Shown here in pieces: positions 1 to 64,000 of a stretch of DNA of 64,000 bases. A model generated the notes under the pieces. The model was given only the letters and a program-made list of their open reading frames with translations. It did not search any database and had not been told where the DNA came from. Source of the stretch: a virus; the IMG/VR virus record IMGVR_UViG_3300035698_006717, positions 41,410 through 105,409 of that record. One strand, 5' to 3'. The first letter of the stretch is position 1. Every line of letters begins with the position of its first letter. Both the position numbers and the translations under genes were made by a program.

Positions 1-90
1 TTACATGAGGAAATTAAAACTGTATATGTGTATGAAGATGAAATTGAGACATGGAATACTGAATTCAGAAGAATAGGGTTATCAAAATGA
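1..90 (+). CDS. C-terminal end of an unidentified upstream gene (partial)
   Basis: The first 29 codons of the window are open in this frame and end in TGA, which overlaps the ATG of the next gene (ATGA). The tail is acidic then basic and ends RRIGLSK. The overlap is the usual junction in this operon, so this is very probably the end of a real gene that starts before the window. Function cannot be judged. Confidence 0.6.
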   Translation, partial: LHEEIKTVYVYEDEIETWNTEFRRIGLSK

Positions 91-1067
91 AAATCTTACT
101 AACAGCTGATTGGCACTTAAAACATAAGCATCCATTCTCTCAAGTGGTAGAGGGCAAGGTGTGGGATGAATTATTTGAAGCAAAAATGAGAGTTCTTTGG
201 GAGCTTCCTAATATTGCGAAGAAAGAAGATGTTGATTGGGTAGCTATAACTGGTGATATATTTGATAACACAAATCCACCTGAAGCTATCAAAGCAGAAG
301 TTTGTAAGTTATTGGATAAGTTCTCTTGTCCTGTTTTCATAATAAACGGTAATCATGAAACTGCTAGCTTTGGCAACCATGCCCTTATGGATATAGGCCA
401 AGCATATAAAAGTACTACCAGTAAGAAGTCTCACGTATTTGTATATAATGACCATAATGTTACTGATGGAATAGGTATGTTCCATATAATGATGGAAGGC
501 ATAGATGAAAGATACAGAAATGTCATTAAGTTTGAGGATTCTAGATTTGCTGATTGCAATACAATACTCCTTGGAGATTATCATGCTTTCTTCAAGAAGA
601 ATTATGGTGGTAAGACTTTTGTCTATCCTGGCACTCCATATCCCACTCGTTTTGGTGAAGAAAATCATTCTGTTTGTATTTTGGAGTGTGACGCTCAAGG
701 AAATACAAGAAATAGTAAACAGGTTGAAATACCCTCATATAAATTCCTTGAATGTAACACGAGTGATATTAAAAAGACAATTGGGGATGCCGATGCAAAA
801 GGCTTTCAGTATGTACTTAAAGTCAGGACTACTGCAAAACCAGAAAATATGAATAAGATAGCTTTGAAGCTACGGGAGTATAAGGTCAAGCTGAGCAAAA
901 GAGAAAATTGCTTAGACTTTGTATATTCTATAAAGGCGGCAAAAGTTGTAGCTGAGTTAGAAGATGTGAGCAATAGATCTGTTGAGGATGTTGCTCTTGA
1001 GTACATAGGTAACAATTGCATGTATCCTGAAGAAGGTAAGGCTTTGTTTAAGGAGTTAATGACGTGA
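87..1067 (+). CDS. SbcD/Mre11-like recombination exonuclease subunit (T4 gp47-like)
   Basis: Calcineurin-like metallophosphoesterase of 326 residues. The metal-binding motifs occur in order: DWH (D8, H10), GDIFD (56-60), GNHE (88-91) and a later GDYH. In phages of the T4 type this protein pairs with the SbcC-like ATPase to resect DNA ends during recombination-dependent replication and to degrade host DNA. The probable partner is encoded about 600 bases downstream (1659-3518) in the same operon, with two small genes between. The length fits gp47-type proteins. Family assignment is firm; the in vivo role is inferred from the family. Confidence 0.9.
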   Translation: MKILLTADWHLKHKHPFSQVVEGKVWDELFEAKMRVLWELPNIAKKEDVDWVAITGDIFDNTNPPEAIKAEVCKLLDKFSCPVFIINGNHETASFGNHALMDIGQAYKSTTSKKSHVFVYNDHNVTDGIGMFHIMMEGIDERYRNVIKFEDSRFADCNTILLGDYHAFFKKNYGGKTFVYPGTPYPTRFGEENHSVCILECDAQGNTRNSKQVEIPSYKFLECNTSDIKKTIGDADAKGFQYVLKVRTTAKPENMNKIALKLREYKVKLSKRENCLDFVYSIKAAKVVAELEDVSNRSVEDVALEYIGNNCMYPEEGKALFKELMT

Positions 1068-1501
1068 GTTATCCTACAAAAAATGTTACTGGTGTATTTG
1101 TAAATGGTGAAAATGTATCTCACCTAATTGATCCTGAAAGTATTGAAATAGATTGGCAGTTTGATAGAACTAAATTGTATTGTGGTGGATCAGATTACCC
1201 TAATGATGTTAGAGTGAATGGTTATCATCCTAAAATTAAAATGAAAACAACATTTATACCAAAAGGTGAATTTGAATTTGATATAGATTTGAATAAAGGT
1301 GCTGAGAAGATACATTTTAATAGATGTATGGTAGATTCTTCTGAAGATGGTGAATTGACTTTGAAGGCTTTTGTAGATAATAATGGTGGTGTAGGTAGGA
1401 TTGATTTGAAATTGGATTGGACAGAAAAGTACTTCCCTACATTTTTGAAATGGTTCAAGAATTTAAGGCGGTACTGGCGGAAGATTAAGGGCGAAGCATG
1501 A
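1064..1501 (+). CDS. Hypothetical protein inserted between the SbcD- and SbcC-like genes
   Basis: 145 residues beginning with GTG, which overlaps the TGA of the SbcD-like gene and follows an AAGGAG ribosome site about nine bases upstream. Composition is rich in Asp, Gly and Lys, with a basic, aromatic C-terminus (WFKNLRRYWRK). No domain is recognised. Its position and translational coupling suggest a role linked to the recombination nuclease, but nothing in the sequence shows what it does. Confidence 0.7.
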   Translation: MSYPTKNVTGVFVNGENVSHLIDPESIEIDWQFDRTKLYCGGSDYPNDVRVNGYHPKIKMKTTFIPKGEFEFDIDLNKGAEKIHFNRCMVDSSEDGELTLKAFVDNNGGVGRIDLKLDWTEKYFPTFLKWFKNLRRYWRKIKGEA

Positions 1502-1677
1502 GCGCTGGCAAAGGTAGTGCAAGGCGTCAAGAAGATACAAAGGCTATCCGTGATAGATGGCCTATGGATAAGAAGCCAGTTGGTGAAACAAAGTTTGGTA
1601 ACTTTTATATGTGCATTAATTGTTACAAACCTGTCATAAATGGAAAGAAGTGCCCAAGATGCGAATCACAAGAATAA
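1498..1677 (+). CDS. Small zinc-ribbon protein
   Basis: 59 residues. ATG overlaps the previous stop (ATGA), and the 3' end overlaps the SbcC-like start by 19 bases. The C-terminal half carries a four-cysteine ribbon: CINC, then CPRC thirteen residues later. It ends in SQE. This is typical of the tiny zinc-ribbon proteins scattered through the first 13 kb of the window. A nucleic-acid or protein adaptor role is possible but not shown. Confidence 0.65.
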   Translation: MSAGKGSARRQEDTKAIRDRWPMDKKPVGETKFGNFYMCINCYKPVINGKKCPRCESQE

Positions 1678-3518
1678 AAGCTGAGAATCTATTCAGCTGG
1701 GAAAAACTAGATATTAAATTTGAAGATGGCACATATTCTCTTACAGGCGAGAATGGTTGCGGCAAGTCTTCTATCTTTGAGATTATTACTTGGATTGGAT
1801 TCAAGAAAACTACCAAGAAGAATGTCAAAGGCGATTATGGTAAGAATAATGGCTGGGGGGAATTAGAGTTTGATAATGGTGAATATGTCATTAGAAGAAA
1901 TACCAAAGAACCTATGAGGATATTAGTTAATGGAGAGGAAGCTGAGCAGGATTATGTTGATAATATCCTAGGGTGCCATTATGATACTTTTATGGCATCT
2001 ATTATGTGCAACCAGAAAAGAGTATCTTCATTTATAAATGAGAAGACTGATACTGGTAAGGCTAGGATATTTGGAGAGATGTTAGGAGCAGGTAGCCTTG
2101 ACAAAATTAGATCTAAGGTAAGTAAGCGCAAAAATGAGAGAGAACTAGAGTTTGAAGGTGCGCGCAGTAAGTTTGAACTTTTGACTGAACAGGTGGATAC
2201 TGCTAAGTTAAAGTTTGGAGGTAAAACTCCAAAACAGTACAAGGCAGTTATTGAAAGGGACAAGGGTGAATACCACAAGCTAGTAGCAGGGGAAAAGTTG
2301 CTACAAGATAAGGTAGATAAGGCATATGATATAGCAAATCTTTGGAGAAACTATGAAAGCTCTCATGTAGAATATAATAAGGCTTTGTCAAAACGCAGCA
2401 ATACGGAGACTGAATTAAAAGAGTCCAAAGATAAATTTGATACTATGGAGATACCTGATGAAACTGGGGCAGGTAAGTATGCGGGTATGTTGGTTAAGGC
2501 TGACAAGATATACCAAAAACTATCTACTGAAGTAATTTACCTTGAAGCAGATATACAAAAGCTAGAAGACATCAAGAGTCTAGGTGAAGGGGAATGCCCT
2601 ACTTGTGGTGAGAAAGTTACCATTAAGAAGATTGAACATATTCAAGGTATTATTGATAGATATGGAACAGATCTATACAAGCTTGAAGAGAAACGCGCTG
2701 AGATAGATACTAAGGTTGCCAAAATTAAGGTCAAGCTTAGAAAGATGAAGGAATATGAGGATGAATGGCAAGAGTCAAGGAAAGATGCAGTATTCCTACA
2801 GCGTATCATAGATAACCTACCCAAGATAATTAAGGTTGAACCTCCTAAACAAGAGAAGATGGACGTTTCAGAGCTTAAGTCAGATCTAGCTAGGAGCCGC
2901 GATAAGGCGTTTGAACTTAAGGGGGGTATAAGGGATAGGGTAAACGTATTGAAAGGCTATATAGAAGCTGAGAGGAGCTTAAAAGCGGCTGAAAGTATCT
3001 ATAGGGATAGGGAGAAGGAATACTATGTAGCAAAATGGTTGTTCACTTCCCTACCTTTGATAAAACTTATGTTTATTGAAGAGAATAAGATGGTGTTGGA
3101 GAATGCTATTAATGAATACTTGTCTACTATGAATGTACAGTTCATGGTTAAGATTGATACACAAAAGGAAATGAAATCAAGGAAAGAGATTAAGGATGAA
3201 TTCTCATTCCAAATATTAAGCTCTAACAGGAAGGTTGATAAGGCAGATTTATCTGGTGGAGAGGAGACAATAATACTACTTGCTACTCAGTTTGCTATTA
3301 ATGATCTGATTAATCCTAATTTGAAGCTAGAAATATATGATGAGATTTATGGAGCATTATCTGACAATAATGTCAGCACAGTAGTAGATGCTATAAAGGA
3401 TAGAGGTGAGTCCAAACAGATATTCACTATATCCCACAAACCTGAAATAAGTAACTCATTTGATAGTTCCATTCTAATCAAAAAGAATGAGGAAGGCAGT
3501 TATGTTGAAAGAATTTGA
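1659..3518 (+). CDS. SbcC/Rad50-like ATPase subunit (T4 gp46-like)
   Basis: 619 residues from the ATG at 1659, chosen because MRITRIKAENLF is the typical beta-strand start of this family and a GGAAAGAAG ribosome site lies upstream; a start 13 codons earlier lacks that support. Walker A is GENGCGKSS (30-38). The long coiled coil is interrupted in the middle by a CPTC zinc hook. The ABC signature is LSGGEE near the C-terminus and Walker B is LEIYDEIYGAL. It should form a complex with the SbcD-like nuclease (87-1067) for end resection. Confidence 0.92.
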   Translation: MRITRIKAENLFSWEKLDIKFEDGTYSLTGENGCGKSSIFEIITWIGFKKTTKKNVKGDYGKNNGWGELEFDNGEYVIRRNTKEPMRILVNGEEAEQDYVDNILGCHYDTFMASIMCNQKRVSSFINEKTDTGKARIFGEMLGAGSLDKIRSKVSKRKNERELEFEGARSKFELLTEQVDTAKLKFGGKTPKQYKAVIERDKGEYHKLVAGEKLLQDKVDKAYDIANLWRNYESSHVEYNKALSKRSNTETELKESKDKFDTMEIPDETGAGKYAGMLVKADKIYQKLSTEVIYLEADIQKLEDIKSLGEGECPTCGEKVTIKKIEHIQGIIDRYGTDLYKLEEKRAEIDTKVAKIKVKLRKMKEYEDEWQESRKDAVFLQRIIDNLPKIIKVEPPKQEKMDVSELKSDLARSRDKAFELKGGIRDRVNVLKGYIEAERSLKAAESIYRDREKEYYVAKWLFTSLPLIKLMFIEENKMVLENAINEYLSTMNVQFMVKIDTQKEMKSRKEIKDEFSFQILSSNRKVDKADLSGGEETIILLATQFAINDLINPNLKLEIYDEIYGALSDNNVSTVVDAIKDRGESKQIFTISHKPEISNSFDSSILIKKNEEGSYVERI

Positions 3519-3897
3519 AAAATTAGTCAAGATCTGTAAGAAGTCTAATGCGTTGGAGTTTGTTACAGAAGGTGAAGTTGAAAATAATATAGGGGAAACT
3601 GAAATTGGAATCTTTACCAAAGGATTTGGTGTGGTATTCAAGAAAAAGAATTCTGAAGGAAAACCAGCAGAAGAAATTGACAATCCTGATAATGAAGTTG
3701 AAGCTGAAGCTGAAGAAGTAAATGCTGAGATGCCTGAAGATGGCATAACAATAAATGGTAAAGTTCAAAAGGTTAAAGGTGAAGTTGGTATGAGAATTAA
3801 AACTGATACTGGCATAATTGAATTCTTTGTTCCTGAGATTGATGCTTTCTTTGGCGATGGTGATGAAGTAGAGATGAAGTTGGTTAAGAATGCCTGA
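3502..3897 (+). CDS. Hypothetical acidic protein
   Basis: 131 residues from ATG 3502, preceded by AGGAAGG at good spacing and overlapping the end of the SbcC-like gene. An ATG 15 bases earlier is possible but would sit on that ribosome site. A Glu-rich linker (about residues 53-78) separates two small globular-looking segments. No family is recognised. It overlaps the next gene by eight bases. Confidence 0.7.
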   Translation: MLKEFEKLVKICKKSNALEFVTEGEVENNIGETEIGIFTKGFGVVFKKKNSEGKPAEEIDNPDNEVEAEAEEVNAEMPEDGITINGKVQKVKGEVGMRIKTDTGIIEFFVPEIDAFFGDGDEVEMKLVKNA

Positions 3898-4192
3898 AGG
3901 GAAGGCTGATAAGGAATTCTTTGATGAGATACTTGGAAGAGTAGACTGGGACTACTTCCTACCTGATGTTATTGATTTGAAAGATAAGATTACAATAGCT
4001 ATGCTGATAGAACTTAACGCTACTCAAGCGCTGATGTGTAATTTGTTGAATGAAAATATGGAAGATAATAATAGAGCAGGAGCAGATTGTGTTATCTGCC
4101 CAGATTGTAAAAATGAAGTAGTGCCAGACGCTTTGGGCTACTGCCCTAAATGCAAAAGTGATTTAGCAAGGTTTCTTAAAAAAGGTGCCTAG
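3890..4192 (+). CDS. Hypothetical zinc-ribbon protein
   Basis: 100 residues with an acidic N-terminal half and a C-terminal ribbon (CPDC and CPKC fourteen residues apart, preceded by CVIC), ending in a basic tail. No further domain is recognised. It starts inside the end of the previous gene, so translation is probably coupled. Confidence 0.7.
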   Translation: MPEGKADKEFFDEILGRVDWDYFLPDVIDLKDKITIAMLIELNATQALMCNLLNENMEDNNRAGADCVICPDCKNEVVPDALGYCPKCKSDLARFLKKGA

Positions 4193-4248
4193 CATTTAGG
4201 GACATAAAGTTATTTACTTGGTGGATAGTTTCTATTATATTAGGGGTA

Positions 4249-4530
4249 ATGATGGCTAGATTTCATATGTATAAAAAGGTGATAACTTGGGAGCAATTGT
4301 GGAAATGTTGCAACCATAGGAAGTTATGTAGGTTCTGTGACATCATAACAGATGAATGTGAAGATAAGGATTGCAAGCCAAATAATGATACAAAAGCTAG
4401 ATGCCCAATATGGAATGGTATGCTAGAGAATTTGGTTATGGTTCGTAAGGATAACTATAGAAGGGACAATAATGGACAGGAAAGACCGCACCAGAAGTTC
4501 CATGATGAGAAAAGAGATAGTCAAGATTGA
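4249..4530 (+). CDS. Hypothetical cysteine-rich protein
   Basis: 93 residues. The first half has CC and CRFCD followed by CEDKDC and a further Cys, which suggests bound metal. The second half is strongly polar and basic. A 56-base gap without a gene separates it from the previous stop. The start could be either of two adjacent ATGs (4249 or 4252). Function unknown. Confidence 0.6.
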   Translation: MMARFHMYKKVITWEQLWKCCNHRKLCRFCDIITDECEDKDCKPNNDTKARCPIWNGMLENLVMVRKDNYRRDNNGQERPHQKFHDEKRDSQD

Positions 4531-4618
4531 GAATGGCTATGAGTTCTACTCTGATGGTACTATGAAGAAGATTGAAAAGGAAGCTGATAAGAAATCCTCA
4601 GATACTTTGGAGAAATAA
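4472..4618 (+). CDS. Small basic hypothetical protein
   Basis: 48 residues, overlapping the 3' end of the preceding gene in another frame. It ends in TAATG, giving the start of the resolvase gene. The pattern YEFYSDGTMKKIEK looks like a genuine short beta-hairpin protein rather than chance. RNA polymerase or nuclease accessory roles are conceivable but unsupported. Confidence 0.55.
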   Translation: MDRKDRTRSSMMRKEIVKIENGYEFYSDGTMKKIEKEADKKSSDTLEK

Positions 4619-5169
4619 TGAAACTGTTAGGACTTGATGTATCCAAAGCTAGAACTGGATTCTGTCACTTTGATGATGATACACTTGGAGCATATGGTGC
4701 TATAGAGTGCCCTAAAAATTTGAGTAAAATTAAGCAAGATACTCCTGAGTTTGCCGAGTTACTTTGGTGGTACTTTAAGGAGGTAAGAAATTTAGTGAAA
4801 GGATTTCAGCCTGATATCATAGTTCTTGAGAGATTAAATCTTGAACACAATAGGGCTGCAAAAACAATAATTCAATTTCACGCAACAGCTATTTTGGCTG
4901 CAAAAATACCAGTTAGAGGTATACTGTTAGGATACATACATAATAAAACTGCCAAGGCTAAGTTCAAAGCCAACACTAGAGTTAGAGATGTTGACCCTAG
5001 TGTAATTGCAAAAATGAAAGAGCATAAAATAGACAGGCATGTTAAGATTCTTATGGTTGATGCTATTAATGAAAAGTATGGCTTAAATTTAACATACAAG
5101 CAAGATGATGAGGCTGACTCAATAGCCTTAGTTGACACATATTATGCCAAGGAGATATGCGGTGAGTAA
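4618..5169 (+). CDS. RuvC-like Holliday junction resolvase (RNase H fold)
   Basis: 183 residues. The acidic RNase-H-fold motifs are in place: GLDVSK (D7) in the first strand, VLERLN (E71) at the end of strand four, and KQDDEADSIAL (D163, D164, D167) in the last helix, the usual RuvC pattern. Such proteins cut four-way junctions and branched replicative DNA, which must be cleared before packaging. ATG overlaps the previous stop (TAATG). Placement after the SbcCD-like genes fits a recombination module. Confidence 0.8.
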   Translation: MKLLGLDVSKARTGFCHFDDDTLGAYGAIECPKNLSKIKQDTPEFAELLWWYFKEVRNLVKGFQPDIIVLERLNLEHNRAAKTIIQFHATAILAAKIPVRGILLGYIHNKTAKAKFKANTRVRDVDPSVIAKMKEHKIDRHVKILMVDAINEKYGLNLTYKQDDEADSIALVDTYYAKEICGE

Positions 5170-5536
5170 ATATGATGGAATGACAATAGAAGGTCTGATG
5201 GAAGAGTTTAAGAGAAAGAATATGCCGCTGCCATCTGGATCAGTAGCAAAGGAGCTTATAGGCTTACTACAGGAAAGGGATAATCTTGTTACCAATATTG
5301 GCAATGTTGGTAACACTACTGAGAAGTATCCTGAGACAAAATTCAATAATATCGCAGTTGCGTCATTCTTCTACATTCTTGGGAAATTGTGTATCAAGTA
5401 TGATGAGGAATTATACCTTGAGATTGATACAGTAAGACAGCAGTGTCATTTGAAGGAAGGGTATGCTCTTAAGGATTTTGATGTCAATGTTTGCGATATT
5501 AGTTATTCCTACAAGAAGGGCAAAGGGAAGAAATAA
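5162..5536 (+). CDS. Hypothetical protein
   Basis: 124 residues if translation begins at GTG 5162, which has an AAGGAG site eight bases upstream and overlaps the resolvase stop. An in-frame upstream ATG would lie within the resolvase gene. The sequence mixes short helices and a basic tail (KKGKGKK). No family recognised. Confidence 0.65.
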   Translation: MSKYDGMTIEGLMEEFKRKNMPLPSGSVAKELIGLLQERDNLVTNIGNVGNTTEKYPETKFNNIAVASFFYILGKLCIKYDEELYLEIDTVRQQCHLKEGYALKDFDVNVCDISYSYKKGKGKK

Positions 5537-5928
5537 TGCCAAAATTTAGCAATAGTTCTAATAGTAAATTGCACACATGCAATGCTGGCCTTATTTCAAT
5601 ATTTGAAGATGCTATTGAAATATTTGATTGTAAGGTTCTATGCGGCCACAGATTGGAGGCTGAACAGAACGCTCTATATGAGCAAGATTATTCTCAGCTA
5701 CAGTATCCTGAATCTAAGCATAATGTATTCCCTTCTATGGCTGTAGATGTAGCTCCATATCCAATTGATTGGGATGATACAAGAAGGTTCTATTTATTCG
5801 CTGGCCTCATTAAGGGTATTGCTTATGGTGCTGGACTTGATATTGTATGGGGTGGAGATTGGGATAATGATACACAAGTCAAAGATAACAAGTTTAATGA
5901 TTTAGTCCACTTTCAACTTGGAAGGTAG
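5536..5928 (+). CDS. Endolysin, peptidase M15 family (VanY/L-Ala-D-Glu peptidase-like)
   Basis: 130 residues, the normal size of single-domain phage M15 peptidases such as T5 lysin. Zinc ligands and catalytic residues are visible: SKHN...AVDV gives H62 and D71, and DLVHFQ gives H125. It should cleave peptide cross-links in host peptidoglycan at lysis. There is no signal peptide, so it would need a holin (see 33939-34223 for a candidate). ATG overlaps the previous stop (TAATG). Confidence 0.85.
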   Translation: MPKFSNSSNSKLHTCNAGLISIFEDAIEIFDCKVLCGHRLEAEQNALYEQDYSQLQYPESKHNVFPSMAVDVAPYPIDWDDTRRFYLFAGLIKGIAYGAGLDIVWGGDWDNDTQVKDNKFNDLVHFQLGR

Positions 5929-5930
5929 CA

Positions 5931-6557
5931 ATGCCCAGTACAGATAAAAGGAAGCATTCAACAAAAGCAAAGAAACGGTTTGAAGAGAAGTATCTTCTCA
6001 CAGATGACCGTAGCAACCCGTATTATATGTATGTACCAAATAAAACTGATACAGACACATTACGGAAACTGATGGATACTCGCAACTATATCCGTATTAT
6101 GACACAATTGGACAAAAACCAATACATAGTTGCTCAGTATTATATCTATACTGAGGGTGATATATGGATGTGCGGAGATTCCCTAACATTCAATCAGAAT
6201 CCTGATAAGAAGATATGGTGCGAATGTTTGTGTATGCCAAGGAAAGATAAGTGCATATGCTATGAAGAAGCTACTAATGAATTTCTGAGCGTATGTCCAG
6301 AGTGTAAAAAACTTGGTATATTTATCAAGGATACCGCCTTTAAATGTAAGCATTGTGATTTTGTCCTTAGATGGAATTTGGTAAGTGATCTACCTTTTGC
6401 CAAGATACCGTGCCAGTATTGCCCTAGAGAGATAGGTTGGGATAAGGCTCAGAATATTAGGGAGTTGGTGATTAAGCATTTGGTCAATAGGTCTCACATA
6501 GTTGCTCAATATCAAGAAAAAAAGATTGAAGAAATAATGGAGGGTGAAGGTGAATAA
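5931..6557 (+). CDS. Hypothetical protein with tandem zinc-binding motifs
   Basis: 208 residues. A basic N-terminus is followed by at least two Cys clusters: CECLC with CIC, CPEC with CKHC (a classic ribbon), and CQYC further on. Ten or more cysteines in about 90 residues indicate structural zinc. It may bind nucleic acid. No named family is recognised. Confidence 0.7.
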   Translation: MPSTDKRKHSTKAKKRFEEKYLLTDDRSNPYYMYVPNKTDTDTLRKLMDTRNYIRIMTQLDKNQYIVAQYYIYTEGDIWMCGDSLTFNQNPDKKIWCECLCMPRKDKCICYEEATNEFLSVCPECKKLGIFIKDTAFKCKHCDFVLRWNLVSDLPFAKIPCQYCPREIGWDKAQNIRELVIKHLVNRSHIVAQYQEKKIEEIMEGEGE

Positions 6558-6735
6558 TTGGATACTAACATTAATAAATAAACCTAAGACATCTGAAGAT
6601 GCTATGGCTTTGGGTCACAGATATTGGAGCTGGTGGTGTGAGCAACGCGGCGTTATTGAATTACCAACTGACCCAGAAAATAGAAATCCATTTTTAAAAG
6701 AAGAGTATTCAATTAAAGGAGTTGGTGATGAATGA
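6550..6735 (+). CDS. Small hypothetical protein
   Basis: 61 residues from GTG 6550, chosen because GGAGGG lies five bases upstream; a second GTG six bases earlier is possible. The sequence is aromatic-rich (HRYWSWWCEQRG). It overlaps the previous stop and the next start. Function unknown. Confidence 0.6.
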   Translation: MNNWILTLINKPKTSEDAMALGHRYWSWWCEQRGVIELPTDPENRNPFLKEEYSIKGVGDE

Positions 6736-6946
6736 ACTACAGAAGATTAAAAAATTCCAAGACCCTAATGTTAATATTGGTGATTTGAATAGTCTAGTTG
6801 ACATACTTAATGCTATGGTTGGTGTGATCAATACATTCAGTAAGCAGGTAGAGTTTACTAACTCTGCTATCAAGAAGTTTGATATGCAGATGCAGGAGAT
6901 TGATAAGGTTGTAACTGAAATGCTAGAACAGGAGAAGGAATCATGA
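6728..6946 (+). CDS. Small coiled-coil protein
   Basis: 72 residues from ATG 6728 with AAAGGAG upstream. Most of the protein is a predicted helix with heptad-like hydrophobics (LVDILNAMVGVINTF, then a second amphipathic helix). Such proteins are often oligomeric adaptors; no family recognised. TTG and GTG codons just upstream are less likely starts. Confidence 0.6.
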   Translation: MNELQKIKKFQDPNVNIGDLNSLVDILNAMVGVINTFSKQVEFTNSAIKKFDMQMQEIDKVVTEMLEQEKES

Positions 6947-7368
6947 GTGAGCTTACTGATTCACAAGGCATAAGCCTGAATCCCACTAGGAATGTAAAAC
7001 GCAAATATGAGAAGTATTGCATATGCGTTGAGTGTGAAAAATTTTCAGTTCAATCTAATCTTGTCGTAAGATACCTATGCACTAGATGCGGAAGGGGTAA
7101 TAATGCTGAAGAAGCTGTTTCTAGATTTGCTGAATGGGATAAGGGTGAGTTAGAGCTTACGGATAAGTCACAAGCCCCTGCCCTAGTTAGAGTTGATGGT
7201 GGCAAGTTGGCATATACTAAGTTCAGAGATGAGATGCAGATCCGTAGTGATATGTTTGTAGGTGGGAAAACTAGAGACTCTATGGGATCTCATAATTTCC
7301 GCAAGCAGTTGAAGAGAGAGCTAATGCATGAGAAAGCATATCGTGGTGAGAAGTCGGATGTAGATTGA
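6943..7368 (+). CDS. Hypothetical zinc-ribbon protein
   Basis: 141 residues with CVEC and CTRC about 20 residues apart, forming a probable zinc ribbon (residues 28-51). A mostly alpha, basic C-terminal half follows. It starts with ATGA overlap. The role is unknown; the basic tail is compatible with nucleic-acid binding. Confidence 0.68.
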   Translation: MSELTDSQGISLNPTRNVKRKYEKYCICVECEKFSVQSNLVVRYLCTRCGRGNNAEEAVSRFAEWDKGELELTDKSQAPALVRVDGGKLAYTKFRDEMQIRSDMFVGGKTRDSMGSHNFRKQLKRELMHEKAYRGEKSDVD

Positions 7369-7370
7369 TA

Positions 7371-7760
7371 ATGGATAAAGAATGGATACAACACCTCAGT
7401 GATAAGGATGCATACTATAGGCTGTATGCTGAGTTTCTGATGAAGGTCTATAATGATATTTTAACAACAAGTGATTTTAGGAGTGCCTTTTATAAATGGT
7501 TGGTTGAAGGTGATGGTTACTACAGAGAGAGGCTGAGGAGTCATTTTGAATCAGTCAATTGGCTTTTGAATTATTCAATTGGGTCAATTTGCTTTGAAGT
7601 ATTAAAAATCAATCATCTTAGGATAGAGGATGTAGAAAAGTCAATCTATCGCAAAATGCAATCAAATAAGAAGTTCAATAAATTCTTTGTAAGTTATGGA
7701 AATGAAATAGAGCGGGTGGTTCATGATACCGAAGAACAAGAATGCTCTGAAAAACTTTAA
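7371..7760 (+). CDS. Hypothetical protein
   Basis: 129 residues, mainly helical and rich in aromatic residues (YYRLYAEFLMKVY), from the ATG two bases after the previous stop. The last 38 bases overlap the next gene. No family recognised. Confidence 0.65.
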   Translation: MDKEWIQHLSDKDAYYRLYAEFLMKVYNDILTTSDFRSAFYKWLVEGDGYYRERLRSHFESVNWLLNYSIGSICFEVLKINHLRIEDVEKSIYRKMQSNKKFNKFFVSYGNEIERVVHDTEEQECSEKL

Positions 7761-8172
7761 GGGCTTGATTGATAAGCAGCAAAGTACCATAGTAAAGGCT
7801 AAAGCTGCAGGCAAGCCAAATCCAAAGTATGAATCTATTACTGGTACTTGTATGTGCTGTGATAGAGAAAATATTAGGATTGCTAAGAAGATTGAGATGC
7901 TTTGCTCTTATTGTTATAATTGGTGCCACAAATACATATTAGATAATTATGGATACTATTCTAGCAAACACCTAGCGGTAGCAATGTGTGCATTTCAGAA
8001 TTCTATAGAATGTAGGTTTTGCCATAAGGAACTCCCCCGTATCAAGGAGGATGGTGCTATAAGGAAGGGCAAACCAATATGCGATACTTGCTATGAGATA
8101 TATAAGGTGGCCCGTGAGTCGGGGAAGAGAGAACGGGAAAGAAACAAATACAAGAGAAGGGATTTTGCATAA
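7723..8172 (+). CDS. Hypothetical protein with two zinc ribbons
   Basis: 149 residues. Ribbon one is CMCC...CSYC (about residues 43-66). Ribbon two is CRFC...CDTC (98-123). A strongly basic tail (KRERERNKYKRRD) follows. The layout recalls DksA/TRAR-like or HNH-associated ribbons, but neither can be assigned. Translation runs into the next ATG (TAATG). Confidence 0.68.
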   Translation: MIPKNKNALKNFKGLIDKQQSTIVKAKAAGKPNPKYESITGTCMCCDRENIRIAKKIEMLCSYCYNWCHKYILDNYGYYSSKHLAVAMCAFQNSIECRFCHKELPRIKEDGAIRKGKPICDTCYEIYKVARESGKRERERNKYKRRDFA

Positions 8173-8615
8173 TGGGTGAGAATAAGTTTGGTTTTATAAA
8201 CCATACTATTGATAAAATACACGGTGCTGAGCCTTATGTTAGCTTTGTATTAGATTTCAGCAATCTACTGGATCATGATACATTACATCATAGTATCATA
8301 GTAGATTTTGATGACTTATCAAATCTAAGTAAGGTGAATAATATCAGAGGATTTATACTGTTCATGCCTTTCCTATATGAACAGGATGTTTCTAAAATTA
8401 TGAATCGTATAAACAAAATGGAATGGAAGGGGAAGGTTCTGATATTTGATATCAAGAGCAATTGCGCGCAAGATTGGATAAGGAAGGTTCCTACTCTGCC
8501 TGGCATGAGTCTGAGGGGTGTAGAAGATATTGAGCAGAACTTTTTTGTAATGAGATGGAATAAGTTTAGGAATGTTAAGGAACACTTAAAATATGATAAT
8601 GCGGAGATATCATGA
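8172..8615 (+). CDS. Hypothetical protein
   Basis: 147 residues with alternating strands and helices (GFILFMPFLY, GKVLIFDIKSN) suggesting a small alpha/beta domain. No catalytic motif is recognised. It is the last gene before the tandem palindromic repeat at 8604-8694, whose first palindrome overlaps its last codons. Confidence 0.62.
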   Translation: MGENKFGFINHTIDKIHGAEPYVSFVLDFSNLLDHDTLHHSIIVDFDDLSNLSKVNNIRGFILFMPFLYEQDVSKIMNRINKMEWKGKVLIFDIKSNCAQDWIRKVPTLPGMSLRGVEDIEQNFFVMRWNKFRNVKEHLKYDNAEIS

Positions 8616-8694
8616 TATCTCGCAATATATTTGCGATAAAGCAGATATTATCAGGCATCATGATATCCCGCAATATATTTGCGTTAAATCAGAT
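8604..8694. repeat. Two tandem copies of a palindrome-bearing 38-bp repeat
   Basis: A 38-base unit (8609-8646) recurs at 8657-8694 with three differences, at 48-base spacing. Each unit holds ATCATGATATC followed by the dyad CGCAA-TATAT-TTGCG. In the first copy GAGATATCATGATATCTC (8604-8621) is a perfect 18-base palindrome. The pair lies just before the HGG-motif gene and may be an operator. TCATGATATC also occurs twice near 23.3 kb. Confidence 0.8.
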
Positions 8695-8707
8695 AGGAGC
8701 ATAAGTC

Positions 8708-9508
8708 ATGGGAGGATTCAGAGGAACTCAAAAAGCAGCTGTGGATAAGGTGATATCAGAAGACAAGCAGCCAGCTGGTAAGAGCACTTGCAATGCAGTT
8801 AGGAAGAACAGTGACGGATATTGTAAACTGCCAGGTGTTGAGGAATTTAGTAGATGTAGGTTACATGGTGGATCTAATGAGTTAGCTGTTGATATATTCA
8901 GAAAGGCTATGCCTTTGGAGAAAGCTGGCAAGCTTGAGGCTTTGCTGAATGATACTATGAGTATGGATAATGAGCTTGCTGCTGCTAAGACTATGTTAGT
9001 TCAAGAGCTTGAGAATTACAATAGGGCAAATTATGTATTGAACTCTTATGTTGAGCAGACTCCTGCGCGTCCTACTCCTGACGATCCTGATTTTGAGCGT
9101 GAGATGGTATCATATAATATTGCAACTGAATTGCATGCCATTATTATGGATAAGGCAGAGAATATGAGAGACAAGTCTTTTGATAATTCTCAGAAGCTGA
9201 TTCGTATTCTAAGTGAGGGAGTTACCAAGAATAATAAGATCAAGGAAGGTAACAAATTCCAGCTTGATGTTAAACAGATTAGCAGACTACTCAAGATACA
9301 GCTAGAGGCTCATCAATATTGCAAGGGGTGCCCGAAGTTGAAGTTAGTAGTGACTCATATTAAGGAGCACACTCAAGATATACCTCTGAACCCCAATTTC
9401 TCTAAGAAGAATAAGGAAGCAGTTGGCCGCAGAGCCTATAAGGATTTGGTAAGTGAAGTTGAGAGTAGAATGGGTGGCGCTGAGGAAGCTGAATTTGAAG
9501 TAGAATAA
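8708..9508 (+). CDS. HGG-motif protein, possibly terminase small-subunit-like
   Basis: 266 residues. The N-terminus has the pattern C-x13-C-x9-C-x2-LHGG (residues 28-57), widespread in phage proteins annotated as HGG-motif or terminase-small-subunit-like. The rest is helical and acidic at the end, with a CKGC pair near residue 205. The role is uncertain: the large terminase lies 44 kb away (53199), and no helix-turn-helix is obvious. A ribosome site (AGGAGC) precedes the ATG. Confidence 0.6.
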   Translation: MGGFRGTQKAAVDKVISEDKQPAGKSTCNAVRKNSDGYCKLPGVEEFSRCRLHGGSNELAVDIFRKAMPLEKAGKLEALLNDTMSMDNELAAAKTMLVQELENYNRANYVLNSYVEQTPARPTPDDPDFEREMVSYNIATELHAIIMDKAENMRDKSFDNSQKLIRILSEGVTKNNKIKEGNKFQLDVKQISRLLKIQLEAHQYCKGCPKLKLVVTHIKEHTQDIPLNPNFSKKNKEAVGRRAYKDLVSEVESRMGGAEEAEFEVE

Positions 9509-9556
9509 AATCAATACTCTTCAGTTTAAACAGAGGTATACTATAGATATATAGCG
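9507..9556 (+). promoter_or_regulatory. Phage promoter-like motif, copy 1
   Basis: Reads AAAATCAATACTCTTCAG, ten bases, then GGTATACTATAGATATATAG. It matches the arrangement repeated at 11833, 12056, 16814, 18728, 19920, 21377 and 23968, always upstream of a plus-strand gene. This copy is one of the more divergent. Confidence 0.65.
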
Positions 9557-9589
9557 ATAGCTAACTGAACTAGAAAGGCTGAACTAATT

Positions 9590-9955
9590 ATGCTTCTCGC
9601 TGACCATGAATTCAATTTTCCAGAGGACAGGATGACAAATGCTATTAGAAGTAGGTTTGCGATAATGCTATCTTTGAATGGTATATGCAAATCTGATGTG
9701 TATGAACTTTCAAGAACCGATGGGAATTTGCTTGCAGTATGGAATAGATTTTATGAAGAATGGAAGAGTGATAAATCAGATTACTGTATGAGAGACTTTG
9801 CATTTATGTATGAGTGCTACAAATATGAGGAAGTAAAATTCACCATTTGGAGAACATATGCTATGTGGAGATTCCTTATGCGTAGCGCAGTTAGGATAAT
9901 GAGGTTTACTATACCAGTAACTCTAGTAATTGGGGCCTATATCTATTTCAACTAA
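9590..9955 (+). CDS. Hypothetical protein with a C-terminal membrane segment
   Basis: 121 residues, with a soluble aromatic N-terminal part. The last about 18 residues (FTIPVTLVIGAYIYF) are hydrophobic and likely anchor it in the inner membrane, preceded by Arg residues on the cytoplasmic side. First gene after promoter copy 1. Function unknown. Confidence 0.65.
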   Translation: MLLADHEFNFPEDRMTNAIRSRFAIMLSLNGICKSDVYELSRTDGNLLAVWNRFYEEWKSDKSDYCMRDFAFMYECYKYEEVKFTIWRTYAMWRFLMRSAVRIMRFTIPVTLVIGAYIYFN

Positions 9956-10037
9956 AATTCAGCTATTTGAACGTATCGGCCTAGGCTATATTAAAGGTAA
10001 GGGAGGAAGGTACTATGTTTTCAATTGTAGCAGCTGA
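9930..10037 (+). CDS. Possible small ORF
   Basis: A 35-codon frame starting at TTG contains IGLGYIKGKGGRYYVF, which looks protein-like and fills an otherwise empty 100-base gap. It overlaps the previous gene by 26 bases. There is no clear ribosome site, and it could be a gene remnant. Confidence 0.3.
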   Translation: MGPISISTKIQLFERIGLGYIKGKGGRYYVFNCSS

Positions 10038-10055
10038 ACTGAAGGGTGCAGAATA

Positions 10056-10364
10056 ATGAAACTACAAGACTTATTTGAAGAAGCTGAGAAGGCAAGAAAG
10101 AAAACTGAATTGGTAGCAAAGCCACTTTATGAAGATTGGCATAATAAGCTAACAGATGCTATAGAGTATGCTTTCAAAACCAAAAAAGGTCAAGACATAT
10201 GTGGCCTACCCACTACTCCACTAAGGTTCAAATTTAAAGATGGAACAGTATTTGAAGTAAGACCTGCATATATGAATGCGCAAGGAGATTTCAAGAATGG
10301 CGTATTTAAATGGAGTGCAGGCGAAGTTTTCACGCTGAAGAAGATTCCTACACAACCATTTTAA
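10056..10364 (+). CDS. Hypothetical protein
   Basis: 102 residues. A basic helical N-terminus precedes a beta-rich part (LRFKFKDGTVFEVRPAYM). It is preceded by a weak ribosome site. Not recognised; it starts a run of five closely spaced or overlapping genes. Confidence 0.62.
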   Translation: MKLQDLFEEAEKARKKTELVAKPLYEDWHNKLTDAIEYAFKTKKGQDICGLPTTPLRFKFKDGTVFEVRPAYMNAQGDFKNGVFKWSAGEVFTLKKIPTQPF

Positions 10365-10377
10365 CGAGAGGAGTGTG

Positions 10378-10590
10378 ATGTGGTGTAAGATAGTTGTTAA
10401 GTTGAAGGTAAGAGATCATAGTTGGTGGGAGGATATACCTGATGAGATTATGAATAGCGATGAACTATTGTCTAAATTTATTAAGACTGTCACCGACATC
10501 TTCAAACCGATAGATGTTGAGGTATATCCTGAAGAGCAAATTAATATGGAAGGAATTGTAAATGGGCAAGAGGCCAAAAACGAAAGCTGA
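10378..10590 (+). CDS. Small hypothetical protein
   Basis: 70 residues from ATG 10378, with GAGAGGAG just upstream (GTG 10375 is an alternative start). Short alpha/beta pattern, acidic. Overlaps the next gene by 29 bases. Function unknown. Confidence 0.58.
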   Translation: MWCKIVVKLKVRDHSWWEDIPDEIMNSDELLSKFIKTVTDIFKPIDVEVYPEEQINMEGIVNGQEAKNES

Positions 10591-11122
10591 AGTTACTCCT
10601 GAAATTGTTGAAGAAAAACCAGCAGAAGAAATTCAGCCTGAAGAAATTCAAGTTGAAGAAACTCAACCAGAAGAAGTAAAGCCAGAAGTAGTTGATGAAG
10701 AACCTGTGGTATATGACAATACAGGAAAGCTGTTCCTGAGATATTTCTTCTCTAATGAGTCAGTATCTTCCAAGGTCATTACCAAGCTGAACAAGAAAGT
10801 GTATTTCCCCAAGAATCCTAATATCAGCCCAGGCTGGTATGTTACATCTGTGATAGAAGAGAAAGATAAGTATGGTGTGATGGATGCTATACCTATTACA
10901 GAAGTTCCTGATGAGCTTTGGGGTAAGAAGATCATAAAAGGTATTTTCATTAAGCCTAATTATGAGAAGGGTGTTATGGAGATCCACAGAGCTATGCCGA
11001 AGGATAAGTTGAAGACTGAGGAGTCTCCAATTATTCACACGGTTCCTCTGAATATGCCCAACTATACTTCTGGTAATACTATTGAGAATATTATCCAGAG
11101 TAAGAAGGACAATAAAAGATGA
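10562..11122 (+). CDS. Hypothetical protein with a Glu/Pro-rich repeat linker
   Basis: 186 residues. Residues 16-49 form a low-complexity linker with PEEIQ/PEEV-type repeats, as in tethering or structural proteins. The C-terminal domain (about 50-186) is beta-rich and unrecognised. The repeat tract is a likely site of length variation between relatives. The stop overlaps the start of the RadC-like gene. Confidence 0.65.
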   Translation: MGKRPKTKAEVTPEIVEEKPAEEIQPEEIQVEETQPEEVKPEVVDEEPVVYDNTGKLFLRYFFSNESVSSKVITKLNKKVYFPKNPNISPGWYVTSVIEEKDKYGVMDAIPITEVPDELWGKKIIKGIFIKPNYEKGVMEIHRAMPKDKLKTEESPIIHTVPLNMPNYTSGNTIENIIQSKKDNKR

Positions 11123-11613
11123 CTTCAAAGAAGCTACCGCCTGAAACAACTTCTGATTATTATGGTAGCTACCCACAAGTCTTCAAGCATTTGAAGAAAC
11201 TAGGAGACAGAGACCAAGAGTGCGGTGTATTGGTCACTTTGGATAAGGGGTGCTTCTTAATCAAGAGGCACCTCATCTCCTTGGGTGGTTGGAATGAAGA
11301 CTCTACTGATCTCAAAGTTCTGTTTAATAGAATAGTTGCTGATAAGGCAAGTAGGTTCCTATTTGCTCACAATCACTCTAACGGAGTTGCTGCTGTAAGT
11401 AAACCTGATGTAAGATTTACCATAGCAGTAATATTCATAGCAGACTTGTTAGAAGTAGATTTTATGGATCACGTTATATTTCCTTACAAGAGGGAGCCTG
11501 TAAGTATTAAACAAAAGTATCCACAATTATTCAAGAGAAACTATCAAGAAGTATTCACAAAGGCAACTAACAAATTTCTACCAAAATATTATGAGCAAAC
11601 AGAGATTGAATGA
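11119..11613 (+). CDS. RadC-like JAB/MPN+ domain protein
   Basis: 164 residues. The JAMM metalloprotease-type motif is present: HNH (H84, H86), SK and D97 with the exact RadC spacing (11 residues from the second His to Asp), followed by the DHVI strand. Bacterial RadC proteins have an unknown role despite their name; phage members lack the helix-hairpin-helix domain, as here. It could act as a zinc peptidase or be structural. Family call is good, function open. Confidence 0.75.
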   Translation: MTSKKLPPETTSDYYGSYPQVFKHLKKLGDRDQECGVLVTLDKGCFLIKRHLISLGGWNEDSTDLKVLFNRIVADKASRFLFAHNHSNGVAAVSKPDVRFTIAVIFIADLLEVDFMDHVIFPYKREPVSIKQKYPQLFKRNYQEVFTKATNKFLPKYYEQTEIE

Positions 11614-11842
11614 AATAGCTGCTAAATGGTATAAGTATATTGACGAACACGATAATTTGTATGGTCATGATATACCTGCTGTTAAATCCAATAAGTCAAG
11701 AAATCCACAAACGTCTGTTATACCAGCAACTCCAAAAGAGAAAGTGGTATACATTATCCGCTGCAATGTTTGTTGCCAGCTTGGTGATGCTGGAAGTGGT
11801 GCTGCCAAGATCTGTGACGCTTGCAGGAAATTAAAGTCATAA
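11591..11842 (+). CDS. Small zinc-ribbon protein
   Basis: 83 residues. A basic N-terminal half is followed by CNVCC and CDAC near the C-terminus, a probable ribbon. It overlaps the end of the RadC-like gene by 23 bases. Promoter copy 2 begins at its stop codon. Confidence 0.62.
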   Translation: MSKQRLNEIAAKWYKYIDEHDNLYGHDIPAVKSNKSRNPQTSVIPATPKEKVVYIIRCNVCCQLGDAGSGAAKICDACRKLKS

Positions 11843-11882
11843 CTCTTCAGGTAGTTCAACTGTATACTTCCTTATATAAGCG
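11833..11882 (+). promoter_or_regulatory. Phage promoter-like motif, copy 2
   Basis: AAAGTCATAACTCTTCAG, then eleven bases and GTATACTTCCTTATATAAG. The upstream block is identical to that of copies 4 and 5 except at one or two positions. It precedes the small gene at 11901. Confidence 0.75.
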
Positions 11883-11900
11883 ACTAACCGAAGGGATTTG

Positions 11901-12053
11901 ATGATGGATGATAAGAAGCCGAGACTGGGAGAACAGCAAGTGTTTGGCCCGCAGTTTAGAGTCTATACTATGCGCGGCTGGGTTATTTGTGATACAAAAA
12001 AGGAAGTGGAATCTGAGATGCTTGAGATAGAGTCTATGTTGGAAAAGAAATAG
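11901..12053 (+). CDS. Small hypothetical protein
   Basis: 50 residues, flanked on both sides by copies of the promoter-like motif. The first half is globular-looking (QQVFGPQFRVYTMRGWVI) and the second half is an acidic amphipathic helix. A single-gene transcription unit is likely. Not recognised. Confidence 0.6.
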   Translation: MMDDKKPRLGEQQVFGPQFRVYTMRGWVICDTKKEVESEMLEIESMLEKK

Positions 12054-12055
12054 AT

Positions 12056-12102
12056 AAAGTCATTACTCTTCAACTTAAATAGATATATATTACTTTTATA
12101 AC
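12056..12102 (+). promoter_or_regulatory. Phage promoter-like motif, copy 3
   Basis: AAAGTCATTACTCTTCAA, eight bases, then GATATATATTACTTTTATAA. The 5' block matches copies 6-8. It begins three bases after the preceding stop codon. Confidence 0.75.
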
Positions 12103-12115
12103 TGGAAGGGATCTT

Positions 12116-12208
12116 ATGCTAACTACCTATCACTTAACAGAGGAGTTTGAAAAAAGTCTGAGAAAGTATGAGAGACTCTGCCGAAAACTAAAGTTAATTT
12201 CCCATTAA
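12116..12208 (+). CDS. Very small basic protein
   Basis: 30 residues, a single amphipathic basic helix (EEFEKSLRKYERLCRKL). It sits right after promoter copy 3 with GGAAGGG upstream of the ATG, which is the reason for calling it. Function unknown. Confidence 0.45.
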   Translation: MLTTYHLTEEFEKSLRKYERLCRKLKLISH

Positions 12209-12232
12209 ACGCATTAACAAAAGGAGCCTATC

Positions 12233-12565
12233 ATGGCTGACAAGAAAACTAAGAAGACTGTTGCAAAAGCTAAGACGACTGAAGAAGCACCGCTTGAAGT
12301 TAAAAATGAGAAGAAGCTGGAAGGCTTGACGAATGCTACTGTGGCTACTGGTGTTATTTCCTTTAAAGATGGTTCGGGTTCGGCGGATCTTCTCTCTCTG
12401 ATTGTAAAGCACGGCTTCATCCGTGAGAAGGTTATTGAAGCTGGTGAGAAGCTGAAGCTGGCTGGTAAGGCTTTTGCTAAGTCTGACGTTACTGCTAAGT
12501 ATAACAAGGTTGCTGGGATCATAAAGAATCTCCAGAACGCTGGTTTTAAACTTCCTACTGCGTAG
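12233..12565 (+). CDS. Lys/Ala-rich protein, probably strongly expressed
   Basis: 110 residues. The Lys- and Ala-rich N-terminal tail (KKTKKTVAKAK) recalls histone-like or DNA-compacting proteins, and the remainder is a compact alpha/beta segment with Gly and Ala. Codons are more GC-rich at third positions (CTG, GGT, AAG, GCT) than in neighbours. Two strong hairpins follow directly (12565-12635). Together these suggest an abundant product. A DNA-binding role is inferred only from charge. Confidence 0.65.
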   Translation: MADKKTKKTVAKAKTTEEAPLEVKNEKKLEGLTNATVATGVISFKDGSGSADLLSLIVKHGFIREKVIEAGEKLKLAGKAFAKSDVTAKYNKVAGIIKNLQNAGFKLPTA

Positions 12566-12635
12566 CACTCTGGTCTTTTCCTTTCTTCCAGAGTGCCTGA
12601 GAGGGCAGAGCGTTGGGGTACGTTCTGTCCCTCTC
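12565..12635 (+). terminator. Two consecutive strong hairpins after the Lys/Ala-rich gene
   Basis: Hairpin one has the stem GCACTCTGG/CCAGAGTGC (12565-12596). Hairpin two has a 14-pair stem (12599-12635) with one bulge, one G-U pair and an eight-base loop. Neither is followed by a clean T run, so they may protect the mRNA 3' end or slow polymerase rather than form a simple intrinsic terminator. Confidence 0.6.
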
Positions 12636-12663
12636 TTCACATTTAACTAAGGAGCATGTTATA

Positions 12664-13119
12664 ATGCTATCGCATATCAAACGAAATTTTCAAGAGATTA
12701 AGGGGCTGATAACTCCTGATGATGTTAGTGGTGTAATTTCAGTATCAACTGATAATAATCGCAAAGCGTGTGAGATTGTTGATAAACTTCTCAAGCATGA
12801 AGCTGAAAAAGTCTACCAAGAAGTTAAGATTGATTGTTCAAGTTGCAATTTGGTATTAAATGGAGAACTAATAGTTGATCATGATTCAGATGGAAATTTT
12901 GGAATAAATTTCTGCCCAGTTTGTGGAATGGAACTGAATCATGAGGTTGATAGTATTGTTGAGGTAACACTTCATGTTAGTGTCACTCACAAGAAAAATG
13001 ATGATCCTGAAGACCTTGTTGGAGATTTTGACTTTGATGCAACTTCTCAGCGTAATATGAATATTGATATTAGTGATATAGATATTCAAGATACCAAACT
13101 TATAAGTACAGGGAATTGA
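12664..13119 (+). CDS. Hypothetical protein with a zinc ribbon
   Basis: 151 residues from ATG 12664, which has TAAGGAG ten bases upstream. An upstream ATG in the same frame lies inside the hairpin and is rejected. CSSC and CPVC (about 33 residues apart) form a probable ribbon. The C-terminus is acidic with Asp/Ile alternation. Unrecognised. Confidence 0.65.
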   Translation: MLSHIKRNFQEIKGLITPDDVSGVISVSTDNNRKACEIVDKLLKHEAEKVYQEVKIDCSSCNLVLNGELIVDHDSDGNFGINFCPVCGMELNHEVDSIVEVTLHVSVTHKKNDDPEDLVGDFDFDATSQRNMNIDISDIDIQDTKLISTGN

Positions 13120-13121
13120 TT

Positions 13122-13334
13122 ATGAGCAAATTAGAAAAACTATCTGAAGCCTATGGGATGACTATAGAAGAGATGCTAAAGCAGTCTGTAATGGATGGCT
13201 GTTCCCCTGCAATATGTATGAAGGAAGGATGTGATTACACTACTGATATGGAACCTGATCAAGAACGCGGGTACTGTGATGAGTGCGGAGCTAATTCTAT
13301 GAAGTCTGTCTGCATCATAGTGGGGATAATATAA
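13122..13334 (+). CDS. Small conserved-type phage zinc-binding protein
   Basis: 70 residues. The pattern SPAICMKEGCDYT...CDECG...MKS...I is familiar from many phage and plasmid small proteins of unknown role: a Cys4 site after a short helical N-terminus containing TIEEMLKQS. The stop is followed one base later by the next gene's ATG. Confidence 0.7.
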   Translation: MSKLEKLSEAYGMTIEEMLKQSVMDGCSPAICMKEGCDYTTDMEPDQERGYCDECGANSMKSVCIIVGII

Positions 13335-13335
13335 C

Positions 13336-13491
13336 ATGTATTCAATAGTAAGATATTACTTTGATGATGAACACCCAGACAGCAAAAAGGTTATCAAGAC
13401 AGGACTAACTTTAGGAGAAGCTCAAGCCCATTGTAATCGAGAGGATACTCATGAGGATGGTGTTTGGTTTGATGGCTATGTGAAAGACTGA
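13336..13491 (+). CDS. Small conserved phage protein (LTLxEAQAHC family)
   Basis: 51 residues with KTGLTLGEAQAHCNRED, the hallmark of a widespread family of tiny phage proteins (typically RVIKRGLTLEEAQAHC) of unknown function. It begins one base after the upstream stop (TAACATG). Recognition rests on that motif and size. Confidence 0.7.
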   Translation: MYSIVRYYFDDEHPDSKKVIKTGLTLGEAQAHCNREDTHEDGVWFDGYVKD

Positions 13492-13501
13492 AAGGAACAT
13501 T

Positions 13502-13822
13502 ATGGATATCAATAAAAGAGAAATTGAAGATATTAGGAAGATGGTAGATGCTGTTGAGGGATTCTCTAGGATGGTCAATAATATGGGCTTCTCAGAGAAA
13601 GAGTGTGCAGAGCGCGTTGCCAAGGAATTTGTAAGAAATCACAGAACTCTTCAGCAGAGTATGGTAAAATTCATAACTCAAGTTATTATTGAGATCCATA
13701 CTATTACAAAGGCTAGTCCTATTATGTTTGAGGATCTGAGGAATAAGGCTGCTATGGACTGGATTCACGATACTGCTGAAGATACTGTAAGTGCAGACCG
13801 TTACCCATTCCCTTTTGTTTGA
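13502..13822 (+). CDS. Hypothetical helical protein
   Basis: 106 residues, nearly all helix. AAAGGAAC lies upstream of the ATG. No motif recognised; the arrangement suggests a small regulatory or adaptor protein. Confidence 0.62.
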   Translation: MDINKREIEDIRKMVDAVEGFSRMVNNMGFSEKECAERVAKEFVRNHRTLQQSMVKFITQVIIEIHTITKASPIMFEDLRNKAAMDWIHDTAEDTVSADRYPFPFV

Positions 13823-13834
13823 AAGGAATTGAAA

Positions 13835-14263
13835 ATGAATATTAGTACCCAAATTGATGCAGAAGCTATTATGATTGAAGCTATCAACGCAGCAAATGCT
13901 GCTGGAGAAGATAAGCTGAGACAGCTTATGGGAGAAGGCCCGCAATTTGATGTAAGGAATGGCGAACGTGTAGTTGGCCATATGTTAGATGTGTGCGGTG
14001 GAGCTTGGGTGAAGATACAAGATGGCAGAAGCCCTCTAATCAGCGCTCTGAAGAAGATTGGTGTTAAGGATGGTAGTGGTAGCTATAAGGCTCAGGACTA
14101 TTCTTGGTGGATTAGCAAGGCACATGGAACTGGGTATAACCTCAATATCAGAACTCAAATTAATCGTCAGGAAATGTCAGTTAATGTTGCTATTGCTAAC
14201 GCTGTAGTAACTGTACTTGCTATTCACGGATTTTCTTCTGGCGTTCACTCTTACGTTGATTAG
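13835..14263 (+). CDS. Hypothetical protein
   Basis: 142 residues from ATG 13835, seven bases after AAAGGA. Contains GGAWVKIQDGRSP and an Ala-rich N-terminus; alpha/beta. Not recognised with confidence. The gene is followed by AGGAG for the next one. Confidence 0.65.
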   Translation: MNISTQIDAEAIMIEAINAANAAGEDKLRQLMGEGPQFDVRNGERVVGHMLDVCGGAWVKIQDGRSPLISALKKIGVKDGSGSYKAQDYSWWISKAHGTGYNLNIRTQINRQEMSVNVAIANAVVTVLAIHGFSSGVHSYVD

Positions 14264-14272
14264 GAGAAGGTT

Positions 14273-14539
14273 ATGGAAAATGTTGCATCTAATGAGAGTG
14301 GGTGGTATGTTAATACCGAAGAGATGAAAATACTTTGGTGTTATAAGCGTGATGCTATTCCTAATGGAGCGGTTGTTCACAAGGTATGGTTTGATACGGC
14401 AAAAGAGTTCCGTCTATACCTACACTACCGTATGGATGAGACTGCAAGAACACTTGGTCTACTTATTAGTGATATGAAGGATATGGAAAAGAAATATGCT
14501 GAAAAAGCTGAAATTAAAAGTGAAGTGCAGGTCGGTTGA
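14273..14539 (+). CDS. Small hypothetical protein
   Basis: 88 residues with an aromatic N-terminal part and a charged helical C-terminus. It overlaps the next gene by 44 bases. Function unknown. Confidence 0.6.
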   Translation: MENVASNESGWYVNTEEMKILWCYKRDAIPNGAVVHKVWFDTAKEFRLYLHYRMDETARTLGLLISDMKDMEKKYAEKAEIKSEVQVG

Positions 14540-15095
14540 CTGCCCAGCTTTTGAAGATTGTGAGCAGTTACCTACCATAGTAACTACCCATACGGGCAAG
14601 GTTGAGAAGCTGAGGTTTCTATTTGTTGGGGTATCCTCTGAAGAGGCTGCTTCACTACAGAAAGTTATCTCAGCAGTCACAGCTAAACTTGGAGCTGTCT
14701 TTAACTATGCGGTAACATATATGGTGCGTGATGATGTTCCTTTGAGATTCTATCTTGATAAGGAAAGCAAATGCTGCTATAAATATCTGTATAGAGATAT
14801 TGCATATTTGAAGCCTAATGTGATAGTTGCTCTAGGAATTGGCCCAAATAATTTACTCAATAAATTTGCTGGTGGAACTGAGTCTGGTTTCCCTGCAAGT
14901 AGTTTTCATGGTTCCCTATGGCCAAGCAATATAGGTGGATACCCAAATGAGATACCTATGCTGTATACTTACAATACTAGTTCTGGCAAGTTAAAGTCAA
15001 TTGCCAAAGATTTGATTAAGGTATATGGTTACTTGAAAGAATTCAAATGTAATCTAGACATCATAAAGATTTCAAAAATGGAGAATGAAAGATGA
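14496..15095 (+). CDS. Uracil-DNA-glycosylase-superfamily-like protein
   Basis: 199 residues laid out like family 4/5 UDGs: an N-terminal Cys cluster (CRSVDC...C, residues 11-22, possibly iron-sulfur), LRFLFVGVSSEEA where UDGs have the GExPG loop, YAVTYMVRDDVP, then LKPNVIVALGIGPNNLL, and finally SFHGSLW in place of the HPS loop. The catalytic loop differs from canonical enzymes, so activity may have changed or been lost. Base-excision repair or exclusion of modified bases is inferred from the fold only. Confidence 0.5.
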   Translation: MLKKLKLKVKCRSVDCPAFEDCEQLPTIVTTHTGKVEKLRFLFVGVSSEEAASLQKVISAVTAKLGAVFNYAVTYMVRDDVPLRFYLDKESKCCYKYLYRDIAYLKPNVIVALGIGPNNLLNKFAGGTESGFPASSFHGSLWPSNIGGYPNEIPMLYTYNTSSGKLKSIAKDLIKVYGYLKEFKCNLDIIKISKMENER

Positions 15096-15199
15096 ATGAT
15101 TACAATACCAAAGATAGGAAACTTGTATATATCAGCTGTGTAACATTTTGCGCAATAATTATTGTTTTGAGTTTAGCCCTGATATGGGAGGCGTTGTGA
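15092..15199 (+). CDS. Small single-pass membrane protein
   Basis: 35 residues starting with ATGA overlap. Residues about 12-33 (LVYISCVTFCAIIIVLSLAL) form one membrane helix after a charged N-terminus. Tiny membrane proteins of this kind include holin-like and host-takeover peptides. The role is unknown. Confidence 0.6.
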   Translation: MNDYNTKDRKLVYISCVTFCAIIIVLSLALIWEAL

Positions 15200-15681
15200 G
15201 GATTTCAGAATTAGCTATGTGTTTGAAGGAACTAGAGATAATCAAGTGGCGCCTGATTAACGGAGATTTTATTGAGTGGGATGAGATGTTGTCTGGTAAA
15301 AGGAATTGGCTGAGCGAGAAGGATAGACCACCACAGTATTACCTTGTTAATGAATTCCCGTTCAATTCTGCTTTCTGTTACATGTTCAGAGACTATCAGA
15401 TTATAGATAGGAAGATTGTTAGATCTGGCAAGCCTTACAATACATTTAACTGTCTCTGCCCTCTGTGGCCAAAAGGTAAGAACTGCCATGATATTCACAA
15501 GCCTCAAAAATTCGTTATTGACCAGATTGAATCAATACCAATAGAGACTATTATGAAAATAATCAAGAAGATACCTCTACATAGGGAACAGCTGAAACTG
15601 AAGCACCTATCTAGTATTTGGAACTTTCATTTAAAGGATAAGGTAGTTGGAAGTAGCAACTCTTTGGGTAACGATCTCTAA
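15196..15681 (+). CDS. Hypothetical protein
   Basis: 161 residues from GTG 15196, chosen because GGGAGG lies four bases upstream; an in-frame ATG is 12 bases earlier. It is rich in aromatic and basic residues with Cys near the middle (NCLCPLWPKGKNC). Not recognised. Confidence 0.62.
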   Translation: MRISELAMCLKELEIIKWRLINGDFIEWDEMLSGKRNWLSEKDRPPQYYLVNEFPFNSAFCYMFRDYQIIDRKIVRSGKPYNTFNCLCPLWPKGKNCHDIHKPQKFVIDQIESIPIETIMKIIKKIPLHREQLKLKHLSSIWNFHLKDKVVGSSNSLGNDL

Positions 15682-15740
15682 GCCCCGTAGAGAGCTTGCA
15701 GCTATTATACCCTACTAGGATACCTCTAGACTATTTCAAG
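15681..15740. repeat. Degenerate intergenic repeat, copy A
   Basis: AGCCCCGTAGAGAGCTTGCA followed by CCTACTAGGATACC and TTTCAAG. The same order of words recurs at 21255-21312 (copy B). Both lie in gaps upstream of a plus-strand gene. They could be regulatory or RNA structure; no hairpin is obvious. Confidence 0.55.
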
Positions 15741-15774
15741 CGGTTTAAGGACTATTACAAGGAGCTTAAATAAG

Positions 15775-16812
15775 ATGAGAAAGGTAGATACGAAAGGGAG
15801 CGGTGAAAGATTGTGGAGTAAATTTGGGTTTGAATTTACTTTTGTACACAAGGCTCCATACTTTAATTGTAATGAAATTTCTTGTTCTAAATGCCCAGAG
15901 CGGCACAACGATGAGATATGCGGTAGTGTTCCTACTTCTACTTGCTATTATGATCAAATAGCTCCTTTCAGAAGAAAACTTCACATAGATAAATTCTTTC
16001 ACAGTACTAAAGTAAGTAATGATCAGTCTATTGAATTGAATACTCCACCTTTCAATTCCATAGATGATATCCATGAGTATTATTGCAAATTATCAAGTTT
16101 TATACAGCGTATGCCTTTTGTAGCTAAGTCAGATACTAGGTATGGAGGTGGCGGTCATATCCATGTAGAAATACCCAAGAGGATGATACATGATGAACTG
16201 TACAAGTTTAAGTTCTTTGTCAACTTGTTTTCTGATGTGAGTAATAGACCATATTTGAATTGGATGTTTAATGAATATGGTGATAACATATCTGCTGAGC
16301 CGTATTTGCTTAATGATGATTTGTGTGATAGTTGGAGTGATGATGTTGGTATGCATCTGATGAAATGTAAAGGTTTTGACTTTTGGAAGCCTGTTGGCGG
16401 TTATTGTATTACCAATAGCTGTGATTTTGGAAGACTAGAAGATTGTGATTGGGGAACAAAAGGAACCGCTATCAGCTATTCACCTGCACAGTATGAAAAA
16501 CCAGATACAATTGAGTTTAGGATATTTGACGCACAAGCTACTTGGGAAGAGCTACTGAGTCATGTATTATTTGTGAACAGATATCTACAGTATATAGATC
16601 AAATAACCAGAAAAAATGTCAGGATACCAGTTACAGTTAGGACTAGAAAACAAGTACTTGGGAAATCAGTAGCCAATAAGTGTGTTGGTGAATTCTATAA
16701 GTTCATCTCAGTTCTTGGGCTGCCAAGTTCCCTATACAGATACTGTGAGCAGAACTACTTGGATAGAAAAGCTATTGGGTGCTTGTTACCAGAATGGGTA
16801 GATGAATTATAA
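15775..16812 (+). CDS. Putative amidoligase (COOH-NH2 ligase superfamily)
   Basis: 345 residues. Amidoligase_2-type signatures are in order: FGFEFTF (17-23), IELNTPPF (86-93, the family's E-beta-P motif), GGGGHIHVEIP (124-134) and IEFRIFD (246-252). This superfamily, related to glutamine synthetase, joins amino groups to carboxylates using ATP and is thought to modify peptides or cell-wall components. A CxxC-rich insertion (CSKCPERHNDEICG) is unusual. Codon use is as in neighbours. Family call is moderately strong, substrate unknown. Confidence 0.65.
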   Translation: MRKVDTKGSGERLWSKFGFEFTFVHKAPYFNCNEISCSKCPERHNDEICGSVPTSTCYYDQIAPFRRKLHIDKFFHSTKVSNDQSIELNTPPFNSIDDIHEYYCKLSSFIQRMPFVAKSDTRYGGGGHIHVEIPKRMIHDELYKFKFFVNLFSDVSNRPYLNWMFNEYGDNISAEPYLLNDDLCDSWSDDVGMHLMKCKGFDFWKPVGGYCITNSCDFGRLEDCDWGTKGTAISYSPAQYEKPDTIEFRIFDAQATWEELLSHVLFVNRYLQYIDQITRKNVRIPVTVRTRKQVLGKSVANKCVGEFYKFISVLGLPSSLYRYCEQNYLDRKAIGCLLPEWVDEL

Positions 16813-16813
16813 T

Positions 16814-16862
16814 AAAATCATAACTCTTCAGCTAATTCAGATATATACTACTTCTATACCCT
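16814..16862 (+). promoter_or_regulatory. Phage promoter-like motif, copy 4
   Basis: AAAATCATAACTCTTCAG, eight bases, then GATATATACTACTTCTATAC and CC. Located directly after the amidoligase stop and before 16881. Confidence 0.78.
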
Positions 16863-16880
16863 TAAAGAGAGGAGCCTACT

Positions 16881-17270
16881 ATGGCTTGGAATCCTAGTAA
16901 GAAGAAGTGGGAAAGAGATCCAGAACTTCCTGCCCGTAATACCCTTAAGTGGATAGGGCTTACGAGTGAAGAGAAATATGACGTTAATCTTCAGTTGGGT
17001 CATAGCTGGGGATTCCAGAACGTAATACGTGACGTAGAGAACGCCCCGAATGTTGCTATTGAGAAATACTGTGGAGCCTTTCGTATGGGATTTGGGAAGA
17101 AGATAACTATTGATCCTGTTATCCGTAACGCTCTAAGAAAAGAGTTGATGAAGCGTTGCCGTGAAGGAATCTATATCTTTGCCTCTCGTAATGAGAAAAG
17201 AAAGCTGAGACCTGTAGCTCGTATGCATGATGGAGCACCGACTGGTAAACTCGTTAAAGAATCTGCCTGA
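16881..17270 (+). CDS. Hypothetical basic protein
   Basis: 129 residues, basic, with WxPSKKKW at the N-terminus. GAGAGGAGC precedes the ATG. Arg codons CGT are frequent, unlike many neighbours (AGA), which hints at strong expression. It is followed by a G/C-rich terminator hairpin. Function unknown. Confidence 0.65.
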   Translation: MAWNPSKKKWERDPELPARNTLKWIGLTSEEKYDVNLQLGHSWGFQNVIRDVENAPNVAIEKYCGAFRMGFGKKITIDPVIRNALRKELMKRCREGIYIFASRNEKRKLRPVARMHDGAPTGKLVKESA

Positions 17271-17278
17271 TGGCAACA

Positions 17279-17317
17279 GGGGGGATTGGGTGCTTATTGA
17301 AGCATCGGAATCCCCCC
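17279..17317 (+). terminator. G-run terminator-like hairpin
   Basis: GGGGGGATT pairs perfectly with AATCCCCCC (nine pairs), and an inner TGCTT/AAGCA pairs as well. The tail is GTATTATTT. It sits nine bases after the stop of the preceding gene. Similar G-run hairpins stand at 20402 and 24386. Confidence 0.75.
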
Positions 17318-17338
17318 GTATTATTTGAAGGAGGGTTA

Positions 17339-17476
17339 ATGCTATTCTGGTATTTTTGCGCGGCTCGCAACTCTGAACCTTGTTATACTGAATTAGATTC
17401 AGATGATGATCTAGATTTCAATTACAGAACTGGTGGTGATGGATTCTTTACTGTTGATATTTATGTGGGATATTGA
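17339..17476 (+). CDS. Small acidic hypothetical protein
   Basis: 45 residues from ATG 17339, which follows AAGGAGGG. A longer frame reaching back to 17270 would run through the terminator hairpin and is rejected. Acidic middle (DSDDDLDF). Unknown function. Confidence 0.55.
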   Translation: MLFWYFCAARNSEPCYTELDSDDDLDFNYRTGGDGFFTVDIYVGY

Positions 17477-17488
17477 AAGGATAGTGCT

Positions 17489-17734
17489 GTGAAGATTCAA
17501 GATCTAGAGAACGGAATGGTATCCATGACTAGGGTTAGCCCTATTGATGGGAAAGAGAATACCATGATTATTGTATTGGATATGATCAGCTTTATGGCCT
17601 CGCATGCTATATGGGTAGGAGGTACGGATGTGCAAGGTGCTTTCCCTACCCTATCTGCAGATGAGCGTGAATTCATACGTATTGGCATCACACCTGATCA
17701 GTCTAAGGAGATGTATGAAGATGAAGAAGTTTAA
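17489..17734 (+). CDS. Small hypothetical protein
   Basis: 81 residues, GTG start with AAAGGA nine bases upstream. Acidic, alpha/beta, C-terminus MYEDEEV. The 3' end overlaps the next gene. Not recognised. Confidence 0.6.
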   Translation: MKIQDLENGMVSMTRVSPIDGKENTMIIVLDMISFMASHAIWVGGTDVQGAFPTLSADEREFIRIGITPDQSKEMYEDEEV

Positions 17735-17936
17735 AGTTAATGGAGAATGCTTTTGCGAGGGAGGGACTTATGAGGCTCGTTCTCCTATGGAGGCTATGTA
17801 CAAGCATCTCAAAGATGAGAAGAATATAAGTTTGGAGTGTTTCATGGAACCTATATTTAGTGGTAATGTAAAATTAACCACTATAATAGATGGAATAACT
17901 GTTTGCGGCGGTTATGAGATAAGGGAGATGAAGTAA
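17715..17936 (+). CDS. Small hypothetical protein
   Basis: 73 residues. Starts at ATG 17715 or 17721, both downstream of TAAGGAG. Short basic N-terminus, then a compact domain with three Cys (GECFCEGG...CGGYE). The stop overlaps the next start (TAATG). Confidence 0.58.
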   Translation: MKMKKFKVNGECFCEGGTYEARSPMEAMYKHLKDEKNISLECFMEPIFSGNVKLTTIIDGITVCGGYEIREMK

Positions 17937-18205
17937 TGAAAATAGTATCTCCCAAAACAAAAGTAGAATACATAGTAAGATGGCAGAAATTCGGATGGGT
18001 AGGATCTGCTATCAATGTGTATGTTAAGAAGAAGCTATTTAGTAAGATACCTTACAAGAAGCGTGTATGGCAGATATTTGGAGAAACTTTCTATGATATG
18101 GAAAGGATGTTCCCTGACAAGCTAACAGAACTATTCCATAAAGCCATGAATGAATATGAAGAGTATGTAGAGGCTTGGAATAATTCATTAAACAAAGGAG
18201 ATTGA
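17936..18205 (+). CDS. Small basic hypothetical protein
   Basis: 89 residues. Basic and aromatic N-terminal half (KKKLFSKIPYKKRVW), helical C-terminal half. Directly abuts the next ATG. Function unknown. Confidence 0.6.
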   Translation: MKIVSPKTKVEYIVRWQKFGWVGSAINVYVKKKLFSKIPYKKRVWQIFGETFYDMERMFPDKLTELFHKAMNEYEEYVEAWNNSLNKGD

Positions 18206-18457
18206 ATGCTGACACCAAAAGACTATCTGACCGCTCTTGATGTTCAAGATGCTTGTAATCTTTCAGGCGTTGTCCTCTCATTTATGGGAGCTTTGGACAA
18301 GATTAGAGAGGAAGTGAAGGATACAGATAAGATCAATAAGCATCCTATATGCGTTCTATATTCTGACAAGATTGCTCACCTAACAGGAACTCAATCTTAT
18401 GCTGTTACTGCTGTAAGTGAAGCATATCAGGCCTGTCACGATAGGAGTCCTGAATGA
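18206..18457 (+). CDS. Small conserved-type phage protein
   Basis: 83 residues. TALDVQDACNLSGVVLSF...HPICVLYSDKIAHLTG resembles a family of small phage proteins with an Asp-Ala-Cys-Asn-x-Ser-Gly motif and no known role. ATG follows AAAGGAG. Confidence 0.6.
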   Translation: MLTPKDYLTALDVQDACNLSGVVLSFMGALDKIREEVKDTDKINKHPICVLYSDKIAHLTGTQSYAVTAVSEAYQACHDRSPE

Positions 18458-18729
18458 AAGGATACAAAGTATTTGACTATGTACTACCTGTTTGGTCAAT
18501 CTGTCCTCTAGTAAATGCTGATACATCTTCAACTACTGATGAGGATGATAAGAAGCTTGATAAGTTTCAGGAATGCCTTAATGTCAATATGGAAACTCTG
18601 GAGGCCAAATCTTGGACAATAGATTGGCCAGATTCTGTTGATTCTGCCAAGTACTTTTCTACATATAATGAAGTTGATGGCTATCTTGGAGCAGACGTTG
18701 TTGGTGTAAAGATCTACTTTTTCTATTAA
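18454..18729 (+). CDS. Small conserved-type phage protein
   Basis: 91 residues, ATGA overlap with the previous gene. FDYVLPVWSICPLVNAD...TDEDDKKLDKF resembles a recurring phage family with a YW-x-LINGD pattern followed by an acidic segment. Function unknown. Promoter copy 5 begins at its stop. Confidence 0.6.
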   Translation: MKGYKVFDYVLPVWSICPLVNADTSSTTDEDDKKLDKFQECLNVNMETLEAKSWTIDWPDSVDSAKYFSTYNEVDGYLGADVVGVKIYFFY

Positions 18730-18776
18730 AGTCATAACTCGTCAGCTCATTCAAAGGTATATTCTCTTTATACCCG
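18728..18776 (+). promoter_or_regulatory. Phage promoter-like motif, copy 5
   Basis: AAAGTCATAACTCGTCAG, ten bases, then GGTATATTCTCTTTATACCC and GAACCG. Upstream of 18795. Confidence 0.8.
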
Positions 18777-18794
18777 AACCGATAGGAGTCTGAT

Positions 18795-18983
18795 ATGACT
18801 GATGGAGAGAAGAAGATTGTTGAGGATTTCGTTCACCATGATATTAGAGATGAGCCTCATGTAATGACAACTATCGGAGATGTGTTTGATGATGTTAATG
18901 TATTTATGAAGAATATTACTGATATTCATAGAGAAGAGAATCGGTTGCTGAAACTTTTGAGAAGCGGAGGGATAGGTGCTTGA
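18795..18983 (+). CDS. Small helical protein
   Basis: 62 residues, acidic to neutral and almost entirely helical. First gene after promoter copy 5. Its stop overlaps the GTG of the next gene. Unknown. Confidence 0.58.
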   Translation: MTDGEKKIVEDFVHHDIRDEPHVMTTIGDVFDDVNVFMKNITDIHREENRLLKLLRSGGIGA

Positions 18984-19149
18984 ATTTTCTGATGGAATGA
19001 GTATTGATACTTCTGGTGATCTGAGAGTAATCTATAAGTCTGATGGATACTATGTTGTAGGTAATGGAATGATGTGCCCTGTGGATAGTCCTGAAGAAGG
19101 CAAAAGTCTGATGGAAGGGATGTCAAAAGATGGGTCAGCCACTAGGTAA
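18976..19149 (+). CDS. Small hypothetical protein
   Basis: 57 residues from GTG 18976, four bases after GGAGGGA. Beta-rich (DLRVIYKSDGYYVVGNGMM). It overlaps the neighbours at both ends, as usual in this operon. Unknown. Confidence 0.52.
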   Translation: MLEFSDGMSIDTSGDLRVIYKSDGYYVVGNGMMCPVDSPEEGKSLMEGMSKDGSATR

Positions 19150-19384
19150 TGGAGGGTTTATACTTGATAAGCCTCCTGAGATTAACGCCTTCCGTTTGTT
19201 GGCGTTGAAGGGAAGACTAAAGCTTGAAGTGAATACTGGCCTGAAGTTTAGTTCTCGTGGCCCAGCAACTGGTAATATGGTAAGGAAGGAAATTGGTTCA
19301 ACTACTCGTAGTAAGGCAAAGCTGTTGGCTGAATTTGAGACATACTTGAGACAACTAGGTGTATTGAATGATGGGAAGGAGTAA
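19130..19384 (+). CDS. Small basic hypothetical protein
   Basis: 84 residues, with a Gly-rich start and basic middle (GRLKLEVNTGLKFSSRG). ATG follows GGAAGGG. Not recognised. Confidence 0.58.
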   Translation: MGQPLGNGGFILDKPPEINAFRLLALKGRLKLEVNTGLKFSSRGPATGNMVRKEIGSTTRSKAKLLAEFETYLRQLGVLNDGKE

Positions 19385-19387
19385 CCT

Positions 19388-19657
19388 ATGAAGTTTATGC
19401 TCATACTGATATCTGTTCTATTATTTACCATTAATTCATATTCCGCTGAAATTGAAACATTTGTAACCTTGAGTAATAATCCTGATGCTGGTTGCGTGTT
19501 GATTACCTATTTGGATTATAGGCTATCTGAGGATGAGCCAAATACATATTCTTTGGTAAAGCTGTATGCTGAAGGGTGGAGGTTGGTTCAAGTAATCAGC
19601 ATACCATCTTATAGAAGCAACTTATATGTTTACTACATGGAAAGGATCGGAAAGTGA
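19388..19657 (+). CDS. Small exported protein with signal peptide
   Basis: 89 residues. The N-terminus MKFMLILISVLLFTINSYSA is a typical signal peptide with likely cleavage after the final Ala. The mature part (about 69 residues) has two Cys-poor beta segments and resembles DUF4177-type small domains only loosely. Export to the periplasm suggests a role in superinfection exclusion or envelope change; that is inference. Confidence 0.65.
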   Translation: MKFMLILISVLLFTINSYSAEIETFVTLSNNPDAGCVLITYLDYRLSEDEPNTYSLVKLYAEGWRLVQVISIPSYRSNLYVYYMERIGK

Positions 19658-19917
19658 TTTATTATGCAATCCGTACAAAGTACTCTTCAGGAGTCAAAGG
19701 CTCCAGATGTATGGCTAGAGAGGCTGATGGTAGATCAGTATATATACCTTGGGGGTATGAAGTTAATTGTGACAAGAATCATCAGAATGCTGTGAGGAAA
19801 CTTTGTGAGAAGTTAGGATTGTATGGTAAGCTTGCGTCAGGGTCTTTTAAGGGAGAGTTTGTTCACGTCTTTGTAGAAAGATATTACCAATCTAAGTGTA
19901 TTGAATTTGTTAACTAA
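19654..19917 (+). CDS. Small hypothetical protein
   Basis: 87 residues from GTG 19654, overlapping the previous stop (GTGA). Basic, with KNHQNAVRKLCEKLG. Promoter copy 6 follows immediately. Unknown. Confidence 0.6.
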   Translation: MIYYAIRTKYSSGVKGSRCMAREADGRSVYIPWGYEVNCDKNHQNAVRKLCEKLGLYGKLASGSFKGEFVHVFVERYYQSKCIEFVN

Positions 19918-19919
19918 AG

Positions 19920-19968
19920 AAAGTCATTACTCGTCAGGTGTTTCAGGTATATCTTACCCTTATACCCG
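19920..19968 (+). promoter_or_regulatory. Phage promoter-like motif, copy 6
   Basis: AAAGTCATTACTCGTCAG, eight bases, then GGTATATCTTACCCTTATAC and CCGAACCG. The clearest copy. Upstream of 19987. Confidence 0.82.
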
Positions 19969-19986
19969 AACCGAGGAGAGCTGATT

Positions 19987-20313
19987 ATGGAACTGCCGAA
20001 GAATGTTTGCGCATCGCTGGCTGATAAGAAGCTAATAGTTGATGAGACTAAGAAACTTCTTGCTTATGCGCATGTTGCTGATGATAACCTTACTTGGCGC
20101 TTCCTAGCGGAGATGTTGGAGAATTCCTGCCGAGCTAATGCTGTTATTCAACTAGATTATTCCGAAGATGGTAGAGAAGGAAATAAGACTTGGTATATTA
20201 TAGAAGGGATGGGGATGGGTGAGAAGTTCCTCTATATTGACTGTTCTAAGGCTGATACTCCTAATTGGGAATATTCTTGGAGTGCTATCTATGATTTGAG
20301 AGATGAGAACTGA
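19987..20313 (+). CDS. Hypothetical protein
   Basis: 108 residues. Helical first half, beta-rich second half (WYIIEGMGMGEKFLYIDCS). GAGGAG ribosome site. First gene after promoter copy 6. Not recognised. Confidence 0.63.
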   Translation: MELPKNVCASLADKKLIVDETKKLLAYAHVADDNLTWRFLAEMLENSCRANAVIQLDYSEDGREGNKTWYIIEGMGMGEKFLYIDCSKADTPNWEYSWSAIYDLRDEN

Positions 20314-20380
20314 TTATGATCTCAAATTGGAAGTGGAATTTAGTAATGAGATGTATGGGTACGTGGATGGATTGGTATAG
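20303..20380 (+). CDS. Possible very small ORF before the terminator
   Basis: 25 codons starting inside the end of the previous gene and ending 21 bases before a terminator hairpin. The peptide (DYDLKLEVEFSNEMYGYVDG) looks protein-like. A competing 60-codon frame at 20316 runs through the terminator and is less likely. Confidence 0.35.
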   Translation: MRTDYDLKLEVEFSNEMYGYVDGLV

Positions 20381-20401
20381 AATAGGGTATGGTGAATGGT
20401 T

Positions 20402-20434
20402 GGGGGGAGAGCTGGTTACTCTTCCCCCGTTTTT
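20402..20434 (+). terminator. Intrinsic terminator
   Basis: A G-run arm GGGGGAGAG pairs with CTCTTCCCCC (one G-U pair) around a short loop and is followed by GTTTTT. It closes the unit begun at promoter copy 6. Confidence 0.82.
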
Positions 20435-20454
20435 ACATGAAAGTATTTATCATG

Positions 20455-20607
20455 GATGTTATGACTGCTCCCTTGGAAGAACTACAAGCGTATGTTGACT
20501 TCTTACATGAGGAGTGGGTAGATGATCTATTCTATTCAATATATGATGTAGTTGCTGAAGAACGCAACCGTGTTGAATCTATCATAGAGTTGAGATCTAA
20601 CCCCTGA
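20455..20607 (+). CDS. Small acidic helical protein
   Basis: 50 residues from ATG 20455. The spacing from TGAAAG copies the pattern before the next gene. The frame is open further upstream, but that extension crosses the terminator. Unknown function. Confidence 0.5.
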   Translation, partial: DVMTAPLEELQAYVDFLHEEWVDDLFYSIYDVVAEERNRVESIIELRSNP

Positions 20608-20618
20608 AAGGATTTATC

Positions 20619-20789
20619 ATGGAATTCAGAGGATTAACCAAACAGATGATCATCCCTATCGCTAGGCGGGAGGCTAATTTGTGTAACGCTTGGTGGATAC
20701 TAAGAAACGCTCAGAAAGCTAATAATCCTGAAATTACTGCTCAAATGAAAGCTATGGCTAAAGACTTCATAGCTAGAAAGGACACGTGA
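20619..20789 (+). CDS. Small hypothetical protein
   Basis: 56 residues with CTGAAAGGATTTATC before the ATG. Helical, basic, Ala-rich. The stop is followed at once by the next ATG (TGAATG). Confidence 0.55.
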   Translation: MEFRGLTKQMIIPIARREANLCNAWWILRNAQKANNPEITAQMKAMAKDFIARKDT

Positions 20790-20957
20790 ATGGCTCTGTC
20801 AAAGATGGATAAGAAGGTACTTGCTGATATGTATAATTCTCTAAGAGCAACTATAATGGCTTGCGCTTCAGAAAGTATTGCTTGTGTCAGGTAAGCTGAT
20901 GCTTGTGATAGTGTTGTACATGATAACATTAAGATATGGATGGACAAAGATGACTAA
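20790..20957 (+). pseudogene. Small gene interrupted by an in-frame TAA
   Basis: The frame starts at ATG 20790, reads 34 codons and meets TAA at 20892-20894. The same frame then continues 20 protein-like codons (SVVHDNIKIWMDKDD) to TAA 20955-20957, which overlaps the next gene's ATG exactly as functional junctions do here. A single base change (for example CAA or AAA to TAA) would explain it. It may be a nonsense mutation, a sequencing error or readthrough; the shortened product may still be made. Confidence 0.5.
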
Positions 20958-21237
20958 AATTCAGATAGTCCCAAGAATAGGTGATATTGTTATAGTCAAT
21001 TACAAATATATGGTAGCTGATCAAGAGTCTAGTCAGTTTGTTGATTATATATTCAAGCACGTTGCTTTTGCTGGCGCTATTTCTTCATGGAGGTACTGCT
21101 CTACTAAGCCAAGCCTAAGTAGTGTTGTTGTTACATTTGGTACTGTTCAATTTAATTTCTCCGTCATCGAGCTTATTTGGACAGGACTCAATATAGGATC
21201 TGAAAATCCTCATTATGTTGAAGTAAACTACCTATAA
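20950..21237 (+). CDS. Hypothetical protein
   Basis: 95 residues from ATG 20950. A longer frame back to a TTG at 20878 would add a hydrophobic segment, but that is the shadow of the broken gene upstream. Beta-rich (IGDIVIVNYKYMVAD), unrecognised. Confidence 0.58.
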   Translation: MTKIQIVPRIGDIVIVNYKYMVADQESSQFVDYIFKHVAFAGAISSWRYCSTKPSLSSVVVTFGTVQFNFSVIELIWTGLNIGSENPHYVEVNYL

Positions 21238-21254
21238 TCTTCAAACTCCTAGGA

Positions 21255-21312
21255 AGCCCGTAGAGCTTAGACAAGATCTAACCCTATCCTAGTACGCCTA
21301 AACCCCTTTCAA
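21255..21312. repeat. Degenerate intergenic repeat, copy B
   Basis: AGCCCGTAGAGCTTAGACAA, then CCTATCCTAGTACGCC and TTTCAAG, in the same order as copy A at 15681-15740. The 21238-21376 gap otherwise holds only C- and TA-rich sequence (CCGCCTAGGAGC) and leads into promoter copy 7. Confidence 0.55.
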
Positions 21313-21376
21313 GACCGTAGCGAGCCGCCTAGGAGCTTGTAATAGGCTTGTAGGTATAGAACCGAACCCGTAAAAG

Positions 21377-21428
21377 AAAGACATTACTATTCAGTCAGTT
21401 CAGATATACCTTATACCTATACCCGAAC
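21377..21428 (+). promoter_or_regulatory. Phage promoter-like motif, copy 7
   Basis: AAAGACATTACTATTCAG, eight bases, then GATATACCTTATACCTATAC and CCGAACCG. Upstream of 21445. Confidence 0.78.
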
Positions 21429-21444
21429 CGATAGGAGATGAAAG

Positions 21445-21627
21445 ATGGCTAGGATTTTTTGGGACGCCATAGTAGGTGAAGTATTCTTACCCTTGTGGTA
21501 TCGGATATTTTGTAGAACAGTTTGTAAGATTTTTAGTCACAAACCTATGCGTAGCTTCCCTCCTGATTCAAATAGTAGTAATTGTATTGATACCTATTGT
21601 GAACGATGTGGCAAGTATTTGAACTAA
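21445..21627 (+). CDS. Small Cys-rich protein
   Basis: 60 residues. Basic aromatic N-terminal half, possibly membrane-associated (FLPLWYRIFCRTVCKIF), then CIDTYCERCG, a zinc-ribbon half. Unknown function. Confidence 0.58.
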   Translation: MARIFWDAIVGEVFLPLWYRIFCRTVCKIFSHKPMRSFPPDSNSSNCIDTYCERCGKYLN

Positions 21628-21645
21628 CCCCTAGGAGAAGATGAA

Positions 21646-21936
21646 ATGAATAAGCAGGAAGTGAAAGATAAGCTGTTGTACTTTGTTCGTCAGTACGGAA
21701 GACGTATTTCCTTGCCAGGTATATATAGTGATGCCTCTGGTATAGGTTCTTTGAGGACTGAAGGTTGTTCTTGTTGTGCTACTTCCTTTAGGTATTCAAA
21801 ACACGATTGTGATGAAAATGACGCTGCAGATGAAATAATTCAATCCTTTACCATGGATGAACAAATAGAAATTGTTAAGGAGAGCTTGAAAGCAACTATC
21901 AAAGAGTACGGCCTTACCCCTTCTGACTTGGAGTAA
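21646..21936 (+). CDS. Small hypothetical protein
   Basis: 96 residues with a central GCSCC motif and acidic helices on both sides. AGGAG precedes the ATG. Not recognised. Confidence 0.6.
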   Translation: MNKQEVKDKLLYFVRQYGRRISLPGIYSDASGIGSLRTEGCSCCATSFRYSKHDCDENDAADEIIQSFTMDEQIEIVKESLKATIKEYGLTPSDLE

Positions 21937-21965
21937 TACCCTAATAACCCTTGAAAGGTGTTAAA

Positions 21966-22138
21966 ATGATTAGATACACTATAAAGCAAGTAGTTATGTA
22001 GCTGTAACAAACCTTATTTATGAACAGCTACGGTGTACACCAGCTGATCTAACAAAAATTCAAAAGAAATTGCTTATAGCTTGTAATAACATGCTAGAAC
22101 TACTCAGAACAATAAAAAAGGAGGTAGAATCAAAATGA
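21966..22138 (+). pseudogene. Small gene with a frameshift near 21977-21980
   Basis: ATG 21966 (after GAAAGGTG) opens only ten codons, but a protein-like frame begins at 21980 and runs 52 codons to a TGA overlapping the next gene's ATG (IYEQLRCTPADLTKIQKKLL). Joining the two by a one-base shift gives a continuous protein of about 57 residues. This could be a mutation, an assembly error or programmed slippage; no obvious slippery sequence is present. Confidence 0.5.
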
Positions 22139-23127
22139 GCAAAAATGATAATGAAGAGTGGACAACAGAAAAAGCTCTCAAGGCTTTTGCTAGCCATAGG
22201 TTTAGAGGCATTAATGTAAAAACAAAAGAAAGTATGAGGAGCATTTTGGATAAACTCAATCTAACAAAAGATCAATTGAAGAAACTCAACCTACTAGAAA
22301 AATCAATTCTCAAATGGGAGCAAAATCAACTTATAGCTTCAGAGATGTCAACATTCACAGATCCAGAGAACTACCCACTCCTAAAGGGACAATTCATTAT
22401 AGAAGCAGATACTTGCCCTCTATGCGTAGAATACAATATTGGCTTAACAAATAATAAGATATGCTTAGAGTGCCCTATCTATCAGATGAACAGTAACCAT
22501 AGAGTGTGTAGAGGTACACCTTATATGACGGTAAGCAGATTCATGCTATCTCCAATTCCCAATTGGGAAGGTGTACATTCCGCTTCAAAAGCAGAGGTAG
22601 TCTTTCTTAATCGAGTTAAGAAAGAACTCATACTATCCTATGAATCACCTCCCCACGTAAGGAATAGCAAGAATACCCCTATTACGTTATATAACAGTAA
22701 TTGCGTACCAGTGTTGTCCTTAGATTGTGATGAAGAGAATGAATCTATGGTAGAAGTAAGAGATGTTAAGGATGGTATGATAATAGGTGAGTTAGAGGTT
22801 GATATGTGTTCTACTGAATACTTAGATTGCATAGACAATATACTACCCTCAGACTCAGAGTTTGCACAGATTAAGGATTGGGACAAAGCAATTGAGAAGG
22901 AAAAGAAGCAATTATTGACTTTCTCTCTAATAGCCCCAAACCTTTGGACTGACACCGATACTGAAAGGTTCTCTATCTATGCTTTTGAGAAGACTAATGG
23001 TAAGACAGGAGTCAAGTATATGGCTTATAATATATTTGATAATGAAGAGCAGAAGGTGATAGGTAAGGACTCTAAGTTGTATACATTTACTGCTGCTGCT
23101 GAGTATGTTAATAACAAGAAGTGGTAG
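22135..23127 (+). CDS. Hypothetical protein of 330 residues with Cys motifs
   Basis: A helical N-terminal third (with TTEKALKAF and a possible DNA-binding helix pair) is followed by a Cys-rich segment CPLC...CLECPIY...C (about residues 94-125), then acidic and beta-rich parts. AAAGGAGG lies eight bases upstream of the ATG. It is the largest gene of the 17-25 kb section and the last before the repeat-rich non-coding region. No family recognised. Confidence 0.68.
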   Translation: MSKNDNEEWTTEKALKAFASHRFRGINVKTKESMRSILDKLNLTKDQLKKLNLLEKSILKWEQNQLIASEMSTFTDPENYPLLKGQFIIEADTCPLCVEYNIGLTNNKICLECPIYQMNSNHRVCRGTPYMTVSRFMLSPIPNWEGVHSASKAEVVFLNRVKKELILSYESPPHVRNSKNTPITLYNSNCVPVLSLDCDEENESMVEVRDVKDGMIIGELEVDMCSTEYLDCIDNILPSDSEFAQIKDWDKAIEKEKKQLLTFSLIAPNLWTDTDTERFSIYAFEKTNGKTGVKYMAYNIFDNEEQKVIGKDSKLYTFTAAAEYVNNKKW

Positions 23128-23229
23128 ATGTACTACTATCTTGCTACTATGTGGTATACTAGGGAGTAGTGAACATCACTTAGGCATTTTGACTACTGTG
23201 TGGTATGATACTATTATACTATTATGTGA

Positions 23230-23517
23230 TTTATGATTGATTTAATACATGCTTATGCCACATCATGATCAGTCATGATCAAAGCATGCTTTCCACCGCA
23301 TATTCACGCCATTCATGATATCTACCTGATATATTCAGACTAATCAAAATTTCAGCTTCATGATATCTACAGTGTTATTTGCAAATAATCATTAAAATCA
23401 CATCATTGAGAAAATTCATTGGTTAGTCATAGTCATTGAATAGCAAAAATCATTGAAGATGTACATTCAGTGATTAGCAAAAGTCAATGACCTTGCCAAC
23501 TCAAGGATTATCTTTCT
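23230..23517. repeat. Non-coding repeat zone I (TCATTGA/TCAATGA and TCATGATATC)
   Basis: The gap 23128-23598 has no supported gene. It holds overlapping TGATCA palindromes near 23265, TTCATGATATCTAC at 23312 and 23357, and several TCATTGA or TCAATGA words between 23404 and 23493. An 18-base word beginning AGCAAAAGTCAATG (23476-23493) recurs exactly at 24413-24430. It looks like a protein-binding array. Confidence 0.65.
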
Positions 23518-23566
23518 AAAGTCATAATATATCAAGACTGAATAGTATACCTTTCTAATAGGCGGG
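23518..23566 (+). promoter_or_regulatory. Phage promoter-like motif, divergent copy
   Basis: AAAGTCATAATATATCAAGA, then TAGTATACCTTTCTAATA. It keeps the 5' word and the TATA block but has lost the ACTCGTCAG core. Upstream of 23599. Confidence 0.5.
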
Positions 23567-23598
23567 AATCCCCTAACCCCTACCCTAGGAGGAAGAAA

Positions 23599-23961
23599 AT
23601 GAACCATCTGTTGTTAGAAAAAGCTATTAAGGATTTGGCGGTAAAGCCTCTAGGTAAGTTCTCTGAAACTGAGGAAATGTTTAAGCGCTCCGGCTCTATA
23701 GGAGCTATTGCACTTGCACCCTACCTAAAAGGGGATAATGAATACTATGCTGACGAGGGAGACGAAGGCTTCTTGATGGAATGGGTTGAAATGTTTGATA
23801 AGCTAGAACCTCTAGCGGGTGCGGTTGAATTTACGGATACTGTTTCTGGTTGTGACGTAAATGTTAAGTGTTTCTTTGGAACTATACTTGTTAAGTGGAT
23901 AAATGAGGTAGGGGGAGTTTCCCTATCTGTTTTTGATATAGAAGCGTATATGGTTTTGTAG
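23599..23961 (+). CDS. Acidic protein, paralogue of 24596-24952
   Basis: 120 residues. It shares with the protein at 24596 the order PYLKGDNEYY, an acidic stretch, G-x-VEFTDT-x-SGC, VKCFFG-x-ILVKW and SLSVFDIE. Roughly half the residues look alike over the length. No known family. Each paralogue stands alone behind its own promoter-like element. Confidence 0.65.
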   Translation: MNHLLLEKAIKDLAVKPLGKFSETEEMFKRSGSIGAIALAPYLKGDNEYYADEGDEGFLMEWVEMFDKLEPLAGAVEFTDTVSGCDVNVKCFFGTILVKWINEVGGVSLSVFDIEAYMVL

Positions 23962-23967
23962 AAAAAG

Positions 23968-24020
23968 AAAGACATTACTCGTCAGCTAGTTCGGGTATAC
24001 CTTACCTCTATACCCGTAAC
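23968..24020 (+). promoter_or_regulatory. Phage promoter-like motif, copy 8
   Basis: AAAGACATTACTCGTCAG, eight bases, then GGTATACCTTACCTCTATAC and CCGTAACCG. Upstream of 24036. Confidence 0.8.
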
Positions 24021-24035
24021 CGTAGGAGGAAGAAG

Positions 24036-24371
24036 ATGAAAGGTTCTACTGTTTATGAAAGCCTAGAAGATCTAGTGAAGGTACTAGGTGATAGTAAAGA
24101 TTGCAAATACTTGTTAGAAGATATAAAGGAACGGCTTGAAAAGGCTTTGGGAGAAAGAAAACCTTATAGCGTATCTTGGGTAAGTACTGAAACTGATTAT
24201 GCTACTGCTACCGCTATGAGCTTGTTAGTCGATAGCAGAGAGGGTGATACTTGGGTAAGCGAAGAAGGTGAAGAATTCTATAAGCTGATTAATGCGGTTG
24301 ATGAAACTCTAATCGTTATAGAGATGAATATTCCTGGTATGAGTGATTACCTTCTAGTGACGTATATTTAA
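24036..24371 (+). CDS. Hypothetical acidic protein
   Basis: 111 residues; helical N-terminus, then alpha/beta. AGGAGGAAG ribosome site. It lies between the two paralogous acidic proteins, is similar to them in size and charge, but not clearly in sequence. Followed by a terminator. Confidence 0.63.
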   Translation: MKGSTVYESLEDLVKVLGDSKDCKYLLEDIKERLEKALGERKPYSVSWVSTETDYATATAMSLLVDSREGDTWVSEEGEEFYKLINAVDETLIVIEMNIPGMSDYLLVTYI

Positions 24372-24385
24372 AGGAGATCTGATCA

Positions 24386-24402
24386 GGGGGCTTGCCCCCT
24401 TT
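24386..24402 (+). terminator. Short G-run terminator hairpin
   Basis: GGGGG-CTTG-CCCCC followed by TTT, 14 bases after the preceding stop. Similar in style to the hairpins at 17279 and 20402. Confidence 0.7.
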
Positions 24403-24412
24403 CCCATTAACC

Positions 24413-24512
24413 AGCAAAAGTCAATGACCTGAGGAAAATTCAATGGCACAAATTCAACCCAGAAATTCAATGATCAAAACTCAATGATCAAAACTCAATC
24501 GTCAAAACTCAA
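24413..24512. repeat. Non-coding repeat zone II (TCAATGA array)
   Basis: TCAATGA or one-base variants occur at about 24422, 24440, 24468, 24482, 24496 and 24508. The last part is a 14-base tandem repeat (ATCAAAACTCAATG) in about three copies. Zone lies between a terminator and the promoter-like element at 24537. Confidence 0.7.
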
Positions 24513-24536
24513 TGACGAGTATTATATAGACAGGGC

Positions 24537-24582
24537 TAATCAAGCTTGATTAGAGTATATTACCCTTATACCCTAACCCCTC
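24537..24582 (+). promoter_or_regulatory. Promoter-like motif, 3' half only
   Basis: TAATCAAGCTTGATTA is a near-perfect dyad, followed by GAGTATATTACCCTTATACC and CTAACC, which matches the downstream half of copies 5-8. The ACTCGTCAG block is absent. Upstream of 24596. Confidence 0.55.
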
Positions 24583-24595
24583 TAGGAGGCAGAAG

Positions 24596-24952
24596 ATGAG
24601 ACAGCACGCGTTGGCTAGTGAGATTAAGAAAGCGGCGGGAGGTAAAGCACTAGGTGAGTTCTCCCTAGCGAACCATATGTTTGATACTTCGGACGTAGTA
24701 GTAGCAAAGGCTTTGACCCCCTTCCTTAAGGGAGATGACGAGTATTTCGTTAGCGACGATGAGGAGGCTTGGAAAGATGATTACCTGATTAGCTTTATTG
24801 ATATAATCCCTACGGCGGGAGAGGTACGGTTTGACGATACTGACTCTGGTTGCTCCGTACACGTTAAGTGCTTCTACGGACTAATCCTAGTACGTTGGAC
24901 TAATAGCGCAGGGGCTGATTCTATCTCTGCTTTTGATATACCTGAGTTATAG
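24596..24952 (+). CDS. Acidic protein, paralogue of 23599-23961
   Basis: 118 residues sharing PFLKGDDEYF, VRFDDTDSGC, VKCFYG-x-ILVRW and SAFDI with its paralogue 1 kb upstream. Base use already leans towards C-G- and T-A-rich words (GCGGCGGGAGG, CTAGCG) compared with the copy at 23599, a step towards the extreme bias beyond 25.6 kb. Function unknown. Confidence 0.65.
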   Translation: MRQHALASEIKKAAGGKALGEFSLANHMFDTSDVVVAKALTPFLKGDDEYFVSDDEEAWKDDYLISFIDIIPTAGEVRFDDTDSGCSVHVKCFYGLILVRWTNSAGADSISAFDIPEL

Positions 24953-24967
24953 AAAGGATCTGAATTT

Positions 24968-24999
24968 GGCTCTCCTACCCTAAGGAGAGCCTTCATTTT
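24968..24999 (+). terminator. Intrinsic terminator
   Basis: GGCTCTCC (24968-24975) pairs with GGAGAGCC (24984-24991) and is followed by TTCATTTT. It ends the unit of 24596-24952. Confidence 0.82.
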
Positions 25000-25000
25000 A

Positions 25001-25440
25001 CATACCATACGTCATTGGTTTGTACTGTATATGTAAGGACATATGGTAAGCCAATGAGTTGTTCTGTATATGTAATGACATATGTTAGAGCAGGTGATAG
25101 AGCATATGGTAAACCAATGACTATGTAATGTATGTAATAGCATATGGTAAGACAAGTGATAGGACATATGTAAAGAGCAAATGGTATGTGTGTGATACCA
25201 ATGTACTGTACTGTAAATGTAAGGACATATGGTAAACCAATGACCTGCTATATGTGTGTGTAATAGCATATGGTAGGACAAATGTAAGTTCAAATGATAT
25301 GCTATACATTGAGCTGTTATATGTAAATGTAATAGCAAATGTAAGGACATATGGTAAACCAATGACTATGTAATGGAATGTTAAACAAATTGTTAAACAA
25401 ATGTTGTGAAATGTTAAACCAGTGAAATAAATGTAAAATG
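25001..25440. repeat. Iteron-like array (CATATGGTAA / CCAATGA)
   Basis: CATATGGTA occurs at 25040, 25103, 25141, 25225, 25267 and 25348; four copies run on into CCAATGA. The stretches starting at 25103 and 25348 agree over about 28 bases. CATATG alone occurs again at about 25079 and 25163, and TGTTAAAC is repeated at 25379-25420. No gene is present. The array resembles origin or partition iterons. Confidence 0.75.
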
Positions 25441-25629
25441 TTTACCAAGTTGATATCTACCATATACCATTGGCTAGTTGATTTTATTTGAAACTGATAT
25501 CCTTGTTGCTGCTGTGATTAGCTTGATTTCACAATACACTGATTTCTTTTGGCTTTTCCCCGTTTTGCCATGATTTGGTAATTCAATGACTTTCTCGGAT
25601 TTCCGAAAAAAAGCGGAAAAATCCGAATT

Positions 25630-25684
25630 TACCCTAAATCGGGCGAATTACCCGAAGTCGGTATAAATACCCGAAAGCGGGTAG
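25630..25684. repeat. Left cluster of TACCCGA/TCGGGTA dyads
   Basis: Contains ACCCTAAATCGGG, TTACCCGAAGTCGG and TACCCGAAAGCGGGTA in tandem. The same words form the right cluster (27196-27298), 1.5 kb away at the other end of the island. Confidence 0.7.
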
Positions 25685-25937
25685 AAGGTACTATTTAAGG
25701 GGCTTAAATAGGGGCCGTTTAAGGGTTAAATACGTTTAGAGCCTAGGAAGGTTATTTAAGCGGATTAAGGGAAAACTAATTAACCGTATTAGGTAAATCT
25801 TCTAAGTCCTTTAAAATAGGGTAGTTACGGAGGGCGGGCTTTTAGGCGGATTCTATTTAAACGGTTAAAAAGATAGTTTAAGGTTTTTAAACTAGATAGA
25901 GATTCTAGTTTAAATCGCTGAAGGCGAATTAAATAAA

Positions 25938-25969
25938 ACGTCTTTTTTAGTACTATTAAGACGTTTTTT
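25938..25969 (+). terminator. Terminator-like hairpin in the island leader
   Basis: ACGTCTT and AAGACGT form a seven-pair stem followed by TTTTTT. It stands 140 bases before the gene at 26108, so it could be an attenuator or end a short leader RNA. The A run on the other side makes it usable in both directions. Confidence 0.6.
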
Positions 25970-26107
25970 AAGGCGACTGCTCGCGAGCAAATCTACTTAA
26001 GATATTAAGTTTTCCCCGATAGGGGCTTTAATCGAGTATATTTACTATAACGCCGCTACCCGCTACGGGCTACGGCGATAATCTATTACCCTTATAGGGG
26101 GTTTCTT

Positions 26108-26377
26108 ATGGTCTCGAATTCACTTACTCTAATAGCTTCGGTGACGAACGATCTACCTACTATATATAGGGTCGCTACGGTTAACCCCTTCGCCGCCCTA
26201 CTACCTATCGCCGCCATAGTCGCCGCCGTATACCTTATAGCTTTAACGGTCTACGTGGCGAACGACTACGCCGTTAATACTAATTTACTAAGAATAGAAA
26301 GAGAGGAGCCTATAACCTTAAGAAAGAGCTTTATAGTCGAATACAATAACGGAACTAATAAAACCGTAAACGCTTAG
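26108..26377 (+). CDS. Small membrane protein of the CA/TG-depleted island
   Basis: 89 residues. Residues about 26-52 (NPFAALLPIAAIVAAVYLIA and following) form one long membrane helix; the C-terminal part is charged. It has no Cys, Gln, His or Trp and only the initiator Met, as expected if CA and TG are avoided. The ribosome site is weak (AGGGGG). Two-gene operon with 26433. Function unknown. Confidence 0.6.
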   Translation: MVSNSLTLIASVTNDLPTIYRVATVNPFAALLPIAAIVAAVYLIALTVYVANDYAVNTNLLRIEREEPITLRKSFIVEYNNGTNKTVNA

Positions 26378-26432
26378 TCTATTACTTCGAATTCACCAAA
26401 TTTTTAAACCGTAAAAGAAAAGAGTTACTACT

Positions 26433-26960
26433 ATGACTACGAAAAAGAATACTACCGCCGCTCCCGTTTCTAAGATCGTTCGCCACGCCGCCGCCGCTCC
26501 CGTAGAGACTCCCGCCGCCGCTACCGTAGAGAAGGTTTCGCTACTATCGGAAAAGGATTTTATTTCTTACGCCGAAAAGAGCGGGACTCCCGCCCTAAAA
26601 TCTTTCGGAAACGTAGGGAGTCGAGTATACGCGAATCCTACCTTTTCGGGAACTACGGCCTTTATTATAGCGGCTCTTTCTACCGTCGATACCAAACGTA
26701 CTAGTTTTACGGTCGCCGATTTCGATTCGGGTATACGGTCGATGAAAACGAAGGAGAACTGGGAACGACTCGACGCTATTTTTAATACGTTCCGTTCCCG
26801 TTTCGCGAGTAACCGTAAAGGCGAAAAACCTTCCCTCGCGAGCAAGTATAAAAGTCCCGTAAAATCTTTACGGACTAGCGGAGTATATAAAGCGTTCGAC
26901 GTTTCCGCTATCGGGACTCCCGAACTAAGAAAGTCCTTCGGATTCGCGGCGGGGAAATAG
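26433..26960 (+). CDS. Ala/Lys/Ser-rich protein of the CA/TG-depleted island
   Basis: 175 residues. The N-terminal 35 residues are Ala-, Pro- and Lys-rich and probably disordered, followed by a basic, mostly helical domain with FNTFRSRFASNRKGE. There is no Cys or Gln, one His, one Trp and one internal Met; codons such as GCA, CCA, TCA, CTG, TTG and GTG are nearly absent. In its 528 bases I count six CA or TG. A perfect terminator follows. Possibly DNA-binding from its charge; not recognised. Confidence 0.65.
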   Translation: MTTKKNTTAAPVSKIVRHAAAAPVETPAAATVEKVSLLSEKDFISYAEKSGTPALKSFGNVGSRVYANPTFSGTTAFIIAALSTVDTKRTSFTVADFDSGIRSMKTKENWERLDAIFNTFRSRFASNRKGEKPSLASKYKSPVKSLRTSGVYKAFDVSAIGTPELRKSFGFAAGK

Positions 26961-26990
26961 ATCGTTCGCCACCAATAGGCGGATAATATA

Positions 26991-27017
26991 GGGTAGTCTT
27001 CGGACTACCCTTTTTTT
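26991..27017 (+). terminator. Perfect intrinsic terminator
   Basis: GGGTAGTC-TTCG-GACTACCC followed by seven T. The UUCG tetraloop makes this an exceptionally stable hairpin. It ends the plus-strand arm. Confidence 0.92.
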
Positions 27018-27195
27018 ATACCTTCCCCGCTCCCTTCCTTCCTTCGTTCGTTCGCCAGACTCCCTCCCTTCCTATAATACCCTAAATCGCCGCTACGGGA
27101 CTTTCGCCCTCATAGGTATAGCTAGGATAGGGTATATCTTCCCCGCCTTATACGGGCCTTCTACGGGCCTTATATAAGCTATTTAGAATATACCT

Positions 27196-27298
27196 TAAAT
27201 CGGGTAGAATACCCGAATTTATATAGTCGGGCTTTTTACCCGAAGTCGGGTAGAATACCTTATCGGGTAAAATACCCGAAGTAGGGTAATATACCCTA
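27196..27298. repeat. Right cluster of TACCCGA/TCGGGTA dyads
   Basis: CGGGTAGAATACCCG, TACCCGAAGTCGGGTA, TCGGGTAAAATACCCGA and TAGGGTAATATACCCTA follow each other within about 100 bases. All are dyads with 2-3 central bases. The vocabulary equals the left cluster at 25630-25684. Confidence 0.75.
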
Positions 27299-27436
27299 AT
27301 AATTTAAGCGCTTAAGGGGTAGGGCGTATGCGAACGATTTTATTTTCTAGGTAGCCCTACTTTGGCACCCAGCACACACCGTGAACATTTTTGCCAAGAT
27401 TACCATGCTCAGAATATTTCAGGCAATACTACAAAT

Positions 27437-27467
27437 GAAAAAGCCCACATACCGAAGCATGCAGGCT
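27437..27467 (-). terminator. Terminator of the minus-strand arm
   Basis: Read on the minus strand, AGCCTGCAT pairs with ATGTGGGCT (two G-U pairs) around an eight-base loop and is followed by TTTTT. It lies 114 bases beyond the last minus-strand gene and faces the plus-strand terminator at 26991. The 27468-27580 stretch shows no gene. Confidence 0.8.
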
Positions 27468-27580
27468 GAAAAATATTTACAGAAATTTTTTCTGCTGAAT
27501 TTACAATATATACTTCTTGGAATCATCCTTATAGAAAATGGATATAGTTACATCTAGATAGAATTTCATCGCCCAACTCC

Positions 27581-27817
27581 TTAGAATGGAAGATCATCTT
27601 CCTTTGTTGGTGGTTCATATGGGATTTGTTCTCCAACGCCTCCAGCAGGCCATAGATTCAGATTGAGTCTCTTGCAATCTATATATGTCAGAGCTACACC
27701 TGGGTTTAGCTTGATTAGCATCTTACCAGACGGTTCAAGCCAACCCGCTCCTATGCGACATTGCCCGCCAGTATCAGGATCATAGGCTTTTAAGTAGTGT
27801 GTTGGTTTTGAAGGCAT
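27581..27817 (-). CDS. Small hypothetical protein
   Basis: 78 residues beginning MPSKPTHYLKAYDPDTG and ending in an acidic tail (PPTKEDDLPF) reminiscent of single-strand-binding-protein-like tails. The THY-x-KAY-x-P-x-TG start is seen in other small phage proteins of unknown role. Last gene of the minus-strand arm. Confidence 0.62.
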   Translation of the reverse strand: MPSKPTHYLKAYDPDTGGQCRIGAGWLEPSGKMLIKLNPGVALTYIDCKRLNLNLWPAGGVGEQIPYEPPTKEDDLPF

Positions 27818-27820
27818 AGC

Positions 27821-27937
27821 TCATAGTCCTCTCACGAGATGTATAATGGATGAAATCATCTTGACAATTATATAGATTGCTCCTATAGTGAAGACGCCAA
27901 CTGTTACAAACAGTGACAAACAAATTAGTAGTATCAT
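27821..27937 (-). CDS. Small single-pass membrane protein
   Basis: 38 residues, almost wholly hydrophobic (ILLICLSLFVTVGVFTIGAI), ending in a basic segment. The start overlaps the stop of the upstream gene (ATGA), and no separate ribosome site is needed. Unknown function. Confidence 0.52.
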   Translation of the reverse strand: MILLICLSLFVTVGVFTIGAIYIIVKMISSIIHLVRGL

Positions 27938-28104
27938 GAGGAAGCGGCTTCCTTGATCTCTATGATACTGGCCTCATGTTCATGCACCCACCAATCACCT
28001 TGAGACTCTATAACAGCTTCCTTGACTTCAAGAATGTTCTCGGCTTGGACTGCAAAGATCTTGAGATCATATCCGTCATGCCAAAGTACAGTAAAAGATT
28101 TCAT
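27934..28104 (-). CDS. Small hypothetical protein
   Basis: 56 residues, start preceded by AGAGG at good spacing. KSFTVLWHDGYDLKIFAVQA followed by an acidic helix; resembles small single-domain alpha/beta phage proteins. Not recognised. Confidence 0.55.
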   Translation of the reverse strand: MKSFTVLWHDGYDLKIFAVQAENILEVKEAVIESQGDWWVHEHEASIIEIKEAASS

Positions 28105-28113
28105 ATTAACCTC

Positions 28114-28266
28114 TCAATCATAATTGTGTGTATCATTATAATATGTATCAGCTTCAATAGACTCTTCCCTATCAAGGTTGAGTTGTTCAACAGTTCCTTC
28201 AGCTTCTAAAGGATCAAAGTCGTCAGCATCCGAATCAAACTCGACTTCCCGAGGGTGTATTGACAT
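28114..28266 (-). CDS. Small acidic protein
   Basis: 50 residues, strongly acidic (DSDADDFDPLEAEG), probably disordered. Could be a DNA-mimic-like inhibitor by charge alone, but that is speculation. It abuts the next gene upstream. Confidence 0.5.
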   Translation of the reverse strand: MSIHPREVEFDSDADDFDPLEAEGTVEQLNLDREESIEADTYYNDTHNYD

Positions 28267-28268
28267 AA

Positions 28269-28934
28269 TTAAGCTCCAATCCTTTTCTTATCCATACCTA
28301 TAGACTTGGTAGAAGTGTTCATACCTTTATTGTATTGGTCTTGGTTAAGGCCATACTGTCGGTACTTAGAAGATTTGTATTTGGTACCACAAGAGTTACA
28401 GACCATATCTACAATTGTTCCCTTATTGCAAGCTGTACATAGCTTATGGTCGGATGGGAAATTGGTAGCCATGTAACCCATCATATAAGATCGGAGTGCG
28501 TCATTCTTCCAAGTGTTAATCTGCTTCTTGAAATACTTGTCTTCGTAGAATGGGCCATATGATTTTGTAAGTTCATCTCTAGCCTCTTTTTGGAGGCGCT
28601 TTTCATTAGTGTTGAACTGATGTTTTATATCATCAAGCAATTCATAGAACATCTTGTACTCATCAGGATCTGCATCTATAGAAATGTAATCTGGAAATCC
28701 TCTGAGAACATATACAGGTATCTTGCAAAATCCAGACAACAGAATAGCATACTTCTTAAGCCGATGTACTTTGAACCTCATATTCTTACGAGGCTCAAGA
28801 ACCTCATCAGGATTGAGATTGTACTTCTCTATAAGTGTTTGGATTATCCTCTTGGCATTATCTGCCTCAGGGCCAATCATTTCACCCATAGCCTTTAGCT
28901 TGCGAATCCTACTTTGGATCTTTTCTAGTTCCAT
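28269..28934 (-). CDS. DUF2786-like protein with C-terminal zinc ribbon
   Basis: 221 residues. The N-terminus (EKIQSRIRKLKAMGE...ADNAKRIIQTLIEKYNL) matches the helical DUF2786 pattern. A central alpha/beta part follows, and a CTAC...CNSC ribbon lies near residues 168-182, with a basic tail. In phages such proteins are common but uncharacterised. Overlaps the next gene by 26 bases. Confidence 0.55.
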   Translation of the reverse strand: MELEKIQSRIRKLKAMGEMIGPEADNAKRIIQTLIEKYNLNPDEVLEPRKNMRFKVHRLKKYAILLSGFCKIPVYVLRGFPDYISIDADPDEYKMFYELLDDIKHQFNTNEKRLQKEARDELTKSYGPFYEDKYFKKQINTWKNDALRSYMMGYMATNFPSDHKLCTACNKGTIVDMVCNSCGTKYKSSKYRQYGLNQDQYNKGMNTSTKSIGMDKKRIGA

Positions 28935-29130
28935 TCTTTTCCTCCATATATTTGGATATGTCTATTTTAACAAATGCGTATATTGATAGAACAAATATTG
29001 CTATCCAGCTACTAACTGGAACATGCTGCACAGTATAGAATTCTAGATACATAGAATAGCCTATGCTACCTAGTATGATTGGCATTAGAATCATACTTGC
29101 CAATAGGATACCTCTAATCTTGTTAATCAC
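28909..29130 (-). CDS. Small membrane protein with two helices
   Basis: 73 residues from GTG 29130, preceded by GAGGTG; an in-frame GTG four codons earlier is possible. Two hydrophobic segments (ILLASMILMPIILGSIGY and IAIFVLSIYAFV) and a charged C-terminus. Unknown. A CTTTCTTA/TAAGAAAG hairpin lies upstream at 29164-29186. Confidence 0.58.
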   Translation of the reverse strand: MINKIRGILLASMILMPIILGSIGYSMYLEFYTVQHVPVSSWIAIFVLSIYAFVKIDISKYMEEKNGTRKDPK

Positions 29131-29222
29131 AAAACACCTCACAGGTTATAAGTTAGCCTCTCCCTTTCTTAAATAATATAAGAAAGAATAACCCTTGTAG
29201 TAATGTTTTTATTAAGGAAGTA

Positions 29223-29381
29223 TCAGATGTACTCTTTACGCTTCATAGTCTTGCGACATTTTCTGCAAGTGTCATAAAGTCTGTTATTAGCATATACCTC
29301 TAAGTTGCGCCTATATCTTACTAGTTCTTCTTTAGAGAGCTTGCCAACTTCAACAGATTTTAAGAATTTGAATTTGCCCAT
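29223..29381 (-). CDS. Small basic protein
   Basis: 52 residues, basic, with a helical middle (KEELVRYRRNLEVYANNRLY) and a C-terminal CRKC. Possibly nucleic-acid binding. The gap to the next gene downstream holds the 29164 hairpin and no gene. Confidence 0.52.
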   Translation of the reverse strand: MGKFKFLKSVEVGKLSKEELVRYRRNLEVYANNRLYDTCRKCRKTMKRKEYI

Positions 29382-29397
29382 TTGTTACAGTACTCAC

Positions 29398-29598
29398 TCA
29401 CCCTTGTTTTTTGGGTTTGCCGTGTGTGATACCATTGCCACAGTGTGGGCAGAACTTCCACGACTTCTTGAGTTTCTTCATACAGCTGCAATAGTGCGTC
29501 ATGTTCTTTAGCATCCTTTCAAAGGCGTTGATCTTCGGCGAGTCCTTTGGGTCAAACGGTGAGCTAGGGCACCCATACAAGACAACTATGTCATCCAT
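29398..29598 (-). CDS. Small zinc-binding protein
   Basis: 66 residues with CSC and CPHC (about 13 residues apart) and a basic end (GKPKKQG). Not recognised. Confidence 0.58.
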   Translation of the reverse strand: MDDIVVLYGCPSSPFDPKDSPKINAFERMLKNMTHYCSCMKKLKKSWKFCPHCGNGITHGKPKKQG

Positions 29599-29617
29599 TT
29601 ACAACTCCTATCCTTGT

Positions 29618-29692
29618 TTAATCAATCATGAGAATCATGCCGATTACCGCGCTCACCCACCCAGATATGAATCCCGTTATCCACTCACTCAT
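29618..29692 (-). CDS. Tiny membrane peptide, family member 1
   Basis: 24 residues: a charged first few residues then one membrane helix with the family motif W-[IL]-x-G-F-[IV]-[SA]-G. GGAGGAGAG lies directly upstream of the ATG, preceded by the ACTCAG(A/G)CAGAGGAGG word found before all three members (others at 32454 and 33032). Confidence 0.6.
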   Translation of the reverse strand: MSEWITGFISGWVSAVIGMILMID

Positions 29693-29822
29693 CTCTCCTC
29701 CTCTGCCTGAGTTTTGGGTGAACCGCGGTAGAGGCTTGCCCCAATGTTGAGTTAATGCGTGCCGCCAATGCACTGGCTACGCAAAACCGTTTAGCTTGCC
29801 GCAGTTCACTAGGTTGTTTCAT
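29685..29822 (-). CDS. Possible small ORF
   Basis: 45 residues from an ATG without a good ribosome site; helical and Ala-rich (RFCVASALAARINSTLGQAS). Its end overlaps tiny membrane peptide 1, the same arrangement as 33024-33272 with peptide 3. Otherwise the 29693-29829 gap holds nothing. Confidence 0.35.
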   Translation of the reverse strand: MKQPSELRQAKRFCVASALAARINSTLGQASTAVHPKLRQRRRDE

Positions 29823-29829
29823 ACAACGG

Positions 29830-30072
29830 TTAAGCAACGGGTGATAGTTTGCCGATACACTCATCGCAGAAGAACCGACCTGCCGTACTTTTATAACATT
29901 TCTTAGGCTCACCACAAGACTCGCAAATTTCATCCATTGCTGTGTTGTGTGAAGTTTTTAGAAACTCCTCTTTTTCCTTAAAAATTGAGCGGAGTATTAC
30001 TATTGCGCCCTGTTTGATAAAAGACCTCGCCTTGTACTCTACAAGGGCCACCTTTAATTCGTCAAAGCTCAT
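29830..30072 (-). CDS. Small zinc-binding protein
   Basis: 80 residues from the ATG at 30072. A helical basic N-terminal half is followed by CESCGEPKKCY...FFCDECIG, a Cys4 ribbon. A longer frame upstream overlaps other sequence and is not used. Confidence 0.58.
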   Translation of the reverse strand: MSFDELKVALVEYKARSFIKQGAIVILRSIFKEKEEFLKTSHNTAMDEICESCGEPKKCYKSTAGRFFCDECIGKLSPVA

Positions 30073-30146
30073 TTTTACCACAATAAAGTCCTTTCTAAAA
30101 ATTTGCGAAGCGAACACACAACGTATTGCAAATGGGTGCTGGCCCA

Positions 30147-30398
30147 CTAACATTCCCGTCCAGAACACTCCACGGCCTCCCCACGCATATCGCACGATTC
30201 TACATGACAACCATCGCACAGGCTGGCACCCTTTGCGTGTTGTGTGCTGTGGCTTGGTGGCTCCTCTTGTTCTGAGTTTGGCAAGTTGGCAATAATCTTC
30301 GTGCGTATGAACTTGTAGACCTTACCCAGTTCTGAATGTGACAACTTAGATAAATCCTCGTGGATGTAGCCAAGAATACCATCACGATAATCACTCAT
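30147..30398 (-). CDS. Small Cys-rich protein
   Basis: 83 residues. The first half is helical (YIHEDLSKLSHSELGKVYKFI). The second half has CDGCHVESCDM and ends CSGREC. GGAG lies upstream of the ATG. Unknown function. Confidence 0.58.
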   Translation of the reverse strand: MSDYRDGILGYIHEDLSKLSHSELGKVYKFIRTKIIANLPNSEQEEPPSHSTQHAKGASLCDGCHVESCDMRGEAVECSGREC

Positions 30399-30453
30399 AA
30401 CCCAAACTCCTATAAAAGATTTTCACCAAACATTGCACACAACGTCTGTCGTG

Positions 30454-31536
30454 TTACGAAGTCGCCCTTGGCGATTTGGGCCGAACGACGTGAGCCGTAA
30501 CATTTCTCTTTTGTTCCGCCTTATCAGGATAAGTCTTTTGGTTCTTCACAATAGATTTGGTTTGTACCCGTCTATTCTTTACTAAAATTCTAAAATACGG
30601 GCACTTTCCATTGATTGATAGATCCTTTTCATCATTCCCTTTTCTGAACTTAACTATTTCAAATTGCTTTGGATTGAACTTATGGAGAAATGTTATTGGC
30701 ACACCTATAAACCCTTTGTAGTCTGATGGTATATCCTTTGTCTTATTAACATTTATACCATCATAGTTGTCATACTTGGGATATTGAGCTTCATTTCCGT
30801 AGTATCTTTTGGTGAGTGGAATATCTTCGTGCCGTTTAAACGTATCTAAGTTAGTCAACCATAGACAATTGTTTGGAGAAACGATTCTGTTCCCAAAACT
30901 ATCTATCCGAGCTTCTGTTCCATAAAGTTCATAGTGTTCGGGAACAATAAAACCAGAGACCCCTCTACCAATGTTTATTCCTAACCATGCTTTGTTTTCT
31001 TTTATAAGCTTGAAATCTTCCTTATAAGTTATTGCATTGATATTCCCAATTATCAAGAACTTTTTATGGTACTTGACCAATTGAGCTACGTATTCTCTGA
31101 ATAATGAAAATGGAGGGTTAGTAACTACAATGTCAGACTGTTTCAGTAGTTCAATGCTTTCTGAACAACGGAAGTCACCATCCCCAGCAAAGTGAATAAT
31201 GTCGGTTGAGCTTGGTTTGCTTCTTTCACCCTCCGTACCAGTATATTCAAAGTAGAAACCATTTTCATCTTCCGCGGTGTTAAACAAATCTCTTACTTGT
31301 TCCCTGTAACAAGCCGCTATCAATTTCTTGAGACCTAATTCCTCAAAGTTTGAAGCAAAGTAACTATAAAAGTTACTAATTTGAGGGTCATCGCAATTGC
31401 AAAAGACCACCTTGTCTTTAAAGTGGCTCTTATAATGCTTCAATTCACTTTCTATATCTGAAAGTTGCGTGTAGAACTCATCGCTTTTTGATTTCTTAGC
31501 TTTTTGTAATAATCTGTTTGTTGCTTTCCTTGTCAT
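30454..31536 (-). CDS. Adenine-specific DNA methyltransferase, EcoRI family
   Basis: 360 residues. It matches the EcoRI methylase family: SDEFYTQ (18-23), CNCDDPQ (46-52), AGDGDFRC, the adenine-N6 catalytic motif NPPFSLFREYV (140-150), and the following FLIIGN-x-NAITYKE. This family methylates an adenine in GAATTC or related sites. No restriction gene is adjacent, and GAATTC sites occur in the window (for example 61 and 3914), so it is an orphan, probably protecting phage DNA. The last 20 residues are basic. Confidence 0.85.
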   Translation of the reverse strand: MTRKATNRLLQKAKKSKSDEFYTQLSDIESELKHYKSHFKDKVVFCNCDDPQISNFYSYFASNFEELGLKKLIAACYREQVRDLFNTAEDENGFYFEYTGTEGERSKPSSTDIIHFAGDGDFRCSESIELLKQSDIVVTNPPFSLFREYVAQLVKYHKKFLIIGNINAITYKEDFKLIKENKAWLGINIGRGVSGFIVPEHYELYGTEARIDSFGNRIVSPNNCLWLTNLDTFKRHEDIPLTKRYYGNEAQYPKYDNYDGINVNKTKDIPSDYKGFIGVPITFLHKFNPKQFEIVKFRKGNDEKDLSINGKCPYFRILVKNRRVQTKSIVKNQKTYPDKAEQKRNVTAHVVRPKSPRATS

Positions 31537-31651
31537 TTTTCTACCTGTCTCAATTCAAAGGGTTTTCTTATTCATTTGCCTCTAATGTGTAATGCGTCTT
31601 GGGCAGTACGCTTCATCCTACAGCAAGTGCGGTAGCTTGCAGAAGCCTGAA

Positions 31652-31855
31652 CTATGTTAAATGATCTGTAAGGCTCTCACAACAAACCATACGAAGCCTC
31701 GATTCAAGAGCGGCAATTTTATCCTTTAGCTGTTGTACGTCTGTGGGCTGAGTACATTGTCCTTTAGGTGGCGGCGGACGCACACCTTTCGGACGAATGC
31801 CAACACCACCTTTTGATACTAAGCCTTCCGTAATATCGCTATGCATGCTTGCCAC
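31652..31855 (-). CDS. Small hypothetical protein with Pro tract and coiled coil
   Basis: 67 residues; GVRPPPPKG then a helix (VQQLKDKIAALESRLRMV) that could dimerise. The 31537-31651 gap downstream shows no gene. Unknown. Confidence 0.5.
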   Translation of the reverse strand: MASMHSDITEGLVSKGGVGIRPKGVRPPPPKGQCTQPTDVQQLKDKIAALESRLRMVCCESLTDHLT

Positions 31856-31943
31856 CTTTATAATAAATTTAAGAAGACCATTGCGTGTAACTTGTGCTAG
31901 GGTGTCATTTGATTTATTTCACAACCAGCAGCAGGTGGGTTAA

Positions 31944-32174
31944 TCACTCCCCCTTGTTATGTACCCACTTGGAAAACCATTCAATGGCCTCGCGTTCACG
32001 CATACCAATTGTGTTCTCATCAATAAACCGCCTTGACAGTTCAAGGATAGTCTTCTCAGCCTCACTGTCGGTTGGTGCTGGTGCTTTAGCATCTTCTACG
32101 CACAGCGCACAAACCTGTATAGTCTCGTGCTTGACAATCCCGTGGGTAATACATCGTCTCATATTTATCGGCAT
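31944..32174 (-). CDS. Small hypothetical protein
   Basis: 76 residues with an N-terminal Cys pair (CALC) and an acidic helical remainder including SEAEKTILELS. The APTDSEAEKTILEL stretch resembles APTESEAVELLSEL of the neighbouring gene at 32178, indicating local duplication. Confidence 0.58.
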   Translation of the reverse strand: MPINMRRCITHGIVKHETIQVCALCVEDAKAPAPTDSEAEKTILELSRRFIDENTIGMREREAIEWFSKWVHNKGE

Positions 32175-32177
32175 CTC

Positions 32178-32438
32178 TCACTCCTCCTCTGTCTGAGTAT
32201 TGGCCCTGAACTGCTTGTACCTTGTTTGAAATATCTCATAGAACTCTTGGTGCCCCGATTTAAACAAAGCGCCATAAAGCTCACTCAGTAGCTCTACAGC
32301 CTCGCTCTCGGTGGGTGCTGGGGGAGGGGTGGTTAGCCGTTCTTTGATAAAATCCCACGCATCAAGCTCAAAACCTATTGATCCGCAAGCGATGATATTA
32401 CCAATTATCTCCTGTGCTAAGTCGATGTTCATTTCCAT
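32178..32438 (-). CDS. Small acidic helical protein
   Basis: 86 residues with APTESEAVELLSELYGALF and the C-terminal tail NTQTEEE, shared with the gene at 32531. The DNA encoding TQTEEE doubles as the ribosome site (GAGGAGG) of the next gene. Unknown function. Confidence 0.58.
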   Translation of the reverse strand: MEMNIDLAQEIIGNIIACGSIGFELDAWDFIKERLTTPPPAPTESEAVELLSELYGALFKSGHQEFYEIFQTRYKQFRANTQTEEE

Positions 32439-32453
32439 ATAATCCCTCTCCCC

Positions 32454-32531
32454 CTACTGTGTTAAAACAACCCAAGTCAGATATGCACTGATGACACACC
32501 CTGAAACAAAGCCGCTAAGCCAATCCTTCAT
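32454..32531 (-). CDS. Tiny membrane peptide, family member 2
   Basis: 25 residues with W-L-S-G-F-V-S-G and ending TWVVLTQ. The start overlaps the stop of 32531-32647, and its ribosome site is the GAGGAGG that encodes the EEE tail of that gene. Closest relative is member 3 at 33032. Confidence 0.62.
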   Translation of the reverse strand: MKDWLSGFVSGCVISAYLTWVVLTQ

Positions 32532-32647
32532 CACTCCTCCTCTGTCTGAGTATTGGGTATGTAATCGCTATTCGCCGCGCAGAACACATCCCACGGAATG
32601 GTTTCTTCTGGCGGGTCTCCAACCAGTATATGTACATTTACTTTCAT
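32531..32647 (-). CDS. Small protein with duplicated module, copy 1
   Basis: 38 residues: VGDPPEETIPWDVFCAAN (duplicated module, shared with 32903-33022) followed by the NTQTEEE tail. Both pieces appear in neighbouring genes, so this gene is a mosaic of local duplications. Confidence 0.55.
   Translation of the reverse strand: MKVNVHILVGDPPEETIPWDVFCAANSDYIPNTQTEEE
32570..32627. repeat. 58-bp perfect direct repeat, copy 1
   Basis: Begins ATTCGCCGCGCAGAACACAT and ends TCCAACCAGT. It is identical to 32912-32969 as far as I can read and encodes most of the shared module on the minus strand. Confidence 0.88.
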
Positions 32648-32889
32648 TCTATTATGAATCCTCTCAGGATTACTCCATTAGTGAATTTAACATATGACTC
32701 TTCTCTATTGCCATGCCCACAACATGCAAAATCAACTCCAGGGAGTGTACCCAGACAAGCATCAGGGTCTCCTATCTTTCCACATTTCTTACATGGCACA
32801 TCAGTAACAGGATTCTTACTATCAGAGAATACCCAACCACCTAACGGAGAGATCTCAATCTCATGACCATGAAAATACCCTTTAGTCAT
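32644..32889 (-). CDS. Cys-rich conserved-type phage protein
   Basis: 81 residues. GHEIE...GGWVFSDS...PCKKCGK...DACLGTLPGV...ACCGHG is familiar from small phage proteins of unknown role that carry a probable zinc site. Starts just upstream of 32531-32647 and overlaps it by four bases. Confidence 0.7.
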   Translation of the reverse strand: MTKGYFHGHEIEISPLGGWVFSDSKNPVTDVPCKKCGKIGDPDACLGTLPGVDFACCGHGNREESYVKFTNGVILRGFIIE

Positions 32890-32902
32890 ACCGCTTCCTT
32901 AT

Positions 32903-33022
32903 TTAATTATGATTCGCCGCGCAGAACACATCCCACGGAATGGTTTCTTCTGGCGGGTCTCCAACCAGTTTTCGATACTCGTTCCTCGCCCACGAGTATG
33001 CCGTCAACACGCTTTCGTCCAT
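32903..33022 (-). CDS. Small protein with duplicated module, copy 2
   Basis: 39 residues. A unique N-terminus (MDESVLTAYSWARNEYRKL) is joined to the VGDPPEETIPWDVFCAAN module encoded by the second 58-bp repeat. No tail follows the module here. Confidence 0.55.
   Translation of the reverse strand: MDESVLTAYSWARNEYRKLVGDPPEETIPWDVFCAANHN
32912..32969. repeat. 58-bp perfect direct repeat, copy 2
   Basis: Identical to 32570-32627, 342 bases away in the same orientation. Recombination between the copies would delete the Cys-rich gene at 32644. Confidence 0.88.
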
Positions 33023-33023
33023 A

Positions 33024-33272
33024 TCATCCCCCTACTGTGTTAAAACAATCCATGTCAGAAGCGCACTGAACCACCCAGCAACAAAACCTACAAGCCAACT
33101 CTTCATTCCCTCTCCTCCTCTGTCTGAGTGGTGGCATAGCGTTCTCCCAATAGTGCGGGTTTTCCTCTTGCCACGGATCGTTTGTCATAAGGTCTGCAAT
33201 GGCGAAAATGTTATCAGAGGTGTCCACAACTTTTACATCAAGAATGTCTTGAACTCTGTGCCATCGCTTCAT
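33024..33272 (-). CDS. Small hypothetical protein with frame-shifted tail
   Basis: 82 codons. The first about 48 residues (KRWHRVQDILDVKVVDTSDN...) look genuine. The tail then reads the CTCAGACAGAGGAGGAG word in the wrong frame (LRQRRRG) and runs through tiny peptide 3. In the other frame that word gives TQTEEE and a stop, so a shift near 33130 may have extended the protein. Confidence 0.5.
   Translation of the reverse strand: MKRWHRVQDILDVKVVDTSDNIFAIADLMTNDPWQEENPHYWENAMPPLRQRRRGNEELACRFCCWVVQCASDMDCFNTVGG
33032..33106 (-). CDS. Tiny membrane peptide, family member 3
   Basis: 24 residues with W-L-V-G-F-V-A-G-W and ending TWIVLTQ. GGAGGAGAGGGA lies upstream. It shares its last residues and about two thirds of its positions with member 2 at 32454. 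Confidence 0.62.
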   Translation of the reverse strand: MKSWLVGFVAGWFSALLTWIVLTQ

Positions 33273-33323
33273 CTCTCACCCTCCCTTGTTTTTCTGGTAA
33301 GCCACCCAACGGAAGAAGTCGTA

Positions 33324-33539
33324 TTACAAGATGTTCTTCATCCGTCTATCGTTGCATTTCTTACACAAATATCTCTTGCGGTCGGCAAGCTGGCAGTCAC
33401 ACTTGGAAGAGTCAACCCACTTACCACACGAGTTTAGACGCTCTGTCTTTGAGCATAGAACGTTCTTGCATTTTCGTTCGTATACACGAATAACTGAGTA
33501 ATCCCAATCGTGTATCCCAATCATGCATCCTAGTGGCAT
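33324..33539 (-). CDS. Small Cys-rich protein
   Basis: 71 residues from the ATG at 33539, preceded by GGAGAGCGAGAG. Contains GIHDWDYSVIRVYERKC followed by six more Cys and a basic end, consistent with two zinc knuckles. Unknown function. Confidence 0.6.
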   Translation of the reverse strand: MPLGCMIGIHDWDYSVIRVYERKCKNVLCSKTERLNSCGKWVDSSKCDCQLADRKRYLCKKCNDRRMKNIL

Positions 33540-33602
33540 CTCTCGCTCTCCTGTTATATGGCAATGGGCTATTGACAAAATAGCCCCCAACATACTTTTG
33601 GG

Positions 33603-33836
33603 TTAAATTGTTACTTCGTTGCCGTCAACTTCTTCACCATCTACCCTATCAACAGCTTCACATATTTCTTCAGTTTTAGCGTAATGGAAGCTGTCCAAAG
33701 GCTTAGATCCTTCACATGCTCTATTTGATTCATCACAGCCATCTTTGAAACCATCTACATATCTGTTCTTCTCTGCCTTTGAAAGATTGTGATCCCAGAT
33801 GCGATTTGTGATAGCAATTACTTCTTTGAAATTCAT
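33603..33836 (-). CDS. Small acidic protein
   Basis: 77 residues, helical, with an acidic C-terminus. Contains DHNLSKAEKNRYVDGFKDGCD. The 33837-33938 gap holds a GGGTAGG/CCTACCC hairpin (about 33871-33896) without a T run and no gene. Confidence 0.58.
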   Translation of the reverse strand: MNFKEVIAITNRIWDHNLSKAEKNRYVDGFKDGCDESNRACEGSKPLDSFHYAKTEEICEAVDRVDGEEVDGNEVTI

Positions 33837-33938
33837 AGTAGCTCCTAATAGATTGTTTCAGTTTAAGTGGGTAGGAGGCCGCCGCCCCCTACCCTTCCCC
33901 ATCATCACACACAAAAGGGCAGTTCATAACGCTGCACT

Positions 33939-34223
33939 TTATTCTTTATGATTCTTGTTAGCATTAGCAAAGGCAAACCCTGCCCCGCTCATTAATCCAC
34001 CGCCAATAAGAATTTGTACCAACAGGCTAATCAGTTGAGATTTCTCAGCAGGAGTAATATCCAATCCTGCTCTATTTAGGAACAGTATCAAAGCACTCAC
34101 TACAGAGAAAGATATCACAGAATAGATTGCTCTCCTAATCCCCTTCTTCGCTGATATCTTTTTGTTTGACTTCTTGACTCTGTCCTTTGCTTCTCTCACC
34201 ATTTTTCTTGGATTGTAGTCCAT
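33939..34223 (-). CDS. Two-helix membrane protein, possible holin
   Basis: 94 residues from the ATG at 34223 (AAAGGAC upstream). A very basic N-terminus (KKSNKKISAKKGIRR) is followed by two membrane helices (YSVISFSVVSALILFL and SLLVQILIGGGLMSGAGFAF) joined by a short polar turn, and a charged end. Size and topology fit a class II holin, and an M15 endolysin is encoded at 5536. It could equally be another small membrane protein. Confidence 0.45.
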   Translation of the reverse strand: MDYNPRKMVREAKDRVKKSNKKISAKKGIRRAIYSVISFSVVSALILFLNRAGLDITPAEKSQLISLLVQILIGGGLMSGAGFAFANANKNHKE

Positions 34224-34515
34224 CTTTATTCCACAGTCCTTTTGCAATAAGATGATTAATCATTATAGCCTTCAACTTCGGCTTTTCTGGTGCTGGAGTA
34301 TTATTCCAGATTTTCTTTAAGTTGCCTTCCATCAAGTTACCTTTGGTTACCTTTTGGTAGGAAGTTACTTCTGTTTTTTTCTTTTTTGGATCTTTCAGTC
34401 TGGTAAGCTCTTCAGCACTAAGTCCACGAGTATGCTTTATGGCTTGCTCTGCATTACTATAATCCTTTTGAGTAGTTGCATATAGATGGATTATCTTCAC
34501 CATTTCCTTTTTCAT
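34135..34515 (-). CDS. Hypothetical basic protein
   Basis: 126 residues, lysine-rich and helical, with a polar, probably disordered C-terminus. Overlaps the genes on both sides. No family recognised. Confidence 0.58.
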   Translation of the reverse strand: MKKEMVKIIHLYATTQKDYSNAEQAIKHTRGLSAEELTRLKDPKKKKTEVTSYQKVTKGNLMEGNLKKIWNNTPAPEKPKLKAIMINHLIAKGLWNKDGLQSKKNGERSKGQSQEVKQKDISEEGD

Positions 34516-34753
34516 TTATCTGCTCCGTGATGTAATCGTGTATATCGGTTAATGTTTCAAAGTCGCAGAACTTACTTTGCGATATTTTAATTTTGTATTT
34601 ATCTTCAATATACTCAAGGAAGTCATCAGCATCACATCCGTCTATACCAGTTTCCTCAAGAGTACTATCTAGAGATATTTCTAATGCTGCTAGATGGCTA
34701 GGCATTAGACCTCTAATAGATCTAACAATCCAACTACCTATTTTTTGATCCAT
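34457..34753 (-). CDS. Acyl-carrier-protein-like (DUF1493-like) protein
   Basis: 98 residues. STLEETGIDGCDADDFLEYIEDKYKI is close to the ACP-like DUF1493 pattern (DLGIDGDDADEFLEEF), followed by FETLTDIHDYITEQ as in ACP helix IV. The phosphopantetheine serine of true ACPs (DSL) is absent, so carrier function is doubtful. It sits next to the glycan cluster. Confidence 0.55.
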   Translation of the reverse strand: MDQKIGSWIVRSIRGLMPSHLAALEISLDSTLEETGIDGCDADDFLEYIEDKYKIKISQSKFCDFETLTDIHDYITEQINEKGNGEDNPSICNYSKGL

Positions 34754-34870
34754 GTCATATCCTTTTCCATTAATAGTTACTTCCCGTTTTCTTTCGTAAT
34801 AGTAATATACTAAAACTTTACTTTGTAGAAAAGGTTTTTCTTATACCAGATCTACTCTCATATCAGTCAA
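34754..34870 (-). promoter_or_regulatory. Intergenic gap with possible promoter for 34753 and downstream genes
   Basis: 117 bases without a gene. On the minus strand TTGACT is followed 19 bases later by TATAAG, a loose sigma-70-like pair, then an AT-rich leader. The motif family of the 9.5-25 kb section is absent. Confidence 0.3.
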
Positions 34871-35425
34871 CTATTCGTGCCACATCAGTTCAGAGTTTTT
34901 CTCAAGCTCTATGTGATAAGGGCCAATCTTATCAAAGTCCTTCTGGCACCATTTTATTCCATCAAGTGCGCTCTCATATCGTACAAATTCTGAGCAATAG
35001 TATTTATGAGGCTTATCCTTACATATATTATAGAACTCTAGTAGTCCTGCAACATCATATTCAAATCCAACGCAGTCAACCTTCACTCTATTATTAGACC
35101 GTTCTCTTAACTTCTGATGGTCATATTCTGGGAACCTTTTAACAGCAACTATACGTGGCTTGTTCCATTTACGTGTGGTATACTTATCAAAGAGGACAAT
35201 CCTTCCAGATGGCCATTTTAGCTCTGCAATCATCCACTTGCCATTCACCTTGACTATGAACCCAGCATGAGTAGATATTGCTCTATTAAACATATTCTTC
35301 CAACCAGCAGTTGCGTGACGCTTAAGAGTTTCCCAGCTGATAGGAAATCTACTAGCCGTCAGAACTATATCCATTTCCCTCATATTATATGCTTCAGGTA
35401 CAAACGCTCTTTTTTTCTTTCTCAT
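34871..35425 (-). CDS. YiiX/YebB-like permuted NlpC/P60 cysteine hydrolase
   Basis: 184 residues. The permuted papain-like layout is visible: DIVLTAS strand (19-25), HAGFIV with the catalytic His first (H53), an acidic position (E68) and the nucleophile in YYCSEFV (C144). Members act as amidases, peptidases or thioesterases on lipids or peptidoglycan. Position next to the glycan genes suggests envelope or lipid-linked substrates; this is inference. Confidence 0.65.
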   Translation of the reverse strand: MRKKKRAFVPEAYNMREMDIVLTASRFPISWETLKRHATAGWKNMFNRAISTHAGFIVKVNGKWMIAELKWPSGRIVLFDKYTTRKWNKPRIVAVKRFPEYDHQKLRERSNNRVKVDCVGFEYDVAGLLEFYNICKDKPHKYYCSEFVRYESALDGIKWCQKDFDKIGPYHIELEKNSELMWHE

Positions 35426-35426
35426 A

Positions 35427-36104
35427 TCACTCTCCTATGAAGTCTCTAGCATATACAGATTTGTGAGCATGCACACCGTCCTCAGTACCTATATGCTGAA
35501 CATATGAAGGCATAGTACAGTACATACTCCAATTTTGACTCCTAGCTTGCTTGCTCATGGTATACTCCCAACCACTTGGTTCGTGTAAAGTCTCTATGCA
35601 ATCTCTACAGAATTCCCTAGTGATTAGACAACCAAATATCCCAATACTTAATTTCTTCAGTACACGGATAGTCCCTTCATTATTAAGATTGATAGATTTA
35701 GATGCTTTGTGACCTTTATAATTGTATACTGATATTGCTCCAAGAAATTTATCCATAGCCTTAGATCTGTTGTACCTATCAATCAATACATTATACCATT
35801 CGCTATTAAATATCATATCAGAATTTAGATTGATAACGCCTTCTAAGTTTTTATGGATACTAAACATCTGAGCAAGAGAGTTCCTAGTTCTGCTTGAGCA
35901 GTTAGACCTAACTTGCATATTCATCTCAGCAGGAGGTATCTTCAGCTTAGATAGAATTTCCATTAGCTTAGTCTTATCATCAGATCCGTCATCAAATATG
36001 TACAAAGGTGGTAAGTTAGTAGATTTGTTTAGAGAGTCTATTGTCCTTTCTAATAGATCAAATCTATTACAAGTTATCAGTATTGCTGCAAAAGAAGGAG
36101 TCAT
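35427..36104 (-). CDS. Glycosyltransferase family 2
   Basis: 225 residues. GT-A fold: ILITCNRFDLLERTIDSL (start), FDDGSDD, then NLNSDMIF in the DxD position, and a late acidic GWEY motif. Likely transfers a sugar from a nucleotide donor to the glycan made by this cluster. It starts four bases inside the next gene (ATGA). Confidence 0.8.
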   Translation of the reverse strand: MTPSFAAILITCNRFDLLERTIDSLNKSTNLPPLYIFDDGSDDKTKLMEILSKLKIPPAEMNMQVRSNCSSRTRNSLAQMFSIHKNLEGVINLNSDMIFNSEWYNVLIDRYNRSKAMDKFLGAISVYNYKGHKASKSINLNNEGTIRVLKKLSIGIFGCLITREFCRDCIETLHEPSGWEYTMSKQARSQNWSMYCTMPSYVQHIGTEDGVHAHKSVYARDFIGE

Positions 36105-36925
36105 AACATCCCCAACATGTCTTTAATGTTTCTGATTACCACAGATACCTGCGGCTGCCAATTACAATCATCTAATACCCTACACTTAGTCCCAAATGGA
36201 TTCCAAGATTTTTCATAGCGGTGTTTGTTGTTTCCTTTTGCTCCACCCCATCTTCTGCTGTCAGTCCATACTAAATGTTTAGTTCCGCATAAACTGGCAA
36301 GATGCATAGGGCCGCTACTTGGGCCTATGACAAGCCTAGAACTAGCCATCATATCTGTTATAGTCTCCAAAGGCTTTCCCAAAAAGTTATCAGTATGAGG
36401 TATCCATACTGCATTCTTCTGAGTACCTATGCAAGCCATCTTTAACTTGCTCTTGAAGTATTCTGTAACTTCGTTCCATTTGGCTATAGGCCAATCTCTG
36501 TTCTGCGTCTTACGCTTATTGCAACTTCTTGCGTGTATTATTAGATCATACTTATCCTTCTTAGATTTGATTCCAAGTTTAAGGAAGTTCTGATCTTCAT
36601 GCCTCATAGCAGTAGTCTCTTTAGTAGGTCTGAACCATATTAGCTTACAACCTTTGTATTTATCTTGTATAAGTTTCCATTCTCTTTCTGAAAATCTTGG
36701 ATCACCTAATCCTCTAGTCATCCAACATTCGCAATTCTTATCATACTTAGAAGGAATAATCTCATCGGTAAAATCTTTGAATAGTAGTTCAGTACCAGGC
36801 AAAGTGGCAACAACTACTTTGTGATACTTATTGCTAGATGCTTCCATCCTACAACGTGCGTGGTACCTCATTAAGAGCCAACCGAACTCTCCTACCCAAG
36901 GCCCACATAGGAGTACTTTCTTCAT
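36101..36925 (-). CDS. GT9-like (heptosyltransferase-like) glycosyltransferase
   Basis: 274 residues, GT-B fold. GPWVGEFGWLLMRY at the N-terminus, a central WPIAKWNEV segment and the donor-site GPSSGPMHLASLCGTKHLVW, the hallmark of GT9. Such enzymes add heptose or related sugars to lipopolysaccharide cores. Substrate here is unknown. Confidence 0.7.
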   Translation of the reverse strand: MKKVLLCGPWVGEFGWLLMRYHARCRMEASSNKYHKVVVATLPGTELLFKDFTDEIIPSKYDKNCECWMTRGLGDPRFSEREWKLIQDKYKGCKLIWFRPTKETTAMRHEDQNFLKLGIKSKKDKYDLIIHARSCNKRKTQNRDWPIAKWNEVTEYFKSKLKMACIGTQKNAVWIPHTDNFLGKPLETITDMMASSRLVIGPSSGPMHLASLCGTKHLVWTDSRRWGGAKGNNKHRYEKSWNPFGTKCRVLDDCNWQPQVSVVIRNIKDMLGML

Positions 36926-37909
36926 CTAACTGTTTCTCCATTTCTTAACAGTTTCAATAGCATTTACAATACCTTTGGCTGCAACTTCCAAAGACAAGTT
37001 CTCTAGATAGTATTCTCTAGGTGAAAAACTATCTATATTGTTAAGCATATAATCTACTGCATCCCATAAAGTATCCTCAGTTGCTATTATGCCAGTTTTA
37101 TCATTAATGTACTTTTCAGTCCAAAATCTTACGCTATCTAAAACAACTATAGGTAGATTACAAGCTAACATTTCAGGTATAACTCTAGGACAACTATCTA
37201 CAGAGGCTCTAGAACACACGATACCACACTTGCATTTAGAGTACTCCTTAGCTATATCTTTCCGTAGAACGCGGTGACATACCACATTTGTCGGCTTCTT
37301 ACAGGGTGATACGTTACCTAAGTTAAGTATATTAAGCCTACAACGTGCTGTAGAGTACACAAGCTCGTGTCCTTTTATCTTGTATTGGCTTCCGTTGGCA
37401 GGAAAGCATACGTCATATACCTTCTCGCGCTCATAGGGAACCATAATATTATCAGGAGCTGGCTTTATGAATAAGATTGCAGGAATATCTGGGAATAACT
37501 GTTTGCAATTAGTAACCTGAGAAACAGAATCTTGTAGTATCAAGTCATAATCTGTAAATCCTTTTTGAGGCAGATACCTCTTACCTGCTCCATAGTAAAC
37601 CTTGAAAGCATCTGGGAACCTCTTGAGAATTTTGTGGTATTCTGAGAAGCCGCCTCTACAGAATATAACATCTGGAGTAAAGTTCAAAGACCATTGCTTG
37701 AAATCTGGTACTCTAATTTCTGCAAAGTTATTTTTAAATTCATGATACCGATCACCTCCCCAATATGCTACAACTCCAGCATCTTTTGGGCCAACCATAG
37801 AATACAGAAGTTGAGTCCAAACATCATCACAATCTTCAACTTGGCTGAATATAGTTTCAGATGGATTCCTATCTGTAGGGTGCTTACCTCTAAGCATTAA
37901 ATAAATCAT
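36926..37909 (-). CDS. GT-B glycosyltransferase (GT4-like)
   Basis: 327 residues. The C-terminal half has a CGIVCSRAS...RVIPEMLACNLPIVV segment, equivalent to the E-x7-E donor site of GT4 enzymes, and an N-terminal Rossmann-like half (DVIFCRGGFSEYHKI). Part of the run of transferases. Confidence 0.65.
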   Translation of the reverse strand: MIYLMLRGKHPTDRNPSETIFSQVEDCDDVWTQLLYSMVGPKDAGVVAYWGGDRYHEFKNNFAEIRVPDFKQWSLNFTPDVIFCRGGFSEYHKILKRFPDAFKVYYGAGKRYLPQKGFTDYDLILQDSVSQVTNCKQLFPDIPAILFIKPAPDNIMVPYEREKVYDVCFPANGSQYKIKGHELVYSTARCRLNILNLGNVSPCKKPTNVVCHRVLRKDIAKEYSKCKCGIVCSRASVDSCPRVIPEMLACNLPIVVLDSVRFWTEKYINDKTGIIATEDTLWDAVDYMLNNIDSFSPREYYLENLSLEVAAKGIVNAIETVKKWRNS

Positions 37910-38648
37910 GGTTCCCTCTTATCCTTGACTCAACAAGTGCTATATCTTCAACAACATCTACTGCGTGAGAATTAGTGTGCACTGGTAACATGTACACCTT
38001 ATACCCATTTTCCAAAGGTCTTAACATACAAATATCTTCTGCCTTCTCTATATAGCCTTTTTCACAGTCTCTGAATAGATCAATAATTGCCGCTCTCTTG
38101 AATACATAAACGCACACCTGCTTAAGAGGATTGCTATACACATTATTTCTATTATATGGTAACGGAGTCCTGCTCATATATATGAGTTCATTTATATGGT
38201 TGACTAATACATGTATGCAATTAGATGTACGGAAATACATATCATCTTTAACTGTAGTGTAACAATTCAGCAAGTGATAACTATTCCTTATTTCTTTGAA
38301 GGACATAATAGCATACTCTATAAGAGAAGTCTCAAGTATAGGTTCGTCACCTTGAACATTTACAATTATCTCCTCATCTAATTGCAATGCAGCTTCTGCT
38401 ACTGCTTCATTACCAGTAGTGTTATTACCAGTAGTCATTCTTGCTTCAACTCCACGCTCTCCCCAAAACCTTTCAACGTGAGATACTATCTCTGAATTAG
38501 GAGTAGCAACATACACATTAGTATCTTTTACTTTCAAGCAGTTCTCTATTACCATATCAATCATCATTTTACCATTTATAGCTGCAAATGGTTTCCTAGG
38601 GAAACGCTTGCTTTCTAACTGAGCTGGAATTACAATTGCAGTATCCAT
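37890..38648 (-). CDS. CMP-Kdo synthetase-like cytidylyltransferase
   Basis: 252 residues. IPAQLESKRFPRKP (7-20) is the nucleotide-binding loop, TGNEAVAEAA (78-87) and NVQGDEP (97-103) are the family's diagnostic motifs. KdsB activates 3-deoxy-manno-octulosonate with CTP. The phage enzyme may activate Kdo or another ulosonate for the neighbouring transferases. Length is normal for KdsB. Confidence 0.8.
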   Translation of the reverse strand: MDTAIVIPAQLESKRFPRKPFAAINGKMMIDMVIENCLKVKDTNVYVATPNSEIVSHVERFWGERGVEARMTTGNNTTGNEAVAEAALQLDEEIIVNVQGDEPILETSLIEYAIMSFKEIRNSYHLLNCYTTVKDDMYFRTSNCIHVLVNHINELIYMSRTPLPYNRNNVYSNPLKQVCVYVFKRAAIIDLFRDCEKGYIEKAEDICMLRPLENGYKVYMLPVHTNSHAVDVVEDIALVESRIRGNHDLFNA

Positions 38649-39616
38649 TATACCACTCTATTCTTTAAAGGGTTGTCATTAAAGAAATCTATTAATGCTT
38701 TGGCAGCACCAGATTCCATATCTAGTCTACTCTGTTCAGTACAAGATCCAAGGTGAGGGGTAAGATAAGCATTCCCCATAGTAGCCAACTTATCTCTGTA
38801 AGGTTCTTCCATAAATGAATCAATAGCTACTGTGGCTTTAGGGGAATCATTAAGCCACATAAATAGATCCTCTTCATTTATTATACCGCCTCTTGACATA
38901 TTGAGTAGCCGTACATTATCCTTCATACTGTACAGTTCTTTTTTGGTCAGGTAATCATAATTGCTTATTATCTGATCCTCAAGAGGAATGTGAATAGTTA
39001 TAACATCACATTTTGCCAGTATATCTTGCTTGCTTGCTCTTTTCCATTCTGGCATAGGATTCAGAGTCCCAGTAAATTCTAAGTCGTGAACTAGCAAATC
39101 GCAGTCCATGCTATTTAGAATTTTGTATACTATTTTGCCAATACGCCCATAACCTATTATCCCAATTGTACAGTTCTTAAGCTCCCGCCCTATGTATCGG
39201 TTCCACTTGTCATTACTCATATCTTCGCTGACATTCTGTACCTTACGGAGCATATTTAGCATCTGACATATAGTAAGTTCTGCAACTGCGTTAGATGGAG
39301 CCTCTGGAGTATATGCTACCACTATACCGCGCCTCTTGCACTCATCCAAATCTACAGAATCTAATCCAATACCTACTCTTGATATTATCTGTAGATTCTT
39401 ACAAATATCTAAAGCCTCTATATCCCAATTTTCAGTACCTGCTATTACAGCAGCAGGGTTAGCTGACCTTAACTCTTGTAAGAATTCTTCCCTATTGTAT
39501 TTACGCTTTTGGGAGTTCATCTTGAAACAAGTAATGCCGCCATCCTGCAATATCTTGATAGGCTTTTTATTTGTATGCCCAAATGGGTAGGTAGTGATAA
39601 TTGTAGTAGCTATCAT
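38648..39616 (-). CDS. D-2-hydroxyacid dehydrogenase (3-phosphoglycerate dehydrogenase-like)
   Basis: 322 residues. NAD-binding GYGRIG in GIIGYGRIGKIVY, substrate-side RVGIGLDSVDL, catalytic Arg in NMSRGG and His in PHLGSCTE. The ACT domain of full SerA is absent. Next to an aldolase and a CMP-sugar synthetase it probably supplies or uses a 2-keto acid in sugar-acid synthesis. Confidence 0.8.
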   Translation of the reverse strand: MIATTIITTYPFGHTNKKPIKILQDGGITCFKMNSQKRKYNREEFLQELRSANPAAVIAGTENWDIEALDICKNLQIISRVGIGLDSVDLDECKRRGIVVAYTPEAPSNAVAELTICQMLNMLRKVQNVSEDMSNDKWNRYIGRELKNCTIGIIGYGRIGKIVYKILNSMDCDLLVHDLEFTGTLNPMPEWKRASKQDILAKCDVITIHIPLEDQIISNYDYLTKKELYSMKDNVRLLNMSRGGIINEEDLFMWLNDSPKATVAIDSFMEEPYRDKLATMGNAYLTPHLGSCTEQSRLDMESGAAKALIDFFNDNPLKNRVV

Positions 39617-40308
39617 GGTAGTAAGTTCTCCAATTCTCCAATTGAGTTTCTTATCATTAGTGCATCAATACTGAATGCAACAAGACCGTACCTTCTATAC
39701 TTAAGATAATACTCGTTAGTGTCTTCAACTAAATGGTATCCTCTTTTTCCTTCTGGTATTATATCAGCAAATGTTCTCATAGCTCTTCTGAACCCTTGAG
39801 TATCAAAATCTCCTGCTTTGCCATATGATTTAGATAGGTCATATGGCCCAACCATAAAGCAGCTTATATTATCACAATTCTCTAAAGCAACTAAGTTGTC
39901 TATTGCTATATTGCTTTCTATTTGTATCATTTGCAGAGGTTCTTTATTGCAAAGCTCCATTCTTCCCCATCTATTCTCTCTACAGTACCCAACTCCTCTT
40001 GAAGGGTATTTACATATTCTGTTAATCTTATGTATCTGAGGCACACTATCAATATTGGCAAAAATTACTCCATCAGCTCCTGCATCTAAACACATCCTTA
40101 CTAGCCTCTCATCTATTGTAGGAACTCTAATAATAGGAGAGCAGTCGCAACGGCTAATTATTTGTATACAGTTGAATATAGTTTCATCATTGAAGCATCC
40201 GTGTTCAAGATCAAGAACTACTCCATCATATCCAATAGCACTTGCAAGCATTTCAGAGATTAATGGAGAAGGTATTTGTTGCCAAAGAACCTTCATTTGT
40301 TTAGACAT
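39613..40308 (-). CDS. HpcH/HpaI-family aldolase
   Basis: 231 residues, TIM-barrel type. GYDGVVLDLEHG, IIRVP, AGADGVIFANI, QIES and MVGPYDLSKSYG follow the family order, including the metal-binding Glu. Members condense pyruvate with aldehydes, or split the products, giving 2-keto-3-deoxy acids. Its stop and start overlap the neighbours, consistent with a tight three-gene set with 38648 and 37890. Confidence 0.8.
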   Translation of the reverse strand: MSKQMKVLWQQIPSPLISEMLASAIGYDGVVLDLEHGCFNDETIFNCIQIISRCDCSPIIRVPTIDERLVRMCLDAGADGVIFANIDSVPQIHKINRICKYPSRGVGYCRENRWGRMELCNKEPLQMIQIESNIAIDNLVALENCDNISCFMVGPYDLSKSYGKAGDFDTQGFRRAMRTFADIIPEGKRGYHLVEDTNEYYLKYRRYGLVAFSIDALMIRNSIGELENLLP

Positions 40309-40955
40309 AGAACACTCCCATCATAGAATTTTGAATAGATAGTTGGAGTTATAATCTTGAATTTTATTCCTGCTTTATCTATATTCTGTAAGACTCTGTA
40401 TATGAAGTGATCTTTCTTCTTTTCCCAATCCATATTATCAGAATCAGTAAATCCTTCTCCATAACAATGCTGAGTACCTTCTTGAGGATTAGAATAACCA
40501 TCTGCACCTATAACATATATATTCTTAGCTCCCATAAGATGAGCTATCATTATTGCCAAGTTGCCACCTATTCGGTAGAATCCTTGTATCCTATTATTCT
40601 TGTATTCTATAGGTTCATTCTTATTGTGGAAGTCATCAGTATACGGAATAGTACACTTACTATTTGATTTATCTTCAACACACTTTAGAGTATCAGAGAA
40701 TAGATGGCTTCCTAGTAGTAATGTAGAAGATGGTTGTATGCATTTGTGAAAACGCTTCAGCCTTTTATTGTTTACCCATAAATGATAATGAGGTTTATAG
40801 AAATGAGTCATCTTATTGATGCCAATAACTACTGGATTAACCTTTCTTGACATCCAATCCTTTATCTTATCATCATATAGACGTACTGAATTAGCAGAGC
40901 CATATATTAGAAAATCTCTGCCCCTATGGTAATTAATTAGTTCTGAGAATTTCAC
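40293..40955 (-). CDS. DUF115/sialyltransferase-like (GT42-like) protein
   Basis: 220 residues. LIYGSANSVRLYD near the N-terminus resembles the G-x-G-x-S donor loop of GT42 and DUF115 proteins. Then GINKMTHFYKPHYHLWVN, GGNLAIMIAHLMGAKNIYVIGADG and HCYGEGF follow. If it is a sialyltransferase-type enzyme it would use a CMP-sugar, fitting the CMP-Kdo-synthetase-like gene nearby. Assignment is moderate. Confidence 0.5.
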   Translation of the reverse strand: MKFSELINYHRGRDFLIYGSANSVRLYDDKIKDWMSRKVNPVVIGINKMTHFYKPHYHLWVNNKRLKRFHKCIQPSSTLLLGSHLFSDTLKCVEDKSNSKCTIPYTDDFHNKNEPIEYKNNRIQGFYRIGGNLAIMIAHLMGAKNIYVIGADGYSNPQEGTQHCYGEGFTDSDNMDWEKKKDHFIYRVLQNIDKAGIKFKIITPTIYSKFYDGSVLCLNK

Positions 40956-41736
40956 CTTCGCCCCATATCATATCTGTTAATTTTTTCACATCTGGATCAA
41001 ATACTATACTTCTCCAAGTTTCATCATTTTCGTATAATTTCCATCTATTCAGCACATCCATTTCCTGAGCATTACCATCAAATTGTTTACCATTAAAGCT
41101 ACTACCTATTCCATAATTAGGAATTTTATTCAAACCTCTATCAGTATGCTTTAGGCCAAGCATATTGGATATTGCTTTTCTGGATGATTCACTACGGAAC
41201 CAATTATTAAAGTCTATGCAAACAGAATACTCAGGCAAACTATCCTCATAACCTAAATAGCTGTTATAATATTGCTTCAGCAGTCTTTTATATTTACCAT
41301 TCACAATCTGACTGTGTACATAGTTCAGCCTACTAGCTGTCATATTATATGGATCACGGATAGGAAGAACAAAGCATTTTATCTTACTCTTACCATAATT
41401 ATGGTTTGCTATCCTATCCATATTATCCTTAGTAATTTCCACTTCCTCATATCTAGTTATGAGGCATTTCCTATCAGCATATGGATTAGTATCCAAACTA
41501 AGCTGAGGCATCTTATAGTTGTATATACTATGCTCTTGTTTCTTCCTGAATATCTCAGGCTTAAGCGCAAATGTCTTAGGATCAGTATTTAGAAGATGAA
41601 CCTCTCCATCTCCAAAATGATTGATAACCCAATTCATTATGGCATTACTACCGCTACGCTTCATACATAGGAAAATGAATTCATATTCATTCTCAATCTG
41701 AGATAAACGATCTCTGTTAAATGTCACATGTGACAT
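40933..41736 (-). CDS. Sulfotransferase-like protein 1
   Basis: 267 residues from the ATG at 41736, which overlaps the previous stop (TAATG); an upstream in-frame ATG lies inside that gene. KRSGSNAIMNW (26-36) corresponds to the 5'-phosphosulfate loop and RDPYNMTASR (127-136) to the 3'-phosphate motif of PAPS sulfotransferases. It may sulfate the glycan. Host PAPS would be needed. Confidence 0.62.
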   Translation of the reverse strand: MSHVTFNRDRLSQIENEYEFIFLCMKRSGSNAIMNWVINHFGDGEVHLLNTDPKTFALKPEIFRKKQEHSIYNYKMPQLSLDTNPYADRKCLITRYEEVEITKDNMDRIANHNYGKSKIKCFVLPIRDPYNMTASRLNYVHSQIVNGKYKRLLKQYYNSYLGYEDSLPEYSVCIDFNNWFRSESSRKAISNMLGLKHTDRGLNKIPNYGIGSSFNGKQFDGNAQEMDVLNRWKLYENDETWRSIVFDPDVKKLTDMIWGEGEILRTN

Positions 41737-42194
41737 TATACGCTCCACTTGCATATTTGTACAGGACATTCTATATTGAGAGCTATACAACAAGCTATTC
41801 TATGATGTCCTTCCCATATCTCACCACTAGCATATTTGGCAAATGGAACCAAAGGAGCCTCTAAAATAATAACAGGATTAGTAACTCCATTATTCAGTAT
41901 ATCTCCATACAAAGCTCTGAATTTGTCAATCTTATCTTCAATCCACTTATGCTTCCTACCATACAGCTTCTGCATCTTATAGTATGGCCCACTAAACCTA
42001 TTCATTAGTAGAGCTACGTGAGGAGAGTATATCATTCTCAAAGGTCTTTTAACATGAGATGTTGTACAAGATAAATATGCTTGATATCTATCGGGATTAT
42101 ATTGAGCACAAATATTCCTCAAGTCAGATGATTCTATAGTGCGCTCTGAAATAACTTCCAACTTAACTCTTTTGCAAAATCTATTGAAGTTCAT
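41736..42194 (-). CDS. ParB/sulfiredoxin-like domain protein
   Basis: 152 residues. The C-terminal part EIWEGHHRIACCIALNIECPVQI resembles the DG-x-HR-x2-A motif of ParB-like nuclease folds; the N-terminal half is unrecognised. In this setting it could be a kinase- or modification-related ParB-fold enzyme rather than a partition protein. Confidence 0.45.
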   Translation of the reverse strand: MNFNRFCKRVKLEVISERTIESSDLRNICAQYNPDRYQAYLSCTTSHVKRPLRMIYSPHVALLMNRFSGPYYKMQKLYGRKHKWIEDKIDKFRALYGDILNNGVTNPVIILEAPLVPFAKYASGEIWEGHHRIACCIALNIECPVQICKWSV

Positions 42195-42445
42195 CCTACC
42201 AAGTAATCCTTTCCCATACGTTTTATGACAGCCTTTTCATATTCTGGATTTTCCTCCCACCAGTCTTTATCAAATTCCTTGCTATTCTCATATAACTTCT
42301 TTGACATCTTCTTAGCCATCTTTTGGCATTCTGAAAGGCGCTTCCTAACTTTTAGATCATGTCGAGTATCTGCTTGGTGCATATCATTAACTTCTCTGAG
42401 GACTTCGCATAAAGTCCTTTTGTTGTTTGCAAATCTCATGCTCAT
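42191..42445 (-). CDS. Small basic helical protein
   Basis: 84 residues, helical and lysine-rich, ending EKAVIKRMGKDYL. Overlaps both neighbours by four bases. Unknown. Confidence 0.58.
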   Translation of the reverse strand: MSMRFANNKRTLCEVLREVNDMHQADTRHDLKVRKRLSECQKMAKKMSKKLYENSKEFDKDWWEENPEYEKAVIKRMGKDYLVG

Positions 42446-43089
42446 CTGTTCATAAACCTTTCATAAGTTTCTGAAAATGGTAGAAGACCAAACTTAGATC
42501 CACTTTTCCATAAACAATATGCTAGACTAATCTGATCTCTGTATGTATACTTCCGTATCTCTTCCCACCACATTTCCATCAAAGAAGTCACTCTTGCATT
42601 ATTTCTTCGTAACATTATGCCAGGAGCAAATAGGCCAAATTCTTTAGGAAATCCATCTGTACCATAATGAAACAGTTGCTGACTTATTACAGAAGGGGAT
42701 GCTATACCTTGGTTGATAACATAATCACCTTCACTGTAAGCACAATTCCTCCTATTGTGTTTCATTACAGCTATGTCATCAAATCCTAGATGAATTCTTA
42801 GGAATGAATCAAGATTAGTCTTAATTGTGAATCTAGCATCAAGGAAAAGAGAGTAGTTAAACTTTGGCAAGTAATTATGCTGCAATATCTTGATCTTTCT
42901 AGATAGCTTCTGATTGGTTTGATTCTTATCTTGTATTTCAATAAGCTCCCATTTGCTATCCTTCCTTATCTTCAGATTCTTATTCCTGCTATAGAAGCAT
43001 ATGTGCTTCCAATCTTTATTCTCTGCAATTGGTTCATGCAGTTCATATTCATTACCTATTATGGTAGTGTACACAATCTTATCTGCCAT
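42442..43089 (-). CDS. DUF616/TOD1-like glycosyltransferase
   Basis: 215 residues. YTTIIGNEYELHEP, FLDARF, MKHNRRNCAYSEGDYV, FGLFAPGIMLRRNN and YRDQISLAYCLW match DUF616 (TOD1/MUCI70-type) in order. Plant members act in glycan synthesis; bacterial and phage members are found in surface-glycan clusters. FLDAR probably holds the metal-binding acidic residue. Confidence 0.72.
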   Translation of the reverse strand: MADKIVYTTIIGNEYELHEPIAENKDWKHICFYSRNKNLKIRKDSKWELIEIQDKNQTNQKLSRKIKILQHNYLPKFNYSLFLDARFTIKTNLDSFLRIHLGFDDIAVMKHNRRNCAYSEGDYVINQGIASPSVISQQLFHYGTDGFPKEFGLFAPGIMLRRNNARVTSLMEMWWEEIRKYTYRDQISLAYCLWKSGSKFGLLPFSETYERFMNR

Positions 43090-43651
43090 GCTCTAGGCTC
43101 CAAGTGTGAAGTTTTAATTTTCTGCGCTCCAGTTGAGAAATCAATATATTGTGTTGTTCTTCTTCCATCCTTATCTTCTTCCAGTGCCAAGCTACATGTA
43201 GCTCATTAATCCATTCTATAGTACCATCACCAATCATTTTATTAAGAACTCTATATTCGGCCCCTTCTATATTCAGCTTGCATACAATATGGTCAGTAGG
43301 CTTGCAGTGTTTTTTAATCCATTCGCTGAAATCAATACATTCAACTTTCATATCGTTAGTTTTATGATGATGAATTATCCTCTTGTTCTCTAACAGAGAG
43401 CTTGACTCACTATACTGATTGACTCCTGTCTTAAGAGTTTTGATACAATTAGTATCCCAAACAGCTTTTCCAATAAACTCTACCTGACCACCATATCCTT
43501 TCTTTCTGATGTTCTTTCTCATCTTTAACATTATCTCAGAATTACACTCAAAAGCATATATCATATATTTGCAAGTATCATCACAGTTCTCAATAAAGTG
43601 AATGGTAGAGTTGCCCTTCCAAGCTCCGCAGTCTAGAAATATTTTTCTCAT
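43079..43651 (-). CDS. FkbM-type methyltransferase
   Basis: 190 residues. FLDCGAWKGNSTI is the SAM loop, AFECNSE the acidic ribose-binding strand, and LNIEGAEY the FkbM hallmark (usually DVEGAE). FkbM enzymes often O-methylate sugars in glycan clusters. Confidence 0.75.
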   Translation of the reverse strand: MRKIFLDCGAWKGNSTIHFIENCDDTCKYMIYAFECNSEIMLKMRKNIRKKGYGGQVEFIGKAVWDTNCIKTLKTGVNQYSESSSLLENKRIIHHHKTNDMKVECIDFSEWIKKHCKPTDHIVCKLNIEGAEYRVLNKMIGDGTIEWINELHVAWHWKKIRMEEEQHNILISQLERRKLKLHTWSLEHGR

Positions 43652-43654
43652 AAC

Positions 43655-44197
43655 CTACTTCCACATCAGCTGACGGTTACATTTTCTGACAATAGTGATG
43701 CCATAGTAGAATGGCAGAGTAACTATTTCACAATCATTCTTACAAGTATTCCTTATCTCTGAAGCAGTCTCCCAACAATCATTGCAGTGATCATCAATAA
43801 ACTCTTTTGATGGAGGGTAAGTATCATGAAGAAGAATTATACCATTATCACTAACATGAGGAAAAGCGTTAGCAAAGTCTAATAGGGAGGCATCCTTCTT
43901 ATGCTGGGCATCTATAAATACCAAATCAAATTTCAAGTCATTAGGTATCTCCATAAAGAACTGGTTAGTACTTCTACCATAATATATGCCATTAGTAGCT
44001 CTCATATATTTTTTGTTCACAGCTTTTATTTCTACCGCATATGCTGTCTTTGCAAAAGGGGCTACTACGTTGAAACAATTACAAGCCCTTACTCCTAATT
44101 CAAGATAGTTCTCTAATGCGCCTGCTTCCATCAGTCCTTCTGCAATAGTCTTAACTACCCTAATGTGACTATTCTTATCAAATGGCATCTTCATCAT
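43655..44197 (-). CDS. Class I SAM-dependent methyltransferase
   Basis: 180 residues. YLELGVRACNCFN (SAM loop), YAVEI, DLVFIDAQHKKDASLLDF and ILLHDTYPPS, as in Methyltransf_24-type proteins. Probably modifies a sugar of the cluster's product. Two adjacent Met codons make the exact start uncertain by two residues. Confidence 0.7.
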   Translation of the reverse strand: MMKMPFDKNSHIRVVKTIAEGLMEAGALENYLELGVRACNCFNVVAPFAKTAYAVEIKAVNKKYMRATNGIYYGRSTNQFFMEIPNDLKFDLVFIDAQHKKDASLLDFANAFPHVSDNGIILLHDTYPPSKEFIDDHCNDCWETASEIRNTCKNDCEIVTLPFYYGITIVRKCNRQLMWK

Positions 44198-44867
44198 AAC
44201 TCCTATGTAAAAAGTTTAGCAACCTATTATTGTAAATTGCGCATAGATCAAATCCTTCTTTTGCTGTTATTTCATTTCTTTTAGATAATGAATTAGCAAC
44301 TTCCATAGGATTCCTAAAACAACATATGTAGTGAGGTCTAGTAAGGTATGGGTGAAACAGCTCTATAGTAAGAGTAGTCCTTGGGTCTTTCCATCCCCAC
44401 AGCTTCCTATAATTACAGCTATGCACAAGATCTTTTATGCTACTATGAAAAGTTTCAGCTTGGTCTAGTATTGAATCTGAACTAGGAGGGTTTGACCAAC
44501 TACCTCCTGCAGCAGATAGTATTGCATTATTTAATTTGACAAATTCTCTATCTTCATAGTGTCCAAATTTATTGTCTTCTTTAGGGGCAGATTTTACATC
44601 ATCTCCCATATGTACAGTATATTCATCTAAACTTCTTGAGATTAGAGATGTTGCTGATCTATGCATACCTAGTACTACAAAAGTTTTATATACAGAATTT
44701 TCCTTATCTATAGAGTGGAAATCTTCTGCCATCTTCTGGCGTACTGTATTACCAGCCTTGCTATTTCTCGTCTCTTTCCTATTGAGGTATAATGCTTCTT
44801 CCCTTAACCTTTTTCTTTCTGATTCAATCTCTTTCTGCTTCTTTTGATTTGTGCTAATAGGCCTCAT
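44178..44867 (-). CDS. Sulfotransferase-like protein 2
   Basis: 229 residues. A charged coiled-coil-like N-terminus (about 60 residues) precedes VLGMHRSATSLISRSL (65-80), the phosphosulfate loop type. WGWKDPRTT (157-165) and CFRNPMEVANSL (about 182-193) match sulfotransferase motifs. Only distantly similar to the protein at 40933. Confidence 0.65.
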   Translation of the reverse strand: MRPISTNQKKQKEIESERKRLREEALYLNRKETRNSKAGNTVRQKMAEDFHSIDKENSVYKTFVVLGMHRSATSLISRSLDEYTVHMGDDVKSAPKEDNKFGHYEDREFVKLNNAILSAAGGSWSNPPSSDSILDQAETFHSSIKDLVHSCNYRKLWGWKDPRTTLTIELFHPYLTRPHYICCFRNPMEVANSLSKRNEITAKEGFDLCAIYNNRLLNFLHRSYDEDAI

Positions 44868-45680
44868 AATGTTATACCATATTCTTGTTGAGTATATAGA
44901 TCAATCCTATTCTTCCAAGCCCTACCGTAAAACCCACTTAGAGGATGCGCCCTACTAGCTTGCTTATGAGTTCCAAATATCTTTCCTTCATAGTGCCACT
45001 CGCACATATGCTCTGGCTTCTTGACACATTGGAATCGTTGTTCATCATTTGCCCAAGGTAATTGCCTTCTATTACTACGAGACAGCACGCACTCCATATA
45101 TCTACCGTCACCCTTGAGGGCTACTGGCAGTACTCCATCCAGTATCACACTTGACTCTAGCGCCCAAGTGAGAATTCCTGTAACCTGCTTCAAGTTTATT
45201 TCTGATATGGTACTTTTTAACGCTCTCTCTCTTAGGGTGCACGTTAGGTGTGAAGTCAAGTTGTACATTCTCAAGCAATTCTTTTTTAAAGCAGAACATA
45301 AATATAGATGGAAATTTCTCTCTGGGCCTATTGAATCCATAACAAGCAACACCTTTATCTAGTTCCTTTATTATAATGTCATCCCATCCTTTTTGCAGAA
45401 GGCAGATATCTGCATCAATTAGTATAACATATTCCGCTGTAACTTTTGTTAAAGCATAGTTGACAGCTATAGCGTGATTGTAAGAAGAACAAATATGCTT
45501 TTGAGGTATTCTACCTAACACTTCCCAATACTTAGGTAATTCATTAGTATCACCTGACACTACGCACTTTAAGCGTATATGGTTATTACCACTTTGGAAT
45601 TTAACAATTGACTTATGCAGAAGTTCAACATACTCTCTAGATCCATCTGCAACAAATGTTACAACATCAATAGTTTTCAT
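44864..45680 (-). pseudogene. Glycosyltransferase family 2 gene split by a frameshift
   Basis: The frame from 45680 gives a GT2 N-terminal domain with ILIDADICLL and CDTGW, then stops at 45108. The shifted frame carries the natural continuation (DGRYMECVLSR...GFYGRAWKNRIDLY) to 44864. Removing one base of the CCC at 45111-45113 joins them as SPQGDGRYMEC, giving about 271 residues. It may be a real mutation or a sequence error. The downstream frame overlaps the next gene normally. Confidence 0.65.
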
Positions 45681-47071
45681 TAGTAGCTCGGCTGATCAAA
45701 TAATGGTTTCTTTTGCCAAGTTACAAATCCTTGCTTCTTTTCTGGACGGTATAGATCAGTATTCTCCATCCATTCCCTACCAATATCTACAACAATTATC
45801 TCTTTTCCACTTGTAGGATACGCTTGTACTCTTTTGTAAGGATTCTTCCTATGCTTCCTAAATGGAATATCAGTTAGTCCAAACTTGTCTCCCTTAGTAT
45901 GTATCTGATTCTCTGGATTAGTGCGCGGATTAAAATTACCTGCAAAAGCCTTGTAGAATTTCTTGGTTAAAATTGCTGGAGAAGTGACGCAAGCAGGATA
46001 TTTATAACTATAGGCCCGTAGTACTACTTGGTATAGGGTTGGTACCAATTTGAACATGCTGAGAACCTCTTGTATGTGCACTACCCTATCTAGTACCCAA
46101 TCGTCCTCTAGATTAAGGATATACTCATTTGAGGCTTGAGACCAGCACCAGTTAAAAGCCTCAGAATAACTTGCCTTCTTAGGAAAGTTTGCCACTACAT
46201 TACCAACATACTTCTTACACACTTCTGAAACTCTCTTTGCCTTACCTTTTGGTATTGGATCAACATTTATGAATAGTGTAGAGTTCTTCCAATCTACCCC
46301 TAACATATTCTTTGCAAATGAGGCAAAAGTTCTTTCTACAATCTCTGGTCTTATTGTAGCAGTAGTGGTAATCTGAATAGGGATGTCAGGAGTATCCTTG
46401 TACTTCTCTTGTAGTTCTACTATATCCAACAATCTTAATTTCGGAGCAACAAAGTCTGGTTCAATAGCAGTCTTTGATACTACAGACCGTTTCCTAAAGA
46501 ATGCTAGTTTGTCATGACAGAAAAGACTTACCCTTTTGGTATTATGTTCAACATACTTATCTGGATACTTACCAGTATTGACAAACTCTTGTATGAGTTT
46601 AACTGTTTTGACATAACCAGAATTGCACTTGTAGTTCAAATCTTCTATGACATAGAATCCGCCAGTGTTAATACGAGGATATAACCAATTCATAGTATAC
46701 TGCTGGTCTTCTGGCCTATGAGAACCATCATCTATAATGATATCAAACATAGGGCAGTCTTCAAGTATTTTATTCAGAACTTCCTCGTCAGCTTGTTTTC
46801 CTTCATACAAGTGGAACCTATCAGTATCTATGCCCAACTCTTTCATAGTAAGTGGTAGCATATCTAATCCGTAAACTTGAGAATTAGGAAAGTAGTCTAG
46901 CCACATCTTAATAGATGCTCCCTTATCCACTCCTATCTCAAGTATATTGATTTGATCAAGTCTCACATCAGAGAACATGGAATCATAGCTCTTAGTATAG
47001 TAATGCTTCATCGGCCCCTTATCAGTACCGTGGGATTTTGCTAATTTAGTCAGAGATAACATTAGTTCCAT
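45680..47071 (-). CDS. Methyltransferase-glycosyltransferase fusion
   Basis: 463 residues. N-terminal half: HGTDKG...HYYT...Y (14-29), ILEIGVDKGASIKMW (43-57) and IDDGSH (112-117), the macrocin/CmcI-type methyltransferase pattern. From about residue 231 a GT-A domain follows (TATIRPEIVERTFASF, then NLEDDW at 320-325), related to the protein at 49438. The fusion couples sugar transfer with methylation. Confidence 0.75.
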   Translation of the reverse strand: MELMLSLTKLAKSHGTDKGPMKHYYTKSYDSMFSDVRLDQINILEIGVDKGASIKMWLDYFPNSQVYGLDMLPLTMKELGIDTDRFHLYEGKQADEEVLNKILEDCPMFDIIIDDGSHRPEDQQYTMNWLYPRINTGGFYVIEDLNYKCNSGYVKTVKLIQEFVNTGKYPDKYVEHNTKRVSLFCHDKLAFFRKRSVVSKTAIEPDFVAPKLRLLDIVELQEKYKDTPDIPIQITTTATIRPEIVERTFASFAKNMLGVDWKNSTLFINVDPIPKGKAKRVSEVCKKYVGNVVANFPKKASYSEAFNWCWSQASNEYILNLEDDWVLDRVVHIQEVLSMFKLVPTLYQVVLRAYSYKYPACVTSPAILTKKFYKAFAGNFNPRTNPENQIHTKGDKFGLTDIPFRKHRKNPYKRVQAYPTSGKEIIVVDIGREWMENTDLYRPEKKQGFVTWQKKPLFDQPSY

Positions 47072-47709
47072 TCTCCTGTGAATGATAGATAATTCCCATT
47101 CCTATGCAAATCAATATTACCTAGAGTTTTGCTATATTCTTCCCAAGTTATAGGTTGGCCACCAGTTTTGAAGCAAACCATAGATTCATTAATTGTTCCA
47201 TATTCTTTTATAATGCCAAGCAACTGAGATAGGTTGAATTCTGAAGAATAGTAATTTTTGTTTTTGTGAAATTTTGACTTAAGAGTACCGCTTTTCATCC
47301 TCCATTTAAATAATGTAAAATAGAATGACTTTGATACTCTTGACATTTCTTTAATTGTTTTGGCTATATCAGGAGAATGTTCCAATATGCAAGATCCATA
47401 TATCAAATCAAAATTCTTATCACCTACCTTCAAATCAGCCATATCAATACAAATATTAGGGAATCGTTTATTATCTGCGTGATTTAAAAATGTTGAAGAT
47501 ACATCTCCTATTACATAGTGTATCTGAGGGCAAGCCTCTCTAATAGCTTGCGCTTCTATTGCTTCTCCTGCACCTATCTCTAGTATGCTTTCTGGCTTAG
47601 TGGCACATACATAATCAGCAAACAGCTTTCTGTGAGAGTGATCCCTAATGGAGTTGATCCAAGGTATCTTACCAATAACATAATTGTCCCACTTACTTTT
47701 GTAATCCAT
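47062..47709 (-). CDS. Class I SAM-dependent methyltransferase
   Basis: 215 residues. ILEIGAGEAIEAQAI (SAM loop), GDVSS, and LIYGSCILEHSPDI (Methyltransf_11-type motif IV). Ten bases overlap the fusion gene. Probable sugar or lipid-linked substrate, by context. Confidence 0.72.
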   Translation of the reverse strand: MDYKSKWDNYVIGKIPWINSIRDHSHRKLFADYVCATKPESILEIGAGEAIEAQAIREACPQIHYVIGDVSSTFLNHADNKRFPNICIDMADLKVGDKNFDLIYGSCILEHSPDIAKTIKEMSRVSKSFYFTLFKWRMKSGTLKSKFHKNKNYYSSEFNLSQLLGIIKEYGTINESMVCFKTGGQPITWEEYSKTLGNIDLHRNGNYLSFTGEWN

Positions 47710-48518
47710 TATGCCCCCAATAGATTTTCTTTTTTACCAGATATTTTAGTTCTACCTGATTGTTTAAGATGTTTTATGTACACGCCTTTGCTAGTCTTTT
47801 TACCAAGTGCATCCTCAAGCCTATTATACTTTTCAGCTTCAAATAGACCTATCATGCAATCTCTAAATGTAAATGATAGAAAATCCTTGACTCTTATATT
47901 TGGAGATCTTTTCAGCCTATTAGATATTATTGCAGATAAAAATACTTGGTCAGTCCAACATCTTAGATTAGTACGGAAGTGCCTTTTGTGCTCAGGACGC
48001 TTTGGATCTTCTAGAGTTTTGAATATCTCATCATATTCTGGCAGAGTTGGATCACCACCAGCTCTTATAACATCGCAAGCATAAGCCAATATTTCAAAAG
48101 AAGTAGTGGTATTTTTGGCAAATATAACTCCACCATTAGCATAAGCTCTAGGGCACTTAATACCAATCATATCATTACGGGTAGTAATACCTAATGCAAA
48201 TGGCCATCTAGATACTGCGCTGCACCAATCCTTTACAAAACAAGTATCTGCATCAACAAAAGTAATTACACCATCTGGATTTTTGAAATCTATTTGATCC
48301 TGTAGGAATACAAATTTAAGGCTTTGCATTTCAGTGTCAAATCGTTCTTGACGAATTTTCACATACTTTATATTATGCTTCTCTAGTATATGGATTTGCT
48401 TATCAGTTAGATCAGGCCCATACATAAAGAAATCTGCTTTGACCTTATGCCTTGTTGAGATAAAAAATTTAGCATACCTGAAGTATTCTGAATTACAAAT
48501 TGTAATAACCTTGTGCAT
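47709..48518 (-). CDS. GT-A-type nucleotide-sugar transferase (GT8-like)
   Basis: 269 residues from the ATG at 48518, which overlaps the previous stop (TAATG) and follows AGGGGTGAG; a longer frame is inside that gene. FVDADTCFV provides the DxD motif, and YANGGVIFAKN and WTDQVFLSAI are typical of GT8-like folds. Confidence 0.65.
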   Translation of the reverse strand: MHKVITICNSEYFRYAKFFISTRHKVKADFFMYGPDLTDKQIHILEKHNIKYVKIRQERFDTEMQSLKFVFLQDQIDFKNPDGVITFVDADTCFVKDWCSAVSRWPFALGITTRNDMIGIKCPRAYANGGVIFAKNTTTSFEILAYACDVIRAGGDPTLPEYDEIFKTLEDPKRPEHKRHFRTNLRCWTDQVFLSAIISNRLKRSPNIRVKDFLSFTFRDCMIGLFEAEKYNRLEDALGKKTSKGVYIKHLKQSGRTKISGKKENLLGA

Positions 48519-49447
48519 TATCTCACCCCTAGGTGGTTCTTTATATTGTCCCATGATATCTGTAGAGTATAGCTGTTTAAGGCAAAATCCCGACAATCTT
48601 GTAATTTTATAGGAGACCAATTTTTTAGAGCATATTCTGCTTTAGTTGCCAATTGCTTTTTCTTGCAAAGGAAAGTATTGACTCCTTCGCATACATACAC
48701 ATCGTTAATAGGAGCGCTGATATTATATATGACAGGAACTCCAGACATAGTAAATTCTAAAAATGTCTGAGGGAATCCTTCTGCTGGGTGCTCTGTGAAT
48801 AGGATACCCACCTTGCCAATAGATATACTATGTGATACTGCATCCATATTTGCAAATGGAGTATATTCTATATAATGGTGAGTATCGCCTACTCTATCTT
48901 TGTGTTTGGCCCCTCCTATCCAAAGTATGCGTCGCGGTTCCATTACTTGCTTGGTAAGTTCCTTGATAAAATGAACTTCATTTTTATCCCCTCTTTTCCC
49001 ACAAAGGATGTAATCATATTCATGACCTTGAGATGGGAACCAATAGTCAGGATTCTTACCTTTGATATGTAATTTAGCATTTCCCTTTATTCTTTCAGGA
49101 GTATCTACTAAAGAAACATGAGCATGCTTATTATACATATTACGGTTGCAACAAGAATAATAGACTTTCTTGTTAGGTATTCTATCAAGAATCATATCTT
49201 TCTTAGGATCGTGCTTAACAGACCATACTATTGCCTCAGGGTGGCTCTTACAAAATTCTACTACATCATGCAAATTAGTAATGCTATATTCCCAAGGCTT
49301 GCGAACTGTCTGTTCACTTAAGTATATCACGCAGCCATACTTCTTTGCATACTCTCTGTATCCACAAGTACACTTACCATCTATCATCATCTGTTGCTTA
49401 GCATTGTGGCCTTTAGATAGACCGCCATAAAGCATTATCAGCTCCAT
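48518..49447 (-). CDS. GT-B glycosyltransferase (GT4-like)
   Basis: 309 residues. The donor-site segment TEHPAEGFPQTFLEFTMSGVPVIYN shows the E-x7-E pattern of GT4. The N-terminus YGGLSKGHNAKQQM lacks the classic GG loop but is Rossmann-like. Part of the cluster. Confidence 0.7.
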   Translation of the reverse strand: MELIMLYGGLSKGHNAKQQMMIDGKCTCGYREYAKKYGCVIYLSEQTVRKPWEYSITNLHDVVEFCKSHPEAIVWSVKHDPKKDMILDRIPNKKVYYSCCNRNMYNKHAHVSLVDTPERIKGNAKLHIKGKNPDYWFPSQGHEYDYILCGKRGDKNEVHFIKELTKQVMEPRRILWIGGAKHKDRVGDTHHYIEYTPFANMDAVSHSISIGKVGILFTEHPAEGFPQTFLEFTMSGVPVIYNISAPINDVYVCEGVNTFLCKKKQLATKAEYALKNWSPIKLQDCRDFALNSYTLQISWDNIKNHLGVR

Positions 49448-50097
49448 GTAATACTCCTATCCTTATTTTTGTTCCACTTCTGTAGACCTCTTTCTGCTCT
49501 CCAAGATCTACCATTATCCTTACAGTATGGCCCACCACGCCAATCTGATCTTTCGTTAGCAGAAGGTAATAAGCTATCAATCATCTTGCTAACAGATCCT
49601 ACTCTAAGCTGCTTCTCTGGATCTTTATCATCCACCATAGATTCAGATAACTGTCTTACTAGATCACCTTTCCAAAGAGAAGGTTGGCAAGCTACTTTAT
49701 CCAATCTTGCAGCGCCTTCTTTAGGGAACCGTATGTATCTTATACCGTGGCTGATAGATGCCAATATGCTATCTAATTTTATCTCTTTAGTGAATAACCA
49801 ATCATCCTCTAAGTGGAATACCCAATCTGATTCTGAATTTTGCCAAACACTCCTAACAGCTTTGGCAAAATTTGGATTATCATTTGTACTTAATTTCCTT
49901 ACTGGGAAATAGTGCCAAGCTACCTTGAGACATTCGTGAGCTAGATCAGTAGCCTTCCTTAATGACATCCTAGGTGCAAAATCTGTATTCAGTATAATCT
50001 GAAATCCTTCTTTACTACTAACATTTTTCTTGAAGCTATCTAAAGTCTGATTTAGAAGATCAGGACGCAAGGTAGCAACTAAACATATATCAATCAT
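49438..50097 (-). CDS. GT-A glycosyltransferase related to the fusion protein's C-terminal half
   Basis: 219 residues. ATLRPDLLNQTLDSFKKNV, ILNTDFAP and HLEDDWLF correspond to ATIRPEIVERTFASFAKN, FINVDPIP and NLEDDW of the protein at 45680. The two are paralogues at the level of this domain. Confidence 0.68.
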   Translation of the reverse strand: MIDICLVATLRPDLLNQTLDSFKKNVSSKEGFQIILNTDFAPRMSLRKATDLAHECLKVAWHYFPVRKLSTNDNPNFAKAVRSVWQNSESDWVFHLEDDWLFTKEIKLDSILASISHGIRYIRFPKEGAARLDKVACQPSLWKGDLVRQLSESMVDDKDPEKQLRVGSVSKMIDSLLPSANERSDWRGGPYCKDNGRSWRAERGLQKWNKNKDRSITWS

Positions 50098-51041
50098 TAC
50101 ATCTCCAAAATTTTGATTAGCTGTTTCATATTCTTTTCTCTGCTACCTATCTTTCTGCGTAATACATTATTTAGGTTCTCTACCTTATCATCTTGGAAGT
50201 CAATACCTTTAATAATCTTTGCAGCTCTTGATATATTATGATCATCATAAATATAGGCTGTATCACTATCTGCATAATCCTTCATCCCATTACGCGGGTG
50301 ATCTCCGCAAACAATTCTAGCTCCACATAGAGATGCTTCCATAGGAACATTATGTAAGCCTTCTAGTTCTGTTGGCGCAAACCATATATCACAAGATGAA
50401 TAAAGATTGCAAAGCTCCTCTCTAGAAGGATTAGATACAAAATCGCTTACCCATATTGGCAAGTTCTTTGGCCTCTTTGTACCAAATGACACATACTTAT
50501 ACTCTGGCCCTAATAAATTGTGTAATACTTTGAAGCTCTCCCATCCTTTACTTGCAAGTTTACTCCATAGACAACCAATTGTTATTCTTTCACTATCTCT
50601 ATTGCTGAGGTCTTCCCACCATTTGAAGTCTATGCCTTGATGGACTAAATGACATTTACCGCCGCAGATATCTTCTATGAATTCTTTTATCCAAATAGAA
50701 TTTGTAATCTTAATGGGAGTACTACTCTTGTAATATTTCATTATCTTATCTTCATCAAATCCTGGCACCCAAATCTCATGACCTCTTATGTACCAGAATT
50801 TCTTACCTATGCCTGATCTGACTGTAGGCTTAACAGATCTTATATCTGTAGCTATTACTACATCAACATCATTCGGCATTTTACGCTTTGGTTTATCGTG
50901 AGGAAACCAATTGAATTTATCATTATTTGTTACTAGGCTACAATCGTGGCCTAATTTCTTTATAGTCTGCTGACATCTTATTAATGTTCTACTTCCACCG
51001 TTATTGCCAAGACCACCGCTGCAGTTGAATGCGATCTTCAT
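50097..51041 (-). CDS. GT4-family glycosyltransferase
   Basis: 314 residues. N-terminal GGLGNNGGSRTL loop, VHQGIDFKWW, and APTELEGLHNVPMEASLCGARIV as the donor site with E-x7-E. A standard GT-B enzyme; it overlaps the next gene by one base. Confidence 0.78.
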   Translation of the reverse strand: MKIAFNCSGGLGNNGGSRTLIRCQQTIKKLGHDCSLVTNNDKFNWFPHDKPKRKMPNDVDVVIATDIRSVKPTVRSGIGKKFWYIRGHEIWVPGFDEDKIMKYYKSSTPIKITNSIWIKEFIEDICGGKCHLVHQGIDFKWWEDLSNRDSERITIGCLWSKLASKGWESFKVLHNLLGPEYKYVSFGTKRPKNLPIWVSDFVSNPSREELCNLYSSCDIWFAPTELEGLHNVPMEASLCGARIVCGDHPRNGMKDYADSDTAYIYDDHNISRAAKIIKGIDFQDDKVENLNNVLRRKIGSREKNMKQLIKILEM

Positions 51042-51043
51042 GT

Positions 51044-51358
51044 CTAATCACTTTCTAAGTATTTCTCATGATTAGCATCATAGCAACTCTTGCAAATATT
51101 TTTCTCTTCCATATTCTTTCTAATACCGCATTGGACGCAAATCCCTTGAAGCTCTCTTTTTCTTTTCAGATACATTAAGCTCAAATAGGAGTTGTTATAT
51201 CTTTCAAAGCGGTCTTTTCTATCAAGTTGCCTGAATTTTGACCAATCAATAGATACTTTGGTTACTTCTGATCTTTCGCACAATGCGTCAAAGAATCTCT
51301 TCACTTTAGGATTAGTCCAAAATCCTGTCTTGTGTCTCTTTTTTTCTGGTACTGACAT
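51044..51358 (-). CDS. Small zinc-ribbon protein
   Basis: 104 residues. Basic N-terminal two thirds, then CVQCGIRKNMEEKNICKSC, a Cys4 site typical of HNH-associated or ribosomal-like ribbons. Unknown role. The 57-base gap before the exonuclease gene is AT-rich. Confidence 0.62.
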   Translation of the reverse strand: MSVPEKKRHKTGFWTNPKVKRFFDALCERSEVTKVSIDWSKFRQLDRKDRFERYNNSYLSLMYLKRKRELQGICVQCGIRKNMEEKNICKSCYDANHEKYLESD

Positions 51359-51415
51359 ATATCTTCCTTCGTTTAATAAATATAGTATTTGTCAACTACT
51401 TAGAATAGCAATACA

Positions 51416-52339
51416 TTAGAAAAGTTTTAACAGCTGAGAGTTGACTAGAGATGGTATTTGATACCCATGACACAACTTCCTCCATTTTGCTGGGTCTGGT
51501 TTATCTATTTGTTCTGAAATATACGGCAAATCTTCTCTTAATTTTACAACAGTACTGTTAAGTTTGATCAGATCTATGTTACTTTTTAACTGCTTGAATT
51601 CTTTTGAATCTTCTCCGCAATCTTCTCTTATACAGTTAATGTAGTTTGCTATAGTTCCGTCACATCGCAGATATGATCCAATAGTCTTCTTGAAAGGAAA
51701 TCTGTATACAGATTTCACAGTATCTCCAGAATCTCCTCTAATTATTTTATGTAGTAGGATATGTTTCCAACTACCACCATCAAACTTATCAGATACTGTT
51801 TCTTCAGTAGGCGATTCTCCATTATTTATAATAACTGTAAGGTTAGGAAATCTAGGTATTAATTGCCACATATCTTTATCGTTAGAGAATAAGTAAATTG
51901 TATCACCAGAATGTCTTGCAATATAAGAGGCTAGTACATCATCAGCCTCTTCGTTTTCGCAGTAAATCTTTTCATGAGGAATACAGTCTACAAATTGTCT
52001 ACAAATATCAATAGGGTTGTAATCAATATCTTTTTTAGGTCTGTCTTTATATATGATTGTCTTTGGAGCGTAATCCTTAAACACTCTCTGGTATTTTTCA
52101 TACAATTTCTTTTTTCTGGTAGGATACCTATCTTCACAGATTACAAGATTAGGGAGAGAGTGATCTTGTTTAACTCTTGTGTGAGAGAAGTTTAGAATTT
52201 TGATAAGCCCTATAACAACTCCTGTGTTGACTCCATCATCATTAATTAGATTTTCTTTCTCAGTAGCATGGTAATTACGCCACACTATGTTATTGAAGTC
52301 AATTAGGACGGTACACTTTTTAACATTTTTAAATCCCAT
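51416..52339 (-). CDS. 5'-3' exonuclease / flap endonuclease (T4 RNase H-like)
   Basis: 307 residues. FEN-fold acidic residues: LIDFNNIVWRNYHA (D14), ENEEADDVLASYIA, and LFSNDKDMWQLI, then a helix-hairpin-like RGDSGDTVKSV region. It would remove RNA primers of Okazaki fragments, as T4 RNase H does. It is the first gene of the minus-strand arm, and AAAGGGGA precedes the ATG. Confidence 0.82.
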   Translation of the reverse strand: MGFKNVKKCTVLIDFNNIVWRNYHATEKENLINDDGVNTGVVIGLIKILNFSHTRVKQDHSLPNLVICEDRYPTRKKKLYEKYQRVFKDYAPKTIIYKDRPKKDIDYNPIDICRQFVDCIPHEKIYCENEEADDVLASYIARHSGDTIYLFSNDKDMWQLIPRFPNLTVIINNGESPTEETVSDKFDGGSWKHILLHKIIRGDSGDTVKSVYRFPFKKTIGSYLRCDGTIANYINCIREDCGEDSKEFKQLKSNIDLIKLNSTVVKLREDLPYISEQIDKPDPAKWRKLCHGYQIPSLVNSQLLKLF

Positions 52340-52594
52340 AGTAATCCCCTTTCGTAACTTAAAGATAATAAAAAAAGTCTTTGTTACCTAGGTTTTTTAA
52401 CGGTTGTATTTAATAACTATCATGAAGTATTTTTCTAGGGAGAGTGTTTTATATATATTAAGGTCACGCTTCCGAAAAACTCGTAAGAAAACCCTATAGG
52501 GGGTGTTTTGTCTATTATATAGTTTTTAGGGGGTAATAGGAAAGATTATAAGAAACATAATCTAAATAAAATTGGGGATTACTAAGGGGAAATT
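52340..52594. promoter_or_regulatory. Divergent intergenic region between the two arms
   Basis: 255 bases with no gene, very AT-rich. Candidate signals for the plus strand are TATATATATTAAGG near 52450 and TTGTCTATTATATAG near 52510. ACCC-TATA-GGG (about 52490-52505) is a short dyad. The minus strand has TTTTTTTATTATC near its start. Promoters for both arms must lie here, but the exact ones cannot be fixed by eye; the motif of the 9.5-25 kb section is absent. Confidence 0.5.
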
Positions 52595-52879
52595 GTGATA
52601 CCTTCAACGCAAGCAAATAAACAAGAAGAAGTAAAAGCTGAGGCAAAAGTAGCAGAAGATCCAAGTCAGGTTAAATGTACGGAATGTAGTAAGAAGTTGG
52701 TCAACAAGCCTCAAAAGAATACCATTAGTGATCACTCAATCTATATGATCAAGAAAAGGGAAGAAGATGTTTATGCTCCATATTGTTCACTTTGTTGTAG
52801 TGGAATGGAATATCGCAAGATTGGTCAAATAGAAACTTATGACACTTATCAAAAGAAACTGAAAGCAGGATTACTATGA
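52595..52879 (+). CDS. Small zinc-ribbon protein of the head operon
   Basis: 94 residues, GTG start after AAGGGGA. An Ala/Lys/Glu-rich N-terminus precedes CTEC...CSLCC, a probable ribbon. First gene of the plus-strand head operon. Unknown. Confidence 0.6.
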   Translation: MIPSTQANKQEEVKAEAKVAEDPSQVKCTECSKKLVNKPQKNTISDHSIYMIKKREEDVYAPYCSLCCSGMEYRKIGQIETYDTYQKKLKAGLL

Positions 52880-53199
52880 AGCCAATCCGAGAAGCATTTG
52901 ATATGGAAATAAAAGCAGGATACCTTAATTGGGAAAAATTAGATAATATGTTGCATGCTGCTCTCTTTACTGTTGACAATCAGTTTAAGACTGTGCGTGA
53001 TGATACAGGAGAGGTAAAAGAAATGAGGACTACCGATACCTTAGACTTCTTTGGTAAATGCATAACAGGTGTAAAGGCTTCCTACAGGGTGATCTCTCCT
53101 AGGTTTGCGAATGGTAAATTGATGTGTGCTGGAATACAGATAGGTATTGCTGATCTTGAAGGAAAGCCTTTCTACTCAAATCCTCCTGTGATGTTCTAA
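52876..53199 (+). CDS. Hypothetical protein upstream of the terminase
   Basis: 107 residues, alpha/beta; ends FYSNPPVMF. The position directly before the large terminase gene is where small terminase subunits often lie, but no DNA-binding motif is evident. Overlaps both neighbours. Confidence 0.6.
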   Translation: MKPIREAFDMEIKAGYLNWEKLDNMLHAALFTVDNQFKTVRDDTGEVKEMRTTDTLDFFGKCITGVKASYRVISPRFANGKLMCAGIQIGIADLEGKPFYSNPPVMF

Positions 53200-55130
53200 T
53201 GGCAGGATTATACAAGAAAGATAAGGTTGGTAATTTTAGAGAGATTAGAACTACACGTGCAGCTAAAGAAGCAGGTATAGATAATATTGGTGATTTTTAT
53301 ATGGATACCTACATGAAGGAAATGGAGGATCTGTGTAAGACTCCAGAAGAAGATTTGGTAGAAGATTCTAAGAATGATGAACAGAATGAACTTTACCCGA
53401 TAGGGTTCAAGCCATTTAATGATACTTGGAGATACGAGCCTGTTACATCAGAATACTTTGCAAGAGTTATGTTAGGGGAGACATTCACCCCTCTACAGCA
53501 AGAGACTATTGACGTAATATGTGGTAAAGATCCATTTCAGTTTACTGATGTCAATAAAGAAGAAGTTGATGATATGTGGGGGAAGAGAAGTGGTAAGGAC
53601 TCCACAATAGCAAAGGGCGTAGCTTACCAAGGGTATAAACTTGCCTGTATATTTAATCCTCAAGAATTTTTAGGTATGGGTTTGGGAAGTACTATTGATA
53701 TAGTTAATGTTGCTTCAACTTCAAACCAAGCTAAAAAGGTTTTCTTCAAGTACCTTACCTCTTTCATAAAATTAGCAAAAGACCCTGCAACAAAAAGAAG
53801 CTGGTTTGCCACTAGAAACTTTTGGTGGGATGTAGGTAAGCAGAAGTTTGTGTATATGGATTTGAGGCAAAAGGATGGTAACATAAAGCAGGACAATATA
53901 GATTTTGGCAGAGGAATTTGTTGCCACTCTCTAACGTCTGATAGGTTTACGGCAGAGGGCCTTAATATCATATTGGCAATAATGGATGAGATAGGAGCTA
54001 TGAGAGCTGAGAATGTATTTGGCTCTGATGAGAGAATGATTGGCCAGTATGACTCTCTTTCGGCTACGGTTAGAGCCACTTCTACTAATGGTATGGGAAA
54101 GATGCTTTGCATATCATATAAGTATGCTAGGAACTGTCCTATGTCACTTTTGGTTAAGCGGAATAAGTCTGATCCTAAAAAGTTTGTTAGGATATATTCT
54201 GTATATGATGTAAGAACAGATACTCCTGAGAAGCAGCTTCGGAGTTCTTTTGCATCAGAGTACACTAAAGATCCAGAAAAAGCTGCTATGATGTATGAGT
54301 GCAAAGATCCTAAGACTGATAAGGATAACCTGTACAGTAATATCTTCATCCTTAACTCTGCTATTGATAGGAAGAATAAATTTACAGTCAATCCGATTAG
54401 GGGTGGCATAGTAACTATTGATAACATATATGATGGAGCAGATAATTTATTAGAGAAATGGTTTGTAGGTGATGAAGATCAATTCTATACTGCACATCTT
54501 GACTTGGCTAAAGGGCAAGTTTGGAAGAAACACGATGCTGCCGCATTAGCATTAGGTCACTTGCAGGAAATGACTGTAACCTATGATGAGCTTTGGAAAA
54601 AGATATACCTAAGAGAATATGGTATAGATTTATCTGAGAATGAAGGACAGCTTAGAATGGGAGTTGTTATTGATTTAGTTATGCAGATTGTATGCAAACC
54701 TGAAGATCAAGAAGTAAGGTTATCTGATGTAAGGAAGTTGCTGATTGATTTACAGCATATAAGGAACTTCAATATATTTAAAGCTACAATTGATGGGTGG
54801 ATGTCAGTAGAGATGTTGCAAGAGCTTAACCATAGCGGGATTGAATCAGAGTTATTATCCATAGATAGGACTACTGCTGCACACCACACTCAGAAGGACT
54901 TTCTACAGCAGGGGTTGTACAAAACATATGATATGCCAATTTGGCATAGAGAGACTAGGGAACTGGTTGAGAAGAATAACAAGGTAGACCATCCAGAGTT
55001 ATCTACAGATAGATTTGAAGAGGAAGGCTATGAGCATGGTAGCAAGGATGTTACTGATTGCACAGCTGGTGTTTGTTATAATTTGAGTGATGAGATATCA
55101 TCTGAGGGTGGCAGTTTACTTCTAGGGTAA
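53199..55130 (+). CDS. Terminase large subunit
   Basis: 643 residues. A Walker A-like loop GKRSGKDST (128-136), Walker B NIILAIMDE (256-264), and a C-terminal RNase-H-type nuclease with HLDLAKGQVWKKHDAAAL (first Asp D436) and a later TIDGWMS. It packages DNA into proheads and cuts concatemers. The N-terminal extension of about 100 acidic residues is longer than in compact terminases. Confidence 0.88.
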   Translation: MAGLYKKDKVGNFREIRTTRAAKEAGIDNIGDFYMDTYMKEMEDLCKTPEEDLVEDSKNDEQNELYPIGFKPFNDTWRYEPVTSEYFARVMLGETFTPLQQETIDVICGKDPFQFTDVNKEEVDDMWGKRSGKDSTIAKGVAYQGYKLACIFNPQEFLGMGLGSTIDIVNVASTSNQAKKVFFKYLTSFIKLAKDPATKRSWFATRNFWWDVGKQKFVYMDLRQKDGNIKQDNIDFGRGICCHSLTSDRFTAEGLNIILAIMDEIGAMRAENVFGSDERMIGQYDSLSATVRATSTNGMGKMLCISYKYARNCPMSLLVKRNKSDPKKFVRIYSVYDVRTDTPEKQLRSSFASEYTKDPEKAAMMYECKDPKTDKDNLYSNIFILNSAIDRKNKFTVNPIRGGIVTIDNIYDGADNLLEKWFVGDEDQFYTAHLDLAKGQVWKKHDAAALALGHLQEMTVTYDELWKKIYLREYGIDLSENEGQLRMGVVIDLVMQIVCKPEDQEVRLSDVRKLLIDLQHIRNFNIFKATIDGWMSVEMLQELNHSGIESELLSIDRTTAAHHTQKDFLQQGLYKTYDMPIWHRETRELVEKNNKVDHPELSTDRFEEEGYEHGSKDVTDCTAGVCYNLSDEISSEGGSLLLG

Positions 55131-55142
55131 AAAGAGGATTTG

Positions 55143-55664
55143 ATGCAAAAAAAAGAACACAAAGAGTATGAGAAATTAAAGATGGGTGAACTGAAAAACC
55201 CAAATGATACTAAGGTTTCTGGCGAATTGATGGAAGCAGATCTTTTTGAAACTAAACAGACTGCTCAGAAGATAGATGAAGAACGTAAGGCTGATCAGAA
55301 AAAAAGAAGTGGCGAACAAGAAAAGCAATTTAAGTCTGAACAGAAACGTAGAAAGCGTAAAGCGTTTCTCAATCCTTATAAGAAATTTTTCAAATCTATC
55401 ATATCTATGAATACATATGTAGGTATGATACAAAATTTTGAAGAATTAATCCTTGTGATATTTATTGATTCCTTAATGCTTTTTACTCTCGCTAGTTTAA
55501 GCTATATTATCTATATGATGTTTACATCTAAACCTGAAGATAATTTGCCTGTATTAATATTCAAGGCGTCTGCTGGAATAGTAGTGTCCACTATTTGCTT
55601 AGTTGCGCAAGCTAATATTCCTATAGCCAATAAACCTACCAAAATTATTGATGAAGAGGATTAA
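55143..55664 (+). CDS. Membrane protein with coiled-coil N-terminus
   Basis: 173 residues. The first 85 are highly charged and helical (QKKRSGEQEKQFKSEQKRRK). Two membrane segments follow (IFIDSLMLFTLASLSYIIYM and FKASAGIVVSTICLVA), and the end is acidic. A membrane protein between terminase and portal genes is unusual; it might tether head assembly to the membrane. Confidence 0.6.
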   Translation: MQKKEHKEYEKLKMGELKNPNDTKVSGELMEADLFETKQTAQKIDEERKADQKKRSGEQEKQFKSEQKRRKRKAFLNPYKKFFKSIISMNTYVGMIQNFEELILVIFIDSLMLFTLASLSYIIYMMFTSKPEDNLPVLIFKASAGIVVSTICLVAQANIPIANKPTKIIDEED

Positions 55665-55666
55665 TT

Positions 55667-57277
55667 ATGTTTGCTACTTCAAAAATGGCATTAGCAAAAA
55701 CTGTTAAGGGGAAATTGAAGAGTAGTGATTACTTCACTCAGAGTAGAGTATCTACTGCTCAAGTTGAAGAGGAGGAAGACTATAGAGTTGATAGAATGTT
55801 TATGACTGACGCTTATAGAGTCAACTCTTGGGTTAGGGCAATTGTAGATACTACAGCAGAGAGAGCTTCTCAGCCTGAGATATTCCCCATTCCTTTATCT
55901 ATTAAAATGGATACGCAAGAAAAAGACTACTCTGATGATATAAAGAGGAAGATGGAGAATGTACTTAACCTGATGATGAAACCTAATGATGACTATGAAA
56001 GTTTTTCATCATTACAGAAGAAAGTGCTACACGACATTTTAGTATATGATGATGGCGGAATGGAAATTGTTAGGGGTACTCTTGGAGATGGCAGTAAAGT
56101 GCCTTTTGCTCTTAGGAGTAATGTGAGTGGAGAGGAATTGTATGTTAATGCTAGAAAGAATGGCGTACTGAAATCTAAGGCTTATGTGCAGCTAAGAGAA
56201 GGTAATGAAAAAGCGTGGTGGTCAAAACACGACTTTATGAACTTCATAAAAAATAGGCGTTCTGGTTATGCAAACGGAACATCCCCTATTGAGTCAATTG
56301 CGGCTTCTATCTTAGGTGATATGGAAGCCATGAATTATAATATCCAGTTTTTTGAGAATAACGCTAGGCCTAATCTGGCATTCCTATTCCAGAATCTTGG
56401 TTTTGGTCAAGGCAAGGGAGCTTTGACAAGAGCTAAGAAGTGGTACTATGAAGAACATCTTGGTCAGCCTCACAAGCCTTTGTTTATGGGAACTAATAAG
56501 GGTGAGGTTGAGATACAGCAGCTAACTGTACCCAATAAGGATATGGAATTCTCAGAATGGCAGAGAATGCTTCTTTCTCGTATTATGGCAGTATATGGAA
56601 TGCAGCCGATGGTTATTGGAGCAATTAGCGGTTCTACTGGAATGCTAAATTCTGAGCTACAGGGAGAGCAGTACAAGAAGAATGCAATCATCCCTCTTGT
56701 GAAGTTATTCCTCAATACTATGAATCCTGTTCTTATTTGGGGCAATAATAATTTCAACTATGATGATATATTCCTTACATCTGCTAGGTTAGATATTGAT
56801 GATGAAGCCAAGCAAGCTGAGATTTGGGAGAAATTTCTTAGATCAGGAGTCATTACTATTAACCAAGTACGTGGAGAGCTTCAGATGCCTCCAGTAGATT
56901 GGGGTAATGAACCTTTTGTACCACTTAACTTTTCTCCCCTAAGTGTGCTTACTGAATTCCAACAGTCTCGTATTGAAGCCAATAGGCGTAATAGTATGAG
57001 TGCTGGAGTTGACAATAATGTTGGTGGAGAAGGCGCAGAACCTCCAAAGAAGAAGAAAGAAGATGAAGGTAAATCTCAGATCAAACATATGGTTGATAAT
57101 TTCGATACGCCTACTGGCTTAGAAAGAATTGACCCAACAATAATCAAAGACGTTGTTACTCAGATACTTAAAGAGAAGAATTCTGCTCCAGTATATTTTG
57201 ATACTGGTAATAAGAGTATCAGTGGTGTCGCTAAAAGATATGGATTAAAATGGAACAACATACTGAAGAAACGGTAA
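55667..57277 (+). CDS. Portal protein
   Basis: 536 residues. RVNSWVRAIVDTTAERAS, YDDGGMEIVRG, GTSPIESIAASILGDMEAMNYNIQFFENNARPNL (read in parts) and a late FGMQPM-like segment (YGMQPMVIG) match HK97/SPP1-type portals. A polar tail after residue 450 ends in a helix-turn-like KSISGVAKRYGLKW. Forms the dodecameric DNA gate. Confidence 0.85.
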   Translation: MFATSKMALAKTVKGKLKSSDYFTQSRVSTAQVEEEEDYRVDRMFMTDAYRVNSWVRAIVDTTAERASQPEIFPIPLSIKMDTQEKDYSDDIKRKMENVLNLMMKPNDDYESFSSLQKKVLHDILVYDDGGMEIVRGTLGDGSKVPFALRSNVSGEELYVNARKNGVLKSKAYVQLREGNEKAWWSKHDFMNFIKNRRSGYANGTSPIESIAASILGDMEAMNYNIQFFENNARPNLAFLFQNLGFGQGKGALTRAKKWYYEEHLGQPHKPLFMGTNKGEVEIQQLTVPNKDMEFSEWQRMLLSRIMAVYGMQPMVIGAISGSTGMLNSELQGEQYKKNAIIPLVKLFLNTMNPVLIWGNNNFNYDDIFLTSARLDIDDEAKQAEIWEKFLRSGVITINQVRGELQMPPVDWGNEPFVPLNFSPLSVLTEFQQSRIEANRRNSMSAGVDNNVGGEGAEPPKKKKEDEGKSQIKHMVDNFDTPTGLERIDPTIIKDVVTQILKEKNSAPVYFDTGNKSISGVAKRYGLKWNNILKKR

Positions 57278-58941
57278 CATACCGTACCATTAGCGGAGCA
57301 AGGGCATCCAACTATGGATTTAAGGAAATAGATGGAGCGTTAATATTCTCACACTATCACCTATATAGCAAGGAAAATATTTGGAACAAATTTATTGCAG
57401 CTAATTTTAGGGATGTTGCTGATTGTCATTATCTTGCTTATAAGAATGACTGCGAATTATTGAGAACACGAAAGCGTAAGCTGAGTTCATTTATTAAGAG
57501 TATTTGGGATCAAGATGAAGATGTAGCTTTGATAATGATAAAAGCTATTGTGGCTATGAAAGATGAACCAGAACCTGAAATTATTGATAAGATACTTAGA
57601 GAAATTTTGCCTGGTATTGGTTTTTCAAAGATAAGGAAACCAGATGGTAAGTATTATTGGAAGATAAATGAAAGAAAAAAATTTGATGCAGGTATAGGGA
57701 AGGTACTTGTTTTAACGTATATTAATAACAGTTTTAATAAAGATAATACTTGGAAGTATATTAAGAAAAATTGCTACCTTAAAGATGGAACTTGGCACTA
57801 CAAGAGTAATATTGCTAAAAAGAGAATTGAAAGCATATTAAGTAATTACATCAAAAATGGAGGAATACTTGTGGAACACGTAAATATGGAATTTAACGCT
57901 TTTGTGCCGATGACTGTCGTGAGCAAAGATGCTTTGGGTAGAGATAGATTTTTTGGTAATGAAACTGACGATGAGAAGCATCTATTTGTTTCAGGTGCAG
58001 CTTCTACTACAGGAGTAGATTTTGATACAGAAAGAGTATCAAAGAATTTTATTAAGAAAATGAAAAAACAAGCAGTTGGCCTTCCTCTTAAAGTAGGTAG
58101 TCATTTCAACGCCGATCTAGATAGCACCGTTGGGGTAGTTGTAGATAAGGGCGGTAATGATGATACTTTTGAAGTAGAGGGAAGGCTCCAAGCTTTTGAT
58201 CATAACCCTAATGTTCTCAAGATTGCTCAGAAGATGGATGATGGTATTGCTTTTGGGTTCTCTATTTTCGGGAGAGTGACCAAGACCTTTCGGGAGATGG
58301 ACAAGAAATTGGGTAGGGAAGTAGTTGTTCTGGATGATGGAGATTTGTCTCACATCCTTATAACTGACCAACCTTGCAATAAAGAAACTTTTGCAGAAGG
58401 TATTGTTAAGTCTCTTGTTGATAAATCAGAAGGCGCAGGAAACGGAATCAACGGTTCCAAACCCCGCCAAGAAACTGAGTACAAACACTCCTCTGCCATC
58501 CTAAAGCAAGAGCCTGAGATTACAGCTGCTACAGAATTACCTGATCAGGCTTATCCTATTAACTTTGCTACCAATAAAGTACACAAGGAATATCCCCACC
58601 ACTATGTTAGTGATGGCATCTTATATTTACACAAAGCGTCTCTGGTAAGTTCTTTCAATACTGCAAAAGAGTCTAAGGCTCCTAGCATTGTTGTGAACCA
58701 CTTACTTAACCACTTACAGATTATCGGCCTCCAAAAAGAGGTTGATGATTTTGCTAATTTAAAGAATAGCATGGAAGAACTGGCAAGCGTGAAGGAAAAA
58801 ATTGATGCTTATCTTACAAAACTTGCAGACGACTGCAAAGCTAAAACAATTGGTGTAGAATCTAAAGAAGAAAAAATGAAGATCATTAATGAACTAATAT
58901 TGCAAGTGGCACCGAAAGTTACAGATCTTATTAATAGCTAA
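57250..58941 (+). CDS. Prohead maturation protease (HK97/XkdF-like) with N- and C-terminal extensions
   Basis: 563 residues. Protease domain from about 215: FVSGAASTTGVDFDTERVS, KVGSHFNADLDSTVGVV (candidate His) and DDGIAFGFSIFG (candidate Ser). The first about 215 residues are an unrecognised, partly basic, helical domain not usual in this family. The C-terminal about 170 residues are helical and scaffold-like. Overlaps the portal gene by 28 bases. Confidence 0.72.
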   Translation: MEQHTEETVTYRTISGARASNYGFKEIDGALIFSHYHLYSKENIWNKFIAANFRDVADCHYLAYKNDCELLRTRKRKLSSFIKSIWDQDEDVALIMIKAIVAMKDEPEPEIIDKILREILPGIGFSKIRKPDGKYYWKINERKKFDAGIGKVLVLTYINNSFNKDNTWKYIKKNCYLKDGTWHYKSNIAKKRIESILSNYIKNGGILVEHVNMEFNAFVPMTVVSKDALGRDRFFGNETDDEKHLFVSGAASTTGVDFDTERVSKNFIKKMKKQAVGLPLKVGSHFNADLDSTVGVVVDKGGNDDTFEVEGRLQAFDHNPNVLKIAQKMDDGIAFGFSIFGRVTKTFREMDKKLGREVVVLDDGDLSHILITDQPCNKETFAEGIVKSLVDKSEGAGNGINGSKPRQETEYKHSSAILKQEPEITAATELPDQAYPINFATNKVHKEYPHHYVSDGILYLHKASLVSSFNTAKESKAPSIVVNHLLNHLQIIGLQKEVDDFANLKNSMEELASVKEKIDAYLTKLADDCKAKTIGVESKEEKMKIINELILQVAPKVTDLINS

Positions 58942-58952
58942 GGAATTCCAAA

Positions 58953-59630
58953 ATGGATTTCAGTAATGAAGAAATTGCAAAAATGATGGAAGCTGGCGTT
59001 GCCAAGATTCTTGGTACCTCCGCACCTGAAGAGAAGAAGCCTGAAGAGAACCTTGCCGTAAAGGGCCTTGAGGCTAAAGTTGATGCTGTGATGGATTTCA
59101 TTTCTAAGAATGTTAAGGTTGAGAAACCTAAGACTGTTGAAGAGCAGTTTGAGGAAATGAAGAAGTCTATTCTTGATGCCGTTAAGGACACCAAGAAAGA
59201 AGATGTTGCTGATGAGGACAAGCCTCTTGAGAACATTACCGCTAAGTCTCTTAAGGAGATGGTTACTGGCGTTATCAAAGACGCTGTTGACACTAAGAAG
59301 ATTGTTAAATCAGATTCGCCCAAGGGCCAGTCTGCTGAAGAAGATGCAATTGATGAATTTATCGGTCTTGTTGCTAAGTCTGCTGGTGTAGAGATGGAAG
59401 CTGACGAGGTAGCTGATGAAGATGATGCTGATGATGCTGGTGAGAAGCCTGTTAAGAAGGTTGCAAAAGAGGCTAAGGATACAGTAGTCCAAACTGTAGA
59501 GCAGTTTGACGAACAGGGTACTGAAATTCCTATGGCCAAGCGTCAGAAGATGCAGGAACTTGATAATTACATTGGTGACAAACTGACTTTTGAATTTCAG
59601 AAGCGCGGTATTGTCCCAGGTGATAACTAG
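58953..59630 (+). CDS. Capsid scaffold-like acidic protein
   Basis: 225 residues, Lys/Glu/Asp/Ala-rich and helical, with a DEDDADDAGEKP tract (about 150-162). Its position between protease and major capsid genes is the normal place for the scaffold, which the protease would remove. No homology beyond composition and place. Confidence 0.65.
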   Translation: MDFSNEEIAKMMEAGVAKILGTSAPEEKKPEENLAVKGLEAKVDAVMDFISKNVKVEKPKTVEEQFEEMKKSILDAVKDTKKEDVADEDKPLENITAKSLKEMVTGVIKDAVDTKKIVKSDSPKGQSAEEDAIDEFIGLVAKSAGVEMEADEVADEDDADDAGEKPVKKVAKEAKDTVVQTVEQFDEQGTEIPMAKRQKMQELDNYIGDKLTFEFQKRGIVPGDN

Positions 59631-59712
59631 AAATACTGATGTTAATTGAATAGTATAGTTTAACACTCACCCACACGTAATACGATAACTTACAGTATTT
59701 TTGGAGCAAACT
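59631..59712 (+). promoter_or_regulatory. Leader of the major capsid gene
   Basis: 82 bases. AAATACTG (59631-59638) and CAGTATTT (59693-59700) are inverted and could bring the ends of the leader together, with TTTTTGGAG just after. It may act as a terminator, an mRNA-processing site or a late promoter region; TTGAATAGTATAG lies inside. Confidence 0.45.
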
Positions 59713-60720
59713 ATGAAAGTTAAGAATCTGAAGCAGCTTTCGCAGGCTCTCAAGAAGGCAGTGACAATTGGTAATCTACCGTTTGGCCGTGCGTCATCTG
59801 GTACAATTGCTCAGCCGTTCCTTCCTGATCCTCTTGCTGCTACATTTATTGATATTGTTACGGAGTATAATAATTTCCGTAAGGTTTTCAAGGTGCAGCC
59901 CATGAACAGTCGTGTTCGCACGATTCCTAAGCTGCTTACTGGTACTAAAGTCTATTACCAGCCTTCTGAAGCAACAGAAGGTCGGGAGACTTCCTTCAGC
60001 GCAAGTAACATTGAGCTGCTGGCTAAGAAGTTGTTTGCTTGGATAGAGATATCTGAGGAAACTTTTGAAGATGGTGTTCTTGACATGCGCTCAATGATCC
60101 GTATGCTTTTTGCACGCGGTATGGGCGAAGGTGAAGAAAAAGCATTCCTTACTGGTGACGTTGACCATGGTCAGACCACCGCTACGGAAGCTGATGGAAC
60201 AGATGATTATAATGGTGTATGGTTCAACCGTGATGCACGGCTGGCCTTTGATGGTATTCTCACTATCGGAATTGAATCTGGTGTGAACTATGATGTCAAC
60301 GGTAACTGCACTGTCGATGTATTCCGTCAAGGAATCTATCGGCTTGGTCGTTTTGGCCGTCAGCAGCCTAAGTTGATAACTTTCCTCAATCCGTTTTCGG
60401 CCAATCAGATGCTTGCAGATGATGACCTACGGACTGTTGACAAGTATGGCGCAAAAGCAACTATTCTCACAGGTGAGATTGGTGAGCTTTTTAATAAGTG
60501 GAAGATCATCCAGACAGACTACATCCCAGAAGGATACGGCGTATCCACTCATCGGGATAATGTCATTATTGGTGATCGTCGGCGTGTGAAGTTTGCGGAA
60601 GATGCTATCATCAAGAATGATAGTGTTGTGTGGGCAATCTCTGAGCGCGTTGCTATGGAAGTTGAATATGATGATGCAGTTCTGGTCTTTAACGGCCTGA
60701 CAACTGGTTCAGCTTCCTAA
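59713..60720 (+). CDS. Major capsid protein (HK97 fold)
   Basis: 335 residues from ATG 59713 (TTTGGAGC upstream). Typical features: LLTGTKVYYQ and the long-backbone segment WIEISEETFEDGVLDMRSM, a GEEKAFLTGD loop, and the C-terminal ERVAMEVEYDDAVLVFNG strand. Codons are of the highly expressed kind (CGT, CTG). The N-terminal about 20 residues may be cut by the protease. Confidence 0.85.
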   Translation: MKVKNLKQLSQALKKAVTIGNLPFGRASSGTIAQPFLPDPLAATFIDIVTEYNNFRKVFKVQPMNSRVRTIPKLLTGTKVYYQPSEATEGRETSFSASNIELLAKKLFAWIEISEETFEDGVLDMRSMIRMLFARGMGEGEEKAFLTGDVDHGQTTATEADGTDDYNGVWFNRDARLAFDGILTIGIESGVNYDVNGNCTVDVFRQGIYRLGRFGRQQPKLITFLNPFSANQMLADDDLRTVDKYGAKATILTGEIGELFNKWKIIQTDYIPEGYGVSTHRDNVIIGDRRRVKFAEDAIIKNDSVVWAISERVAMEVEYDDAVLVFNGLTTGSAS

Positions 60721-60825
60721 GAGTTGAAACGCTAATATGATATGAATTTATGTGAGGGAGAGATTACATTAGTAGTCTCTCCTTCTTTAAATTATTTTTA
60801 CTTAAGAATGAAACACGGAGATATA

Positions 60826-63189
60826 ATGAAACCTAACGAACCAAAAAGAAGAAGCTCGCGTTTATCATCAAGGCAAGCATCTCGCAGAAAAATGATGCCA
60901 ACTAAAGAAGCTGGCAGTAGCGGTAAGCCAACCTTACGTCCTATCAATAATGTGATGAAGTTTGGAACAAAATCTTCTGTCAATCATGAAGGTGACAGAT
61001 TAGTTATAGAAATACATGAAGATGATATTGACGATATATCCCCTATGGATATTGACAAGTACATTAGCTTATATAAATCTCCTTTGATGAGATTGCCTGA
61101 ATTAACTGGGAATGATGTTAATGATATTTACAAGCTAATACCTGCTAAAAGGAAAATGATACACTTTGCTCTATTTATGAATAATATCCAACACTATAGC
61201 GGTGGAAGATATTATTTGGTATATCTTGCTTATATGTTGGCTCAGATGGGCCATAAGGTTACTGTTGTTTCTGACAAGAAGGCATTTTTCCTAAAAGACT
61301 TTGATCGCATAGATGTTGGTAATAGAGTTGAATGGGTTGTTGCAGAGAAGTGCCGCAAATCTAATTGGTTCCTAAAGGCTACAGAGAATCCTTTTGATAT
61401 AATTATCACTAGCCCTTTGGCTAGCGCTGGGTTCCGTTATGCTATGAATTGGGGCATACCTTGCTATGCAGGAATATTTGAGACTCCTAATTATGTTAGG
61501 AAGTATAGGTATGGTGATGATGCAACAGAAGGATACTGGGCAGCATATAAGAAGGGTATAGCTAATTATGCTCACCGCCTATTTACCATATCTCACGAAT
61601 CTTTGAATCATGCAAAAGAATGGCTTGATGATGATAACATGAAAGTTAAGTTCAAGGGCAAGTTTGATCTTATACAACCTGGAATTAATACTTGGGCTGC
61701 AGATAGTGTAGAGTGTGAAGAGAAGAATGAAGTAGTATTTGTAGGTAGACATGTTGACTTTAAGAACCCAAATGATATCATCTTTGCTATATCAAAAATA
61801 GATGAAGAGATACGTCCTGCTGTTAACTTTGTCGGATCTCATAGCTCCAAGCTAAGAGTTGTAATGGAGAAGAATGCTCAGACAGTAGGAGTCAAAATAC
61901 GCTTTTATGCTAATGTTACTGATGAGGAAAAGTTCTATATCATTAAGCGTTCCAAGCTAATGATTTTTCCGTCAGTATTTGAAGGGTTCGGGATACCACC
62001 TGCAGAAGCTCTATATTGTGGCAAGCCTGCTGTAGTATATGATATTCCAGTTCTTAGAGGCGAATATGGCGATACTTTGGAGTACGTCCCTATCAACGAT
62101 GAGAGCGCCTTATACCTTAAAGTAGAGGAACTACTAAAGGATAAGGAGAAACGGCTGAGATCAGGGCTTAACGGGCGTATGGCGTTCTTTAATAAAGATA
62201 ACCCGATCCCCGTTCTACCTTCGTTTACTAAGAAGCAGTTGAGAAAGGCTTTCTATAATGGTAAAGACCTTTCAATAACTGCTGGTATGATTGTTCTTAA
62301 TGGAGCAGATACTATTGAACTTGCTCTTAAGTCTATATATGATTGTGTAGATAGAATTGTTATTGTTGAAGGAGCTGTTAAGGACTATGCTGATAACAAT
62401 CCTAAACTTCACAATAATTGTAGCAGTATAGATAACACTAAAGAGATACTTGGAAATTTTCCTGATCCATTTAATAAGATAGTTGTTATTACTAGGTCTA
62501 ATGGGAAGTGTTGGAAGAATAAGAATGAGATGCAGAATGCTATAGCAGAAGAAATTGATACTGATCTATATCTTAAGGTAGATGCAGATGAGATATTTAT
62601 TGAACCTGATATAGAATATATGAAAAGATTCTTCATGGAAGATCCAGAGCTTACTGTTATACAGATCCTTAAGCACGAATTTTGGAAGGGTTTGGATATG
62701 GTTGCTTGCGGAGGTATTTGGGATAGGACGCAAGCTAGGATGTGGCGTTGGAATAAATGTTTCCGTCATTCCGTAGATAAGAAGACTGGGTTCAATTACT
62801 TCCTAGATGTAGTAGGTGTTGAAGTAAAGGCCCCGAATTATAAGGCGATGAACCTTGTGGAGAAACTTTGCTACCATCTTGGGTATGCGAGGGATGAAGA
62901 TCAGATTCGTGCTAAGATAAATTATTACAAGAATAGAGGTATTGAGCAAGGCGTTACAGATAACTTCTCTAATTGGGAAATGGGAATGCCGACCAACTCT
63001 ACTCACCCTCAAGGGACTACTGCTAAGACGTTTGATGGTTATCTACCCAAAATTTTAAGGAAGGGGTATTTTGATATCAAGACTGATCTGGAGGTGAAAG
63101 AGAGAGTTGAAAATAATACAAATATGATACATTCTCCTGTCAAGAGAAAAGATATTGGCAAGGAAGTTGAACGTCCTCAGAATCATTAA
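60826..63189 (+). CDS. Two-domain glycosyltransferase (GT4 + GT2) in the head operon
   Basis: 787 residues from ATG 60826 (CGGAG upstream; the frame is open 28 codons further). A basic tail (PKRRSSRLSSRQASRRK) precedes a GT-B domain with FVGRHVDFKNP and PSVFEGFGIPPAEALYCGKP (E-x7-E). From about residue 480 a GT-A domain follows with TAGMIVLNGADTIELALKSI and KVDADEIF (DxD). It lies right after the major capsid gene, so virion glycosylation is a natural idea. Confidence 0.78.
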   Translation: MKPNEPKRRSSRLSSRQASRRKMMPTKEAGSSGKPTLRPINNVMKFGTKSSVNHEGDRLVIEIHEDDIDDISPMDIDKYISLYKSPLMRLPELTGNDVNDIYKLIPAKRKMIHFALFMNNIQHYSGGRYYLVYLAYMLAQMGHKVTVVSDKKAFFLKDFDRIDVGNRVEWVVAEKCRKSNWFLKATENPFDIIITSPLASAGFRYAMNWGIPCYAGIFETPNYVRKYRYGDDATEGYWAAYKKGIANYAHRLFTISHESLNHAKEWLDDDNMKVKFKGKFDLIQPGINTWAADSVECEEKNEVVFVGRHVDFKNPNDIIFAISKIDEEIRPAVNFVGSHSSKLRVVMEKNAQTVGVKIRFYANVTDEEKFYIIKRSKLMIFPSVFEGFGIPPAEALYCGKPAVVYDIPVLRGEYGDTLEYVPINDESALYLKVEELLKDKEKRLRSGLNGRMAFFNKDNPIPVLPSFTKKQLRKAFYNGKDLSITAGMIVLNGADTIELALKSIYDCVDRIVIVEGAVKDYADNNPKLHNNCSSIDNTKEILGNFPDPFNKIVVITRSNGKCWKNKNEMQNAIAEEIDTDLYLKVDADEIFIEPDIEYMKRFFMEDPELTVIQILKHEFWKGLDMVACGGIWDRTQARMWRWNKCFRHSVDKKTGFNYFLDVVGVEVKAPNYKAMNLVEKLCYHLGYARDEDQIRAKINYYKNRGIEQGVTDNFSNWEMGMPTNSTHPQGTTAKTFDGYLPKILRKGYFDIKTDLEVKERVENNTNMIHSPVKRKDIGKEVERPQNH

Positions 63190-63205
63190 ATTGGAGAAAT
63201 GAAAA

Positions 63206-63676
63206 ATGCCTCTTAAAAGAGCACAATCTGTATACAAATGTTTAAGGGTTAAGAAGGCCAAAAGCCCCTTGAAGTCAAGGTGCAATAAAAAGTTGTCAAA
63301 ACAAGGCAACGGCTTTTTGTGCGATAATTGCCTTATTGAAGCAAAGCAGCATAAGATTCCTATCCTTATGTGCGGCGATGTTGGCAAGATTCTGAACATA
63401 CCTTTTAAGAACCAAGTATACGTATGGTTAGACCTTGCTAATAATAATGTTAGAAGTGAAGATGATGAAGCATCAGAAAAGAAGAGGGAAGTCCAGTCTA
63501 AACTTTGGGATAAGTTAGATGACCTTTCTATGGAGAAGTTGAGAGAGTTTTATGAGTCAGTAGGGTTTCGTAATTGGGACACTTTGGCGTTTAAAAATAG
63601 CAACAGAGAAACTTACAAGTTAAGGTTTGCTGTTACTAAAACTATTGTAAATAAATTTGTAATGGAAGGAAGTTGA
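63206..63676 (+). CDS. Hypothetical zinc-binding head-operon protein
   Basis: 156 residues. Basic N-terminus with Cys residues (C-x12-C, then CDNC), then a helical, acidic part and a basic end. ATG follows TTGGAG. No family recognised. Confidence 0.6.
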   Translation: MPLKRAQSVYKCLRVKKAKSPLKSRCNKKLSKQGNGFLCDNCLIEAKQHKIPILMCGDVGKILNIPFKNQVYVWLDLANNNVRSEDDEASEKKREVQSKLWDKLDDLSMEKLREFYESVGFRNWDTLAFKNSNRETYKLRFAVTKTIVNKFVMEGS

Positions 63677-63678
63677 TT

Positions 63679-64000
63679 ATGTCAATGTCATCAGAAAATT
63701 CGCTTAACAAGAGAATTGCAAATATTGATGAAATAGTTTCTTCTCAAGATATAGTAGAGCGCGGAGCAACGCAAGATGATACTGTTGCACCTCAGACTTT
63801 ATTTCATCTTCACGAAGTAGATCTGAATGTAGCTGGAGCAACTGAGCTCAATATATTCATCGGAGAGCAGATAGTATTTCATAGATCTGTAGCAGCAGCT
63901 GTTGAAATACACGTAGTTGATACTGATGTGTCTACTACAGAGCAAGGCGCTGACTTTAGAATTACTTGTAGTCCTGCTGTCCTTGTTGATGGTACTATTA
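63679..64000 (+). CDS. Start of a probable head or neck protein (partial)
   Basis: ATG 63679, two bases after the previous stop, opens a frame of 107 codons that runs off the window. After a polar N-terminus it is beta-rich (FHLHEVDLNVAGATELNIFI), as in head decoration or head-completion proteins. The family cannot be fixed from this part. Confidence 0.6.
   Translation, partial: MSMSSENSLNKRIANIDEIVSSQDIVERGATQDDTVAPQTLFHLHEVDLNVAGATELNIFIGEQIVFHRSVAAAVEIHVVDTDVSTTEQGADFRITCSPAVLVDGTI

Follow-up and report, generated by a model that had tools for sequence, protein, structure and literature searches.

Why should a short stretch of phage DNA be almost free of the dinucleotide steps CA and TG, and where did such DNA come from? 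The question is raised by an island within a 64,000-nucleotide stretch of DNA (the window; positions 41410-105409 of the 105,409-bp IMG/VR record of an uncultivated bacterial virus), the coordinates of which are used throughout. A first-pass annotation, counting by eye, had put the number of CA and TG steps at about 22 in 1,770 bases, with a depletion that starts and stops abruptly. The exact count for 25591-27360 is 13 CA and 9 TG, where ~210-220 would be expected from the segment's own base use, and the odds ratios are 0.11 (CA), 0.09 (TG), 1.75 (CG) and 1.53 (TA). To score segments, we classed each dinucleotide step as CA/TG or not and calculated a log-likelihood ratio in nats. The maximum-scoring segment is 25588-27362 (1,775 bp; CA+TG at 0.10 of expectation), with a score of 158-165 nats; the runner-up in the 105-kb record (52338-52593) reaches 12.1 nats and the top segment in Markov simulations of the whole record 8.8 nats. 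Both edges are abrupt, the change taking no more than a few tens of bases, as had been claimed. Using 500-bp windows, the CA+TG odds are 0.05-0.18 inside the island, and the lowest value fully outside it in the 105-kb record is ~0.65. The minimum odds are 0.51 for 9,356 windows from 120 other viral loci and 0.50 for 7,199 windows from 48 bacterial loci; i.e. none of the ~16,500 windows pooled from ~170 other viral and bacterial contigs falls below 0.50. Odds as low as those of the island occur in no other segment of this phage, and the island is unique in the record. We can thus confirm that the depletion is real, unusually strong and far beyond chance.

The depletion had also been said to hold in coding and non-coding sequence alike, and this is borne out by the counts in each part: 3 CA/TG sites in the 517 bp of the 5' non-coding part, 6 in the 270 bp of ORF1, 6 in the 528 bp of ORF2 and 5 in the 385 bp of the 3' non-coding part. 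The described reshaping of the encoded proteins is equally correct, with no Cys or Gln and only one His and one Trp in 264 residues. At codon boundaries, there are 2 CA/TG sites in ORF2 and 2 in ORF1, where codon permutation predicts 34.5 and 18.4, respectively; none of 5,000 permutations was as low as observed. Since the loss extends across codon boundaries, the pressure is on the DNA itself, and protein or codon preference is ruled out as the cause. That CA and TG are equally lost points to double-stranded DNA as the level of action. As is looked for in restriction avoidance, the target word is depleted on both strands and in coding and non-coding DNA.

The features of the island and of its immediate surroundings are collected in Table 1. 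Folded as DNA, the left end (25588-25700) has an energy of -20 kcal/mol (z = -2.9 relative to shuffles). The two arrays have the direct repeats D1, D2 and D8 in common and are set in from the edges of the island, by 36 bp on the left and by ~60 bp on the right. The structured leader had no match in Rfam, and promoter-like matches in the island are no commoner than in shuffles. ORF1 is likely to be a real gene: 1.8% of Markov simulations based on the island contain an ORF of at least 89 aa. Its model (mean pLDDT 70) has one long predicted helix (residues 31-86). ORF2 is real by length, with no ORF of at least 175 aa in 1000 such simulations; its AlphaFold model was unusable (pLDDT 37).

Table 1. 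Features of the CA/TG-poor island and the adjoining phage DNA (window coordinates)
Feature	Position	Strand	Details
Upstream gene block	23540..24952	+	Three ORFs, two paralogous; CA-poor on coding strand
Flanking phage repeat region	25000..25545		Degenerate repeats rich in CATATG and CCAATGA; adjoins island
Hairpin at left end	25595..25626		TCGGATTTCCG...CGGAAAAATCCGA
Left array, ~19-bp repeats TACCCGAA-TCGGGTA	25624..25690		3 copies and one related hairpin; TRF period 19
Structured leader upstream of ORF1	25930..26080	+	Several hairpins; 25940-26080 folding z = -2.6
ORF1, small hydrophobic protein	26108..26377	+	89 aa; GRAVY 0.5; no Cys, His, Gln or Trp
Motif copy 1	26142..26153	+	TGACGAACGATC
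Motif copy 2	26256..26267	+	TGGCGAACGACT
ORF2, basic protein	26433..26960	+	175 aa; pI 10.2; no Cys or Gln; one His, one Trp
Motif copy 3	26474..26485	-	TGGCGAACGATC; gives the single His codon of ORF2
Motif copy 4 (shorter)	26760..26768	+	TGGGAACGA; gives the single Trp codon of ORF2
Motif copy 5	26960..26971	-	TGGCGAACGATC
Intrinsic terminator closing the two-gene unit	26990..27018	+	AGGGTAGTC-TTCG-GACTACCCT-TTTTTTT
Motif copy 6	27046..27057	-	TGGCGAACGAAC
Right array, 19-bp-type repeats and hairpins TCGGGTA-N-TACCCGA	27186..27300		TRF period 19; DNA folding z = -5.0
Motif copy 7	27329..27339	+	TGCGAACGATT

Few CA/TG sites survive. Seven of the 22, about a third, are the TG of a repeated motif, TGGCGAACGATC, with the pattern TG(RC)GAACGA(TC); its copies occur in either orientation and lie both within the two ORFs and in non-coding DNA. 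All seven GAACGA in the island have a TG no more than 4 nt upstream, compared with 6 of the 13 found elsewhere in the record, and one CA/TG-containing 9-mer occurs four times in the island, where the maximum in 1000 simulations was two. The other survivors include two start codons, one internal Met codon, two sites in GAATTCAC, and the repeated words CACCAA and CTCGCGAGCAA. A pattern in which only functional sites are spared would be the expected outcome of purifying selection against CA/TG, balanced by use.

The island also differs in composition from the phage that carries it. Its GC content is 44% (phage, 38%) and the fraction of C at third codon positions is 0.29-0.31 in its ORFs; most phage genes have 0.11-0.16, and the ORF at 24596 has 0.22. 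CG is avoided by the phage (0.49), a deficit absent from the island: combining CA/TG suppression with the dinucleotide preferences of the phage predicts 80 CG where 149 are observed. This combined model fits 61 nats worse, which is the margin against a loss in place from phage DNA. The island sits between a rightward terminator (24968-24991) and a leftward terminator (27467-27442) of convergent phage units and, in the manner of a moron, combines a composition unlike the phage with its own transcription unit and terminator between phage operons. These compositional differences and the site between convergent terminators support a foreign cassette. Foreign origin was one of three causes offered by the first-pass annotation, and it is well supported by the GC content, third-position C, CG counts and a motif confined to the island. 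The marks of a transposon are missing: no transposase was found in the island, no terminal inverted repeats were seen at its edges, and the ACTTT at both edges was rejected as a target duplication, being at chance level (0.46).

The phage DNA around the island has peculiarities of its own. Directly to its left lies the 500-bp stretch (25042-25541) with the highest CA/TG content in the record (odds 1.76, no CG). For the ORFs of the upstream block, synonymous resampling gave z values of -3.1, -3.2 and -3.3 for CA, and of -3.0 for TG in the last ORF only, where CG is also raised; the block is possibly an older relative of the island, or may reflect mere codon preference. The small genes at 16881-17270, 19987-20313, 23599-24371 and 24596-24952 are depleted in CA, mostly not in TG, on the coding strand. 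Such CA-poor phage ORFs may be highly expressed genes with a codon preference, or older and partly ameliorated imports. Several have a common leader of the form CATNACTCKTCAG...TATACCC. The leader CATNACTCKTCAG...GGTATA..TTACC..TATACCCGAACCGATAGGAG occurs at 11838, 16819, 18733, 19925, 21380 and 23973, ahead of small rightward genes, and is probably a phage promoter and ribosome-site module. A further word, TTACCCTTATA, is present in two phage gene leaders and 22 bp before ORF1. The genes at 23599-23961 and 24596-24952 encode paralogous proteins of 118-120 aa (44% identity) that had no match in the collections searched.

What could have removed the CA and TG steps? The first-pass annotation had remarked that CG and TA are plentiful. 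Their counts are high, but this is not a separate feature: with CA and TG fixed at their observed values and all else independent, 144 CG and 208 TA are expected, and 149 and 213 are observed. The excess is thus a result of CA/TG loss and there is no second anomaly, albeit with an imperfect fit (chi-square 28 over the 14 kept dinucleotides; homopolymer steps high, AG/CT and GA/TC low). A second proposed cause was strong C-to-T mutation in CpA context. Repeated change of this kind could come from a process like fungal repeat-induced point mutation (RIP), a deaminase or methylation. RIP, too, leaves DNA poor in CA/TG and with a higher TA/AT index (PMC2621366). Measured by the RIP indices, the island is an extreme case: TA/AT is 1.79 and (CA+TG)/(AC+GT) is 0.12, the values for a heavily RIP-affected Stagonospora repeat family being 1.75 and 0.49 (PMC2621366). 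However, RIP lowers GC, enriches TA and breaks genes, whereas the island has high GC and CG, TA as expected and open genes, the 175-aa ORF2 among them. Equilibrium simulations of C-to-T mutation at CpA gave TA at 1.18-1.31 and CG at 0.85-0.91 of the suppression-only expectation, with GC driven down; with symmetric CA/TG removal both residuals were 1.0, and the island has 1.02 (TA) and 1.04 (CG). As TA does not exceed what suppression alone gives, as GC exceeds that of the phage (an argument that assumes a phage-like start) and as both ORFs are open when CAA, CAG and TGG would have turned into stops, a C-to-T mutator is disfavoured, and we consider it decidedly unlikely. A mutator that put a random base in place of the C would be consistent with the TA and CG residuals but would lower GC. 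Selection could instead have acted on RNA, transcripts avoiding CA/UG because of a ribonuclease active during infection; in the neighbouring phage genes, CA is scarce on the coding strand alone, which is what an RNA-level effect predicts. In the island, though, CA and TG are equally depleted, on either side of the terminator and in the non-coding arms, and the seven motif copies retain TG/CA in both orientations within and outside genes, which makes an RNA-level cause highly improbable.

Two other readings concern the origin of the DNA and not the agent. The mild CA-poverty of the upstream phage genes and the TTACCCTTATA shared by ORF1 and phage leaders count against a foreign cassette, as do the lack of a donor, homologue or second island, the lack of terminal inverted repeats and the chance level of ACTTT; the first two could mean that the island is native. 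It would then have evolved in place from phage DNA, CA/TG having been locally selected away, as the extreme of its neighbours' CA-poverty. Consistent with this are the ORFs starting at 16881, 19987, 23599, 24036 and 24596, all CA-poor (z from -3.1 to -3.7 relative to genome codon usage), the last of which is TG-poor too, with CG at 1.07; TTACCCTTATA before two phage genes as well as ORF1; and an intergenic segment (21220-21381) that looks similar. As these ORFs may reflect either codon preference or old imports, evolution in place stays alive as a rival. Nevertheless, the absence of the phage CG deficit, the different third-position pattern and the abrupt change at the edges argue against it, and the other CA/TG-poor patches reach no more than 12 nats, so that we judge it unlikely. 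Alternatively, a piece of an unrelated CA/TG-free replicon may have been joined to the phage contig during assembly. The record is from a metagenome, the edges are sharp and no island homologue was found in any relative or collection searched; but the junctions share no long sequence that an assembler could use, only 5-mers at chance level, both flanks belong to the same phage with its convergent operons, and DNA free of CA/TG would need an explanation anyway. We regard a chimera as very unlikely.

Searches with the two proteins and the DNA for islands of the same signature yielded no homologue, donor or second island in viral contigs, bacterial genomes, or phage and plasmid records. For the proteins, the collections also included PDB, Pfam and PHROGs, and no relative of either was found, nor in ~1,200 genomes of three phyla. 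ORF1 had no Pfam or PHROG match, and ORF2 only a weak one (phrog_33561, E 0.0099). One match at E 3.7e-4, in the A/T/P-rich N-terminus, lies in a locus with normal CA/TG and was not counted as a relative. With blastn, the island DNA gave two 37-bp matches, one to a terminator look-alike in a Synechococcus phage and one in a Salinibacter plasmid, neither of them CA/TG-poor. When the collections were scanned for the motif AGATCGTTCGCCAC and the hairpin TCGGGTA-TACCCGA, every locus recovered had normal CA/TG. Four phage relatives (77% portal identity), with coverage limited to the right half of the window, have no CA/TG-poor island. Just one of them (G001) extends close to the locus; it has none in the 1.9 kb left of the shared gene, its contig ending before the convergent junction.

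We consider it probable, though some way from assured, that the island is a foreign two-gene cassette from a replicon long under strong selection against CA/TG steps. Such a cassette (a moron or small mobile element) would have been inserted between the convergent units of an otherwise ordinary tailed phage, bringing its own two-gene operon, its terminator and the hairpin-repeat arrays near both ends. Its arrival would be recent, from a replicon the DNA of which had long been selected against these steps. A two-base target gives each site little weight, so this selection must have been long and effective. The selecting agent would most likely be a protein that acts on DNA and belongs either to the host of that replicon or to the element; candidates are a nuclease, a modifier or a binding protein with a TG/CA core, acting at the CA/TG step. 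Functional sites such as TGGCGAACGATC, the start codons (ATG) and a few recurrent words would have been kept despite the selection. Avoidance of an agent acting on CA/TG, the remaining cause offered by the first-pass annotation, is, we infer, the best account of the island's source; no agent, donor or second island was found in the collections above, and the agent is accordingly named only as a candidate. More tentatively, and rather doubtfully, there may be a prokaryotic mobile-DNA lineage whose whole genome has been purged of CA/TG by an undescribed enzyme or binding protein, the TGGCGAACGATC copies being recognition or protection sites and the phage having captured a piece. As the island is one instance only, a general claim awaits a second island or a donor.

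The island resembles several known systems in part. Like phage morons, it is a small cassette with its own terminator and foreign composition between convergent transcription units; morons, however, are recognised by odd composition in general, whereas the promoter of the island is only putative and homologues were not found in the collections searched. We know of no moron with near-total loss of one dinucleotide. The two ~19-bp repeat/hairpin arrays near its ends recall iteron origins and transposons with subterminal repeat arrays, but neither a replication protein nor a transposase was found in the island, and terminal inverted repeats and a significant target duplication are lacking too. 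In vertebrates and RNA viruses, CpG is likewise a single dinucleotide under strong suppression, there genome-wide. That suppression is driven by methyl-cytosine deamination or host sensing; here the dinucleotide is another, and neither driver is applicable to CA/TG in a bacterial virus. The avoidance of restriction targets by plasmids and phages is again a composition tuned against a DNA-acting enzyme, and is strongest in small mobile elements (PMC10359461). The targets analysed there are 4-6 bp long and often palindromic (PMC10359461), whereas that of the island is two bases, non-palindromic and cut to 10%, an effect of another order. One dinucleotide at a tenth of expectation, in working genes and spacers, implies a strength of pressure for which CpG methylation and RIP are the only other examples, and the literature searched contains no account of such a process directed at CA/TG in bacteria or their viruses. 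If the source replicon were found, it would reveal a new DNA-targeting system with two-base specificity or a new DNA-level constraint, and would provide a simple compositional tracer for its DNA in other genomes.

Elsewhere in the window, the secondary CA/TG-poor patches are mild and were not retained as further islands. The second-strongest, at 52338-52593, is an AT-rich divergent intergenic region. The patch at 62101 is poor in CA/TG in a relative too and is therefore ordinary. An EcoRI-type adenine methyltransferase (target GAATTC) is encoded at 30454-31536 on the minus strand (PF13651, E 1e-128); no other DNA-modifying enzyme was recognised near the island. The record has 41 GAATTC sites (25.7 would be expected with even base use), two of them in the island, both as GAATTCAC; we claim no significance for these counts and do not link the methylase to the island. 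Further right, 35427-51041 is a long leftward gene block in which several genes look, by eye, like glycosyltransferase or sugar-modification genes, and its gene order is largely conserved with the relatives.
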